The notes beneath the pieces are model-generated. The model was given only the letters and a program-made list of their open reading frames with translations. It did no database searches and was not told where the DNA came from. The position numbers and the translations under genes are program-made. Source: Siderastrea siderea (lineage: Eukaryota; Cnidaria; Anthozoa; Scleractinia; Rhizangiidae). Taken from it: a stretch of 64,000 nt of DNA. Where the stretch lies: contig OZ034968.1 in NCBI GenBank assembly GCA_964030785.1, positions 21,235,186 through 21,299,185 of the forward strand. The letters are read 5' to 3'. This document shows, one piece after another, positions 1 through 64,000 of the stretch (position 1 is its first letter; each line of letters opens with the position of its first letter).

Positions 1-2
1 AC

Positions 3-2090
3 TTTAAGGTAACCACGGAGATTTGGAAGGCCGGAGAGAAGGATGAAGCGACAAAGACTGATGAAGCCACTTCCTATGAGCGCCATGCAGCACAATTGAT
101 TGTGAATAGTTTGACGGAAGAAAAGAGAACTCCCCCGGAAGATGTTGCGGAGCCCATTCTGTCCGGAAGTACTCCTTTGACCAGCGAAGATGGATCAGTT
201 GTAGATCACGGATTTAATTCAAACGAAACTCCAGACCCAGAGGAAACAGCTCAGGGACGTATCCAATATGAAACGCTTCCTGTTAAAAATGCACATTCAG
301 CTCCAAGCCGTGACGTTCCTTCTACATCTTCAAACCCAAGTGATGAACCAAAAGTACCAGACGAGATAGCAGCACTTGTTGAAAAGTTGCTTCTTGAGGA
401 CAACAAAGCAGAAGAAGATATCTATTCAGTTTTGTGGGACTTTGGAGGACAGTCAGTTTACTATGTCACCCACCCACTCTTCCTTACACCGAGAGCAATG
501 TATCTTTTGGTTTACGACCTCAGCCGGGATCCATATGACGAAGCCAACCCTCTTGTGAAACAGGGGGTGTTCAAGAAATTTGAAGACCCCTTTGGTCTGA
601 AAACCAATCTGGACTATCTAGATTTTTGGATGACTTCCGTTGCTTCCCAAACTAGTCAAGATGAGAACCATCCGGCACATGCAGGTCCTAAATCTGAGAT
701 GCTTCCAAAGAAACTTCCTCCTGTGTTCCTGGTCTGCACTCACGCTGATAAACCTCATGGTGGAGCGGATCCTTTTGCAGCAGCCCATGAAATCGCTAAT
801 ATTCTACAAAGGAAGCCATACAGTGCTCAGTTGGTGGATCGGGTTTTTGTCGTGGACAACACAACTTCTGGCAGCAAACCTGAGTGTTTAGAAGTTGTTC
901 GTTTGAGGCAGGATATACTTGCTGTTGCCAAAGAGCTACCGCAGATGAAACAAGTCATTCCAATAAAATGGTTGAAATATGAGAAGGCACTTCAAGTCAC
1001 TGTGGAAGAGGGTCTGAACTGGATTTCTCTTGAAAAAGCGAAACAGATTGCCTCTGAAGTGTGCAGAATTGATGAAGATCAAGAGTTTGTGACATTGATA
1101 AACTTTCTGCATGACCAGAGAATTCTGATTCATTTTGATGACACGCCTGTGTTGAATAATTTGGTTGTCTTGAACCCTCAGTGGTTAATCGATGTGTTTA
1201 AGAAGGTAATAACCATTAAGCCTTATGACCACGAAGAAAGAGAATTTAAAGAGCTGTGGCTTAAACTTGAGTCAACGGGAATAATGGAAGAAACGCTGTT
1301 GGAACACGTTTGGAGTCCTTTGTTACAACAACAAGAAACTTGCGAGAGCCTCATTGCAATCATGGAGAAATTCAGCTTACTTTGTCCTTGGCCTTCATCG
1401 GGTGTTTCATGTGGCAAGCAGTACCTGGTGCCGTCCATGTTAACGTCACATCCACCGCAGGATATCATCAAGTTGGTTGCCTCTGCACCAATTCCTTCTC
1501 TTTTCCTGAAGTTTAAAACTGGTCAAATTCCACCCAGCTTCTTTCCCAGACTAGTACTGCAGTTCTTTCAGTGGTGCACTGAAGAATTTCCAAGCCAAAT
1601 TACCCCTCAGTTGTTTCACAATTTTTCCAGATTTTACATTTCTTCGGACACAGGCAGTTCCTTTGCCCTTCTGTGTCATTTGTCTTCTGTTGAGGTGATT
1701 TTTCTTGGTAGAAATTGTTCTGTTGGTGAGGAAGAGGCCAAATTGTCTGCTGAGGTTTCTTATGACACCTATGATGTGACCTCTGCCTGTGTTGTGCGCA
1801 ACCAACTCGCACTGATGGTTGATTCCATGCAAAATGAGTTCTGCTGGTTGAAAAAAATGAAGTGTCAAGTAAGTTTCCTTTGCCCAGTTTGTTCTCAAGG
1901 AGGTGCAGTTGACTACTGTCGAAATCATCGTGTACAATGCTGCAAGCAAGAAGAATGTCTTCACTTCTTTTCAGAGTCTGAATTGTTGAAGTGTAAGCAA
2001 GTTATCATTTGCACCCGGTCCGCTACTGCACAGGATAACAGAGTTCAAATCAAGCAGTTTACTCCTTGGTTTGCGTTTGAGAGTGGAAAG
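3..2090 (+). CDS. ROCO-family protein, Roc-COR exon (5' end outside window)
   Basis: This exon is open from the window edge to a GTGAGC splice donor at 2091. It encodes the second half of a Roc GTPase domain and a COR domain. Seen: a G3-type DFGGQ motif near nt 436-453, a G4-type THAD motif near nt 738-749, then a COR-like region (about nt 950-1560) with the typical NPQWL stretch. The P-loop must lie upstream of the window. A low-complexity acidic/Pro/Ser insert sits between the Roc halves. ROCO proteins are cytoplasmic GTPase scaffolds; in this family the Roc-COR unit often joins LRRs or ankyrins to kinase or death domains. The exon ends in phase 0, matching the next exon. The open frame past the donor, to 2288, is probably intron. 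The family is clear; the orthologue is not. Confidence 0.85.
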
Positions 2091-2678
2091 GTGAGCATGA
2101 TATTAGGCAATTTCGACAAAATAATCTGGGATTTATGCACTTATTTTACCAATCTTGGAATATTCTTTGGGACATCCCATGTCGAGAGGAATGAACTGGG
2201 AAAGAATAAGGGAAGCAAGGAACAAAGTGGAGCTTTTAAAACAAACGTGACCGGGTGGAAAGGTAGTGCGAACCTGCAAAAGTTCTGAGATACTCAGCAT
2301 ATTGTTTTCAGCCCTAGAGTACTAGGGGATTGTCAACCGGTGAAACAGCCGATTTACTCTGAGGAAGGCTGCTTTATGCAGCCGAAATATAGGTTTACAG
2401 AAAAATACCAACCATGTCTTCATTTGTGGTAGTTTCTTGGGGGGTTACTTAGTTGCTAAGTTAATTGGTTTGTTTGTTTGTTTGTTTGTTTGTTTTTGTT
2501 TGTTTGTTAATTCTATTCTTTCAAGACCCCATCAGCTGTTGTTTCCTTATTTTTATAGCTGGGAACAACAATGCAAAAAAGTTTAGCACAGTCGTAGTGA
2601 TCTATAAACCAGTGAAATAGTATGACAAGAAGCATGACAAAATCTGAAATGTTACATTTCCTTTTTATTTGTCAACAG
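2091..2678 (+). other. ROCO intron 1
   Basis: Contains a TTTG microsatellite near 2468-2505 and no other feature I can support. Confidence 0.5.
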
Positions 2679-2730
2679 CAACAAACAACGTCCAGTGAAA
2701 ACGATCGCAGAATGCTGCCTTCCGTGCGAC
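2679..2730 (+). CDS. ROCO gene, short exon
   Basis: A 52-bp exon is predicted between a pyrimidine-rich acceptor (AG at 2677-2678) and a strong GTAAGT donor at 2731. It accepts phase 0 from the Roc-COR exon and leaves phase 1, which the exon at 6690 accepts. It encodes 17 polar residues with no recognisable domain and probably forms a linker. Support is splice sites plus phase only; there is no transcript evidence. Confidence 0.55.
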
Positions 2731-3257
2731 GTAAGTTCCGTTTGTTTCTTCGCCCTTTTTCTTATCGATGTACTTGCATTGCAACCTTGTCCAACAACAT
2801 TAGTGTCATTAAAACCGGTCTGTTGGAAATACAGTCTGCCTTCGATCCATTTCTGGACCACAAAGACAGCCATGGGTATCTAACAGAAACATACACTTAC
2901 TTCTTTGACCGAAGACAGTGCATGTAGGAGGCTTCCTTTACCAACGTTGTGTAATGAAAACTGAGTGAGACACCTTGATAGCGGAGTTCCTTTGCGGCCG
3001 CAAAAAGCGGAGCACCTTACTCATAGAGAATATATATATCCATGCAGCTCAATTTTCATGGTCACGACGTCACGTGACCCGGCGTACGACGTACCGTGTA
3101 CCATACTTCATGTAAGATGTTCGCAGTGTCTGATTACTCGCGCGTTTACATATTGGTGAAAAATGGCGGACTGCACTCGAACTAACACTTAAGTCTAAAC
3201 CATCTTTTTAAGGCGTAGGTAAAAAGGATGTACTCCCATGGATATTTTACCAAATTA

Positions 3258-3355
3258 CAATGTTTTTACCCCGCCGTCAGGACGGGGTCTAGTAATACCC
3301 TCTTTTTTTTCCGTGGTTTTTTTACCCCGCCGTCAGGACGGGGTCTAGTAATACC
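3258..3355 (+). repeat. Tandem hairpin unit, two copies
   Basis: A unit of about 40 bp with core CCCCGCCGTCAGGACGGGG, itself a short hairpin, is present twice (near 3267 and 3325), separated by a T-rich tract. The second copy is followed by a long T run. Confidence 0.8.
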
Positions 3356-3524
3356 CGTTTTTCTTTTTTTTTTTTTTTTTTTTTGTCGTGGTCAGTTGCC
3401 CCAGACCTGCGCTCGGTCAAAACAATACTTGCCGGTAAACTTTGTTCGTTCAGCGTTTATTCGCCAGAATTTTCATGAAAGTTGGTGTAGAAAATTACCG
3501 GCGATTTAATGGCATGAAAATTCC

Positions 3525-3826
3525 TTCGATGAAAGCAAGAACGAAGGTGCTAGCGAGCTTTGAAGCTGGCATGAATTTGCCAAACCTGCCCTGGCACGTA
3601 AACATTACATCACTGAAACACAAAAGGTGATCTGGGGAAGTCCCTTGCTTTCGCCAAGTTGAAAAATTCAACAGTGAAATGCAAGCATATTTTTGGCAGT
3701 TTTGCTTTGCTTCGCCAAAATCTTTAGGGAAAGTTGTGTAGAAAAGTACAAGAAATTCAATGGAGTTGACTTCTCTTCAATGAGAGCAAGGACGAAGGTG
3801 CTAGCGAGCTTTGAAAGCCAATGATT
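3525..3826 (+). repeat. Direct repeat, copy 1
   Basis: About 300 bp that recurs at 4351-4652 with clear similarity, including the shared string GAACGAAGGTGCTAGCGAGC. It includes internal partial duplications. No coding potential was recognised. Confidence 0.85.
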
Positions 3827-4350
3827 CATGCTACGTGCCGTAGCACATAAACATTACGTCATTGAAACACAGAGGCCGATTCGGAGAAGTAAACTTGCTT
3901 GCGCCAAATCACTCATCGAATCACGGCCTAAAATAGACTTTTACGGTTTTTCATAGCTACCAGTTTCCTTTAGATTTTAGAATGAGTTTTTTATCAAGAA
4001 ATCTATTTAAATTTCCGTGCCCTTGCTATTTAGAATTACGCTGACATGTCAGTTCGTTTATTTTAAAAAACGTGACTTAACTGAGTCACGCTATGGTCAA
4101 AATATTTCGTCACGTTCTTCTTCGCGAAAGCTAGGACAAGTGGATGACCAAGGAATGAGGGATGGGGTTCATACTATCAGGGATTCATGTTACCACAGGG
4201 AGAAGGGTGCGGAGCAGACGCATAAGGGGAAATGGCAGCAAACACAGGTACGATAAATCATCAACTTTAAAATTTACACCACTTGAGCTCGTATCTTGAG
4301 TGACCGTAATATATTCTGCTCCCTGGGAGGAGGAGAAAAACGGCGGGGTC

Positions 4351-4652
4351 CAATGAAAGTAAGAACGAAGGTGCTAGCGAGCTTTGAAGCTGGAATGAAT
4401 TCGCCTAACTTGCCGTGGCACGTAAACATTACATCACTGAAACACAGAAGCCGATTCGGGGAAGTCCCTTGCTTTCGCCAAGTTGAATAATTCAACAGTC
4501 AAATGCAAGCATTTTTTTTTGGCAGTTTTGCTTTGCTTCGCCAAAATCTTTAGGGAAAGTTGTGTAGAAAAGTACAAGGAATTCAATGGAGTTAACATTT
4601 CTTCGACGAGAGCAAGGACGAATGTACTAGGGAGCTTAAGTTTGAAAGCTGG
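4351..4652 (+). repeat. Direct repeat, copy 2
   Basis: Second copy of the unit at 3525-3826. A degenerate tRNA-like sequence follows it closely. Confidence 0.85.
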
Positions 4653-4803
4653 CATGAACTCGCGATCGCTATGAACTTAGTAATTATGATGTAAAGTATG
4701 TATGTATAAGTGCCAAGAAGTGAGTAATACTGCCCTCCATAATTTCCCCCCGACCACAGGCCTTAAAAGTAAGAAATTAGAAATGAGAACCAAGATAAAA
4801 GAA

Positions 4804-4883
4804 AAATCTTTGACCCCGGCGGGATTCGAACCCACGACCTCCGGATTAGAACACCGTCGCTCAACCAACTGAGCTACGAGGCC
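4804..4883 (-). repeat. tRNA-like sequence, probably SINE head or tRNA pseudogene
   Basis: The minus strand shows an A box (TAGCTCAGTTGGTTGAGCG) and a B box (GGTTCGAATCC) at tRNA spacing. The two ends can pair as an acceptor stem with G-U pairs. The anticodon stem is poor (about 3 of 5 pairs around a possible TCT anticodon), so I do not call a functional tRNA. Confidence 0.6.
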
Positions 4884-6689
4884 AGGCTGAGTCATGCTGT
4901 GATCAAAATAATAATTTCATCACGCTCCTCGTCACGCACGCTAAAACAGAGTGATTAGGCAAGTCGTGTCTTGATTTATATTATCATCGCAAGCACGTAA
5001 AAGATACGATAAATCACCAACTTTTACCTGGCCGTAATATATTTTGGACCCCAAGGGCAGAGAGAACAACGGCGGGGTTAATGCCCCCTGGGGCTTTTCT
5101 TGTTTTTTTTTTTTTGGTGGTCACTTGCCCCAGACCTCCGGTTTTCGCTCGGCCAAACAAATACTCGTCGTGTCTTTCGCTACACAGGCAAGGGCTTTTA
5201 TCTTGAGTGACCGTAACATATGTTACATCCCCGGGGGGGGGGGGGGGGGAGAACAACGGCGGGGTCTAATGCCCCTGGGGCTTTTCTTGTCTTAGAAACG
5301 ACTGCTCCTCACAAGTTATTACAGAATGGATACTCACTTCTCAACACGCTCTATTTTCATGACGGTAACTTGAAATACCGGGAATGCAAACGTTCCTTGT
5401 AATAGCTCTACATGAAAAGGAAAAGACCTGAAGGATTGCTTTAAACACGACGGCGCATATAGAAGAAATTGGAGAGCTCGAAGGGAAGAAATCCTGGTTC
5501 AAGGACATACTCCTTGTTTCGGAGGAGATCTGAGTCTTCTCAAGCCCTCGTATGTAAAGCATGAATTGTGTCAGATAAGCTTATATTTTTTGTCGTAGAG
5601 GTGCTATCTTTCGCCTTTTCCAAAGGCAAATAACTTGGCCAAAAAATCTGTTGATTGAGGTTTACAACTTGAGATAAGTCCGTCTGCAAGGGAAGACAAT
5701 TGCAAAAGCTGGTTGTCAAAATTAAAGCCACAGAAAACTCGCCTGAAATGAGGACCGCTTCGTGACTGGGCCATAAATCTAGCGCGAAAAAAACGAGGAT
5801 CCGTAACTTACAGTACGGACCGAGAATTCGAGGCTAATCAGATGTTTATTTTATGTCTTTAATCGGAGAAAAAGGAAAACATTTCGAGTCAAAAAGTTGA
5901 ACAGGTTCACTGATTTGACGGACATGTGTCAAAGGAATAAAACGCGCGAATTTCATTGGCTTTTGAAAATCGTTGCTCGTGAACTGCGGTCGCTGAATGA
6001 AAACTTCACGGCTTTATTTTTATTGTTTTGTTTTTTCGCCCGTAACATATTCAAAGCAAGATTAAGATAGTTAAAAGACTTCTTCGTCACTGAGAGGATA
6101 GCACAAAGAACAAAATCTCGTCGAGATAAAATTGTATACTGAGGATTACTGAGAACATTGAAGTCGTGTTTTGTCGACGTGGAAGATGCGGCGGCATTCA
6201 GTCAACAAGTCAGAATGACGAAGGAACTTTTACTGTAAATGACAAAGAATACACTGGAAGAAATTTCTACAAAACCTAATTTCATCTGCCTTTGGCTCTC
6301 AATTGTGCTCAAGTCGTGTTTCTCGAGCAAAGTATATGCTGGACACTGAACATCAAGGAGTTGCCTCAGAAATTATGAGTTTTAGTCGGGTAATTACAAA
6401 CGCCCGAGCGAAGGCCGACTTTTAAAAAAGTTATTTCCATGGATCTCCACTGCGAGAACAAGAATTTCGCTTAGGAAGTAAACGTATATAACAATACTGT
6501 TTTGTTTCTGTGATAACTAAAGAGATGGGTTTCAAGCCTTATTTGAACAAAATATATGTTGTTATTGCCAGCGGGCTTCGTTTAAAGGTATCTGGTATTC
6601 TCATGGCATGTCTTACTTAAACCATAGTCATTGATAATAAGAACTATAAATGTATAACAGAAAATCTTACATTTACTTTTTACACACAG

Positions 6690-7064
6690 CAATGGAAATC
6701 CATCAGCAGCAAGAAAATTCCCCTCTCCTGTCTTTTGACGTTCAAACAGCGATAGAAATTCATCAACAGCAAGAGAATGCCCTTGCCTTGCCTTGTGACG
6801 TTCATACAGCAATAGAAACCCAGCAGCAGCGAGAGGATGCCATTGCCTTGCCTTGTGACGTTTTAGAGGCTCTGCATTTACCATGTGATCCCGAAGAAGT
6901 TGTGGTTCAACTTCAAGAACACATTCAACTAAACCAGTCCTCTCTGAACGGACCGGATCCCGAGGCTACCAGGTGGATCCGTTGCCTGGCGATAGAGGCC
7001 AAGCGTTCCGACCGGTTTGACGTGGTCAAGCACCTGAGAGAAATTACACCCGCTGGGACCACCG
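6690..7064 (+). CDS. ROCO gene, exon with three 20-residue repeats and a death-fold-like tail
   Basis: The exon starts after the acceptor AG at 6688-6689 and can end at a GTAATG donor at 7065. Phase matches both neighbours (1 in, 1 out). It begins with three 20-residue repeats (nt 6692-6871) built around an [13 protein letters not shown] core and a PCDV-type ending. The last 60 residues contain a helical segment ending in a [12 protein letters not shown] helix, as at the C-terminal end of a death domain. If the donor is not used, translation stops at 7076-7078, which would give an alternative shorter protein without the terminal death domain. The repeats look like recent internal duplication. 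Confidence 0.6.
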
Positions 7065-9891
7065 GTAATGGCACATGACGTAGCAGCTTAAATTTTCAGT
7101 GTTCTGTATTTGTCTCATGTTTGCACAGTCGTAACCATTCTTGTTCCACTAATGATCACCTAACATGTAACCTTTTTGCCTTTTCTGCCTTAGTGAACTA
7201 ATATACAAAGGGAACCTGCCATTCGACCAAAAATACCGCTTTAAATTTTCGACAATTTCAAGGCGGAAAAGTATTTTTCATTTGACTGTGCCTGACGGGA
7301 AAACAAATGCGTTCCATTCACAAGTGTCCCAGTTTTACACCGCATAAACTGGGCACGAGTTGGAATGGATGAATGGAACGTAATTTTCATACTTTTGTTT
7401 TTGTTTTTGTTTTTCAAAAGTTCCGGAACGTTAGAACTACCTTGTGACTTATGCCCCAAACGTGTTCACGTGTCGCTTAAATTATAGTTAAATTTTCATC
7501 GCACTGTAAGAGGTAGTCTTATACCAGCGTCTTTCATCCCCTGGTTGAATTGCAAAGTACAACTTTTTTGGCTAATTTCCGTTAGTTTGAAAATACCGTA
7601 CGTAATTAAAAGAAGTAGAAGGATTTTGAACATTCATCTAGAGAGGTCTTCGCACTGAATACCAAATTGTTCATTTTTTTATGCAACAAATCAGCGAATA
7701 AAAATTAAAAGCAAAACAAAAGAGAAAGGTAATTAGGGTAATTAAGCTAACGGGGTAAAAAGGGATAGGATTTTTTAATCGTTCTCTATGCGCTCGTGCT
7801 TGTTCCACTGTCCTTAATAGAACTGAAAGCTGTGAACAGAACAATGTTAATGATACCAAGGAATTTTTTCGTTGGTAACGTTTCTTTCATCAGATGTAAT
7901 TTTTTGTGACTTCTTTCATCACAGGTCCACTGCTTAATGAAAATCTTCATGTTCGAAAAATTCCTTTCCATCAGAGAACTGATCTAGCAGTACATTTGTG
8001 TGGTGAGTTTTATGTTTGATCTTTGCTGACGCGGGACGTTTTAGGTGTACATGCATGACCAGTCAACCAAATAAAAGAAAACAGAATTTTCATCGATTAA
8101 TTTGAACTCGAAGTAATTCAAACTACGGATTGGTTTTAACTAAGCTTTATAGTCGAACAAGCAAACTTTAAATGAAGGGAATCAGGTCTAGAAGCTTGCG
8201 GGGTGGTGTAAACGATAATACAAGTATAACATACACACTTACATTGGGGCGTACAGACATGAAAACCAAAGCCACCAAAACTTTTAGCACTCCGAAGTTG
8301 ATTTTTCAAAAACGTGCCATGTATTCTTCCAAGCTTCCCGGAAACGGTTCTTTGGAAAAGTTTGAACGTTTCAGTTCCAGCCTCGCGCTCTAATGGCAAA
8401 CATAATTTTCTTCTTTGGTTGCCATTTCAATCATGTTAAATTAAAGGGATTTTGCTCTTGCTTAGCCTCCAACGCAGACATTCTTTGGGCTCATCCTCCC
8501 TCACGGAGGCCTATGATTGGTGAACGTATTTCTCGGCTCTGTTAAGGACGGTGTCTCCTTTTGTTACTGCGCATACGCATCTCGGGATATTCGAGTTTCT
8601 TAAGGAATTTGTCCCCTAATACAACAATATTTTTTGCGCGGTTTATGACTATGTGGAAAAAGCAGATCTTAACAAGGGCTATCAGAGTCCAAAAAGAAAA
8701 TTGGGGTTAACCACGCATTTTTCAGGGATAATTGAGCTTAAATTTGGCAAGAAAGCCATGCATTCTTTGTATTTTAACGCTTTTTGAGAAGTAATTATCT
8801 CTGAAAAATGCGTGGTTGGATCGAATAACCCTTGCTAAGATCTGCTTTTCCTCCATAGTCATAACCTTTGCAAAAATACATTTCTATTAGGAGGCACCGT
8901 CCTTAAGGTGTCTGAACACAGTTTGCGCGCGCTCTACGATTTGTACTGCTGACGTGAATTAGCGCGTGCACAAAGCTGACAGCTTTAAGAAAAACAAACA
9001 TGGTGCCTGTAAAGCGATCATTTCATTTTGTTCAGTGAAGATTGTGCAAGCGTTTTTTCTTTTCCGTCTTAACAGGCAAACAGTTTGTTATGTGTGAAAA
9101 CGTTTGTTTTTCAATGTATTAAAGGTAGTAATGTTGGAAAACACCCTGCCTTTCTGGGATTGTTTGTATGGATCGAGAAAGAGCGAGAGTTAAGATCGAG
9201 AATCGAGAACCCTCTCAAACGCAACGCATGCGCAGTCAACCAGAAAATTGTGACTGCATGGTTTAGTGGAAATGCACTGTTTTCTACGGAACCGCTCATT
9301 AGAATTTAATGAAATTCGGTAGAATAATGGTTCAGAACACGTGTAACGTGCCTGCAAACAGAAATTGAAATCTGACAGAGGACATGTTCAGAAAACGTTA
9401 AAATGCAAAACACAGAATTACAGAAGATCTCTCTGTCAAAATTTCACGAGACCAGTGACAATAGGCCAGTATTGCACTGAGTTTTCTAGAGACAAATGAT
9501 GGAAAAAATCTAACGACTGGATTTTCTGAAAATAAATCAAACCCATTACTTAATGCCGGTTTATTACCAGCTGTGTTGCCATGGCAACGGCACTCTGTCC
9601 AATAAAACATATCAAAATATAATCTTTTTTAGTTAAACTTGCATCTTGCCAATTTTGGCTGCCCAACTGCCAGTGGTTTGAGAATAACGATGAATAACGC
9701 AAAGGTAGAAGAAAACTGTGTTCGGCCACCTTAAGCAGACGTTCGTGGGGGAGGAATGGAGTGCGTGACGAGCGTGACTGAGGACGTCTGCGTTAGAGGC
9801 TACAGCTCTTGCGGTTATCGTTCTTATGGGCAGATAGTTCTTTGCTGAGCATTCTTAGTGTGTTTGATCTTTTGTTTTTTGTTTTTGTCAG
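7065..9891 (+). other. ROCO intron 3
   Basis: Holds the piggyBac-like MITE at 8546-8902. The rest is AT-rich sequence without a supported feature. Confidence 0.45.
8546..8902. mobile_element. piggyBac-like MITE, TTAA target sites
   Basis: A 357-bp element flanked by TTAA on both sides (8542-8545 and 8903-8906). The ends are inverted copies (GGACGGTGTCTCCT on the left; the complement of GGCACCGTCC on the right). Internal arms around AAGCAGATCTTA and CCACGCATTTTTCAG are also inverted, so the element can fold over most of its length. TTAA targets are the piggyBac signature. There is no coding sequence. Confidence 0.85.
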
Positions 9892-10073
9892 GGGGCGAAG
9901 AGTGGAAGCTAATTGCTGATAGACTGGGCTTTAATGATGCCTACATCCGATGCTTTGACTATCGTTTTCGTAACCCGTTTGAAACCGTCCTGAGCTGTTC
10001 CAGTTTGACTGTTGGTGAACTTTATGATGTGTTGGTCGAATGCGGATTTCCTGTGCTTGCTGACTTCCTGTAG
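9892..10073 (+). CDS. ROCO gene, terminal exon with death domain
   Basis: The exon follows a long polypyrimidine tract and AG at 9890-9891 and ends at a stop at 10071-10073. It encodes about 60 residues with the death-domain pattern: a W..LA..LG-type first helix ([12 protein letters not shown]), a central helix, and a [13 protein letters not shown] helix. Death domains are homotypic adaptors in apoptosis and innate immune signalling. The exon joins in phase 1 to the exon ending at 7064, so the gene product would be Roc-COR, linker, death domain. It is possible, but less likely, that it belongs to a separate gene. Confidence 0.65.
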
Positions 10074-12285
10074 GAAAAGCTAGGAAAGGCGTATCTAATT
10101 TAAGTCCTTATCTGCAATGGACGCAAATTCTGAAGTTTAATACCCATCTTTGATCGCGTTTTACGTTGCAGCCAGTCATAGTTACGACGGCGGTCAGTGG
10201 TCCACAAAGGAACAATAACAAATAGAATGGATCGCAAAACACACCCAACCAAGGAACATTTTACCAGGTTAAAGAGCGGTCTGCTAAGATAATGAGCGAC
10301 AGTATTAAACCTGGTTGGTTGTTGAACTTCAGAGATTGCTTGTTTACTGCAAGTCTTGCAAGTCTTGTAAAACATTTTAAAGTACGTAGTTCTGTAAATG
10401 ACGCTATTTGAGGTATTAAGTTCTGAAAGGTAGTTAATTTGCAGGTATACTAATTGTTCGACCTAAAACATTTATTCAAACTGCAGAAACTTGAATTGCA
10501 TCGAGGTATTTGGTGGTCAAATTATTATCAGTTTTTACATCTTGGTTTTTTTTAAGCCAGCCACTCGTGGAAAGTGTTTCATTTGAATCAAACGGCTTTT
10601 ATTTTTATTTTTTAGCCAACGTGACCTTGTGTACGCGTTTGACTGCGGTTGAATGAACGTGTACGTTCCTTGAGTTCTGATTTAGTCAAAGCATTTGTAA
10701 ATTTGGGCTAAAGTATAGAATGGATAAGGAACCGATCTACCCGCATGTAACAAAACTTAACAAAGTGCAAACAAAGCTTGAACGAGGCTCGCCCCCAGGA
10801 CTCTTTCCAGAGTGGCTCAGGAAGTTTATAACTTAATTATTATGCAATCAAACCCGCCAAATGTTCCGATGTTTCCTGAAAATTATCTGGAAACAATTTG
10901 GTATGCCATGTGATTGTTCGTAACTTTTGAATCAGGGCAGGCAAGTTTTCTGTACATTATTTTAAGTTTTTTTTTTTAATCAAAATTACTACAATACGTC
11001 TCGAAAATGTCCGCAGCTATCCCATGACTATGGAGCTAAAATTTAAAACCACAGGTGTTTTGTAATGGCTTAACCTTTTCAAGACACCAGTTTATAGTAA
11101 ATAACACAGAATCATGAATTTCATGTCGACTGAAAGTACTGCTCAACGGAGTTCAACTGAATGGTTATACTTCAGCAAGTCAAGATGGACAGTGCGAAAA
11201 TTTGCAACCACATGACAAGAATAGAAGTGATACTCCAGGACGGAGAGTGCTTAACCCTGTAGATTGTTTTCACTCACGTGATCAGCAGCTATGCAAATTT
11301 CTTGGAACAAAGGAAGGTCTTTATATGAGAAAAGTTTTCAATCCCCACAGGATTTTCTTGGTACACCAACATGGCCGCTGTTTCATTGTTTTGGTAAACC
11401 AATATGGCCGCTGTGACGTCATGTGAAAACGATCTATTCAAATTGGACTTCAAAAAACCACAAAAATTGACCCAGATAATAATCAATAAGCCATCATATA
11501 AAAATAATATCAAAACCAATACAAAAAAGAACGCTAAAATGACCTAAAAAAAGTAATAGTAATAATTGTATATTCCTTTTGAATTTCCAAGGGGATAAAA
11601 GAAGCCCATATTATTGCCAAGGATAATTGGCCCATGATATACAAGTGATTGTGTTCTTTCCATCTTAATAAATGACAGTGCTAGACTGAAAGTAAAGCCA
11701 GTTAGGTAGTTCCACTATGTTAGTAGAATGGATTGAATTGTTATTTAGTAACTGGTCCACCATCCTATGGTACTGACAGCCGTAAAACTACAACCGAATT
11801 ACAAAAGATGTACAGCTACCCATACTAAGTTTTGGTCATTTCGTGTAAGCTCGACGCTTTCAAATCCGACAACGCTAATTGAAATAGCTGTATACAAGTG
11901 ATTGTGTTCCGTCCTATGGTGATAAATGCCAATGCTAGACTAAAGGTAAAGCCAGTTAGGTAGGTCCACTATATTAGTAGATGATAGATTAAATTCAGTT
12001 ATTTAGAGTTTGTATACAGCTTTTGTTAAAATATTTTTTTACGAATGACTAGTTTTATAGCAAGAGGAGAAGGCAATAATAAAACACATTGAATTCTATC
12101 AGATAACACCACTGTCGTAGCTTTTTCCTTACTATAGTTTAGAGCAAATTTTGAAATGGACAAAAAAAACAAAAAAACAAAACAAAACAAAAACAACGAC
12201 AACAAGAGAACTCCCCACCCCTCCACCCCCCCCCCCCCCCAAAAATGACTGGAACCAGCTGAGAATTAACCCACACTTATCACAC
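10074..12285. other. Non-coding spacer with diverged tandem copies
   Basis: Downstream of the ROCO gene. A segment of about 110 bp at 11640-11750 recurs diverged at 11893-12010 (shared GTAAAGCCAGTTAGGTAG). No gene is supported; a C run lies near 12226-12240. Confidence 0.5.
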
Positions 12286-13589
12286 TGATCACTAATCTCG
12301 TACCCAGTGTCCTCAGGCTTCTTGGTCAGCGGGTGGCCGCCGCTGGAGGTAATAGAATTGTTACCGCAGGAATCCTGCCGTTAAAGAGCCAGTGTCACCC
12401 AAAGTGCTTTGCGCGCCGAGGTACAATTTTCATCTATGAAAAATACGCCATTTTCTTGTTTGTCGTGAAGTCTGATTTGTATCTTCTTCCATCGCTGCTG
12501 TTAGCGATCCGAAGGCACTAGTGTGAATTTTGACTTGACATTTAAGTGTCGCCCTATCGATTTCGTTGTATATTTTCGAATTCTGAAGTGTTTTCGCGGT
12601 AGAGAAGGAGATCTTTAAATTGGATGCCTCGTAGGGTTTAGGAAAGTTGAGGCGAAGGCCGAGTCTTCCGGGCTCTGCCAAAGTTGTACGGCTTAAGGAG
12701 TCCGTGTATCAGTAGCGGAGGAAAAGAAAAACATCTACGGGTTTCAGCAATAGTACTGACACTGTGTTTGCCGAAATAGTGCTACATTCGTTGCCGAATG
12801 AAAACAGAAGGAACGTTAATTTACCACAAAGTAACAGTAGCTACGGGCTTGCTCCAAAAAAATGCTTATGGTCATGAGCTTGTGCTGTTTTGCTTAATTA
12901 TTCCTTGTGTTCACTGTCTGTTTATGTTTTATTTTTACAAAAAAAAGTGTAAGTGGCTATTCTGGTTTTGCGTCCATCGACATCGGTCGATGCGATCGAT
13001 CGCGCAATCAATCGATCGGACTGTAATAGATCCAGGTATACGCATTGAATGCAAAGTCAGATCTTGAGTAGTTTTCTCCAGTGACATCTAGCGATGAAGA
13101 CGTCAATATTCTTGCTACTTGTTTTTGTCTTATTATTTTTATATCGAGTGGAAATGGCTACTCTGGTTTTACGTCCATCGAGATCGATCGATCGATCAAT
13201 CGATCGGTTGTCATAAAAGCTCCATACGCGTTGACTACAAAGTCAGATCTAGAGTTGTTTTCTCCGGTAACATCTAGCGATGAAGATATTACTATTTTCA
13301 GAGGCTACTACTGTAAATATCAGCTTGCTGAAAGGCCAGTGGGGCAGGGTATAATTTGCGAAACGTCCAGCAAACGCGCCAGCCAAACTTCAAAACAAAA
13401 ACACAACCGCGCAAAGCACTTTGGGTGTCATTGGCTCTTTAACGGTTCTTAGTTTTGTTACAGCGAACAGTCCTGGAACAGCCAATCAAAAAATCAAATT
13501 TTTCCATTGCCATCTTCTTCTTCTTCCATTGCCATTACCACCCGCTGACCAAGAAGCCTGAGGAACCTGGGTATGAGAATGACTGATCA
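12286..13589. mobile_element. Non-autonomous DNA transposon with long inverted arms
   Basis: The left arm (12286-12419) and right arm (13408-13589) are inverted copies. They share CCTCAGGCTTCTTGGTCAGC at the outer side and GTTAAAGAGCC and CACCCAAAGTGCTTTGCGCG inside. The interior carries a diverged direct repeat (about 12948-13122 and 13142-13297) rich in GATCGATC. The open frames inside show no known domain. I could not fix a target-site duplication. Confidence 0.65.
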
Positions 13590-14103
13590 CCAATGGCGCA
13601 AGACGTATATTTAATGGACCCAAAAAATCTGGGAATTAATGTCGGTTTGGAAATTGAGGTGGATCAAAAAGTCCTTGGCCCCAGTTGGTCAAAGAGCGGA
13701 TAACTTTATCCACTGGATAAGCCATAACCCAGCAGATAAAACACATGGAAAAATCTCTACATAGCCCCATGATTTGTTAGTTTTGTTACAGCGAACAGTC
13801 CTGGAACAGCCAATCAAAAAATCAAATTTTTCCATTGCCATCTTCTTCTTCTTCCATTGCCATTACCACCCGCTGACCAAGAAGCCTGAGGAACCTGGGT
13901 ATGAGAATGACTGATCACCAATGGCGCAAGACGTATATTTAATGGACCCAAAAAATCTGGGAATTAATGTCGGTTTGGAAATTGAGGTGGATCAAAAAGT
14001 CCTTGGCCCCAGTTGGTCAAAGAGCGGATAACTTTATCCACTGGATAAGCCATAACCCAGCAGATAAAACACATGGAAAAATCTCTACATAGCCCCATGA
14101 TTT
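13448..14103. repeat. 328-bp tandem duplication
   Basis: Positions 13448-13775 and 13776-14103 appear identical by eye over 328 bp. The duplicated unit includes the right end of the preceding transposon. The lack of divergence implies a recent event or an assembly duplication. Confidence 0.9.
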
Positions 14104-15435
14104 ATAAAAAGGGCAAGAGTGTATCTATAATCAGGTGTGTGGCTTGCAAAAATCTGGCCAGACGTGAAAGATGAGGAAAAATGGATCGGTTGGATAGCGA
14201 CTTATCAACTGGGTAAAGTTATTCAGCCCTTTTTCACCAATCGGAATGTTCCGGAATTTACATGGTAAATGTTCAGCCCGGCTAGCCGAGATCCCGGCAT
14301 CGCGATCGATACCGGGATCAGCATCAGCATCAGCTAGCCGGGCTGAGATTTTTCCATGTAATTGCAAAGTTGATTTTTAATATGTTTCACAGACATGCCG
14401 AGATCCCGGCAAACCGGGCCAGCCCGCCTCATGTAATCGGCCCCTTAAATCACATGTAAATCATCGGGGAATCAAATCCAGGTCGCAGTTGTGGAAAGCA
14501 AGCACCTTTTCAGCTGCGTCAACCTTGCTCCCAAAGATGTCTCTAAAACTGATCTCATGACAGCGTTTTGTGATCGCTCTGTAATGCCGCAATCCGGCCG
14601 AATCATGTCGAGTGAAGTTACAAGGAAAATGCCATCTTCCTTTGCGATTTTATAAAGACGTTCGTTTTACGGTCCAAAAGGAGTTTGCGTTCATACCGTC
14701 GTGAAACGGAGGCAGATAATTCTGGATGAACTATTCATCCCTGGAGAGACAATCCTCCGTGTTTCTTTTGTAAAAATGCACACCATCACCTCCGCACAAG
14801 TAAGCTCTATATATTTATGCTTAACTGCAAGCTTTCTCTTGATTTGTCCAAATGATTGACGCTAGGTTTTGCTAGCGTTACGAGCTTAGAATTTTGTTTT
14901 CAGGAAAATGATAATTAACATTTTCCCCTTTCAGGCATTCGTTAAGTTCGGCTTTAGTAATTTCAGCTAACATAAGCTGCTCTTGTTTCCAAGATGAATG
15001 ATTCTGGTGAACCTGAATGAATCACAGTCACATCTAGCAATCAACTTAACACCTCGCCTAGATCAACTACGACTTCTTGAAACCACGTACGAAAATGAGC
15101 TTTTACAATTGGCGTTTGTAAGTTGTTTCGGATGGTCCGAACGTCGAACGCCGTTAGCAATGTCCTCTTTCTATCATTTGAGCTGAGCTTAGACCATAAA
15201 ATAAGCTACCGTGATAAGTGATTCCGTAATTAACATTGCGTCTCAGTGCTTCTTTGAAGCACTGAAAGCAGTAGAGTAAATTTTCCAATAAAAAACGAAT
15301 ATCAATGGTGTCTACGTCAGTGTTGTGAGCTTTGAACAGGAACTTGAATGTCTACGACTAAAGGATGTTCGATACAACTAACAAATGACGAAGAGGAAGT
15401 AGATTACAGGCGTAAGATTTGCATATAAGTGTTAA
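14104..15435. other. Spacer with GC-rich hairpin at 14272-14347
   Basis: A nested palindrome lies at 14272-14347: outer arms CAGCCCGGCTAGC and GCTAGCCGGGCTG, inner arms around GATCCCGG and CCGGGATC. Nothing else is supported in this stretch. Confidence 0.5.
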
Positions 15436-15440
15436 CTAAA

Positions 15441-15602
15441 GCGGTCTTCACACGTCATACTCATGTCGGCCAACTCATGTTGGCAAAACTGTTGGCAAGA
15501 ATAGAGACAAGTTCTATTTGTCGTCGACAGTTTGCCAACATGTTGTTGTGTCGTTCACACACACCAATTTGAGATTGATTAGTTTGACGTGTGAAGGCCG
15601 CT
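15441..15602. mobile_element. Short MITE with about 20-bp inverted ends
   Basis: The left end AAGCGGTCTTCACACGTCA matches the complement of the right end TGACGTGTGAAGGCCGCTT. A second inner inverted pair uses AACTGTTGGCAA / TTTGCCAACA. The target-site duplication is not certain. Confidence 0.6.
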
Positions 15603-16029
15603 TAAAAGATGAGGAGGCGGAAATATATGACATCACATTTACATACAACTTAAAGATGAGGAAGCGGGAACTATTATGTTTTTCGTTATTTAAACCCAGA
15701 ACTGCAACCTTTGTTCACCAATTTCCCCACTTTCTGTTACTCTGCCTTCAGTTCTCCACTGAGTTAAACATGGCCGTCAGTCGCTTACCCAGTATCGTCA
15801 AGATTCGGGCGATTCTTTAAATAAGGAAACCAGCTCACTATACATGCGATTCTCCCTCCAGTTGTTGTCCAGCTGGAAAACGTCAACGAAACAGAAATAT
15901 TTAGTAAATTGCTCAAATGAGAATCGTCCTTCTTTAAAACAACAACTGCAACAACGAAGAAGGAAAGAAAGAAAATTACTAATGCTCCGCGCTCCGATAG
16001 ACTTTTCAGTGTTACAACGGCTTTTACAC

Positions 16030-17710
16030 TGAAAATAATTTCATTTTCGCGGTAAATAAGAGAAGGAATTTCTCTTTTCACTGGTAAAGGATAACAAAAT
16101 GAGGAGCAGAGAAACCTATTGAGCAAATAAGTCCAGTACCAGCAATGATCCAACCCATTGTTTTGTACTATACAGATTGAGTTAATCGTAAAATGTTTCT
16201 CACCCTAAATAAAATTTTGAAGACTCGTTCTAGGTATAATTTCAAGTCCTAAAGTTCAAAGAACTTTACCTTTATGGATAAAAATAAGTAAAACGTTTCG
16301 TCTTTAATTGTCTTATCTCGATCGCACTGCTTATCGAAGCAAGGCCAGACATTTCAAAGCAGGATCTGGGAGGAACAAGCAATGTATGTGTTCGGCAACC
16401 TTTTACCGCACACCTTTCCTGATGACACTTCAATTTTTCCTTTTTCTTTGTCAGTATCCAGTTTTTTTTTATCGTTTGTTGTCCTCATCCGGTTAGAGGT
16501 TCTGTTTCAATCGGAATTAGATAACTAAGAAGAGGAAACAAGCAAAGTATTCATTTGAATTATAGCCTGTGAATGAGTTTCATCGACAGAGGCAACTTTA
16601 CACTGTCAAACTTTCGTTAATCAAGATTATATGCATCATGAGCTATCGGAAACATGGATTCTGAGTTCTCATCGAACGTTGTTTCAAGCAAACAGCGATG
16701 AAATATGGCGACTACTCAATAAAACTATCACCTTACCGTCAGTTCTGCTTTCCCTTGTCTTTGATTTATGCTTTATCTTTTGCAAATATCCCTGTTTCTC
16801 CCCGATTCTTCGGTGAGTTCGAGCCAGATATGCTTACTTTTAGCGCCCGCCATTTTGAAAAACCACTCATTCCCAGTTCTACGCAGCCAACTAGAAAACC
16901 TCCTAAAGCCGCCCTAAATCCCAATGGGTAGGCCATCTTTTCCAGGTTATGGTTACAAGCTCGTAAGAACATTGCACGACGGACTTCCATATATGGAAGG
17001 TCGTCGTGCAACGGATTAAGAGTTACAATTCAAATTAGGTTCTGTCGGGGGACTGGAAAGAGCTTTTTTGCTCTTACCAGCTGAAGGCGAATTTGAAAAA
17101 CAATAGCGATTGTCTTTTCGGCCCTACAATTGGCCAAAGGCACAAATCTCCGAGCAACAGCCCAAGCGCTTCCTACCCAGTGGCTTTTGGGCGGCTTTAG
17201 GAGGCTTTCTAGTTGGCTGCGTAGAACTGGGAATGAAAAGAAGTGGGAATGAGTGGTTTTTCAAAATGGCGAGCGGTAAAAGTAAGCACATCGAACTCAC
17301 CGAAGAATTGGGGAGAAACAGGGATATTTGCAGAAGATAAAGCAGGAATCAAAGACAAGGGACAGCAGAACTGACCGTAAGGTGATAGTTTTATTGAATA
17401 GTTGACATATTTTATCGCTGTTTGCTTGAAACAACGTTCGATGAGAACTCAAAATCCATGTTTCCCATAGCTCATGTATGCATAAGCAACGTTAAACGTT
17501 GGTTCACACACCTTCATAGAGTTTGATCAAAAACGTGTTGTTTTCCCGATTCTAAAGCACTATTTTTGTACGTTAAGCAGTGAGCATTTTTCAATTGCCT
17601 ATTTCATCCTGCTTTGACTTGTCCGGATAAACTGAACATTGTGCAGGCATGGCTCTGTACTAGGCGTTTCATTTCAGTGTGAGATAAACACTTAATACTG
17701 CATTCGTTCA
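16030..17710. repeat. Dispersed repeat, copy A (interrupted by a foldback element)
   Basis: Sequence flanking the foldback insertion (16030-16636 and 17484-17710) is similar to 38815-39570. Shared stretches include TTTATCTAATCAAGATTA-type and CACACCTTCATAGAGT-type segments in the same order. It is non-coding. Copy B lacks the 840-bp insertion and therefore records the empty site. Confidence 0.75.
16637..17476. mobile_element. Foldback transposon, 840 bp, 7-bp TSD
   Basis: Two inverted arms of about 300 bp (16637-16932 and about 17165-17476) begin CATGAGCTAT and end with its complement. They flank a spacer that itself contains a perfect-looking palindrome around TTCCATATATGGAA (16972-17012). 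TATGCAT is duplicated on both sides (16630-16636 and 17477-17483). The arms include open frames that are shadows of each other and carry no known domain. Confidence 0.85.
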
Positions 17711-18289
17711 CAAAGACACGTGAAGCTCATTCTGGAATAAATTGAACCAAACTGAAAAAAGCGTGAAACAAACGGAGCGAGTACCAGGTATCCAAGATAG
17801 CGATGGAGGTTTTCGTTCGGCAATCTCGGCTCCGTACAGCCATTGGGGTGAACATTCATCGGTATGACTCGTGAAGGTATGAAAACCTGGACATGTATCA
17901 TGCAAACGAACACAGATATGCTGCATGCAAGAGGGGAGCCCCTTTGTCGGTCTTATTAAATTGGATCGATCAAACATGAACGTTAAGAGCATCCTGAATG
18001 TTGTCCGACTAATAAGCAGATTTATTATTCAACTGCATTCGGTAGAGTACAAATAACACCCAAAACGAGTACAAATATCCCAAGGTATTTGTGCTCCAGA
18101 AGACCGGTTTGACAGGTTTTCTACAAATGTGACGTCAGGCATTAGGCTTACAAGGTGAATGATGAAAAAAATGGCCGAAACGCTCGTTTTTTCCCGAAGA
18201 AAACAGTGAATGCTTACCAAATTTTGAGGTTTTAATGAAAAGGAGTCCCTAGAGACAAGCAATGACCTAGACGACAGTGAAATTTCTTT

Positions 18290-18490
18290 ATTTATTGAAG
18301 AAAATCGAAACGTGAATACAACAAAAAAGACAAAACTGACCTCAACGTATGGAAACGATGGTGCGAGTCCGTTAAAGAAACAGAGGCCACTGAAGAAATT
18401 CCCGCCGAGGAACTTGACAATCTTTTATGTCATTTGTTTGTAAAACTTAGGAAACGGAATCCATCTTTTCTCAGGAGCTGTCTTCAACAA
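18290..18490 (+). pseudogene. Degraded fragment resembling DUF3504/ZMYM-type or Crypton-associated proteins
   Basis: One frame reads LNVWKRWCESVKET followed by an IPAEELDNLLCHLFVKLRKR stretch. This resembles the conserved N-terminal region found in cnidarian DUF3504-like and ZMYM-related proteins (family recalled, not searched). The frame breaks upstream and downstream, so this is a relic of a gene or a tyrosine-recombinase element. Flanking sequence shows nothing else. Confidence 0.4.
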
Positions 18491-19060
18491 ATGTACAAAT
18501 GTTGTCGGTCAGGAACCCCCACCGCTATCTCTACCAAAACGATGCGTGGTTATTGATTCGGACGAAGATGACTGAGCTTGAAGTGCGTTTGGATTGTTAA
18601 CAAGTTGCTGTTTAACTTTGTTTGACTTGACTTTCGAGTTCTGTTTGTTCTGTCGAGTTCTTTCTTTGCGTAGTTTTACTCCGCGGTGACCAAGAACATT
18701 GTTGTTAATCTAATTGTAAATCCGAAAATAATTCAGTTTTGCCTTATTCCGTCTTTGTTTTCCTTGCAAGTTTGAAATAAAATCACGACGCTTTGCTCGA
18801 TTGACAGGTTTGACAAGTTTTCGTTTTTGACCAGTCAACAACCTCACATCAAGCGCGCGAAACCTGGCCCCGCTGACGCGCTCACTCGCTGCTCAGAAGT
18901 CACGTTAGTTTGTCACGCAGCTCAGACAGTTTATAAGCGGTCCACTTTTCCATTTTGTAGCTAAGTTTCTCTTGTATTTTGACTCGCCCTACGGGCTCGC
19001 CAAAATACGGCGTGACTCGTAAAAATATCCCACGATACTACACACTACACCGTCTAATTA

Positions 19061-19175
19061 ACAATTATTCTGCGAGGGCGCGCTGGATATCAAATGATAG
19101 ATAACCAACGAGGCGCGTAGCGCCGAGTTGGTTATAACCATTTGATATCCAGCAAGTCCGAGTAGAATAATTGTT
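19061..19175. repeat. Long palindrome at a transposon-like end
   Basis: Left and right halves are inverted copies centred near 19118: AACAATTATTCT, GGATATCAAATG and ACCAACGAGGC-type blocks mirror on the other side. It may be the end of a larger non-autonomous element reaching towards 20465. I cannot define the other end. Confidence 0.6.
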
Positions 19176-21182
19176 TTATTAAAAACTTAACCACTATTAA
19201 AAAAAATCAAGAAAGAACGGGAACAACGAGAAAGAGATTACATGTAAAAAGGGAACATGAATCGATCACATGACTGAACGAAAAAGGCGCCAAAACCTTG
19301 CGAAGTGTTGCAGCGTTTCATTGCAAAGCTGAATGAATCAATGAAAACTGCTCAAAAGTGAACAAAGTGGCACAAGGTTTGGAAAAAATCTTCTAATTAT
19401 TGGCTCTGAAATATGGTACGTTTGATTTTTCCTGAAACATTGTTGTAATCATCGTTCAAAGCGGATTGAAGCTGAACAATTTCACCGCTATTAGCTGCTG
19501 GAGTTGAAACGGAACAAGTTTGTAATCTGTTCGCACAACGGAGCTATCACGTGCGTATTTGATCTAACTGAAGACAGAACAGTAATTTGAACTCGAAGAG
19601 GTAATTTCTATGCAGCTCAGAAGCAAGATTACTGTAGCGAGGAACATTAGAATTCGCCATCATAGTTTGTTAACAAAGCACAAAATGCAGTTGTTCTCGG
19701 TTTAGAGGTTGCGGACGGAATGGTAAAAACAACATTCAAGCAACTGGGAAAGCGATTCAACTCCGTTTACATGACATCCGATTTCTATCTGACCAGCATT
19801 TCGACCTGTTGGAACATAGAGCTACAAGAGTGCAGGTAAACCAATGTCAACTTTGCGTGTTAAAGCCGAAAAAATCTCGCCCTTCCTTCCTTCTCGGTAG
19901 TTTTCAGCTGTAGTTTGTTTAGCACTTGCATGTTTAGACTGCTTCATGATTTTCGCACCAACTCGCCATGAATGTGTGATAGTTTTTATTAAATGCCCCT
20001 GCCTCATTTCACTGTTTTATTTTATGTCTTGTCTTGATATTTTGAAGTGGAAAGCCTTCCTTATAAAACCTACCGTTTGTTCAATTTTTATGACCGACGC
20101 GACGATCGATGAAAGAAATTGATTGTAAACACAACGCTTGATGCTTAAATTTCTATTTCTGCACAGTTTCTTCAAACAATTTTGACCTGACAGTTAGACC
20201 ACGCTGTTGGTGATGCTTGCTGGTGACGCTGTTAGAATTTCTGCTTAATTTAAATTCGCCCGCCAAGTGATTTTTCTCGTCCATTTTTCTCGCCGGGTTG
20301 CTCGCGAGGAAAAAACTTTCGGCTCACTTTGTTCATTTTGTTGTTGAGTGTTCATTGACCATATTTGGTCGCAGCAAGTCGCAGCAGGTATATGAGCTGA
20401 TAGCCTAGCTCCGTTCAGCCAATCAAAATGCTAGAAATCCAATATACCTAGTCCAGTTTTTAATAATAAGATATATGTATTGAAAAGATTTGCCTGTCAT
20501 GATTCACGCATAATCACAAAACGGCGCTGTCTTGTTATATATAATTATTTACATCTGAGGAAGTTAGAAATTCCTCCAAACAGTTATGTTGTGCGCAAAT
20601 TTTCATCTTTATTTCGTGACCATTGGCTAATCACGATTTCTTCGGATTTGATTCTCCTGCCATGAATCGCAAATGGTCCGAAAATGCCCGGGGGCTACTC
20701 CCTTATATACGCTATATGGGTATGTGTCGCCCGATAGGGTAGGATTTGGAGGTACTCAGTCCTTAAATAGGGTATCCTTTTTGGTATTTTTTGGTATTGT
20801 GATCCTTAGATGTTCCTTAGATACGGTCACTAAATTGCAGTATCCACCTCAACGCGCAAAACGAAAAAGATATGGTCTGTTAAAAATGTACTACACGCCC
20901 GAATACACGTTATAAAGTTTAACAAACCGATTTTAAAAGGACGTTTATAGCTTGTGTTGCTGCTTGTGTTGTTGGTTTTGGGCCTTTAAAAGGGTATCAA
21001 TTCTAGATTTTCTACCCTTAAACAGGGTCAAGGGTTTGAAAACCGTGGCGGCACACACCTATCCTAAGTTGACGGGAGCACCACCCCACCTCCCCCCAGC
21101 GGGGGGGGGGGCGAAAATGTAACATGTAAACGTAAATTGATGATTATAGTAGTCAACGCGCAAAGCTTTCCTCGCTACTGCC
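19176..21182. other. Non-coding spacer with transposon-like GC-rich tract
   Basis: A tract at about 20680-21110 (CCCGGGGGCTACTCCC near the left, GGGAGCACCACCCC near the right) looks like a non-autonomous transposon. A related, inverted and shorter version lies at about 22700-22835. No gene is supported. Confidence 0.4.
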
Positions 21183-21430
21183 TTACGACAGATCAGCTAG
21201 TTTGCAGGCGTGCCACTCAAACAACTGAAACAAATTTTGCAAATGAAACATAACATGGGTAAGAATACCAGCTGGCGGAAGGCAAACCAGTTGGCTATTT
21301 ACAAGCGCAGCCGAAGGATTTATATAACTCGGCACTGCCCGGAAACAAATCCATGAAGTGCTCAGAGTGGGATTCGACCCAGGACCGACGGACTCTAAGT
21401 CCAACACCCTAACCACTCGGCCATGATGTC
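21183..21430 (-). repeat. tRNA-derived SINE, tRNA-Leu-like head
   Basis: The minus strand from about 21428 shows ATGGCCGAGTGGTTAGGGTG (A box) and GGGTCGAATCCCA (B box), with a variable-arm-length gap as in class II tRNAs such as tRNA-Leu. A non-tRNA body of about 170 bp follows. Confidence 0.7.
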
Positions 21431-21714
21431 TCCCAGGTCACAAGATAATTCTGGAAATTTGCACATGAAATGAGTTTATTAGAAGAAATGCTGACTCTCT
21501 GAGGGTAAAAAAGCAGAAAATCTGCCTATTTCTTTCATCGCTTTTTGACTAGAGAGAATCAAGACGGCCGAATCATAGCGGCGAATCACGTTCAAAATAC
21601 CCGGGTCAGAACTAAAACATTAAATAATATGGGTTCCGCCATCCGGTCGCACGTACCGAAAAAGCCAACTAAGTAAGCCTGCTTTTTCTGAACACGTAGA
21701 ACAGAAGGAAATTA

Positions 21715-22048
21715 CAGTAAAAACCCGCGTGTAAGAACCTACATTTTTTGAAGTCTGGCAAAATAGGGTCTTGTATTTTGGGGTAGTTTTTGGCAATTTA
21801 GGATAAGTATAGGTTCTTAATTAGGTTTTTAATTTCTATGAAGGAGAAATGTTGTTGATTACCAGAAAAGTAAATAAACTTGGGTTTGGTCCTTAAATAT
21901 ACAGCATTTATTCACAACTGGAAAAATGAATGGAATGAGCAAACGCCTTGGTTAAAATGTTTATCATAAATAAATTTAACTGTAACCCACATATAAGGAC
22001 CTGCTTGATCTTGCTTGGCTAAACAGGTTCTTATACTTTTGGGTATTA

Positions 22049-22079
<31 letters not shown>

Positions 22080-22111
22080 GCCACTAGGTTCTCACACGCG
22101 GGTTTTTACTG
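21715..22111. mobile_element. mariner-like MITE, TA target sites
   Basis: A 397-bp element whose ends are inverted copies over about 27 bp (CAGTAAAAACCCGCGTGT at the left; its complement at the right with one or two changes). TA flanks both sides (21713-21714 and 22112-22113). There is no transposase. Confidence 0.85.
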
Positions 22112-22139
22112 TATTATATTCTCAACTCTCAAGTGCACT

Positions 22140-22470
22140 TTTTACATGGAAAGAAGATGATAGCTATCCAAACGACCAAAGCGCATACGTGTCCTTCAAG
22201 GATTATGTTGGTAGGAAAGGCGATCAAGAAGTTTCAGTTTGGTGATTATAAGTAAGGTAAACTGGAACTACCAACCCTAGCAAGATCTCATGATCAAGGG
22301 TTTCAAAGAAGAACCGTCATCTGATTTGCATAGCTGGATACAATTTTGCGGACCTTGATAATGTTTAACGATTGTGCGAAGTGGTTTTTGGCACTCTAAG
22401 AAACTTCCCACGGTATTTCACACTTAAAACAAGTGGATAGAATATTGGCTCTAATCAGTCAATAACTTCC
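22140..22470. repeat. Dispersed repeat, matches 39770-40290
   Basis: Shares GATTGTGCGAAGTGGTTTTT and AATATTGGCTCTAATCAGT-type strings with the copy at 40195-40285. Non-coding. Confidence 0.7.
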
Positions 22471-25400
22471 TCACTTATAGTTAATTAATGAAAAGGACAA
22501 CTGGTATTGAAGTTGTTTGAAGGATGGGACAAGTTCACCTTAAGATTAAACGTCCTCTCGAATTAGAAAAATATATATAATACATGTGTACATAAATAAG
22601 AATCATCCTTTTTAGCCAATGACGTCACGTAAATGACGTCATATGGCTACTGTCAGAGCCTAAAAATCAACGATATACGTACGTGAGACATACGTCTGTC
22701 TTACGATTTCTGAGGCTGGGGGGATATTCTGTGAGACGATGGGTGGGGGTGTGCACCGGGACACTGAAAGTCTTACCTTATCAGCGGCACAAACCCATAC
22801 AGCTAATGTTATGGGAGTAAGACCCCCGGGCTTTGAAGTGTTTTGCATTCGCAAGTGTGGATCTACTTCGAATGCCTGTTTTGTGTACGTGAGGTCTGGC
22901 AGGATTTTATTCGCGTTGTAGTCCTGTGTTTACTTAGCTGAAGTACATTTTTCCACAGCACCAAATACAAGACGGACTTGCCAATTTGAGATGTTGTATG
23001 AACAGAACGTGGAAATTAACGTTACATCGATCCCTAATTGTAACAGTGAAAGAAACAATATTTAAAGCCCAAGTTTATAACGATAGTGAAAAGAGTAGAG
23101 TAAAACAGCATAAAATTTTTCGGGATTATCTCTCGGTAACAGCGAATCTAAAATTTGCAGAGTCATTTTTGAGCTATTTTGTCTACAAAATAGCCTCATA
23201 GTCGGCATGCAGCCTCAAGTTTCTGGGAAGGTTGGTTCTTTGGTTGGTTGGTTTTTGGGTGGACCATGTTCGGCATTCCTGACGACTGTCGAATTTTACC
23301 GAAAGGCTAGTTGTCGGGGCCGGAACAAAAATGCAGATGAGAACGCACGGAAAATTCTGCTACCAAAGTGACACTACGAAAGTGTCCGGATTTCACTCGC
23401 TTGATGTTGGGTATTTATATATCAAATAGAAATGGCTGGCTTCCTTGTGGTAGACTTCCTTAGAAAACGAATCGTCAGCACAAAACTGGTTTACACGTGA
23501 GCGGAAGCGAGTTCTAGTAAATAATCCTTTGTACGCATGCGCACAACTTACGTTTTGAGTTATATGGTTCAACTTTAGAGTGTGAGAAATAACATGACTT
23601 CTGTGCAGGGATGTCCCACAGTAAATGATGGTAAATAGATGGCAAATAGTTTGAAGGTATAAAAAGGGCAAAACGTGAATTTCAAACTAAAACGAATTAT
23701 TGTTCGCACCTTTTGGTAGGTTTTAAAATTAATGCCCATGCCACTCGATCACTAGGTCCGTCAAAGGCACAAGGTCGACAAGGAAAAAGATTGTATGGGT
23801 GGCATAAACGTTGCTCGTACATGCGACTTGCTAAGCGCAAAGTTAGAGGTGACTTATCAGAGAAATGGGTTTCTGGTTAGGCTGCGTGGCGGTGGCGGGA
23901 TTGTTTGTACAAAGTTTGAGCGGAAAGATCAGCAGACAATCAAATCAAATCAAATCAAAACAATTATCACCTCCAATACGAAGACAAAAACGCAACAGCT
24001 CTACGCAAGATTCGTTCCACAGTTTTATAGACACAAACATCGGTTATCATTTTTTAGATTACGAAAAACGCATAAATTTACTCATTCCCCGCTTCCTTTT
24101 AAGTTTCTCCCTTTTGTTACACAACTCTAGCTGCCACGAAAGCCAATAAAAAGCGCCGAAAACGAACTTATGACAGTCTCATGAAAGTCTCGTGACTCGC
24201 CATTGAACTTTGTCTCATCACATGTTTGTACGTGACAAAACACCACTTGTTTACACAAAACGGTAATCTGATCTCACGCTCAATCAACATAACACGTTCT
24301 TTACACGTGAAACGACCCACACTAAACATTATCACATGACTGCCTGGCCCTGCGATAAAATCCACCCCCGGACCTATTAAAGCACAATTTGGCCTTGAGT
24401 TCATCACGTGTACTCCACGTGATAAAATTCACGTTGTTTACCACACAGGCCAACCACTCCATTATTCTCGAATTCGCTCATTTAAAATTCCAACGATTCC
24501 TTTGCCCATTACCACCTCTTTACATAACAAAACATCCCTTAATATTATTTTCACCCAATTTTGTATCTTACTTTCACATCAAAACGCTCATCAAAACAAA
24601 ATTTATTCACTAAACACAACCACTGTTGGCTTCAGCGAAGCTGAGACCACTACCGTGTGGCACCAATATTTTTGCGGGAGTTTAATTTTGTGAATGGTGA
24701 ATTTTTTTGTGTGTTTTGCAGGACTAATTTTTGCGATTGGGGAAACTGTTTATTCTTCCTTGGAATTAATTTTTGCGATTTTCCGGAAGCCGCCTTCTAT
24801 TTGGAATTATAACATTCTCGTTTTTTGAGTATAAACAATCGAATGCAGGTGAACAACATACAGATGTATAACGCGTTAAATCAGTTAATCAATGGAGTAC
24901 CTCCAGACGATCTTTTTCTTTAAAGCTTTTAACAGCTTAATACTTGTAATGTACCGACTGCAATTTCATCGTTTTATTTCTGAATGTTTTGCTTCTAATT
25001 TCGTTTTATTTTTGAACGAAGGAGACGGTTTAAGTAAATGGGCACCAGCGTAATATTACATGACACGTAAAAGGCGATGTTTGTATAAAAATTTCGACAA
25101 TGGAGTAAATTTTTGCGGGAATTACTTTTTTCCGCGGGAACTTTCTTTGCGGATCGTGAAAAAACCCGGCGAAAATCATAAAAATTTGAATCCCGAAAAA
25201 ATTAGTGCCACAGTCAACCACACGGTATGTGAGCACGTGCGATGTTTCTGGCTTTTTTTTCAGTTTGCTATGTGACTAGTCACGCAAGACTTGCACAAGT
25301 CACACAATGGCATGATCTTTTCTAACAAGGCACGCTTATTACTCGATTTTAGCCGTGTGTTCCAAAATGTAAGTCCGTGTGAAATAATGCGGAAAATAAA

Positions 25401-28400
25401 ACAGAGCTTATCTCTATATTTGTCTGGATACGGTAGTTGCCACGTTCGTCAAGCATGATGTCACGCAAGAAGAAGACGTACGTGGCTTTCAAGATCGGCT
25501 ATTCTCTTCTGGTTCAAACATTACAGAATTAATTTTTGTGACAAGTTACGCTTCCTACTAGATCCAAAATATTTGTCCATGGAAAAATATTCTTTCCATT
25601 AGAAAGCCACAAAATTAAATTTCAATCCATTGAGCTGCCGAGAAACATAAGAATGAGCTTCAGAAAGGACTGTTTTGCATTATTTTGTTTGTCCCATATT
25701 CACACTGTTGTCATATATTTTACAGATTTTATCTCACTTTCTTCTTGTTTTGTCGTAATTTGAAGCCACACTTGTACGCATTAGCGTACCATCTATTGAT
25801 CAATGACGCATACGAATTCGAAACCACTAATATAAACTCACCTTGCATACGGTGAAATTTGAATTAACCAATCAGCATTCAGTAGGCGGGAAAAACTGTG
25901 GTGTCCTGACGTCACGCAGATTTTGTGCTCTTCGCTTCGATTTCTGCGTGATCAGTGAAGTTTATACTGTGGAAGTGCGGTTTTATTTCAGCGTTTTCTT
26001 CACAGTCTCCGCTTTCCTTACTTCAGTTTATTAAAAGTCACATCTGTTTGCAATTATATGGACTGGATGAGCAACCAGGATCGATTCAAAACTTTTTTCT
26101 ACGGCGAGAAACTTCGCTAACTGGACTTGAACGCGAAGGAGGTGGTAAAAGTTTTCCTCTTGTCCCACTGAATATTATTGACTGAGGGAGTCAAACTTCA
26201 CCCCCCTTTCACTCTCAGCTTGGCCTCGTTTATCACATGGATGTCCGCTAACTGAGCAGCTCTGAGTAGCGTCGGGTACAATCCGTCTTCTGTCCTTGTA
26301 AAGATCTTCGGTCACTTCATACTTGTTTTCATCGTGTACTTCATGCCTGGTTTTAATTCACACCAACTTCGAGCGGTGCCTGCAGCTGTGATTGCCTGCT
26401 GTCAAAATTGTCGTTGCATCTCAACAAGATTGGTCTTATCGGTTAGGGAAAAAAGGTTCTGTTCATCAGATCAGAGATACATCATGAATGTTTGACAAAT
26501 TTGATCTACAGTCGTTGTATGGTTGACTACACAGCTGATTCTTCAAACTGGAAATAGGCAAGTTTGTACAATTTTCCACATACCGGGAGACGAATGAAAA
26601 GGCCTTTTTGGAATTTGGAGCTTCCTTATGTCATCGTAACAGCAAAAAGCTCGTAGTCAAAAGCCGCAGAAAATTAACTCTTCTTCTCAAAAGGCAAAAC
26701 TGACCTGAAATTCAGGCCAAGCGAAAACAGCATGCGGACCGCTGTGGAAACGACACTTTCGCTTGCTTTATTCATCACGAAAAGTAAAAATAATTATTAG
26801 TTAGCCCGTCTTTCTAAGTGGATAATTCACGACCTGGCTAACTTGGATTGGAACGGTTATTGCAGGAACAATGTTTATTTAGGCAAATATTGATATGTCT
26901 ATTTTTTTCTCGCTTCAATTTCCAGACCAGGTGCTTTACAACTTGCAATCAATCGACTTTTACAGACAGAGAGCAAAGAGAGGAAAATGTGTAATTTCTC
27001 ACGAAATTTCAAAAAGATTTAAATTGTTATAATTAAAAGGAACAAATTTGAGAACAACTCTAGGATTCAGGCAGGAGGAGTTTATTCAAAATGGAGAAAT
27101 GAAAGTAACTTTAAAAGAGCAAAATGCAGATCACAACGGTCCTGCATCAGTCCGCAGTACCGCAAGAGATTTGAAAATATAAAACTTTGCGTTACGTCGG
27201 ATTCGTTGCAAAAAGGAAAAACCGATAACTACAGGCGACTCTAAGAGATGAAGTTTTTCTTCAGAAACCAATTAACAAATTTATGATACGGCTGTTTAGT
27301 ATAAGCTTATTTCTTGGGTTGTAGTTGCATTAAGCTATGGAACGTGCCTTTCGAAACTTGGGCGGCTTAAATCAGAAAATGGGAGAGTGTGATAATTTTT
27401 TCTTTCTCAACAAGCACTCGTAACGCCATTCAACTTGCAACGATGCTAATGTCACTTCAACTTCTGTTTTCCAGATCATGCAAAACCGCAAAATTCTTAC
27501 TGGAATTAGCTGTTTTGTAGCTCTCGTGATGGCGTTGTTGTTTCTCTGAATTTGATCTCAGTCGGAAGTAGAGCAGCTCGAGTCAACTCTTCTGATGTAA
27601 TGAATAAATTCTGGTGTAGTATTACGGTTTTAGTCATCGTCTTGTCGCTCTTCATACCCTTTAAACAATGCACACTTTTAATCCAACACAAACAACACAA
27701 AACAAACGCCAGCGGCTTCGGTCTTCGTACTAGTTTTTACCTTTGTTGCAAGCGCACAAACCCTTTAATGCAAAAGTGTATGAGTAGAACAACAGGAAAG
27801 TCGCTATAAACTCTTGCTTTTGCTTACAAACCGCAAAATACTGGAGTTTTCAGTTGTAGCATTCTGAACCGTAACCGGAAACGAGAACCCAGTGCATCGT
27901 GCATTTCGCAAAACATCTACAGGACACCACGGTTTTGACTGCCGCTCGTACCGCGGGCGCAGTTGCCGTATGCAAGGCAAACATTGATCTTTGATCACCC
28001 TCAAATCTGTAAGAAGCCCTGGGAACGAGGTTGCACAATATCGGACACAGCTCCACTTCAGGTGGTGTGCGTGCTACGACCACATTGCACGCTGGTTTTT
28101 GTTTCGGTTTCGCATCATTTGCTCATGGCGGCCATCGCGTGAGGATCTCTTGTGAACGCCAAAATTACTTCTTTCCGTTCAAAATATCGCAGCTTTTGTG
28201 ATTTTTGCGATGGATATCCTAGTTTTGACATGTTGTCGATCTTAGGAATCAAAGATTTCCTCAGACTTCAGTGGGTGGAGTTTAAAATATCGGTTTTCTG
28301 TGTCGCGACGCCTCGACGGGACTTGCATGCATTTAAGCCCGAGGTAAGAATCATGATTGTAAACATAAATATTTAGATAAGAAACCTATATTTAAACACG

Positions 28401-29780
28401 ATGTAGGGTGTGAGCTTAAATTTAATGATGTAATGTTCGCAAGAGGGCTGCCCTTTAGCTTCATTAACCACTACGAATAAGTATATCGTATCTTGAATTG
28501 AAACAAGGAAAACATATTTTTCACATGTTGATGTTATGGTACGTGTCCTGATTTATTTTGTATTACTTAGACTAAGCATTAAAGCTAGCAATCTTCGTAA
28601 TTGCTTAGCTTTTGTTTCTAATTTCTAATTCTTGATTTCGCAAAGTATTCGAGGAATTATATCTTTCAAAAGCTATTTTTTTTTCTCTCATAATGACAGT
28701 ATCTGCAACATCGAAGAAAGTTCTGGTTTTACGACACTTCAAATGTTCAACAAAGATACTTCCTGCAACAAACTACGATTTCAGTTTACAGTTATTTAGT
28801 TAGATTTATAAAAAAATGCTGTGTTCTTGTAAATTAGTTTGATATCATTGTTCGGGTTTGATTTTGATCCAAAAACATATCATTAAGGCAAATTAAAAAT
28901 ATTTGTCTACTGGGGTGAAGTAAATCAGTGGTAGTCTAAACAGTAAATCTATCAGCTAAGTTTTATTTATTAGCACTTTTAATCTGGCTACATACCTTGC
29001 AATGTAGGCTTGATTACCAGCTGCCATTAGGGAAATAAGCTCCTCTGGATCTGGTTCGAAGGATGACTGGGGGTGTTTTGTGTTATCGAGCAAGACACTT
29101 ATAATCTCACAAGTGACTCTCCCAGCTATACTAGGGCAACCTAATGTAATGCAAGGGGTAATCAGTGATGGACTAGCTTCCAGGGCTGCTAAGCTGCAAT
29201 GGTGTAGGCCAACTGCAGTCTTTTTTCACAATTTTAAATAATTGCTGGATGCTTAAAATTGTTGAAGGTATTTGTCTACCATGCTGTCAACCAATGTTTA
29301 TGTCTGACCTAGCCAGTGTAATTTTGAACCAACAACAGTTATTTGCAAAACAGCTCGTACTTTAACTTTTGTGAAAATCGCACTGGAAGCCCTCCTCCTG
29401 CTACTGTTGTGTGTATACAGACCGTGATAGTTTACTTCGCTTTATTACTGCTACTTCACTTATTACAGATCTGGTTTATAATCAAGTTATTCTTTGTTCT
29501 TTATTCAGAGATATTACACTGCAACAGCAGCTGAATATAAAATGCACAGGTCTGGAGGATAACTTTGGAGACAGAATTTTTTTTCTCCAAGGGAAGCTTC
29601 GTAATCAAGAATAAACCAACTAGATAAAGCAACACATCAAGTGACAACCTATTCAGATTCATTTAAATATCTTTCCTTAAGGTTGCTGAATTTGTATAAA
29701 TAAAACATTGTGAAAGAACACTACATGTAAGTCATTTCATAACAATAATAATATTTCCATAGTGTCTTGATAATTTGAGG
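22471..29780. other. Gene-poor AT-rich spacer
   Basis: No convincing gene. Paired TGACGTCA-like sites lie at about 22618-22642, a CAAAT microsatellite near 23940, and a sequence resembling the Mutator-like MITE end (CCCTGGGAACGAGG) at 28017-28030. Short open frames in this stretch have no recognisable domain. Confidence 0.4.
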
Positions 29781-30068
29781 GAGGCATGGTTGACTAATGG
29801 TTAGTGCACTGGACTCTGAAATTGAGCAGTCCGGGTTCAAACCATGGCCAGGGTAATTGGGGTAATTGTGTTGTGTTCTTAGACAGGACACTTTACTCTC
29901 ATAGTGCCTCTCTCCACCCAGGTGTGTAAATGGGTACTGGCAAGTTTACTGCTGTGGGGTAACCCTGCGATAGACTAACATCCCATCCAGGGAGAGGGGG
30001 GGAGAGAATACTCCTAGTCTCTTCAAGCTATTGAAACTGGTATAAGCTCCCGCCTGATGGGACACTAG
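29781..30068 (+). repeat. tRNA-derived SINE
   Basis: A tRNA-like head (A box TGGTTAGTGCACTGGA, B box GGGTTCAAACC) is followed by a body containing CTCTCCACCCAGGTGTGTAA and CATCCCATCCAGGG. I recall such body motifs from SINEs of marine invertebrates. The 3' end is approximate. Confidence 0.75.
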
Positions 30069-32650
30069 ACTGGAATACAGACTTGAAAAGTTGACATCAA
30101 ATGAGTAGGAGGCAGGTCTTATTTTTACCAAGCCCGACAAATTAAATGAAATACTTTTGGTCAAACAGCTTGAAGCCTGTGTCAGAGACAAACTAAACAC
30201 CAGGGTTTTGCTCTTCAGTGATGCAGGCTAACCACTTGCAAAATAATGAATAAAACCCATTTGAACCTCATTAAGTTTCGAACCATTTATTGAACTTCTT
30301 CACTTTCCACAACAGGCGATTTGCTGTGCATGAAGTCTCCACTAATGAGTTGTTGTGGAATCACTTTTTAGTTACAACAGATACAATAAAACATTTCAAA
30401 GTGACCTTCAGTGCATGGGTAATCAAAATGATAGTATGAAGCTCTAATGATGCCAATTATGGACATCAGTAAACCCATTTATCATGCTAGAGCCTGGAAC
30501 AGGCTATATAGGCCCACTCGGGTAGAAGCAATTCATGCAGCAGAAATAGCAGTTTGTTATCTTCCCAGTCCCCTAAATAAACTGGAAAAGACTGAAAAGT
30601 TATTTTGGGTGTTCTAAAGGTACTATAATTCAACTGTGACATGAGAATCAGTACAGTACAAACAAATAATTCGCTGGCTTCTTCAGTAAACCAGTGCTCT
30701 TTTGACGTCCATCTTGATCATCTACGGGAACTTATTCTTCTAAATTGGATTCTCCTAGTCCCAAAGAACACATAATTAAATCATTTTGAAGGAAACTATA
30801 TAACTCCCAAAAACAGTGGAAGATCGTGGAATGAAAGTGCTTAACTCGACGCATGAAACTTCAAAAGTACAGACGGTTAACACTCAAAAAAGGGACATTT
30901 TCGTTTAGTCGAAACGGCGTAGATCGACTGGTGCGTACTGGTGCATTATGTTTCCCATATTGGAAAATTTGTAAGCTTTTGATTTATTATAATTTTACGC
31001 CAAGCACCACTAGCTGAAAGCCGTGTTAGACAAAAACTTCCGACCTACTAGAAGAAGAGAAAAATCGGCCATTTTACCTTGTTCGAGAAATGTCAAAATT
31101 TACCATGATAAGCTCTAAATGTAAGAACTTCGACGCCAAAACCTTACTTTACTATTCCCGAACTTTCCAAATCTAATATTGTAGCAGAAAAAAGGCCAGC
31201 GAAAGTTGTGCAAACGATGATCAAACTCACCCGAAAAACCGCTCGCATCACATCAAAATTCCGCCATGTTGGAAATTCATCAAAATAATGCATTGCGGTC
31301 TTAGTGCGCACACCACCTGGCTCCACTTATAAGGTAAACTCTGTCTAAAAAACAATACTTTTCGAATGCTCAACGCTACTCAAATTACCAACATCACAGT
31401 AGTGTACCTTGGTACACGCACGTTCATTCAATAACCATTTCCGTACCTCTCATTGACAGCTACAAAATAGCTCACGCACGCTTTGCGTGCCTATGTTTGT
31501 GTGCGTGTTATAAAACATGAACCCAATTAAAACTAAATCGGAAATTGCGCGGCTTGTTGCTAGCTATTCTTAAAACTGAAAAACTTGAATGAAACTAGTC
31601 TTAAAATCCAAGTCACAGTGGTGATCAAGGAATTAGAGGATGGATGTAGTAAAATCTTAACAAGATACTAAACGTTATTTCGGGGTTATTCATAGCTCAA
31701 AGTGTAAAGCATATGTTGAGAAATTTGCATAGTTGACAGCTGTAATTTCAGCCTTATAAGGAATGTAACGCAACACTTGAAACATCTCGAACCGACCGAA
31801 ACAGTACCGAAAGATTAACAACAACAGATATGCGACAAAGCATTCTAACAGAGACCTGTTGGATCTACTGGAAAGCGAGCTGAATTTGAACATTTTCGTA
31901 CTGTTCGAAGGTAAAGCAAACGAAATTTATTCGGCTGTAGGTTGAGACTCCAAAGAAACACGTGAGCTAAAAATAACTTTGTACCGTGGGAAAGTTACGA
32001 ATGTAAACATACTTTGGTCGATTTGTGAAGCAAAAAGACGAAAATTATTATAGCCGACTTGATTACAAAGCAAGCAACTTCAAATAAGAGGGGAGATAAA
32101 TATAGTTGCAAAACTATTTCAGTCGTGTTTATAAACGCTAGTTCAAACCGATTTCGAACGAAAATATTGTGGATACAAGAAACGCCGTTTGATGGCAGAC
32201 TCCTGTTTTGACAATACAATGTACTAAGAACGTAAGTGGTTGCCTGAAACGTCTGAAACCTTACAAATTAAACAAAGTAAAGCGAGTGGCGTGTCACGCA
32301 AATCACGCAGAGCGTCAAAACGGCACCCTTTAGAAAGTTGACCGTTTATGAGCACTGAAAAGTATTGGATATTCGCCGGTAGAAGTAAGAAATTAAAAGG
32401 TTCAACTGCAACTTGCATTTATTTCTGAAGTAAAATTGTTAACTTTCCACTGATCTTTGCCTAAATCATGTATGCAATATTTTTCGACGGTGAGTTTAAG
32501 TTTAAGTTTACTTGTTTTTGTCTGTGTTCTTTGAAGAACCGTGAAACAAAGAGCTTTCTTCGGTTTTTTTTTTTTACTCCGCGTAGTCACGCTGCTGAAT
32601 CATTACCAGGTTTTATAGTGGATAACCACAAGATCTTTTTGATGGTGGTG
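30069..32650. other. Non-coding spacer
   Basis: Nothing supported beyond short uncharacterised open frames. Confidence 0.4.
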
Positions 32651-32652
32651 GT

Positions 32653-32704
32653 GGGGGGGGGGGGGGGGGGGGCTGAGGGGTTAGGGTTAGGGTTAGGGTT
32701 AGGG
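32653..32704 (+). repeat. Poly-G run followed by four TTAGGG telomeric repeats
   Basis: A run of about 20 G (32653-32672) is followed by CTGAGGGG and exactly four TTAGGG units (32681-32704). TTAGGG is the cnidarian telomere repeat, so this is an interstitial telomeric sequence. The whole tract could form G-quadruplexes. Confidence 0.9.
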
Positions 32705-34094
32705 TCATTGGCTCTGCGCGTATTGCGCGCCTATGTTTCAAGGAAGACAAAGTCACCAAACTCAGCGCGCAGGAACAAAGGAGACTTTTGTCTGATTGGT
32801 TAATCATTTTCCTAGTACCCAGATTCCTGAAACGTGCGCGCCAGTGAAATAAACAAAGATGGCGGCCTGAGTAAAGACCAGTAAAAGACGTAGTTTTCAT
32901 TGCTTGATCACTTATTCTTAACCTTTTTGGTACATATGGCAATTCCAGGCGCTTTTCTAACTTCTCGGTGGCGTCAAGAAATTGGTTTAAGGTATTTTAA
33001 AGCGGAAAACGAGTGTTTAGCACGGGCTTTTGCATTTGTGAGCAGGAAAAGTTTTCCTTCACACCGCAAGAAAATATATGGTTCTATGAAGTGAGGGAGA
33101 CAAGATGAGATGTCATAATAAAATCAGGAGGGATTCAAAGACTGAAAGGACAGGGATATTCGAAGTCTTACAGCTGCCGTTTTTACCGAAGCAGGTAAGC
33201 TATCCTACTCACAATTTTAAAAATTAGCGTTCCCTTGCAAGTTTTTGTTAGCTTTTGCTACACATCAATCGATCAGTGAACTTTCCTTGTTTGAAGGGGC
33301 CGTGGCGGTCCGACTCAGCGGTCAAGTAATCTCAGAGTCAAAGAGGTGCAAAAAACCATGAAACTACTTTAGAAGACCTGCAGTTAATCACTAGTTGATT
33401 AACAATGCAGGCAAACGGGAATTATCTCAGCTAAAATAACATTAAAATAAACTTGTACAATATCATTTCAGTTCACACTTTCAGCTAATAATTTTTACAA
33501 GGACCCCGCTCGGTTTTCCGTTTGATCTTCATTTAGAAGTTTTTTCATTCTGTAGTCATCCAATGGACTGTTTAAGTTTTTTTATAACGACCCAAAAGGC
33601 TATTTGTGAAAGTGGAAATGCAAAATAATTTTGCTTGAAGAATTTTAAGGACATAAAGAGAACATTTGATGTTTACAAACATTGACTTTTTGGCCGTTAA
33701 AATTTTGTAAAGGAAGAGTCTTGTCTCATTAGCCAATGGGCCTCTTGTTGCCTTATTTACACCAAAGAATTCCTTGTTGGAATTAACTCAGTTTTGTATG
33801 ATTTGATTTGTGTTTGTCACTAGTAAAGTGTTTTTGCCGTCAATTTTTGCCTTGCATAATCTAAAACTACCTTAGTTTTTTGACAGAAAGATGGTTATGT
33901 TGTATAATTTTATTCAGGGCAGTAGAATCCTGGTATTAGTTCTAAGTGAAGTGGTCTGCGAGCATCTAAAAATCAGTATCTTAATTCACATGCTCACACA
34001 CAACATGAAGCATCAAAAAGCAACTCGACCGTTACTTCACACCTCACTTATGAATCGATTAATATTAATAGGTTTATCCCAGGAAAGTCTTGCT
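32705..34094. other. Non-coding spacer with YY1-like motif
   Basis: AAAGATGGCGGCC at about 32857-32869 matches the YY1-type promoter motif, which could mark a transcription start, but no gene follows convincingly. Confidence 0.35.
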
Positions 34095-34097
34095 TTA

Positions 34098-35004
34098 TGC
34101 ATCAGTCAATTCCAGCTGCGCCCATCCCCCCCCCCCCCCCCGGGCAACTGCGGGGCATTTGCGTGCCTTGTCAGTCCCGGGGGTGGGGCATTAGCAAATT
34201 TGGCACGGCCCAGGGGTTGGGCATTTGCCTACCCCCGGGCTTTTGACACACATGTGGTTTCCGACTCGAAATCCAAACATGAAGGATTTTATCGCAAAGG
34301 ACCAGCAGTTCGACGCAGATTGGATCGTCTGCCAAGGACTGGACAAACTTGTGGAGGTTTTCTCGATTTTATGCATTTCTTCATTGCTTATCAAGGCACA
34401 ACTATCACTTAATATAGCGAGATCGGGAACGATCAACGTAAATCGACGTAGGCATTCTTCTTAAGGATTTAAATAAAATTTAGTCGCGATGATTCTTAAA
34501 TTCTAAACATGTGTATAGGGATCGTCGTTTTATACTTTTGCATATTATTAAAATATTACAACAGATGACGTTACAACAGACTTTTATGTCAAGATTTTTG
34601 TTTACTAGCGAACTGTTTAAAACAAAACATTAAAGTAACAATCAACTATCATGTAGTATTGTTGTCTGTGAAGTATTAAAGTATCATCACTTGGCATTTA
34701 TACTAACTTTATTAACATCGGATAGTGCCGTTACAAACAATAGAAGACGGAGAGGTAGGCCTACACAAATGAAAAATCACACATAAAAATGCTGAAAGTG
34801 GTATTATTGTGCAATGAATGAAAACTGCTGCAGTGTTGATTGGGGACGTACGATCCCGGGGGCGGGGCATTTGCCCACTTCCTTCGTCCACACCGCGGGG
34901 CATTTGGTAGCTAAAGTGTCCCCACCCCCGGGAATTTGCCATCCGAGAGAAAAAAACTGCTAATGCCCGGGGGGGCATGGGCGCAGCTGGAATTGACTGA
35001 TGCA
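34098..35004. mobile_element. Non-autonomous DNA transposon, 3-bp TTA target sites
   Basis: A 907-bp element with inverted ends (TGCATCAGTCAATTCCAGCT at the left, its complement at the right) flanked by TTA (34095-34097 and 35005-35007). GC-rich subterminal tracts (GGGGCATTTG repeats, a C run near 34126-34141) are also inverted. A 3-bp TWA target is typical of PIF/Harbinger, so that assignment is likely but unproven. No transposase. Confidence 0.7.
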
Positions 35005-35007
35005 TTA

Positions 35008-38000
35008 TCCTGATTGGACAATTACGATGCATAATTATGCTCTAACACTATAAGGGCTCCTATTGATAGTAAATGCCTTGACTTCTGAAAGAGCTACCCT
35101 TTAAAATTTTAAATAAAGGAGTCTAATTTTAATGGCAACAGGAAGCCTTAGGTTATGTACACAGTTAGCACCTATCATAGTTTTCCATCAGTCTTAAAAC
35201 CTTTTCTTTCAGGAGGAGACTTTAAAGAAGACCAGAACCCAGTAACCTTGAATATAAATTCATGAGCTTATGTTTGGGCAGTTGATTTAATTTCTTAGAG
35301 AACATTTGTGAACCAAAGGATTTTCACATAGTTGTTGTCTTGTCAGTAAGTTTTCAAGAAGCTGACTCCACAAAATACATTGCAAGTGGTTAGAAATGGC
35401 AAGTACAACTTGGCAACTCTTAACTTTAACTTGTAACTTGTAACTTTGTCCTTGTTGTCCTCCTAAGTTTGTTAAAGGAAATAAAGGAACTTGCCCTGTC
35501 TTATGGTCATCCAAAACAACCAGTCGTCTGAGGGGTCAAAATTGATTTTGGGTCCATAACATTTCATTGCCCTCCCCCTGCTCCTTTAGAAAACTGACGA
35601 GTCCCTAACTGGTCCCACATACTCTAGGTTTTCATTTTAGCAGATTAGGAGTTTAACAAAATGGAAGACCATGGCAGCTGTGTGTGCAACTTAGGCAACT
35701 GCAAAAAAAGTCTGAAAAAATACAGGCTTCACCCTACTGAAATAAAGTGTTTGTTTATTTATTTATTTATTTATTTATTTATGATAGCAGTGCAGCACTC
35801 TTACCAACTGAGCTATCAAGCCAGCTTGGAGTTGTTGGTCTTTGTGTGAATTCAGACATATTCCCAAGAAAGACAAACCAAAATCATGTGCATGTGTTCT
35901 TTTTCATACTGAGAGTTCATGTTACAAATATAGTTATTAGTATTTTAGGTAAGAAAAGAAAGAGCGGCTTTTCTACAATTGTAGTGATCTTCTAGATAGG
36001 TGATGTGTATTTTTTTTTTAACCCATTACCGGCCGCGTGTTTTTTGAGCGCTTCGCTAAATTAGCAGTTGGTAATAAACAACCCCATGTGCAGTACAAAA
36101 CGACAATTTATAGGCTCGAAAAAACAACACTCACTTGATCTAGAATAGTTAAAATTTCTCACTTTCGAATAAAATACACCAGCTGCCAATTAAGAATTAG
36201 CCAAAAATACAATCTAAAAGTCAAAATTTTGAAAATTTATGCAAGAGATTTCGCGTCTTGTCTCGCGCGTGAAATCAAACCACAGCAGAGGATTTGTGTC
36301 TGTTTAGGTCAGATTACTATTTTTCGAAATTTCATGAACGAAGATTCACAGAAGAGGAGACAGTAAGCTTTTCTGAATAATACATTTATTAATACACGCC
36401 TTTATTCGTTTCTGAAAACCAAACGCGTTCAATTCTTTCTTCGAGGGAAGCTACGCGCAAGCGATTTCGCTTGATGTGCAGGTTATTTTGAAGAGCATTT
36501 ACTGATGCGAACTGTGCACGTTTTTCAAAACTTTTATGAAAACTTTAAGAAATACAAAGAATCCTTCAATTAAGAAGTTATCTCGGTAAAAACTTACAAT
36601 CAAATGTGTAATTTACTCTACCGTAGACTCGTAGAAGTGCTTGAGCATTTCCCAGAAAGTCTGCAGCTCGAAAAATCTCTTGTGATGGAAGATTGTCCTT
36701 CGCTGTGACAAAACGGCAGTTCGTCCTCGAAAGATGTTTTCTTCGCTCTAAAAGCTCTAAATTCCATCGCTTAATAAAAGAGAACCAAATGTTTCATTAC
36801 TTCAAGCACAGGTAAATTTTACAGTGTAAACTAAACACAAAAGAACTGTTACTGGTTATTTTGCTGGGTTTTACAGGTAAATAATTTTTTAATTATGTTC
36901 CTTTTAAAAGTCAAGAAAAGTAAAGAGTAGGACAAATAATTTATTTGTTCTTTCTAGATCTGTGTGTGCTGCTTTTCAAACATGATATCTTCTATTTTTA
37001 GTAGATGCTATGTGTACATTTTATGTCTGGAATTAAACTTTTCTAATTGGAAATGTATTTATATGAATCTTGTTTAGTATTAAACACAGTGTACAATCAT
37101 AAAAATTAATACAACTCACAATGTACTTTAAGCTTAACATGTAAAGAGCAAATTCGACACATTATGAATAGGTCTGTTTAAAAGACATGGAGGTGAAATT
37201 TCTATGTATTGTTCCTTAATAAACTTTAAGCAGTTCCTAGAACATCACTAATTGGGTAGTTTTCGTCAGTATTATAACTAATTCGTAGGTTTTTGGTGAA
37301 GTACCGATCACTTTAAGTTTAAATTTCTCATTCCGCGTGCTTTTATTGATAACAGCTGCAGCTCTTGTCCTTGTTTCTTTCATCTCACGGAACTTATTTT
37401 GATGTTCTTGTAGCCTCGCTTTCCCCGTTCCTTTCCCCACGCCTTGCCACTTTAAAGTTAACACTGTTTAGCCTAACTTATTCTTACCTTATTATTCTAT
37501 TCTCGGTTGAAAGCGATCGCTGTACCAAGCCCTATTGTAGGATATATGGCCCAAACAACACCTATCTGGCGACAAGATTCGAGTTATTTTTTTCACAGTT
37601 TTCTACTGGCGCGTCATCTTGTTGGGTTTCCTTTTTACAAATCGTGGCAATACAATTAAAAAACCCCTGATAAGAATCGATATTTCATACTGTTTCATGG
37701 CTGGAGTTTTTAGAAATCAAAGTAGCCAAATGAATGAACGAAACAAAGTAGACTGAGGTGCGACCGTAGCGTAATTTTCATCGTATGTCGTTGACAGTGA
37801 TACACACCTTGACGACTCCCTGTTGAGCCCTGCCACTTTTATCAATATCTTTTCTTGAAAAGTCGCTTCCTTAATTAATAAACTGTTACCAGCAAAAGGG
37901 AGTTCGTGTACCAAAACCCACGACAAAAGTCTCGGATACTTGAAGCAAAATATTTGTTTGGAATAAAATTGAGCTTTTCTATTGCAGTTGCGCTGTTAAC

Positions 38001-38650
38001 TGCTTGCGTCTGGGCACAATATTTTCGCTTAAGCAGCAAAAACCATGTAATTCCTTGATCGTATCGATTTTTACTTTTGCCTCGGCTATATGTTCCGTTT
38101 TTTTAACGTCAGAAATCATTCACAACCCCAAAACATGTAGTTTACGAGGCGGACGCCACTTTTTACCTTCCTCTTGTCAAGGAATTTGTCTTACTGCCCC
38201 TTTCAAGCACAAATTATCCTTCAATGCGACAAACATTACGCATTTCCATTCACGTTCAACTTACTTTATTGTTAAACAGTACTTGGTCTTGCGTTGAAGT
38301 CTGCTAAGATGATGAAGAACAAAGACAGGAAGGCAAAACTTTCGTCTGCTTATCACGAGTTTTCAATTCACCGTCGCCTTTTCTGACTCGTCTCATTTCT
38401 CAGATTTGCAATCCCTTGCTGCGATTTTCCTCACGATGACGGAAAAGCTGAGATGATGACCTAAATTTGGAAGTTATTCAACAACTATACATTCTTACGG
38501 CGTCCTTTGCCCCAGAACACAGGATAAACATTCAATGAAATCAAAGCTGTCAGCACGACCGCCGCCATCTCCTCTTTTCCCGCGTTTCGAATGAAATTCA
38601 AGGCATTTCAAATAGAATTGTGCGCATGCGCGACATTAGTCTCCTTTGTT
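35008..38650. other. Non-coding spacer
   Basis: Contains a TTTA microsatellite at about 35755-35780 next to a partial tRNA-like A-box region on the minus strand (near 35795-35825). No gene is supported. Confidence 0.4.
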
Positions 38651-38659
38651 GCGCGCAGG

Positions 38660-38748
38660 CAATCTCGTCCCCAGAGCCCGCGCGCATTTACGGTCAGCGG
38701 CATCCTTGGTGCTGACCAAAAGGAATGCAGCCTCTGGGAACGAGATTG
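38660..38748. mobile_element. Mutator-like mini-MITE, 9-bp TSD
   Basis: An 89-bp element flanked by GCGCGCAGG on both sides (38651-38659 and 38749-38757). The ends are inverted: CAATCTCGTCCCCAGAG at the left and CTCTGGGAACGAGATTG at the right. A 9-bp duplication is the Mutator superfamily hallmark. Confidence 0.8.
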
Positions 38749-38814
38749 GCGCGCAGGTCGATTGACATTGAGAAGTTCGCCCGCTTCAGTGCAAAATAAT
38801 TCGACGTTTACAGT

Positions 38815-40290
38815 TAATGGGAGAAGGAATTTCTTTCACTGGTCAATAAACCAAGTGAACATCATAGAAATATAAACAAGAGAAGTTTAATACGGAGCGG
38901 TAACTAACCCATTGTTTGGCATTATACATGATGAGTTGAACACAAAATCAAGACCCTTACTAGGTATGATTACCAGTCCTGAATTTCAAAGAATTTTACC
39001 TTTATAGCTAAGAAATAAGTAAAACTTTGCGCCTTTTCTTATATCGATCGCAAGGGAGCTGGATTATTAAGCAACATAAGTTTCCAACCTTTTGTGGCAC
39101 ATCTTTCCTGATTAACTTCAATTTTCTTTTCTTTTTCGTTTTCATCCAGTAATATATTAATTTCGTTTGTTGTCCTAATCGGGTTAGACGTTTTGCTTTA
39201 GTTTGAGGTAGACAAGAAAAGAAAACAAACAATGTAATCATTTGAATTATAGCCTATGACTGAGTTTCTTCGACAGAGGACTAAATTAATTAAAGCAACT
39301 TTACACTGTCAAACTTTCTTTAATCAAGATTACGTGCATAATGAACGTGAAATTTTGGCTCACACCTTCATAGAGTGTGATCAAAAATGCGTTGTTTTCC
39401 CGATTCTAAAGAAGTGAGCATTTTTCGTTAAGTTTCGTTAAGCAGTGAACATTGTTCAGTTGCCTGTACTGTTTCATTCCGCTTTGAGTTGTCCGGAGAA
39501 CTGACATTGTACATACATGGCTCTGAATTAGGCGTTTCATTTCAGTGTGAGATAAACATCGTACTGGCTGGTTCAGAAATGGGGCAAGGCCGCCCAGTCG
39601 CTCGCACAAAAACCAAACAAAGTGAGGATGTGTACATCTTACGTGTACTGTGAACACACAAAACAGACAGTAAATATTGTTTTCCGATGCGCACTTCTTA
39701 CGCGGAAATAAAATAATAATAACTAACAAAACGTCCAAAGTTCATATATTGCCTGTTAAAGGTTGTTTTACTGGTAGCAGGCGATCAACAAGTTTCATTT
39801 TGGGAATTGTGAGTAAGTTAAAGTAGAGCTTAACATATATTATCAACCAAACCTAAGCAAGATTTCCGGATGAACGGTTTCAAACAAGAATCCTCATCTG
39901 GGACCGTTTTTCGAAGCTCCCGATAACTTATCTGACCTGATAAGTATATCTTCAAATTCTTTTTTTCATCGATTGGTAGTATTTTCTTGGGCAAACTTGG
40001 AAATTTTATTTCACTAAATTGCAAAATCTTTAAAACTTAAGCTTTCACAATCAACAAAAACTGGGTCTCTTGAAAAATATTGTCCAAAGAAAGTAGTTTT
40101 TTGGACCAGGAAGGTGATCAGAAGTTAAGAAGCGGAAGGGGCTCCTGATTGCATGGATGGATACAATTCTGAGCACCTTGACTGATAAAGTTTAACGATT
40201 GTGCGAAGTGGTTTTTAGCACTCTAAGAAACTTCCTACGGTATTTCACACTCAAAAAGTGGATCGGATATTGGCTCTAATCAGTGTATAC
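38815..40290. repeat. Dispersed repeat, copy B
   Basis: Its left half matches 16030-17710 without the foldback insertion; its right part (39770-40290) matches 22140-22470. It may be a long non-coding element or a segmental duplication. Confidence 0.7.
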
Positions 40291-40906
40291 GATTACACAC
40301 GTGTGTTACGAGAAGAAGCAACTAAAGCGAATTCAATCACTTTCGAACTAAGTTAATAAAAAATAGTAAAATTTATTAGTTAATAAAAGTAATGAGTACT
40401 CAGCCATTTAGGCTTTTCCTTAAAATTGAAGTCCAATGATAAGAATCTGCGTTCTAACTGGAAATAGTTTCTTTGTGTCATTTCTTTTTTCAGTGAATTT
40501 CAAAGAAGCCAGGTGGGAATTCAAACGACAATGAAATTCATTGTTTAGCATTATACAACCTGAATTAAAGGAACGCAGTGATTTTCACCCTAAACAATCA
40601 AGTTTGTAAGAGCCAACGTAGCTATGACTACCGCAGCTAAAGTCAAAACAATGTGAGCGACGAGAACAACTGAGTAGTTTCTTTATTGAACATATCGTAT
40701 TCGCAGTCTTGCCTGAGCGTAGCCTCACAGTTAAACGCAACAGCAAGAAATGTAGGTTGTTAAACTTTAGAAAGTACAGCCAAATTCTGAAACTTAATCG
40801 AATATGTATTTTTTCTGTTTTTCCTTATTTTTCTTTTTGTTTCGTTTCTTTTCTTTTCTTTTTAATTTTCAACTCCCAATTTAGTTCCTGGTCGTTTCAG
40901 TTCATC

Positions 40907-40959
40907 ATGAAGACGAACCTGCTTTTCAGTGTTTTGTGGCTTGCATCAGTGAAGGCTAG
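40907..40959 (+). CDS. Signal-peptide exon, possible first exon of the astacin gene
   Basis: ATG at 40907 opens a short frame with a basic N-terminus, a hydrophobic core (LLFSVLWLA) and an SVKA-type cleavage site, then an AG|GTGAAAT donor at 40960. A pyrimidine-rich upstream region and phase 2 exit are compatible with a 20-bp exon at 42499-42518 (strong acceptor, GTAAAC donor) and then the astacin exon. Linkage to the astacin exons is inferred from order, strand and phase. Confidence 0.5.
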
Positions 40960-42729
40960 GTGAAATACTACAGTTTATTTAGCTCTCATTGATATATAAT
41001 ACAGTGGAACCTCCGTAAGCGACCACCCAAGATGTCAAACTTAAACGGTTGCTTACGGGAGGTGGTCGCTTACGAGAGATCAGAACACAGGGAGTTTAAT
41101 TCCTCGTAGAAGTGAACAAATCGGGGAAGTATCAACAAATTACTATGTCCTAAATCTAAGGAAACACGTGAAATTACAAGGAAAAAATTCAGAAAGCAGA
41201 AGCTTACTTAAAGATTATTTGCGACACATCCGATAACATGCAACAGTTAATTTGAGCTAATATCAACAGAACACTTAAATGAAAATTTATTCGACCCAAA
41301 CGCGTGGTCGAAACTCATCCCGTGATACTTGGGATAGGTAGATGTTTGCAGTAACGTAATGTTTTAACCCCACATTCCGGCCTCTAAAAGTGAAGCCAAG
41401 CAAAACATCTCAAAGGATTAGAATAGAACAATATTGGACTTATAAACATCGCAATGCCCGGTTTGACAGGTGTTCACCTCCGTGACAGTTCAAAGGATTA
41501 TTTTCTTCCGAAATTTCCACTGATTCCAACAAAGATTAAAAGGGTGAAAAGAAAAATGAGTTTAGTCTGTTCATGAACATTTGTTGTTTCGGCGTAATAT
41601 GCATCAATCAGCGGCTTCCACCTGGGTGCCCCCTCAGGGCCCCTGGAAGATTTGTCCAAAATGTCCATTCAAACCTCATCCAATCCCCCTGGGTATAAGG
41701 CAGAGGAATTTCTGACAAATCCCCTCCCCCTCGGTGCAACAGTATAGAACAATGCTTCTGTTAACACACAAACGTACAAATTTTATGCAAAAAATTAAGA
41801 AGGACGCATGGTTTTTGAGCACCTTGAGTCCCTGGGAACTGAGTCCCGTTGAACTGGGTACTACCCAGGACTGGACTCCTCCAAATAGAAAAGGATACTC
41901 AATTTTATGTGGCTGTAGGTCCTATGTACCCCTAATTTTTAATACTAGTGGAAACTCTGCGGTAAGTGTTCACCGTTTACCTTGTAAAAGATATGTTTTA
42001 GAAAGGTGATTTAAATTCGTTTATGCTGTGAGTAATGGTAATTTTTTTTTTGTTTGGGTACTGAAATATACGGAATGAGAATTCAAGTTTTATTGGCCAC
42101 TTAATACCTTAATACTAAATGACATTTCGCCTGGACGTAAGTGAGAGAATTGAGATGTTCCATTTTTAAATGGAACATCTGTTATACCGACTGTTATGCC
42201 GGCAACAGGGACATTTCAGTTTGATATCAGCTGAGTTGATGTCAAGTAAATTGACGGCTACCCTAAGGAGATTCAAAAGCTGACGTTTCGACTGAGTGCT
42301 CAGTCCTTTTCTTTAGCGAAGTCAGTCCCAGTTATCGATAGGAGTTATCTACGGATGGAAGACAAGAGCTTCCCAGTTACAATTCATCAACGAAGCAATG
42401 TTATTGTGCCCTGTTCTTACCACAACCAAATCTTGAGATAGTTATCTGATTCAAAAGGTGTGTTTCGCACAATTATTATCTGTTCTTTCTCACTTCCAGG
42501 AAAATGCCTTTTCTACGAGGTAAACTAGCAACAGAGTTATTTCCGTAGAGTTATGACATAGAGTTAGATAGCTAAAATCTTGATTCAGAATTTTGGCTTC
42601 CAAAATATTGAATTCGAGATTTTGGCTATCCAAAAGGTTGAATTCAGGATTTTGGCTCAAGGTTTAACTCTAACTCTACGCCCTAACTCTACAAAAATAA
42701 CTCTAAAAATAGCCGTCTCCCTTTTCTAG

Positions 42730-42909
<180 letters not shown>

Positions 42910-43073
42910 TAGGTAATTTTAGTAGTAACTATACACGATTTAAACTTCCCATGTGAAGACTATAAAGGATACTCAAGAGACAGACGTAAGGGCCATTTGC
43001 CCTGCTGTTTTTCAATGCTGCAAAATTGAACGGCGTTTTTTTTTTGTTGCAGTAAATGTTTTTTATTTGTCAG

Positions 43074-43165
43074 CTGTTCGTCTTTTGTGGGAAAAAGAGG
43101 TGGAAAACAGGAGTTGTCGCTTGCCACAGGATGCTGGTCTAGAGGAATTGTTGCACACGAGATTG
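43074..43165 (+). CDS. Astacin metalloprotease exon carrying the start of the zinc site
   Basis: Acceptor TTTATTTGTCAG ends at 43073 and the donor GTAAGT starts at 43166. In phase with the preceding exon it encodes the conserved CSSFVGKRGGKQ loop, a GCW strand and the first half of the HExxH zinc-binding motif (AHEIG), where it is split by the intron. Splitting the motif after HEIG needs a downstream exon for the second His, Gly and third His. I see none before the BEL LTR at 43861, so the rest lies outside the window or is lost. Confidence 0.85.
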
Positions 43166-43860
43166 GTAAGTTTTCCTATCGCTTTATGACGCAATTATAT
43201 ATCTCTTCACCAAGTGGTCACCAAAAAAAATGCCTTTAAGTTTAGTAGTGACAGCATCTGTAATAATGCAAACATCAGTGCCAGAAGGCCAAAAATAGTG
43301 TTTCTAAGGTTCTGAAAATTCAAATTTTCCCGGGGGAGAATGCCCCCCGGACCCCCCTACTTTATTATACACCCAACAGCAACTCTACCCCACCAACTGT
43401 TTCATTGCAAAATACAGCTACGGTGATGTCAACTCTTTTATAGCCTCCGCTGGTCTGATTCTTAAACAACTGATAACAGTGTCCAAAATAATGCTTTCAA
43501 CCGGCATGAATTGTCTGTTTATGTACTTCAGAATGTGGCAAATTGCATTAGAGCATCTCTAGATTTTCAAAATTTTCCAGGGAAAGATACCCCTGGAACC
43601 CTTACCAGAAAATTACCTTTAGTGCTTCTCAATAAAGACATTTACTCCTGCGGGACCTGAGTGTTAAAATTGACTGTTTAATTTAAGCTTGATAAGTTTT
43701 AGATTTACTTTATCACTTTTTCTTTTTTTTCCGGGGGGGTCATCTCTAATCTTTAGGGCTACAAGGGGGGGCCAGGTAAAAAATTTCTAATGTAGAGGGG
43801 GCTCATTATATTTTATATGTACTACCCATCAAATCCCACCAGCCCCCCTGTTCAGACGGA
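43166..43860. other. Astacin intron or 3' flank
   Basis: Non-coding. Two related GC-rich stretches (about 43318-43365 and 43565-43610, with TTTTCC..GGGG..CCCC patterns) look like an old repeat. No further exon was found. Confidence 0.4.
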
Positions 43861-44042
43861 TGTTCGGGATGAATTCAAACGTGATTAAACGGACGACGAA
43901 ACGGTTATCTTGAACTAGAACTAGATTTAATCAGCTGCTCCTGAATTACAAACATCAACGCAACACGAGTCGAAGGCGATTACAAAGGTCGATTAAACTC
44001 GTTGCGTGACATGTGATCACGTGTTCAGTTTTGGCGCGAACA
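43861..44042 (-). repeat. BEL/Pao 3' LTR, 182 bp
   Basis: Read on the minus strand it begins TGTTCG and ends CGAACA, a 6-bp inverted terminus. It is preceded by a purine tract (G run and AGGA, 44043-44060) that would serve as the polypurine tract for plus-strand priming. It lies directly downstream of the integrase frame. The 5' LTR is beyond the right edge of the window, so LTR identity and the TSD cannot be checked. Confidence 0.8.
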
Positions 44043-44089
44043 TCCTCCCCCCCCCCCCCGTGTTCGACGACGGGGCGAGGCGACGAACA

Positions 44090-44902
44090 CTACTTCGCAC
44101 CTTCTAGTAAACACAGTTTAACAACAGGTCGGATGTAGGTCCCACTCTTGGTACGGACTTCGGCTGCTCTGACTCTTCCGTCGTCTCCTGGAAGCACTCT
44201 TAGCACACGAGCTAAAGGCCAACACCCGCGAGGGGAATTCTCATCGACGACGAGGACGAGGTCTCCTTCACGCACATTGCGGGCGTCATTTGTCCACTTT
44301 CGGCGTTCCGTCAGCGCTGGAAGATATTCTCGGAGCCAGCGTTTCCAGAAGTGCTGGGTCATTACTTGCGCGTGCTTCCACCTCTTACGACTACACAAGT
44401 CCTTATCATTGACGACATCTGGCGGGACGTTAGGGTTTCCTCGACCGAGCAGAAAGTCATTCGGCGTCAAAGCTTCTTCGTCGCGATAATCAGTACTAAC
44501 ATGAGTAAGGGGGCGACCATTTAGTAACGACTCCACTTCAGCCATAAATGTGAGTAACGTTTCATCATTGACACACTGCTTTCCTACCACCGCCTTTAGC
44601 GCTCTTTTGGCAGACTGAACGAGGCGTTCCCAAACGCCTCCAAAGTGTGGCGAGGACGGGGGATTGAAGTGCCACTGCACCCCATCGGAAGACAGTTGGT
44701 CACTAATTCGCTCGCCATCCAGGCGCTTGACAGCTTCTCGAAGCTCTTTCTCGGCCCCAACGAAGTTGGTACCGTTATCCGACCAAATATTGGCTGGCTT
44801 TCCACGTTTAGCTATCATCCTTCTTATAGCCATCAGGCAAGAGTTAGTGTCTAGTGAATGAGCGATTTCAAGATGTACCGCACGGCACGGGTGGTTAAGC
44901 AC
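44090..44902 (-). pseudogene. BEL/Pao pol, integrase core and C-terminus (frame-broken)
   Basis: Encodes the second and third catalytic acids of the integrase (SDNGTNF and GGVWERL contexts) and a DUF5641-like C-terminal region ending just before the polypurine tract. The first catalytic Asp and the zinc finger are in the other frame (44851-46100). A tandem GCACG GCACG at 44880-44889 (plus strand) marks the frame break, consistent with a 5-bp duplication. The first ATG in this frame is therefore not a real start. Confidence 0.9.
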
Positions 44903-46100
44903 GTAAAAAGCACTCCGTAGCGCTTTTCTGTCTTTCTTCCATGGCGTACAAGCATGGGGCCAAAGTAATCAACACCGGTGTTCGTGAACGGCGGTTGCTG
45001 ATAGCCCAGTCTCGAACTGGGCAGGTCAGCCATGACGGGTGGTTCGGGTTTTGCCCGTTGTCTTCGACACGATGGGCAGCTGGACGAAATCTTCTGAACT
45101 GTGGCTAGCCCTTTCAGGATCCAGTACTTCTGTCTCAGCTCGTTCAAGACATGCTTGTTACTTGTACAGTACAAACGGAGATGGTGGTGCATCACAATAA
45201 GGCGCGTTATTTCGTGCTTCGGGTCCAGAATCAAAGGATGTCGTGTCTCTTCAGGAACGGGGGCTTTGCCTAGACGACCACTTACCCTCAAGCATTCTGC
45301 TTCGTCAATGTATGGTCTAAGCGCATTGAGTCGGCTCTTAACTGGCATACGCTTGTTTGCCTTTAAGGCTTCAAAGTCTAGACTAAACGAGTCTCTTTGA
45401 CTTTTCCGTACGGCAATCAACTCTGCATTGCTGATTTCTGCAGCGGTTAGAGACGACAGGATGCGGCCCTCAGCCTTTCTTTTACAGTTTTGGACGAAAC
45501 GACATATCCATGCAAGGACACGACGGAATCTTGTCCAAGAGGAGAACTTCTCTGGGTCTGGAAAGTATGCTCTTGGATCAGTAACAGATGCATGGCCTGA
45601 CCACTTTGTGTTCTTCACTTCGACATCATTTTCACGGAGAGAACCAAACGTGTCTTGGGGCCACTGTTCTTCGGGTTTGGACAAGAAGGCGGGGCCGTTA
45701 AGCCATCGGCAATGTTTATCCAAATCTGCCGCCCGAAGACCTCGGGTGCAATCGTCAGCAGGGTTCAAAAGGCCAGGGACGTGTCTCCACTGCTTCGGGT
45801 CGGCTGCATCATGAATCTCTGACACCCGGTTGGCTACAAATGTGTGAAAGCGTCGGCTTTCATTAGATATGTACTGCAACACAGTTTTCGAGTCACTCCA
45901 AAAGATGGTGTCCTTGATAGTAACAGTCAACTCCTGCTTGACCAGGTTGTATAATCTTACGGCTAGGACGGCAGCTTGAAGCTCTAGACGAGGAATGCTT
46001 AACTGCTTCAAGGGTGCAACGCGATTCCTTGCCATAACAAACGAAACCTCAATTGTACCATCAGGAAGTGAGTATCTAGCATAACACACGGCACCAAAGC
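44851..46100 (-). pseudogene. BEL/Pao pol, RNase H to integrase zinc finger (cut by the Polinton)
   Basis: Carries the RNase H region (RLELQAAVLAVRL, FWSDSKTVLQ and a VPGLLNPADDCTRG segment), then an H2C2 integrase zinc finger (HHHLRLY...CPSC) and the first integrase Asp (GVDYFGP). At 46100 the frame meets the Polinton. The matching upstream coding sequence resumes at 63848. The frame on the two sides is compatible once one copy of the 6-bp target is counted. Confidence 0.93.
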
Positions 46101-46557
46101 AGTAGTTATATAGTTGGGGGTACCAGCGCATTTTTTCAAAATGCTCTGGAAACCAAACCCAACTATGAAACTACTTTCCATTTGATGGAATCTATATATT
46201 TTTCCATTTAATAGAATCTATATGTTTTTATTTCATATGGAAATCTATATATGTTTCCATATCATGGAAATCTATATGTTTTTATTTCATGTGGAAACGA
46301 ACACATTTTCCATTGCGTGACTTCATACAACAGGAAGTCTTAAAATTCTTAGAAAAACAGGAAGTCTTATTCTCGGAAAAGCAGACAGTCTTAAGATTAT
46401 CAGAAAACAGGAAGTTTATGATGTAATGGGACTTTTCCGAAGAAATGAGTCATCAGATTTCTATTGTGATACTTGTAAGATTTAGACCAACACAGCTGTG
46501 TCGTGACGTCATCACTAATAGCTATTGTGTCAATGTTATGAGACGATCGTATGATAT
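46101..46557 (+). repeat. Polinton left terminal inverted repeat
   Basis: About 457 bp matching the complement of 63496-63847. The outer 260 bp or so are nearly identical. Further in, the left copy has about 100 bp absent from the right copy: extra AACAGGAAGT units and a relic of the 3' end of the neighbouring gene at 46453-46512. The outer part contains a run of repeats alternating TTTCCAT and ATAGATTTCC. Confidence 0.95.
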
Positions 46558-46646
46558 TGCTCAACCAATGAAAATTGACAATCTCTTGGTAAATAAGATA
46601 AGGGAAATTCACTGAACATATCATTACGAGTCATTCAGTTAAAGCA

Positions 46647-47495
46647 ATGGCTGAAAGTGAATCCGGTATATCTAATTTGATGGAGGACATGGATTTAGAG
46701 GATATGGATACTGGCTATGAACAGGATTTTGACGTCGAAATAATCGATGGATTTCATCATCAATACATGGCTTACATGAACGATAAGGTGAGATCATTTG
46801 CTCAGTATTGGATGCAGATGTATTCAGACTGTTGTTTACAACGTGACTATGCGATGGAATTACTGAACGATAACAAGCCTGAAGACGCCAAAGTTGTTCT
46901 TCGCAGTTTTCCAAATACAGAAATAGCGCCAAATATTCCACAACTGTTGTTCGAGACTGAAGAAACAAAACGGAAGAAGATAAAACGTTCAGCGGCTGAG
47001 GTTGAATCCGATGGCTTGTCACTTGTACGGGAAATGAAAGATAATTATATTAGAGGACAAATGTTGCACTTCGATGTCCCCAACGTCTTTCCGGAAGGTG
47101 AAATGAGCCTTATCGACTATGAGAAGCATTTGAAACAATGTCATGACTCTTTCAGAACGATTGATAATTATGTAGTTAAAAATGCTTTCCTGTATGGTAA
47201 GTGGCTAAGTCAAGCTTTCGACAAGTTTCAAGAAGAAAAGGCAAAACAACGAGTAGGTGGTAACTTTGACGACTGGGTCAATTCACGGTGTAAGGTTAAA
47301 CAAACCCGTGCACGGCAACTCAGAAAGTTTTATAAGCAATTATCGCCATACAAAAAAGTTTGTAGATGCACACTGCCTTTAAAATGGTTTTTGGTTAATG
47401 GTTATACTATTAGGAAGTATTTTGAAGAACACAGAGAGGTCGCAATACCATGGACCCATGAAATAGATTGCTTTTGTGATACCTGTAAGATTTAG
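46647..47495 (+). CDS. Polinton protein of unknown function, possible DNA-binding
   Basis: 282 residues. Acidic N-terminus, then a helical protein with a basic KKIKRS segment near residue 110. A region near residues 190-230 (GKWLSQAFDKFQ..FDDWVN..VKQTRARQLRKFYKQL) loosely resembles the GEWL..WL..S.RTAQRY pattern of phage DUF3102-like helix-turn-helix proteins; that is inference. It ends in a Cys pair (CFCDTCKI). It lies just inside the left TIR and is convergent with PolB. It lacks the start-proximal motif of the late genes, so it may be an early or regulatory gene. A copy of its 3' end lies in the left TIR. Confidence 0.75.
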   Translation: MAESESGISNLMEDMDLEDMDTGYEQDFDVEIIDGFHHQYMAYMNDKVRSFAQYWMQMYSDCCLQRDYAMELLNDNKPEDAKVVLRSFPNTEIAPNIPQLLFETEETKRKKIKRSAAEVESDGLSLVREMKDNYIRGQMLHFDVPNVFPEGEMSLIDYEKHLKQCHDSFRTIDNYVVKNAFLYGKWLSQAFDKFQEEKAKQRVGGNFDDWVNSRCKVKQTRARQLRKFYKQLSPYKKVCRCTLPLKWFLVNGYTIRKYFEEHREVAIPWTHEIDCFCDTCKI

Positions 47496-47592
47496 ACCGA
47501 CACAGCTGTGTCGTGACGTCATGTTGTAGTATCATGAAAATAATGTCTCATATAATAGTATAGAATGATGAGTTTAAGAAAGAAATATTATT

Positions 47593-50500
47593 TTAGTTTT
47601 TGATTGCATAATGTCCGTAAGCGAAACTATTGATTCCATCGTTTGCTATATATCGTTTATCATCGAAACAGCTGAGTGACACTTTATTGAGCTCAAAACT
47701 ACCTAGTTGATGATTGATACTTCTGATTGTTTTCATGGTATGATGCATTTGTTTGTTATTAAATAGTACTTCTTTATAATCTTCATGTTTGATATTGTTC
47801 TTTATTATGTTCTTCTTGATTCCCTTGGCTGTTTTTCCCACTTTCTGGTTGTCTTTTATGTAACTGTACATTTTTGATCGCAAACCGACGAATTCAGTTA
47901 TTGGTATTCCAGCTGCTTCATCTTTGAATTTACCGATTACCTTCTTGTTTGTCTTATCGAAATACGTAGAGTTTTCTGGATAGTCGCTGTTGTCAAATCT
48001 ATCTTTGTCATTCCAAAAGTCTTGGTACACATCTTCAGCTTCAATCTCATATGTTAGACTGTCTGTGTCAGTGAATAGTAGTCTAGCCTTATTACCATAC
48101 TTTTCTTTTATGTAGTTATAATGAAAATCATACATTAATGTCTTACTTAGATCAAGAATACACATACCCACATATGCCGGCCTGTTTAGAGTTAGCGTTT
48201 CTTTGATCTTATGCACTGCTACCAGATTTTCATTGAATATCTTACTGCTTACATAAGTTGGTTTAGAAGCCATCTTCAATAGTTTCTTCTCATCTGTAAT
48301 AAGTCTGACATCGACACGCTTTCTTATGTTCTCCATTGTCTTTCCAAACACTGAGTTATTCATTAGTTTGAAGAAGTCTTTTTCGAATGAATTTTTTGCT
48401 CGTGTACGTTTTTGTGTGTTGAAGTCGATATATTGTTTGAGCCATGGTGACTGATGAAATTCTAATACTCTATGCACTTTCTTTACTTTCAATCCAAGAT
48501 CAAGATACAACTGTAGATTTCTATAGTGTAGGACATATTTTTCTTTGTCACATAAAGTAGGGATCAGTTTGTGTACTAGTCCCGTTGAAATATTGAATTT
48601 GTTTTGTATTTTCTTGCAATAATCGGATAACATGTTATCAGTTACTTTCACTTTTTCTGGACCTAGAGGATAGTCATTATGTAGGTCATGCAACTCTTTG
48701 GGGTATTCTAGATCAACTTCTAATATTAATCCCTTCTTGCAGTCATCATTGTATTTTGCTAAGTTGATTTTATTTATTTGTTTTTCCGTCAACCATTTGA
48801 AACCACCAGTGGGGAGATATTGACTCATAGCCCAACCGTATAAATTATTAGCATCAAGGTACATAATATACTTTGAGGGCGCCTTCTCGTCGTATTCTCT
48901 CATGTACTTATTGTTTGCTTTTCCATATCGATTGGCAATATAAGATATACCACCACGCATGCCTTTTTCAATAAATTGATACATGTCTATGTCTGTCATT
49001 AGTTCTAGTTGAATATTGGTCATTTTTAGCATAGCATCCCATGACAAACCAGGAGATGTGAAATAATGACATGGATCAAGTTTATAATACTGAAGACAGG
49101 TCTTACGGAAGTTTTCAAAAACATCTACTAATAGGAGAACGTCTGATTTTAAATACAAGTCATGATACTCACCCATATTTTTAAGATTGAATGTCTCCCA
49201 AACAATCCGAGCATGTTTATATTCATCATCTGAAATATTCTCATTATTCAAGATACTAAAAAATTCATCTTTTGTTGGTAGTTTTGTTTTATCGAATTTT
49301 TCAAAACTGTCCATGAAATCGTACGGATAAATACCTTTTTTCCTCATCAATTCGAATTTTTCTTTTTTGAATTTTTTGCTTGTATATTTGAAAGCTTCTG
49401 CCGGCAAATTACTGACTAATTTATCCAAACTTGAGCTCATAAACTGGAAACTATCAATGAAGGTAAGATGATTACCAAGCATGAAAGCCATATATTTTTC
49501 CATATTGTTTGGTATGGCATTGATATTCATTTGTTTCTCCTCTCCTTTCTTATTTTTGTATGCATGTTTCTTAACAATAGCTCCAATCTCTTGCATTATA
49601 AAATGACTGTCATAACCTCTTAGATTATGGAATATAACAGGAATTTTGATTTCTTCTGGATTTATTCTAAGTTTCAGATTACAGTCTTGATGTGCTGAGC
49701 CTCTGTATTTGCCAGTAATATGGCAATGATCTCTGACTCGAATGTCTTTTTCAGTATATTTTTTATCGCAGATGTGACATTCTTTTGCTTTTTCGAATTC
49801 CTCTTCATCCTCTTTCGTCATTTTCAATGGTTTGTTAAAAAATGTTTTAATTACTTTTTTACAGTATTTTACTTCTTCTAACATATTTTCCATGAATTTG
49901 TACACAGCCTTTTCGCCTCTATATATTTGTATTGGTTTTGTATGCTTATCATCATAACAACAAATGACCTTATACCCATAACCACAGTCTGTGTGTTTTT
50001 GATAGGCTTCAGTATATGATGAATCATTATTCTGTTGACATCCTTGAATCTTCTCTGTTATAGCCTCAAAATCAGCATAGATAACAAATGACACAGGTTG
50101 CTGCTTATGAAAATTATTGAATTTCAGTATGTTATTATCTTTAGTTGGCATATTTACTGCTTGTGTTCCATTTACTTGAATGCAATTATCTTTATGATTG
50201 TTTAATACTCTTTCAGAACTGAAACATTGCAGACAGTGCATACAAAAGTGTTTCCTCTCTTTGTGTTTTGTTTGATTGTACATGAATTTATTGAAATCCT
50301 TTATGAGAACATAATGCTTGTTTTCATCTTTCGTTACTAGTAGTAGTTCCATATGATCTTCATACTTTTCTTTGGAAACATAGATGGGATACGGTTGTCT
50401 GTCTTCATATCCGAATACGTTTATATTGATACTGTTTTGCTTCTCAATTTTGTTGAACTGCTTAATAGTTACTGGAAAATCAATGTTTGAATAATCTAAC

Positions 50501-51348
50501 TTTTCAACGTATTGTCTATCGGCTTTTTTGATTCTTTGAGGATTCTTGTCTTGCGGATTCAAATGTCTAATGTGACACCATCGGAAGCATTCATTATCCT
50601 CGTTTTTGATGTTGATTAATCCTTTCGCACTGTTCTGTAGTTCTTTTGACAGTTTGATATAAGATGATCCTTTCAAGGGCTTGTATTTCACTATGTTGAG
50701 GTAATGACTATCAACTGATTTAATTGTCCAACCAGATCCTTCTGATATCCATTGAGCTATCTTATTCAGTATCTGTTGTTTTGATGATTGTAATGAATCA
50801 GCGATTTCCATTTGGTTGATTATTGTTTGAGGTGTACTATTGAAATATGCTAACTTTTCAACTATTTCATCAGCTGAATTTTTTTCGAAAGTGACTTTCA
50901 ATGTTTCAACGTATTTCAAGCCTTTCATTTCATTCAATAAAGTTATTACACGATGTTCTATAACCTTTCTCGTGTTTTGCATTTGGGCTAAGGGGTCTTT
51001 ATTGTTTTTGATGCTGATTTCATAAGACTTAGTGTAACCTTTTAAAGCTTTGTCTGTTTGTTCTATTTTGGTTCTTGGTGCTGGAACTGGTTTGTATGTT
51101 CTTGGTGCTGGAACTGGTTTGTTGTCTTCATAATCTTGAACCATCTGCTTAACACTCTTTCGAGGTGTTGGTACTGGTGGTCTTGGTTTATAAGTCCTTG
51201 GTGCTGGAACTGGTTTGGTATCATCTACCACAATAATTTTAGGCTTCTTTTTCTCTTGCTTTAATAGCAATTTGATAAGTTCTGATTTGCTGAGTTTCTT
51301 CAAACTAGCTTCATCCATATCTATAAGGTTAGATTTTTTTGATTTCAT
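47593..51348 (-). CDS. polB: Protein-primed family B DNA polymerase (Polinton PolB)
   Basis: 1251 residues. In order: a Pro-rich linker with KPVPAPRTYKP repeats (about residues 45-95), a C2H2-like finger (CMHCLQCF..H..C, near 370-390), exonuclease motifs FVIYADFEA (near 425) and a VIFHNLRGYDSHF segment, an HNH-like DHCHITGKYRG zinc site typical of Polinton polymerases, then palm motifs DANNLYGWAMSQ, NNSVFGKTMEN and FTDTDSL. All catalytic motifs look intact. It replicates the linear element by protein priming from the TIR ends. The start ATG at 51348 follows an (AT)n tract. The PAPRT repeats resemble SH3-ligand sequences but may be only a flexible linker. Confidence 0.97.
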   Translation of the reverse strand: MKSKKSNLIDMDEASLKKLSKSELIKLLLKQEKKKPKIIVVDDTKPVPAPRTYKPRPPVPTPRKSVKQMVQDYEDNKPVPAPRTYKPVPAPRTKIEQTDKALKGYTKSYEISIKNNKDPLAQMQNTRKVIEHRVITLLNEMKGLKYVETLKVTFEKNSADEIVEKLAYFNSTPQTIINQMEIADSLQSSKQQILNKIAQWISEGSGWTIKSVDSHYLNIVKYKPLKGSSYIKLSKELQNSAKGLINIKNEDNECFRWCHIRHLNPQDKNPQRIKKADRQYVEKLDYSNIDFPVTIKQFNKIEKQNSININVFGYEDRQPYPIYVSKEKYEDHMELLLVTKDENKHYVLIKDFNKFMYNQTKHKERKHFCMHCLQCFSSERVLNNHKDNCIQVNGTQAVNMPTKDNNILKFNNFHKQQPVSFVIYADFEAITEKIQGCQQNNDSSYTEAYQKHTDCGYGYKVICCYDDKHTKPIQIYRGEKAVYKFMENMLEEVKYCKKVIKTFFNKPLKMTKEDEEEFEKAKECHICDKKYTEKDIRVRDHCHITGKYRGSAHQDCNLKLRINPEEIKIPVIFHNLRGYDSHFIMQEIGAIVKKHAYKNKKGEEKQMNINAIPNNMEKYMAFMLGNHLTFIDSFQFMSSSLDKLVSNLPAEAFKYTSKKFKKEKFELMRKKGIYPYDFMDSFEKFDKTKLPTKDEFFSILNNENISDDEYKHARIVWETFNLKNMGEYHDLYLKSDVLLLVDVFENFRKTCLQYYKLDPCHYFTSPGLSWDAMLKMTNIQLELMTDIDMYQFIEKGMRGGISYIANRYGKANNKYMREYDEKAPSKYIMYLDANNLYGWAMSQYLPTGGFKWLTEKQINKINLAKYNDDCKKGLILEVDLEYPKELHDLHNDYPLGPEKVKVTDNMLSDYCKKIQNKFNISTGLVHKLIPTLCDKEKYVLHYRNLQLYLDLGLKVKKVHRVLEFHQSPWLKQYIDFNTQKRTRAKNSFEKDFFKLMNNSVFGKTMENIRKRVDVRLITDEKKLLKMASKPTYVSSKIFNENLVAVHKIKETLTLNRPAYVGMCILDLSKTLMYDFHYNYIKEKYGNKARLLFTDTDSLTYEIEAEDVYQDFWNDKDRFDNSDYPENSTYFDKTNKKVIGKFKDEAAGIPITEFVGLRSKMYSYIKDNQKVGKTAKGIKKNIIKNNIKHEDYKEVLFNNKQMHHTMKTIRSINHQLGSFELNKVSLSCFDDKRYIANDGINSFAYGHYAIKN

Positions 51349-51498
51349 TATATATATATACTATAGATTTTATTTTTAAGTGTCTATAATTAGTGTGTTT
51401 AAACGTGGTCATGAATTCAAATGATCCAATCATGGATCTTTCGAACTATATCGAAAAATTTTATATTTTGCGTATGTTATTATTTCCCATCAGTTCAT

Positions 51499-51771
51499 TT
51501 ATACATTATTTGTTGTATCAAAGACATCATTTTTAATATATTGTATCCATTCTTTTCTAATCATTGATTCTAAATTTATATCATGACTTTTTTTATGCTT
51601 TTTTGTTTTCAAGTGACAAGATTTCCCAGCCAATGTGTAATTTTTACCATTTTTGCAAACATCACAATACCACTCTTTATTTAACATATAGGTAGTCTTA
51701 TGATTTTTTCTTTCCTCGTCACTAAAAACTTTAGGTCTTCCACGACCTATTTTAACATTTTGATTTTCCAT
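51499..51771 (-). CDS. AT-hook and C2H2 zinc-finger protein
   Basis: 90 residues. An AT-hook core (GRGRPK) near residue 9 is followed by one C2H2-type finger (CDVC...HLKTKKH). Both suggest a small DNA-binding protein acting on AT-rich DNA, plausibly the element's own promoters or ends. It starts after an (AT)n tract, sits between PolB and the DUF5754-like gene on the same strand, and is intact. Confidence 0.8.
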   Translation of the reverse strand: MENQNVKIGRGRPKVFSDEERKNHKTTYMLNKEWYCDVCKNGKNYTLAGKSCHLKTKKHKKSHDINLESMIRKEWIQYIKNDVFDTTNNV

Positions 51772-51830
51772 ATATATAATATATATATATTTATTCTTAA
51801 GTATCTATGACTAGTGCGTTTTAAACCTGT

Positions 51831-52127
51831 TCACCATAGAAGTTGATAGCTCCAGAAATTTGCTGAATTCTTATCTTTGTATGTTAGGTTACCATATTTG
51901 TCTTTTATCTTAGATGCTCTCTTTCGGTATAGTGCATGTCTTTTCAAGTCTTTATGTATTAAAAAATCCTCATATCTATTATCACCAAAATGGATTTTAT
52001 TATTATTTTTAAGAGTGACCACATATTTTTTGTTCTTACGATCTGAATAATCAAGATCTTTTGCTCCATATAAATCTCGGGCTCTTTGCCTCAATAAATC
52101 AAAATCTTTACCAGTTACGGTATTCAT
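51831..52127 (-). CDS. DUF5754-like small protein
   Basis: 98 residues, with a KKYVVTLKNNNKIHFGD core, an RYEDFLIHKD segment and a C-terminal FWSYQLLW. This pattern matches the small DUF5754 family that I recall from nucleocytoplasmic large DNA viruses and related elements. Function unknown. Its ATG is preceded by TATATAACC and AATTATATG, the shared start motif. The family call is from memory. Confidence 0.75.
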   Translation of the reverse strand: MNTVTGKDFDLLRQRARDLYGAKDLDYSDRKNKKYVVTLKNNNKIHFGDNRYEDFLIHKDLKRHALYRKRASKIKDKYGNLTYKDKNSANFWSYQLLW

Positions 52128-52264
52128 ATAATTAGGTTATATATTTAGGTTATATATTTATAATAGCCAGAAACAATGATATTTTTGGCTACAAAATAGC
52201 AAATAAACAGTATATACTGTATCGATTGATATAATATATGTTAGATAATTCTCTTTAAAACATT

Positions 52265-53272
52265 TTATATATCTTTCAAGTCCTTCATTGGAATCCAACT
52301 GTTGAAGTAATCACTATATCCCTTCCACTTAACTAAAGCTTGTTTCTTCTTATAATCCCTCCGAATGACTTTATCAATTCTGAATACCTCTTGTTTTGCT
52401 TTTAATAATTCAGGTTCATAAAAACTCCCTTGAATGTCTTCACCTCTGAGATCCTTTAGTTTGTAAGTTATTGGATTTGTATATTGGATTTTATCAACTG
52501 TAAAAACTTCCTCAGACCAATTTGGTGTATAGCCCTTATCAAACACATTCCGTTTATACTTACTTATTCTAACCTTATCACCTATTTTGAATTTCGGTTT
52601 GGATGATACTTGCTCCAAATTACCATACAGATTAAAGTAAACAGTCCCTTCATTCTTCTTTTTACTGGCTTCTGTCGGCGTCATTTTGATAGAGCTATGT
52701 TTAGTGTTGTTATACTGTTTCACTAATTTGGGTAGCATGTCTAAATACTGTGTATTACCTTGAACAGTAAACTGTTTCCACATTTTGGTTTTTATTGTAC
52801 GGTTCCATCTTTCACAAATTGAAGACTTTTCCTCATTCTCAGTTGAGTACAATGTTATTTTATTCTTTTCTAAGAGGTCTTTCATGTGTTTGTTGTAATA
52901 CTCTTTACCTTTGTCTGTCCATAAATATTCCGGTTTTCTACCTTCTTTTAAAATGGTTTTCAATGCTTCAGCAACAGTTTCACCCTTTTTATCTTTTAAT
53001 GGGACGATCCAACCATATTTAGAGAATACATCTAAAACCATAAGAAGATATCTGTAGCCATCATTCCATCGACTAAACTGTTGCATCTCAACAAGATCAG
53101 AGCACCATATTTCATCAATATGATTTACAATAACACGCCGCCGGGTGAAGTTACGCTTTATCGGTTTATGTAATTCATCAGCTAATTCTTTTTGCCAGTT
53201 TTCTTCACTCGACGGCCTTTTCCGTTTTTTGTCTTCCTTTGTTTTACACCAAGACCTAGTTTCTGCTTTGTG
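52265..53272 (-). CDS. int: Retroviral-type (rve) integrase with chromodomain, probably made by -1 frameshifting
   Basis: The frame is open from 53272 to a stop at 52265. The first catalytic Asp lies in the WCSDLVEM segment, four residues upstream of the first ATG in frame (53086). The second Asp (LWTDKG) and the Glu (ICERWN) follow, then an SH3-like barrel and a C-terminal chromodomain (ALVKWKGYSDYFNSWIP). Starting at 53086 would remove a catalytic residue, so translation must enter from upstream. The upstream PLA2 frame overlaps by 91 nt and holds a slippery A AAA AAC (53230-53224) that shifts exactly into this frame. The enzyme would insert element ends, giving the 6-bp target duplication. 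A non-AUG start or a spliced mRNA is an alternative. Confidence 0.93.
   Translation of the reverse strand, partial: HKAETRSWCKTKEDKKRKRPSSEENWQKELADELHKPIKRNFTRRRVIVNHIDEIWCSDLVEMQQFSRWNDGYRYLLMVLDVFSKYGWIVPLKDKKGETVAEALKTILKEGRKPEYLWTDKGKEYYNKHMKDLLEKNKITLYSTENEEKSSICERWNRTIKTKMWKQFTVQGNTQYLDMLPKLVKQYNNTKHSSIKMTPTEASKKKNEGTVYFNLYGNLEQVSSKPKFKIGDKVRISKYKRNVFDKGYTPNWSEEVFTVDKIQYTNPITYKLKDLRGEDIQGSFYEPELLKAKQEVFRIDKVIRRDYKKKQALVKWKGYSDYFNSWIPMKDLKDI
53137..53230 (-). promoter_or_regulatory. Candidate -1 frameshift signal 2: A AAA AAC, 7-nt spacer, 14-position stem
   Basis: The heptamer at 53230-53224 is in phase with the PLA2 frame. After 7 nt, GCCGTCGAGTGAAG (53216-53203) can pair with CTTCACCCGGCGGC (53150-53137): 13 of 14 positions pair, with one G-U and one A-C mismatch, closing a 52-nt loop. 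The -1 product is the integrase frame. Confidence 0.78.
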
Positions 53273-53805
53273 TTAATCAAGAACCGAGCGGTTTGTCCCC
53301 ATTTTGGCATCTGTCCATAAGGTATTCCATCCAATGACTTGACCATTTGTTTGTCACATTCACCTTTGTTTTTCCCCATATCATAACAAATATCATGATA
53401 AGCTGCTATTGTATCCACTTTATTGTAAGGTTGTACGTGCCACTTGGTGACCTCTCCAGTGTTCCTATTATACTCTAACTGTTTATCGAGAGGGTTGTAT
53501 GGTCCCATGTATTTATACTTTCCAGGAGTCCAGCCTGATTTTGGTTTGGGTAGCATTCCGATGGCTTTATGTATATCAATGCCAGATCCTCTATAGTAAT
53601 CAACATTATCCTTAACACCTTTGAATGCTTGACCTGCTAAAATCCTTCCTAAAGCAGCGAAACTAGGAGCAGGTGTGACAAAATTGGATAATATATAAGC
53701 AATTTTATCAAGTGCTGTTGGACCCTTTTTTCTTGCTAAAGCACTACCTATTTGCCCGCCCTTTTGAGACGGGCTATCCCGTTTCCCGCGTTTTGTTTGA
53801 CAAAT
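53182..53805 (-). CDS. Parvovirus-VP1-like phospholipase A2 domain protein, no start codon of its own at the true N-terminus
   Basis: Open from 53805 to the stop at 53182 (207 codons). N-terminal part: basic/hydrophobic segments (ALARKKG, FAALGRILAGQAFKG). Then the PLA2 core: a Ca-binding loop YMGPYNPLD, the catalytic HD pair in AAYHDICYDM, and a downstream CDKQM. It ends with a basic tail. In parvoviruses this domain breaches endosomal membranes on entry; the same virion role is inferred here. The only ATG before the PLA2 core (53556) would drop about 80 residues that are clearly coding. The preceding zinc-ribbon frame enters this one by -1 at G GGA AAC (53787-53781). Confidence 0.88.
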   Translation of the reverse strand: MCQTKRGKRDSPSQKGGQIGSALARKKGPTALDKIAYILSNFVTPAPSFAALGRILAGQAFKGVKDNVDYYRGSGIDIHKAIGMLPKPKSGWTPGKYKYMGPYNPLDKQLEYNRNTGEVTKWHVQPYNKVDTIAAYHDICYDMGKNKGECDKQMVKSLDGIPYGQMPKWGQTARFLINTKQKLGLGVKQRKTKNGKGRRVKKTGKKN

Positions 53806-53936
53806 TTAGTCTTAGTAATTCCACATTCAGCACAAGTGCATTTCATCATGGTTCGCCCGTTTTTGGTTTTTATATATCTTTCACTACCCGGTACACATAG
53901 AGTGACCTTTTTCTGTTTGACACAATAAGATTCCAT
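53748..53936 (-). CDS. Zinc-ribbon protein (DUF5679-like), first frame of the frameshifted unit
   Basis: 62 residues from an ATG preceded by the shared start motif. The zinc-ribbon-like sequence begins SYCVKQKK and has a KCTCAECGITKTKF knuckle, as in DUF5679-type proteins; the second Cys of the first pair is replaced by Gln. It is a paralogue of the protein at 53958-54359, matching over about 45 residues. After the shared KTKFVK the paralogue continues directly, while here a GC-rich stretch (about 26 nt) carries the slippery site and stem and the frame stops soon after. This is probably the upstream product of a frameshifted polyprotein. Confidence 0.8.
   Translation of the reverse strand: MESYCVKQKKVTLCVPGSERYIKTKNGRTMMKCTCAECGITKTKFVKQNAGNGIARLKRAGK
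53750..53787 (-). promoter_or_regulatory. Candidate -1 frameshift signal 1: G GGA AAC, 6-nt spacer, GC stem
   Basis: The heptamer at 53787-53781 is aligned X XXY YYZ to the zinc-ribbon frame. After a 6-nt spacer (GGGATA), GCCCG (53774-53770) can pair with CGGGC (53758-53754); GCCC/GGGC and GGG/CCC pairings compete, leaving room for a pseudoknot. The -1 frame opens at 53805 and the zero frame stops at 53748, so the signal sits in a 58-nt overlap. It is GC-rich within AT-rich DNA. Confidence 0.75.
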
Positions 53937-53960
53937 ATATAATATGATTAGATTAGATTA
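53937..53960 (-). promoter_or_regulatory. Start-proximal motif of the zinc-ribbon/PLA2/integrase unit
   Basis: A doubled TCTAATCTAATC (near 53958-53947), then ATATTATATATG. No such motif precedes the PLA2 or integrase frames, in line with one shared initiation site. Confidence 0.5.
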
Positions 53961-54359
53961 AGGTTCGATATATACGTTTATATATTTGCCCGTTTTTGGA
54001 TTTTTCACCAAGCGCATAACAGTACCCTTCTTTGGTTTAGTCCAGAATTTCTTGCTTGTTAAACCAGTTTTATTATTAAAAGCACCTTTCAAAATATCAC
54101 CACTCCAATATCTGTCAAATACATGGTTGGTTGATGGAATTACTTTGCGAGTTATTTGTTCGGCTATTTTGGCTGCCTCGAAAGCTTTACCTAATGGATT
54201 TTCACCTCCCTTTTGGCTTTTAACAAATTTCGTCTTAGTGATTCCACATTCAGAGCATTTGCATTTCAACATCAGTCTGTTATTTTTGGCTCTCACATAT
54301 CTTTCACTCCCTGGAACACATTCTGTGACCTTTTTTTGTTTCACACAATATGATCTCAT
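53958..54359 (-). CDS. Zinc-ribbon basic protein (DUF5679-like paralogue)
   Basis: 133 residues. The N-terminal zinc ribbon is paralogous to that at 53748-53936 (YCVKQKK, KCKCSECGITKTKF), followed by a helical segment and a basic C-terminus ending KYINVYIEP. It is complete, with its own start motif (ATCTAACTCATATATATTATG). Likely a small virion or nucleoprotein component; in related adintovirus-type genomes such ribbons occur near capsid genes (recalled, not searched). Confidence 0.78.
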   Translation of the reverse strand: MRSYCVKQKKVTECVPGSERYVRAKNNRLMLKCKCSECGITKTKFVKSQKGGENPLGKAFEAAKIAEQITRKVIPSTNHVFDRYWSGDILKGAFNNKTGLTSKKFWTKPKKGTVMRLVKNPKTGKYINVYIEP

Positions 54360-54378
54360 AATATATATGAGTTAGATA
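54360..54378 (-). promoter_or_regulatory. Start-proximal motif of the zinc-ribbon paralogue gene
   Basis: TATCTAAC at 54378-54371, then TCATATATATTATG. Confidence 0.55.
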
Positions 54379-55730
54379 TTTTTAAAATACCGTTCTAAGA
54401 ATTTTTCATTCTTCATTGTATCATGTATGTCAAACACTTTCAATAGATTAAAATATGATTTGCCCTTATTCATCGAATTCAGAAAGTATAAACAGAAATA
54501 TCCACATTTTATTGAATTGATATTTTGTATTTGGTTATTTTGATGAAGAAGTGTTAAGTTCTTTTTTCTCGCATGATTGACCATTTCTTGGAAGGGAGGC
54601 AAACCAAAGCTATCAAAGTAATTAATGACTTTGTCCTTAACATAAGTAGCTACCCAATGACTCCCTGACATATAACTCGGTTCAAGATTGTAAATGAATA
54701 GAGCCTGTCGATGATTGTGAGGAACATTTTCATCTCTTGACAATACATCATTAATTGGGATATTCAGATATTTACACCATTTTATTAAATCATAATTGCT
54801 TAATGGGACATTCTTATGGAATTTTGGTTTTACAACAAAATGTTTAACAGTGGGACGTTTTTGAAGGGTGAATTTTTCCCTAGTAGAAGACCCTCTCCTT
54901 TTTTTTTGTTTTTTTTTTGTTTTTTTAGTCCCCATACCGATTGTACCGTCCGGCCAATTTCCATAAAAAGGCGGTGTTCTATAAGTTGGGATTAACAAAC
55001 CACCATCCTGATTATCATTATTATCATTGGTTGGTTTTGGTATAGATCTGGGTGGTCTTTGTTTCGGTTGTCCCATCTGAGGGGCACCTTTACCAGTCAT
55101 CTTCTTTATTGCCTCAATAGCTAAAGGGACTCCAATTGATGCAAGAAGAGTACCTAAGAACCCACCCGTTTGTACTTTTGTTGGTTTTATATGAACACCA
55201 GAACCTGTTTGTAGAGCATTTAATATATCCTTCTTTTGTTTGGTGGTCAAAAGATGTTTATATGTTATCAACTGATCGATTTTATTTTGTGGTATGAGGA
55301 ACCCACCGGTTTGAACACCTTTTCCGGATATCTTCTTAACAATCTGAGATGCTCCTTCACTAGCTGCTCCAGCTAAAGCTGACAAACCGATGGTCTTAGC
55401 AATAGTGGGACCAAAAGTTCTTCCAAGCGTCAGAACTGTAGACAGAAGAGATCCACCTACTTGCTTTCGAATGTTTGTTTTAGAAAGTTTAATGTCCATT
55501 CCCTTTTTCAATTTTCTATTTTTATCCAGTCGCTTAACTATATTCTGAGGTACATACAGAGTGTCATTCCCAGATAGAGAGTCCTTCGTGAGCCTTAGAA
55601 CTATTGTTTCTCTTTTATGATACGCGTTACTAAGATTCTTTTTCTGGTTTGGTGATAAACTAACTTTGATTTCGTATAGTTGCGTCATATAATATATGTT
55701 AGATAAATTCTCTTTTAAAAAACACATCAT
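54372..55730 (-). CDS. Fusion of membrane-active/core protein with adenain-like cysteine protease
   Basis: 452 residues from the first ATG; the likely start is Met15 (55688), which follows the shared start motif and begins MTQLYEI. N-terminal domain: a conserved YEIKVSLSPNQ segment, then Gly-rich hydrophobic helices at about 92-130 and 189-215 (FLGTLLASIGVPLAIEAIKK, melittin-like). A basic linker (KKTKKKQKKRRG, 269-280) follows, then the Ulp1/adenain protease (about 303-452) with His358 (GSHW), Asp373 (YFDSFG), Gln402 and Cys409 (KCGYFC). The protease would mature capsid proteins and the N-terminal part may disrupt membranes. In Polintons these are usually separate genes, so this could be a self-processing fusion. 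Confidence 0.9.
   Translation of the reverse strand: MMCFLKENLSNIYYMTQLYEIKVSLSPNQKKNLSNAYHKRETIVLRLTKDSLSGNDTLYVPQNIVKRLDKNRKLKKGMDIKLSKTNIRKQVGGSLLSTVLTLGRTFGPTIAKTIGLSALAGAASEGASQIVKKISGKGVQTGGFLIPQNKIDQLITYKHLLTTKQKKDILNALQTGSGVHIKPTKVQTGGFLGTLLASIGVPLAIEAIKKMTGKGAPQMGQPKQRPPRSIPKPTNDNNDNQDGGLLIPTYRTPPFYGNWPDGTIGMGTKKTKKKQKKRRGSSTREKFTLQKRPTVKHFVVKPKFHKNVPLSNYDLIKWCKYLNIPINDVLSRDENVPHNHRQALFIYNLEPSYMSGSHWVATYVKDKVINYFDSFGLPPFQEMVNHARKKNLTLLHQNNQIQNINSIKCGYFCLYFLNSMNKGKSYFNLLKVFDIHDTMKNEKFLERYFKNI
55689..55708 (-). promoter_or_regulatory. Start-proximal motif of the protease-fusion gene
   Basis: TATCTAAC at 55705-55698, then ATATATTATATG; supports Met15 as the true start. Confidence 0.55.
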
Positions 55731-55764
55731 TTAAATTTTCATCGATGTTAAAAAACTTATTCAT

Positions 55765-57054
55765 TTAAACTATCATCAATTCGTTTCCAATTGTCTTAAC
55801 AACAACCTCACTCTCGTAAAATACGATGCTATGAGCTCGGACGTTTGCTGTCGGGGCTACATTGAGACGATAATGGAGAATCAACTGTTTAGGATCTCTT
55901 GTCACTACCTCTTTTTGATATGTCAAATCGAAATATATTAATCCGTACAAACTAGTGAAATTTGCTATATTCAATTGTGTCCCTGAATTGTAATCGTTTT
56001 TACGAAAGGCATAGCTCATGAGATCATTAAAGATTCTAATTTTAGAATCACTGTCATATTCTAATTCCGGATAGAAAGTATTGTTTCCATACTCTAAACG
56101 ACAACTCGATAGAGAGCTATTAGCGTCCGCAGCATTTAACTTGAAGGTGTCAAACAAATATGGACTCCTCTCTGCTTCATCATCATTCGGTCCATCCGTT
56201 CTCTGTAGATATATAAAAACATGTTTAACGTTATCGATAGCTGGACTAATTTGGAACATATTTTGAATAGCTCTGGTATTCGCTGACTGATTGTAGAGAT
56301 CTCGCATATATGTCCAGGTTGTTGGCTTAAGAAACTCTGAAACGAAATTACTATACATGCTGTCTTTTGGGATTAATCTAGGGAGCCAAAGATACAATCT
56401 CTTTACTACAACACGACCAGCGTCTGTGCCATTTGCCATGTGAATCATTTCACTGTCTTCGTTAAATGTAAGTTCAATTGTGAGCTGCATCGGGGGCAAC
56501 ATTTTTCTTTCTAATTCTTGGAAATAGCTGTATCTGTTTAACGGAATCATCTCGTTATTACTTTTAGCTCCTCCGCCGCCGTTATTCTGATGAGCCTGGG
56601 TTAAAATGCGACGGGCCTCGAAACCTGTGTTTATATCTGCTGTCGTATTATCATTGTCAAGATACCAAAACTGGTTTTTGGCCACACTTCTTGAATAATC
56701 ATCACTGTATTCAAGTAAATTTTTAACATTCGTAATTCTATGTAAATTATCACTCTCGTATACTATTTTACCAGACGATTTAATAACCATATGTCTGATT
56801 AGACTGTGAGATCCGTTTATCATAGTGATGCGATCCGCTTGAGCATATCCAGTACCATCTGCCTTTTTTTGAAGCTCTTTAGTTACTTCGAAATACCCAT
56901 TAAAAAAATCGAACAATGTCGACCTATCGTTGATTGTGAATCTGTAACCTGTCTTTTTCTGGCTTTGATTGTTAGCAGGTTGCTCAATGACATTATCCAA
57001 ATGGAAACGAACGTATTCATATCGTTGCAGATTTTCATTTGTTCTGAAACTCAT
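55765..57054 (-). CDS. Major capsid protein (double jelly-roll, hexon-like)
   Basis: 429 residues in the capsid cluster. The pattern fits the Polinton major capsid protein: a beta-rich start, an FFNGYFEVTKEL segment, a HSLIRHMVIKSSGKIVYE strand pair, an NVKNLLEYSDDY helix, and a C-terminal half with YLFDTFKLN and LIYFDLTYQ strands. Double-jelly-roll proteins form pseudohexameric capsomers of icosahedral virions. It is intact and starts after TTTATCTAAAC..ATATAAATG. The call rests on position, length and remembered family features; structure prediction would settle it. Confidence 0.85.
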   Translation of the reverse strand: MSFRTNENLQRYEYVRFHLDNVIEQPANNQSQKKTGYRFTINDRSTLFDFFNGYFEVTKELQKKADGTGYAQADRITMINGSHSLIRHMVIKSSGKIVYESDNLHRITNVKNLLEYSDDYSRSVAKNQFWYLDNDNTTADINTGFEARRILTQAHQNNGGGGAKSNNEMIPLNRYSYFQELERKMLPPMQLTIELTFNEDSEMIHMANGTDAGRVVVKRLYLWLPRLIPKDSMYSNFVSEFLKPTTWTYMRDLYNQSANTRAIQNMFQISPAIDNVKHVFIYLQRTDGPNDDEAERSPYLFDTFKLNAADANSSLSSCRLEYGNNTFYPELEYDSDSKIRIFNDLMSYAFRKNDYNSGTQLNIANFTSLYGLIYFDLTYQKEVVTRDPKQLILHYRLNVAPTANVRAHSIVFYESEVVVKTIGNELMIV

Positions 57055-57077
57055 TTATATGAGTAGTTTAGATAAAA
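57055..57077 (-). promoter_or_regulatory. Start-proximal motif of the major capsid gene
   Basis: TATCTAAAC at 57074-57066, then CATATAAATG. Confidence 0.55.
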
Positions 57078-57152
57078 TTCACTCTTTATATAAACCATTT
57101 CCCACTTATTAGTCTATTTATAATTGGATAAAATTCACTTTTTAATAACATT

Positions 57153-57521
57153 TTATCGTCTTAATCCAGTACCAGATATACGTCTATTCAGAATTGTGTT
57201 GTAATCTTCTTGTTTTGGTTTAGTAGGTTTGGTTGGTTTCATGGTTTTATTCATTGATTGTTTAGTTGAACCGTGTAATTTTCTCATAATAAGCTCTCCG
57301 CGTTTTTCAGCTGCTTTTTTTCCCAGTTTGTCTCCAGCATGTGAAATACCAGATTCAAGCGCTTTTTTGGCAAAAGGTTTTAAAACCATTTCTGGAACTT
57401 TACTTAACACCCTTCCAACCGGTTTGAAAATGTTGTCAACAATGATCCCAGATCCTTTATGTTCATAAACAAATCGTCCAAGTTTTGGATGATAAATACG
57501 CTTGTATTCATACGACGACAT
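57153..57521 (-). CDS. Small basic virion-associated protein (hypothetical)
   Basis: 122 residues. After an N-terminal YHPKLGRFVYEHKGSGI segment come amphipathic basic helices (about 35-85) and a Pro/Lys-rich TKPTKPTKP linker. Its place between major and minor capsid genes, with the same strand and start motif, points to a packaged minor protein, perhaps DNA-condensing or membrane-interacting. I do not recognise a named family. Confidence 0.75.
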   Translation of the reverse strand: MSSYEYKRIYHPKLGRFVYEHKGSGIIVDNIFKPVGRVLSKVPEMVLKPFAKKALESGISHAGDKLGKKAAEKRGELIMRKLHGSTKQSMNKTMKPTKPTKPKQEDYNTILNRRISGTGLRR

Positions 57522-57543
57522 ATATAACTATTAGTTAGATTAA
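57522..57543 (-). promoter_or_regulatory. Start-proximal motif of the small basic protein gene
   Basis: AATCTAAC (57541-57534), then TTATATATG. It overlaps the stop codon of the penton gene, so the late genes are packed tightly. Confidence 0.55.
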
Positions 57544-58301
57544 TCTCTCTTCTCTCTTAAAATCAAACTGAATGAAGTGTCACTATGATTAAGATCTATG
57601 ATTCTTCGTTTACCGTCGGTGATATAAATCCGAATTTTATTAATCGTATTTTTATTGACAGGATTGAACTGTACTCGTCTTGGCTCTTGTGTGAAACTAT
57701 AACTCGGGGTGAGAGTTGAGGTACTGAAACTATATATAATATCCGTTTCATCACCATCAACTAGACTTTCGGATATGAGGTCACTATGAATATTGAGAAT
57801 TTCTCTGTCTTGACTCAAATTCGGTATGTAATCACCAACATTTTCAGCATTAGTTAAAACCTGTTTATTGAAGCCAATTAAATCATTGAAATCGGATACA
57901 GTCAGATCTAATCTATAATTTGTGGCTAATGTGATTATTGTGCGAAATATTGTATCGTCGAATTCGAGACTGATCGGATATGACGGATTGTTAGCTGTTC
58001 CTGTTTTAGTATTATCCTTTAAAAAATTATTGAAATCGACATAGTTCCATACACCAGGATTGAATATCAACTCTGTCCAATTAGTACCACTATCAGACGA
58101 AAATCTTATTTTCTGATTATTGAGTTCTTTTGTCACATTAAACCAAGTAAATGACATCGAAATGATTCGGTCGAGGCCGATTTCATATTGTCGATTCGGA
58201 TCGAGAATTATCGGATTGATGTATTTGATTATGAAATCACTCGGTTTATTACCATTCTTGTCTCTGACTGAATGGGATGATAAGATAAGTTGTCTATCCA
58301 T
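57540..58301 (-). CDS. Minor capsid protein (penton-like, single jelly-roll)
   Basis: 253 residues. Beta-rich throughout, with the Polinton minor capsid pattern: an N-terminal DFIIKYINPI segment, internal strands, and a conserved C-terminal block containing LTPSYSFTQEPRR and a RIYITDGKRRIIDLN strand. Single-jelly-roll pentons occupy the fivefold vertices. It is adjacent to the major capsid cluster and intact. Its start follows TTTATGTAAACTAATCATATAATG. Confidence 0.88.
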   Translation of the reverse strand: MDRQLILSSHSVRDKNGNKPSDFIIKYINPIILDPNRQYEIGLDRIISMSFTWFNVTKELNNQKIRFSSDSGTNWTELIFNPGVWNYVDFNNFLKDNTKTGTANNPSYPISLEFDDTIFRTIITLATNYRLDLTVSDFNDLIGFNKQVLTNAENVGDYIPNLSQDREILNIHSDLISESLVDGDETDIIYSFSTSTLTPSYSFTQEPRRVQFNPVNKNTINKIRIYITDGKRRIIDLNHSDTSFSLILREKRD

Positions 58302-58320
58302 TATATGATTAGTTTACATA
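58302..58320 (-). promoter_or_regulatory. Start-proximal motif of the penton gene
   Basis: TGTAAAC at 58318-58312, then ATCATATAATG. Confidence 0.55.
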
Positions 58321-59300
58321 AAATAGTTTTTGTATATTTTGTTATATTGCGACCTGTTCAAAATAGAGTTTTTCAACAAGATGTCGAGAAGAGCGACGCC
58401 TGTATTCCGTAGTTCGATGCTATTATTACCGGCAACCATCGAACCGATGATTATTTCCAGTTTTTTCATCATTTCTGTCGGATTGTTGAAAAACTGGACT
58501 TGTCCACCTCTTTTTATTTTTTTCTTCAAACCAGATCCTTTAATATTTTTCAGTCTTTGATTATTGTAATTTATATATTCATTTAATACTTTTCTCGTAT
58601 CATTAATGACCTTTCTTCGATATTGAGCCTCAGCTTCAGTGATTGAACCATTATTTAATTTTTTAGTGATATCAGTCGAATAGCCAGTTAGTTGTTTCCG
58701 TTTATCTTTAGCTTTCTTCAGGGTCTTGGTAAGATAAGCTTTCCTTTTATCGTCATTCATATCTTCTTGTTTGAGTCGTAATTCGACGTCTTCATAATTC
58801 GGTATTTCAAGTTCATCCAAAACTTGGTTAATTGCATCCTCCTCGAGAATGTTATAATCAGGTCCTTCTTCTTCGTATTCAGGTGGAAGATCTTCAGGTT
58901 CATACATAAATGCTGGATCTATATACATTTGTTTTTCACCTGATGCTAAATCCTTAAGGACATCTTCATAACTTGGAGGTTTTGGAACCAATTGTTTGTC
59001 ATTTTGTGGTAGAACTTGATCACCAAATAGATCTTCCAATCCATAATCAGGCACTTCATCATCAATAGCTATTCCATAATCTGGAACAGGTCGCTTTTTC
59101 TTTGGTAATCTTCTCAATGGCATTTTTGGAGATGTGAGTTCCTTTAACTCAGATGTTATAGGTTTGAAAAGTTTCTCTGCCTCGACTTCACCCATTTGAT
59201 CAGATATCGTTTTTTGTTTTATTGTCTCTCTTATTGTGTTAGTCTTTTTACCAAGCTCGGATCGTTTCTCAGCCATTTCTTTCCATTTGAGTAAACTCAT
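58314..59300 (-). CDS. Virion-associated protein with two PPxY late-domain motifs
   Basis: 328 residues. A charged N-terminal helix, a central acidic region with repeated PDYG, PPSY at about 108-111 (KPPSYEDVL) and PPEY at about 139-142, then a coiled-coil-like stretch (170-245) and a conserved C-terminal helical domain (FFNNPTEMMKKLEIIIGSMVAGN). PPxY motifs recruit Nedd4-type ubiquitin ligases, as in adenovirus protein VI and retroviral Gag; a role in virion trafficking is inferred. It begins the minus-strand structural block and diverges from the ATPase gene. Confidence 0.82.
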   Translation of the reverse strand: MSLLKWKEMAEKRSELGKKTNTIRETIKQKTISDQMGEVEAEKLFKPITSELKELTSPKMPLRRLPKKKRPVPDYGIAIDDEVPDYGLEDLFGDQVLPQNDKQLVPKPPSYEDVLKDLASGEKQMYIDPAFMYEPEDLPPEYEEEGPDYNILEEDAINQVLDELEIPNYEDVELRLKQEDMNDDKRKAYLTKTLKKAKDKRKQLTGYSTDITKKLNNGSITEAEAQYRRKVINDTRKVLNEYINYNNQRLKNIKGSGLKKKIKRGGQVQFFNNPTEMMKKLEIIIGSMVAGNNSIELRNTGVALLDILLKNSILNRSQYNKIYKNYFM

Positions 59301-59319
59301 TATATCATTTGTTTACATA
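59301..59319 (-). promoter_or_regulatory. Start-proximal motif of the PPxY gene
   Basis: TGTAAAC at 59317-59311, then AATGATATAATG. Nearly the same as at the penton gene. Confidence 0.55.
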
Positions 59320-59370
59320 AAATTTCGTATTTTGTTTGGAAAAATTAGGGTTATCATATATAAAAACGCT

Positions 59371-59406
59371 CGCATAGCATGTCGCATAGCGTGCCGCATA
59401 GCGTGT
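59371..59406. repeat. Three tandem 12-bp repeats in the divergent spacer
   Basis: CGCATAGCATGT, CGCATAGCGTGC and CGCATAGCGTGT follow one another without gaps, then a partial inverted match (CATGCG). They stand out as GC-rich in the 140-bp AT-rich spacer between the PPxY and ATPase genes, a natural place for a bidirectional regulatory element. Confidence 0.85.
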
Positions 59407-59440
59407 CACCATGCGATAAAATTGTATAACATAATATCAT

Positions 59441-60082
59441 ATGAAGATTCAAAATTACGACATTCAAGATGATGAAAATGACGATTTTGTTCAATTAAAG
59501 AGTTTCATGCCAAACCGATGTTTTAGGATGCTCGTTTGTGCTCCATCTGGTGGCGGCAAGACCAACCTTCTGCTTGATATGATCTACAGGCTCTTATACT
59601 TTGACAAGATATACCTTTATGCTCGCAATCTATCCCAAAGCAAATATACATACCTTTTGGAGTCATTCAAACCAATATCAAAAGAGGTCGGCTATGATAT
59701 AATCGAAGCAAGTAATGATGACATCATCCCTTTAACAGATTTGTCTGATGAAAACCAAAAATTAGTCATATTTGATGATTATTTGAATACAGGTAAGAAA
59801 AATGACGAACGGATACGTGACTACTTTACCAATTCTAGGAACAAAAATTGTTGTTGTATATATCTGAGTCAAAGCTATTATGGAACCGATAAAACAATAA
59901 GACTGAATAGTTCACATTATTGCATATTCGATTTCCCATCAAGAAATGAACAATCCATGATTTGTAGAGAATTGGGTGTTAACAAAGAGGATTACCAAAA
60001 GGCTACTAAAGACCCATTCAGTTTTCTGTATGTTGATAAAATAAGAAAATCCAATGCCAAAAATTTCGATGAAAGAATATAA
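59441..60082 (+). CDS. FtsK/HerA-type genome-packaging ATPase
   Basis: 213 residues. Walker A APSGGGKT at residues 34-41 and Walker B LVIFDDY at 108-114; a Q/S-rich sensor region (CIYLSQSYYGTDKTIR) follows. The length and motifs match Polinton and NCLDV A32-like packaging ATPases, which pump the linear genome into the capsid. It is intact and starts at TTGTATAACATAATATCATATG. Confidence 0.96.
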   Translation: MKIQNYDIQDDENDDFVQLKSFMPNRCFRMLVCAPSGGGKTNLLLDMIYRLLYFDKIYLYARNLSQSKYTYLLESFKPISKEVGYDIIEASNDDIIPLTDLSDENQKLVIFDDYLNTGKKNDERIRDYFTNSRNKNCCCIYLSQSYYGTDKTIRLNSSHYCIFDFPSRNEQSMICRELGVNKEDYQKATKDPFSFLYVDKIRKSNAKNFDERI

Positions 60083-60093
60083 CCCAATATTAT

Positions 60094-61782
60094 ATGAGTT
60101 ATACTAACGGAATCCTTAATCACGACGACCTTCACGGACAAGGTCAGATAGGACCAAGAGGGTTGCCGGGTTTACCTGGTTCTAAAGGAGATAAAGGAGA
60201 TAAAGGCGATAAGGGTTCAAAAGGTGATAAAGGGCCACAAGGACCCCAGGGCCTAAAAGGCGACAAAGGCGACAAAGGCGACAAAGGTGATCGTGGACCT
60301 CAGGGTAGTGCCAGCGGTTCTGCTGATATTGATATGCAAAACAAGTTCGATATTTTGCGATTAAAAAGCAACCCTTATCCTGTCCACGGTGATCTGACAA
60401 AGGTAATAAACTATCAGGACACGAGAAATATCTTTCTTTCGAAAAAGGAAGGTGGAAAGATGGAAGCAAGCATTGATATGAACAATAATACAATCTATAA
60501 CGTTAAAGACCCAACACAGGCAGATCAAGCCACAAACAAAAAATATGTTAATAATCAACTTGAAAAAAAACTGGATAAAGGATCTGATATTGATATGAAA
60601 AATAAATCAATTATCAATCTTGATCTTCCATCAAACCAAAGAGACGCCGCATGTGTCGAGTTTGTTAACAACAGAATTGATGACATGACACAAAAAAAGT
60701 TTCTCAAAGTTGATGGCACTAACAATATGACTGGAAACTTGAATTTAAATAACAATAAAATTATTAACTTACAAACCGATTACAGAGATTCGAAATCCGC
60801 AGTTAACGTTGATTTTGTGCAAGAGGAAATATCAGATTTGAGAGATCTTGTCACTCAAAAAATTCGTGAATCTCATATCACTACCTCGGGACAAAAAAGG
60901 GACGCCTTCAGATACTTGATGGAAGACACTGATGAATCTTCGAGTGAAAACAATGTCGAGGTTTTGGGTATTAGAGATTTTTCCGAGTCTCCACATCAAA
61001 TGAATAAAAAAGCTTACTCTCTCAAACTCCTGTTTGAAAAAGGCTCACCCAACCAGTACCGCTCACGCCTCGGTTTTAACCTATATAAACTTCCGGTCGG
61101 TTACTATACTATGGTCGTTGAATGGTTTCCTCCAGAAATGAATGAGATAAGTGTTACACCACAAGGCACTACGATTTCAATTTCTAATCATACAACCAAA
61201 ACATTTGAGAAGTACACCAAAACAGTTATCAATTTTCACAGATGGGGTAGCTCACCCCCACAATTTATATATCTCGATCTGCACGGTACAGTCAGTAATC
61301 CATCATTTTTAACAATTGGTCATCTAATTGTTTATGGTGTTAAAGAAACAATTTCAAATGTTGATCCAAGTGTCTATGACACAGCTTTTGTTATTGAAAA
61401 TGGACAAATGGTAATGCAAACAAATTTGTCTTTAAACGGACATCGTTTGCGTGGTTCTGTTCATTACATAAATGGGATATTGAATACAAAAAATGGGAAC
61501 ACATTTTTATTAAATGGTTGTGACAAAATAATCATTCCAAATCATAGCCACATATTAACTATAACAGTGCTCTATTTCAAAGTCAAAAGACGATATACGC
61601 CTATTTCTTTAAAAGTAAAACACAGTGACCATTTAACTCAATCAATCACTTACACTTCAACCAAAGCAACTCGATTACAGACAATAAGTATTAATTTAGT
61701 ACTGGCTTTTGGTCATATGGGTGTAGAACTGGCTTCGGTTATAAAAAATGCGGAACTGTTACTATTGATTGAATACATATGA
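60094..61782 (+). CDS. Collagen-like and phage-tail-fibre-like attachment fibre
   Basis: 562 residues. An N-terminal Gly-X-Y collagen tract (about residues 18-70, rich in GDKGDK) is followed by three phage-tail-fibre-like repeats (about 75-250, with DIDMNNN.I.N and A..K.YVNN patterns), then beta-rich domains to the C-terminus. This is the layout of a trimeric receptor-binding fibre: collagen shaft, fibre repeats, globular tip. It lies 11 bp after the ATPase stop, on the same strand. Function is inferred from architecture. Confidence 0.85.
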   Translation: MSYTNGILNHDDLHGQGQIGPRGLPGLPGSKGDKGDKGDKGSKGDKGPQGPQGLKGDKGDKGDKGDRGPQGSASGSADIDMQNKFDILRLKSNPYPVHGDLTKVINYQDTRNIFLSKKEGGKMEASIDMNNNTIYNVKDPTQADQATNKKYVNNQLEKKLDKGSDIDMKNKSIINLDLPSNQRDAACVEFVNNRIDDMTQKKFLKVDGTNNMTGNLNLNNNKIINLQTDYRDSKSAVNVDFVQEEISDLRDLVTQKIRESHITTSGQKRDAFRYLMEDTDESSSENNVEVLGIRDFSESPHQMNKKAYSLKLLFEKGSPNQYRSRLGFNLYKLPVGYYTMVVEWFPPEMNEISVTPQGTTISISNHTTKTFEKYTKTVINFHRWGSSPPQFIYLDLHGTVSNPSFLTIGHLIVYGVKETISNVDPSVYDTAFVIENGQMVMQTNLSLNGHRLRGSVHYINGILNTKNGNTFLLNGCDKIIIPNHSHILTITVLYFKVKRRYTPISLKVKHSDHLTQSITYTSTKATRLQTISINLVLAFGHMGVELASVIKNAELLLLIEYI

Positions 61783-61789
61783 AAAGTTG

Positions 61790-62197
61790 AATTACATAAA
61801 GCTATAATAGAATTCAGAAACGAGCAAATTCGTGGAGGAATCGGTTGGAAGGCTCTCACAATACCTCACTATTCCAAAAACAATAAATAAATGGTTGATA
61901 TTGTTTGACAATAAAGACGTTGGTGACGGTGTTGTCGATTTAAAAAATGTGATTGTGCTTAATGTGTGGATAAAGAGATGGGATCGATATCATAATGCGA
62001 AAAGTGCCCTATTGGAGAAGGATTTCAACAATAGCATTGAATTTTTTTACAACAGCGATATGACCGGTTATTTCACATATTTCAACACAGTTCCAAGTGG
62101 TTGGGATATGAGTTGTATCATTGAATGGCTACGTATCCCTCAACCAATCTCAGTTGACATTGAATATATTCCCTCAAAGCCTGAGAATTATGAATAA
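61790..62197 (+). pseudogene. Orphan fibre-tip-like module without a start codon
   Basis: An open frame to the stop at 62197, with no ATG before a late internal one; it opens after an in-frame stop near 61807-61809. About 120 residues, beta-rich. Its pattern (VIVLNVWIK..R..S..L...F..SI.F.Y.S, ending IEYI) parallels the last 90 residues of the upstream fibre, which also ends in IEYI. It may be a silent alternative tip or a displaced remnant of a former C-terminus. A GTG at 61832 could start it only if non-AUG initiation is used. Confidence 0.5.
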
Positions 62198-62212
62198 TAT
62201 AAACAATATAAT

Positions 62213-62326
62213 ATGAAAACATCAACTTTAATCAACGAAATTATTGAGAATATAGAAAAAATAGTTCGAAACATCAGAAAATTATACATTAGTATTAAGA
62301 AATCGTTTAAAAAAGAAAAAATGTAA
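62213..62326 (+). CDS. Small 37-residue basic peptide
   Basis: ATG at 62213 is preceded by TATAAAC and AATATAATATG, the same start motif as the large genes, and the frame ends at 62326. It is an amphipathic Ile/Lys-rich helix (KLYISIKKSFKKEK) with no known family. The motif is the main reason to accept it as real. Confidence 0.5.
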   Translation: MKTSTLINEIIENIEKIVRNIRKLYISIKKSFKKEKM

Positions 62327-62339
62327 CCATATAATATAT

Positions 62340-62831
62340 ATGGATAGACGTGAAAACATATTCAATTGGAACCATGTTTCAGAAAATTTAACGGAAGATC
62401 AAATATCTGAGTTGAAAGCATTGTATAGATTCTACCATAAGAAATACTGGCTTTTTAAAATGACCTTTAAATATTTCAAAAAAGCAGAACTTACATGTAA
62501 TATCATATCTGCATCACTAGTAGTAACAGGGACTATAGTTGGTGGTGTAACTCTAAACCCTATTCCTCTCGGAACAATATCTGGTGCTGGGCTCTTGCTT
62601 AAAACATATTCTGAGGCTAAAAATTATAAAAGGAAGATTGAGATGTGTAAATTCGCATACACCTCGTACGAAAAGGTTTTAACAGATTTGCGGTCCTTTA
62701 TGAGAGGAATGGAGTATAATGACAAAGAATTTATTGATTATGTCAAAGTACTTGATGAAATAATCATTGATATGTGTCCATTAACTGACAAATTTGAAAA
62801 GAAATATAATAAGGTGTTCATCCAACAATAG
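62340..62831 (+). CDS. Two-transmembrane-helix protein of unknown function
   Basis: 163 residues. Two hydrophobic helices at about 50-70 and 72-88, joined by a short NPIPLG turn; basic, helical regions flank them. The start motif TGTAACCATATAATATATATG precedes the ATG. The helix-2TM-helix layout recalls SLATT-like membrane effectors, but I cannot show homology. It may be a membrane or egress protein, or a cargo gene. It ends 14 nt past the end of the convergent VLTF3-like gene. Confidence 0.7.
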   Translation: MDRRENIFNWNHVSENLTEDQISELKALYRFYHKKYWLFKMTFKYFKKAELTCNIISASLVVTGTIVGGVTLNPIPLGTISGAGLLLKTYSEAKNYKRKIEMCKFAYTSYEKVLTDLRSFMRGMEYNDKEFIDYVKVLDEIIIDMCPLTDKFEKKYNKVFIQQ

Positions 62832-63390
62832 ATTTTATTTTATCACCGATAAGAGACATAATAATAGCCCAATATTGATTGTAAAAAGCTAATGTTTTTT
62901 TCGATTTACTAATTGGGATTTGTTCGTAAGGTATTCCCATCATCTTGAATATCATTCTCATAATGAAATTAACGCTAGTCATCCTTTTCCTTATACCATT
63001 AACTTCATTAAGAATCTTACCTATCTCAGCAAATACCAAATCAATCTTATTTTTTTGATAGTGTGATATTTCTATATTATATTTTTGTGCGATATCGAGT
63101 AATATGTTGTTGATGTGGTACTCTCGATGGTAAACAGATTTTCTTATAAATTTATGTCTATTTTTATAAAAATCAACATATTCTTTCAAATAATTATATC
63201 CTTGTACTACGCCGCAAATCTGACATACTAACATTCCGTCTTCGTTTATAACATCCTGATTACAACAGCATAAATCATTTTTTACTAAACGATCTTTTGG
63301 TTTTTCATTAGAATCCAAATTTTGGTCACAGAAAGGACATGAAATTTCTGTTTTACTTAGATAAACATGTAATTCATCATTACAATCCAT
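62818..63390 (-). CDS. VLTF3/A2L-like putative late transcription factor
   Basis: 190 residues. N-terminal Cys pairs (CPFC near 18-21; CCC near 41-43 and CQIC at 56-59) could bind zinc in a TFIIB-type ribbon. The C-terminal part has YHREYHINNILLDIAQKY, an ISHYQKNKI segment and a KKTLAFYNQYW segment, resembling poxvirus VLTF3-like proteins. If correct, it would switch on late genes that share the TNTAAC start-proximal motif. It is convergent with the 2TM gene (14-nt overlap) and next to the right TIR. Medium confidence in the family, high in the coding call. Confidence 0.72.
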   Translation of the reverse strand: MDCNDELHVYLSKTEISCPFCDQNLDSNEKPKDRLVKNDLCCCNQDVINEDGMLVCQICGVVQGYNYLKEYVDFYKNRHKFIRKSVYHREYHINNILLDIAQKYNIEISHYQKNKIDLVFAEIGKILNEVNGIRKRMTSVNFIMRMIFKMMGIPYEQIPISKSKKTLAFYNQYWAIIMSLIGDKIKSIVG

Positions 63391-63495
63391 TTCTATACTT
63401 TTATATGAGATAATATTTTATATCAAAACGCAACAACTTCTAATATTTTTATCAGAAAAAAATAATATATGGGTAAGTCTTTGATTGATCTAGAA

Positions 63496-63847
63496 ATATC
63501 ATACGATCGTTTCATGACATTGACACAATAGCTATTAGTGATAACGTCACGACACAGCTGTGGCATTTTGTGGTTTAAATAGACTGTCTGCTTTTCCGAG
63601 AATTTTAGACTTCCTGTTGTATGAAGTCACGCAATGGAAAATGTGTTCGTTTCCACATGAAATAAAAACATATAGATTTCCATGATATGGAAACATATAT
63701 AGATTTCCATATGAAATAAAAACATATAGATTCTATTAAATGGAAAAATATATAGATTCCATCAAATGGAAAGTAGTTTCATAGTTGGGTTTGGTTTCCA
63801 GAGCATTTTGAAAAAATGCGCTGGTACCCCCAACTATATAACTACTC
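63496..63847 (-). repeat. Polinton right terminal inverted repeat
   Basis: About 352 bp, the complement of the left TIR with an internal deletion relative to it. Ends in ACTACT directly before the CAAAGC target copy. Confidence 0.95.
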
Positions 63848-63853
63848 AAAGCC

Positions 63854-64000
63854 CATTTCGGAGGCGTCAGCAAAGACATGAAGTTGCATCGAAGCTTCAG
63901 GACATGTGTCAACACAGAAACAGCGGGGCAGTTCAAATTCACTCAGTTTCACCAGATCACCAAGCCAATCTTCCCAAATTCTCTGGTCTTCTTCATCTAA
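63854..64000 (-). pseudogene. BEL/Pao pol, reverse transcriptase/RNase H junction (runs off the window)
   Basis: The minus strand is open from the window edge and encodes a segment ending in the BEL hallmark HVFADASE just before the insertion. The rest of gag, protease and reverse transcriptase and the 5' LTR lie beyond 64000. Confidence 0.9.

What the first reader, a model, noticed from the sequence alone, without database searches (positions are those of the whole stretch)
52265..53936. Three-frame zinc-ribbon / PLA2 / integrase unit with Gag-Pro-Pol-like double -1 frameshift
Three consecutive minus-strand frames overlap by 58 and 91 nt, and each is -1 relative to the previous one. Only the first has a good ATG and the element's start motif. 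The PLA2 frame needs its coding N-terminus upstream of its only ATG before the PLA2 core, and the integrase needs a catalytic Asp upstream of its first ATG. Each overlap holds a canonical X XXY YYZ heptamer in phase, a 6- or 7-nt spacer and a predicted stem. I know of no described double programmed frameshift in a Polinton. It would make integrase a minor C-terminal extension of a virion PLA2 protein, setting the ratio and perhaps packaging the integrase.
Basis: partly seen in the sequence, partly recalled or inferred. Interest (0 to 1): 0.95.

Follow-up and report, generated by a model that had tools for sequence, protein, structure and literature searches.

The report
Retrovirus-style double frameshift in Polinton
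A virus-like jumping element in a (likely coral) animal genome keeps its zinc-ribbon, phospholipase and integrase genes in three successive reading frames joined by two conserved slippery-type motifs, so ribosomes are predicted to slip back twice and make integrase as a likely rare extension, as some retroviruses do.

Summary
On the minus strand a 62-residue zinc-ribbon (ZnR) ORF, a PLA2 frame and an integrase (INT) frame overlap by 58 and 91 nt, each -1 to the last. In-phase heptamers GGGAAAC (53787-53781) and AAAAAAC (53230-53224) lie 6 and 7 nt before predicted stems. The host genome is held. Of 71 non-identical copies, chosen as best matches, 61 keep the -1 step with in-phase GGGAAAC and 69 the -1 step with in-phase AAAAAAC. 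Substitutions follow the ZnR, then PLA2, then INT codon phase, and synonymous positions inside both heptamers do not vary. Listed relatives from other assemblies mostly keep the amino-acid footprint of the heptamers. A divergent lineage has a stop directly after GGGAAAC and a respelled hairpin. Best reading: two successive -1 programmed ribosomal frameshifts, as in beta- and deltaretroviral Gag-Pro-Pol, in a 17.7-kb Polinton-type element with both ends. No translation data exist; efficiency and virion packaging are untested.

The parts
46101..63846 (.). whole Polinton-type element with terminal inverted repeats and a 6-bp target-site duplication (CAAAGC)
   Evidence: inverted repeats, ends and duplication
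53748..53936 (-). frame 1: zinc-ribbon ORF, 62 aa plus stop, with the element's AT-rich start context
   Evidence: DUF5679 weak, E 9.4e-4, below Pfam cut-off
53781..53787 (-). slippery heptamer 1, G GGA AAC in ZnR phase
   Evidence: conserved
53775..53780 (-). 6-nt spacer
53754..53774 (-). hairpin 1 (8 bp, 5-nt loop in the window)
53182..53805 (-). frame 2: parvovirus-type PLA2 open frame, no ATG before residue 84
   Evidence: PF08398 E 5.7e-8
53224..53230 (-). slippery heptamer 2, A AAA AAC in PLA2 phase
   Evidence: conserved
53217..53223 (-). 7-nt spacer
53137..53216 (-). long-range stem 2, arms 53203-53216 and 53137-53150
52265..53272 (-). frame 3: rve integrase with chromodomain; first ATG behind the first catalytic Asp
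   Evidence: PF00665 E 8.9e-12, PF00385 E 2.9e-7
53958..54359 (-). zinc-ribbon paralog in one frame without the heptamer at the matching place (internal contrast)

Best explanation
The three frames, joined by in-phase GGGAAAC and AAAAAAC heptamers with predicted stems 6 and 7 nt downstream, are likely one translation unit in which ribosomes would slip -1 twice in a row, likely giving ZnR, then ZnR-PLA2, then ZnR-PLA2-integrase in falling amounts. Shown by the sequences: frame order, heptamers, phase, conservation, purifying selection in each frame's own phase, absence of ATG starts for a full PLA2 and integrase in the window. Predicted: the RNA stems. Inferred: that slippage occurs on ribosomes, its efficiency, processing of the joined protein by the element's adenain-like protease, and that the arrangement keeps integrase scarce and attached to a virion-type PLA2 protein.
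For: (1) 61 of 71 non-identical copies have the -1 step with in-phase GGGAAAC in the called overlap; 69 of 71 have the -1 step with in-phase AAAAAAC. (2) Mean diversity by ZnR phase 0/1/2 is 0.090/0.089/0.268 before heptamer 1, 0.124/0.255/0.167 in PLA2 (phase 1 is its third position), 0.202/0.064/0.021 in INT (phase 0 is its third position), 66 copies. (3) Heptamer 2 is intact in 66 of 66 aligned copies, heptamer 1 in 64 of 66; runs of three invariant third positions occur 0 of 46 times elsewhere in ZnR and 3 of 170 in PLA2. (4) The PLA2 frame is closed by a stop 6 nt upstream of heptamer 1 in 47 of 66 copies, so the switch must fall close to it. (5) 111 of 120 listed short ZnR proteins (of 313 found) hold Gly-Asn, the G GGA AAC footprint, behind the ribbon, 92 distinct tails among the 120; 15 of the 111 end exactly there; at least one (P0163) looks coincidental. 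(6) Of 120 listed PLA2 proteins (of 792 found), 94 hold x-Lys-Asn in the last 32 residues and 12 Gly-Leu-Asn-type ends, compatible with TTTAAAC; at least P0081 and P0061 among the 94 are coincidental. (7) Hairpin 1 recurs with another spelling in L087, L092-L094, L096 and L097 and a changed one in L091; in a register-corrected alignment of 14 chosen sequences 95.9% of cells pair and 2 pairs change on both sides, 6 of 500 shuffles as high. (8) The heptamers are those named among the most shifty on mammalian ribosomes (passage of PMC5009743), and retroviral sites in Table 1 of PMC3835772 list 6-7 after the same heptamers, which I take as spacer length.
Against: No RNA, ribosome or peptide data. 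Single-frame relatives exist: ZnR+PLA2 (P0008, P0045, P0053, P0056, P0069), PLA2+INT (33 of 120 listed integrase clusters by pattern; 34 by pattern or listed PLA2 domain), all three (P0244, P0268, P0287), so double shifting is not needed in every lineage. 10 of 71 copies fail test 1 (7 damaged or mutated, 3 with a +1 relation) and 2 of 71 fail test 2. Stem 2 has no covariation beyond shuffles (62 of 500); stem 1 within the main family has little (46 of 500), and in 6 of 34 versions the predicted minimum uses a neighbouring register. Between heptamer 1 and the ZnR stop no phase stands out (0.091/0.094/0.118, 11 sites each), and between heptamer 2 and the PLA2 stop the PLA2 phase, not the INT phase, varies most. 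6 of 66 copies have an ATG in the short PLA2-frame stretch before heptamer 1 and 14 of 70 in the INT frame before heptamer 2, so some copies could start internally. 10 of 120 PLA2 C-termini fit neither pattern (one of them, P0105, ends in Leu-Asn). The copies are related and were chosen as best matches, so counts are not independent.
Confidence: 0.9

Rival explanations
1. PLA2 and integrase are separate genes that start internally (upstream ATG in the -1 frame, non-AUG start, or reinitiation) and the heptamers are incidental.
For: Some relatives have an ATG in the open stretch before the heptamer, apparently from the codons for Glu-Cys-Gly and Lys-Trp-Gly read in the -1 frame (codons inferred); 6 of 66 and 14 of 70 copies in this genome.
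Against: The window and most copies examined lack such ATGs; the ATGs would sit inside frames under selection for ZnR or PLA2; synonymous sites inside both heptamers are invariant; some short ZnR ORFs of other lineages end right at the heptamer footprint. Non-AUG starts were not tested.
Confidence: 0.04
2. Splicing joins the frames at RNA level.
For: Eukaryotic host; no transcript data were available.
Against: ZnR coding runs to the heptamer and PLA2 coding begins within the overlap, which is 46 nt in 45 of 68 copies with the -1 step, leaving little room for a spliceosomal intron; it would not explain the heptamers or the hairpins. Splice sites were not scored.
Confidence: 0.02
3. Transcriptional slippage at the A run makes the PLA2-integrase join.
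For: AAAAAAC holds six A; one natural single-frame copy differs in the length of that run (L102).
Against: Site 1 has no long homopolymer; both sites share the X XXY YYZ layout, spacer and stem; TTTAAAC-compatible ends occur at the same place in relatives (protein level only).
Confidence: 0.03
4. The frames are ordinary decay: indels in a dead element inherited by its copies.
For: Some copies in the genome are damaged (stops inside several matches; interrupted frames).
Against: Each frame shows purifying selection in its own phase, the two steps recur in most copies called, and listed relatives in other assemblies keep both footprints.
Confidence: 0.01

Closest known systems
Beta- and deltaretrovirus Gag-Pro-Pol double -1 frameshift
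   Same: two successive -1 shifts, integrase in the last frame (integrase in Pol: recalled); GGGAAAC (MPMV, JSRV, HERV-K10) and AAAAAAC (MMTV, HTLV-1, BLV) in Table 1 of PMC3835772, where double shifting is stated (passages)
   Different: no Gag, protease or reverse transcriptase in the unit; the element is a TIR DNA element; first product a zinc ribbon, second a PLA2
Polinton/Maverick and adintovirus integrase genes
   Same: rve integrase with chromodomain, A32-type ATPase, TIRs and 6-bp duplication; PLA2-bearing capsid-like proteins are described for Mavericks (passages of PMC5803895)
   Different: integrase has no own ATG start in the window and is the third frame of a shifted unit
Hypothetical -1 frameshift at the 3' end of some adintovirus Penton ORFs (PMC11071296, passages read)
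   Same: -1 slippery site predicted by program in the same virus group
   Different: another gene, one site, an alternative C-terminus; no integrase and no double shift in the passages read
IS3-family insertion sequences (recalled, no call)
   Same: a DDE recombinase made by -1 frameshifting
   Different: one shift, bacterial heptamer, no PLA2 or capsid genes

Membership tests
-1 programmed ribosomal frameshift | X XXY YYZ heptamer in phase inside the overlap | tested here: met
-1 programmed ribosomal frameshift | stimulatory structure a few nt downstream (5-9, recalled) | tested here: met
   predicted folds only; covariation modest for stem 1, none beyond shuffles for stem 2
-1 programmed ribosomal frameshift | conservation of site and frame relation | tested here: met
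-1 programmed ribosomal frameshift | measured heptamer-dependent trans-frame product | not testable with these tools
   needs reporter, profiling or mass spectrometry
Polinton/Maverick (adintovirus-like) | terminal inverted repeats and 6-bp target-site duplication | tested here: met
Polinton/Maverick (adintovirus-like) | retroviral-type integrase with chromodomain | tested here: met
   profile matches solved retroviral and retroelement integrases
Polinton/Maverick (adintovirus-like) | A32/FtsK-type packaging ATPase | tested here: met
   PF04665 E 1.2e-8
Polinton/Maverick (adintovirus-like) | adenovirus-type protease | tested here: inconclusive
   PF00770 E 0.011, below cut-off
Polinton/Maverick (adintovirus-like) | protein-primed DNA polymerase B | tested here: inconclusive
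   the long ORF 47593-51348 gave only endonuclease VII matches above chance, none in NCBIfam and no PDB match; polymerase motifs by eye only
Polinton/Maverick (adintovirus-like) | double jelly-roll major capsid protein | tested here: inconclusive
   ORF 55765-57054 gave no family match; fold not predicted
Retrovirus Gag-Pro-Pol | Gag, protease and reverse transcriptase in the shifted unit | tested here: not met
   the unit gave ZnR (weak), PLA2 and INT matches only; it works like, but is not, Gag-Pro-Pol

The most novel reading that the evidence does not exclude
A Polinton-type DNA virus has convergently evolved a Gag-Pro-Pol-like system: two successive -1 frameshifts make integrase a scarce C-terminal extension of a virion zinc-ribbon-PLA2 protein, so that integrase is dosed and carried into the new host cell inside the particle.
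Probability: 0.45. Interest if true: 0.93.

Novelty: new variant of a known kind. Interest (0 to 1): 0.83.

Why it matters
Double -1 frameshifting that ends in integrase is a retroviral hallmark. Finding its signature conserved in a multicopy dsDNA Polinton of an animal would give an independent origin of the same gene-dosage logic, with the same heptamers. It would explain why integrase in these elements lacks a start codon and why ORF callers split or truncate it. It also makes the open question of whether Polinton integrase travels in virions testable through one joined peptide.

Tried and rejected
Looked for relatives in viral contigs with the integrase and a PLA2 profile: none confirmed. 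PLA2 profile against solved structures gave only chance-level rows. Decay, splicing, internal starts and transcriptional slippage were weighed and are listed as rivals. A first frame-calling script used a fused protein as PLA2 query and miscalled frames; a second anchored PLA2 too far upstream. One search stopped with an error after printing the figures cited; its failed last part was rerun. The alignment of the L087 hairpin was off by one and was redone in register with 14 chosen sequences. In one search, P0105 fell under 'neither' because of its spelling (LRLN). A pattern meant to count in-frame zinc-ribbon starts among PLA2 proteins did not fit the ribbon (1 of 120) and is not used. I did not scan genome contigs (prokaryotes only) and used no structure prediction.

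Full report
What was checked. The stretch 52265-53936 was read on the minus strand and its open frames listed. Frame 1 is a 62-residue zinc-ribbon ORF (the Pfam match, DUF5679, is below its cut-off). Frame 2 holds a parvovirus-type PLA2 domain (PF08398, E 5.7e-8). Frame 3 holds a retroviral-type integrase core and a chromodomain (PF00665 E 8.9e-12, PF00385 E 2.9e-7). The integrase keeps Asp59, Asp120 and Glu154, with 33 residues between the last two (the assignment as catalytic residues is by position and recalled motif). The frames overlap by 58 and 91 nt and each is -1 to the one before (row L001). G GGA AAC and A AAA AAC are the only in-phase X XXY YYZ heptamers in the two overlaps. Only frame 1 of the three starts at an ATG behind the AT-rich context seen, by eye, before most of the element's other genes.

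Chance. In-phase canonical heptamers occur 17 times in 2852 codons of six other minus-strand ORFs of the element; GGGAAAC, AAAAAAC and TTTAAAC occur there 0 times in phase. Two hits in overlaps of about 19 and 30 codons would therefore be uncommon but not compelling by themselves; relatives were needed.

Copies in the same genome. The window lies in a genome of 830.9 Mb in 402 contigs, about 812.6 Mb of it in contigs C1-C14 (lengths). Fourteen large contigs and the two named hits from stony corals (Stylophora; Oculina) suggest a stony coral; this is inference. Integrase matches number 120 scored of 3572 candidates. From 88 fetched stretches, 71 non-identical copies could be called. ZnR to PLA2: 61 of 71 have the -1 step with in-phase GGGAAAC in the called overlap. 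Seven more have the -1 step but fail: L006, L015, L031 and L080 because PLA2 is interrupted further down; L013 because the heptamer is mutated; L055 and L062 because the ZnR frame is cut short. Three (L002, L050, L057) have a +1 relation. PLA2 to INT: 69 of 71 have the -1 step with in-phase AAAAAAC; L035 and L082 do not. The copies were chosen as best matches to integrase or PLA2 queries, so damaged copies are under-represented.

Selection. In 66 aligned copies the most variable codon phase is that of ZnR before heptamer 1, that of PLA2 between the sites and that of INT after the PLA2 stop. In the 54 nt just before heptamer 2, most of it already open in the INT frame, the most variable phase is still that of PLA2. 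Between heptamer 1 and the ZnR stop no phase stands out (11 sites each). Between heptamer 2 and the PLA2 stop (42 nt) the most variable phase is the PLA2 third position, as expected if most ribosomes still end at that stop; with 14 sites per phase this is weak. Heptamer 2 is intact in 66 of 66 and heptamer 1 in 64 of 66; their synonymous sites are invariant, while runs of three invariant third positions occur 0 of 46 times elsewhere in ZnR and 3 of 170 times in PLA2. Asn is written AAC in 70 of 226 cases in six other ORFs of the element, but AAC at both heptamers. In 47 of the 66 copies with the -1 step and GGGAAAC the PLA2 frame is closed 6 nt upstream of the heptamer. The corresponding INT figure (70 stretches) includes one piece fetched later by choice, L099.

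Relatives in other assemblies. Three protein searches gave 792 PLA2, 313 ZnR and 7134 integrase relatives, of which 120 each were listed. The database appears to hold ORF-caller output, because several entries start with Met where longer relatives have Leu (my inference). 111 of 120 short ZnR proteins hold Gly-Asn behind the ribbon and 15 of these end exactly there, some behind quite different linkers; at least one (P0163) looks coincidental. Of the 9 others one is a substitution at that place (P0164) and 8 have another tail. Of 120 PLA2 proteins 94 hold x-Lys-Asn near the end (at least P0061 and P0081 by coincidence), 12 a Gly-Leu-Asn-type end, 4 run into integrase and 10 fit none of these. 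Gly-Leu-Asn would fit TTTAAAC, which I could not check on DNA. Nine of the 35 relatives read open with a Met-Trp or Met-Cys-Arg-Met-Trp stretch that matches the ZnR codons read in the -1 frame, which suggests that their PLA2 frame is at -1 as well.

Single-frame relatives. ZnR and PLA2 are fused in frame in P0008, P0045, P0053, P0056 and P0069, seven of 120 if P0032 and P0051 are added from their first residues (by eye). PLA2 and INT are fused in 33 of 120 listed integrase clusters by pattern, 34 counting the listed PLA2 domain too; at least one of them (P0318) comes from a deposited annotation and may be a spliced model. All three are fused in P0244, P0268 and P0287. In this genome open frames over 500 aa are 2 of 120 and 2 of 119 (overlapping list). 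These four copies were read: two join the frames through deletions that damage PLA2, two through small length changes at or around the A run. The in-frame ZnR paralog at 53958-54359 lacks the heptamer at the matching place.

RNA structure. The hairpin behind site 1 starts 6 nt downstream in the main family and its stretch folds at -10.0 to -17.4 kcal/mol in the 34 distinct versions; in 6 of them the predicted minimum uses a neighbouring register. A second lineage (L087, L092-L094, L096, L097) has a stop directly behind GGGAAAC and a 14-bp hairpin of other spelling, z below -5 in the two folded with shuffles; L091, also with a stop directly behind, has a third version, z -2.2. In register, 95.9% of cells pair, two pairs change on both sides and 6 of 500 shuffles reach the score (14 sequences chosen to differ). 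Stem 2 pairs in 98.4% of cells of 45 distinct sequences against 27-51% when slid, but changes are nearly all one-sided and shuffles reach the score in 62 of 500; both arms are coding, so it is only supported as a prediction. Folds of four other copies give z between -1.8 and -3.5.

How it most likely works. Most ribosomes would end the 62-residue zinc-ribbon protein. A fraction would slip at GGGAAAC and make ZnR-PLA2; a fraction of those would slip at AAAAAAC and make ZnR-PLA2-integrase. The Gln-x-Gly-Gly motif behind site 1, also found once in the ZnR paralog and four times in the protease-bearing protein, may be a processing site; this is a guess. Shown: sequence features and selection. Inferred: slippage itself, ratios, processing, packaging.

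What is in print. Searches for Polinton or adintovirus with frameshift, PLA2 or integrase terms (open-licence PMC papers only; most listings were capped, 12 to 25 rows of up to thousands) listed, by title and abstract start, no paper on a frameshifted integrase or a double shift in Polintons. Passages read: PMC11071296 (hypothetical -1 shift in adintovirus Penton), PMC8097293, PMC3671162, PMC5803895 (PLA2 in Maverick capsid-like proteins), PMC5009743 (shifty heptamers; first 300,000 characters held), PMC3835772 (retroviral double frameshifts and Table 1), PMC12567637, PMC10675110 and PMC8363768 (nothing on Polinton frameshifting in the passages). The founding adintovirus paper is not held and was not read.

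Verdict. The feature is real, conserved and best explained as two successive -1 programmed frameshifts in a Polinton-type element; the mechanism is known from retroviruses, its use here appears new within what was searched.

Noticed in passing
window 46101-63846: 17,746-bp element with both terminal inverted repeats and 6-bp duplication CAAAGC, next to or inside a retroelement-like ORF (44090-46170, minus strand; BEL/Pao-like by eye, not tested).
   Followed up: partly
window 54372-55730 and 53182-53805, 53958-54359: Gln-x-Gly-Gly motif four times in the protease-bearing protein, once in PLA2 behind frameshift site 1, once in the zinc-ribbon paralog: possible maturation sites.
   Followed up: no
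window 60094-61782, plus strand: Fibre-like protein with collagen triple-helix repeats (PF01391 E 2.2e-8).
   Followed up: no
window 62818-63390, minus strand: Poxvirus late transcription factor VLTF3-like protein (E 2.9e-4, below cut-off), which might read the AT-rich start motif.
   Followed up: no
window 51831-52136, minus strand: Small ORF with DUF5754 (E 7.1e-15), function unknown, downstream of integrase.
   Followed up: no
L087, L092-L094, L096, L097: Lineage in which the zinc-ribbon stop codon directly follows GGGAAAC and the hairpin is respelled.
   Followed up: partly
P0177, P0185, P0216, P0229, P0232: Zinc-ribbon proteins with a different linker of about 30 residues that still end in Gly-Asn, suggesting that the slippery end is kept across linker exchange.
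   Followed up: no
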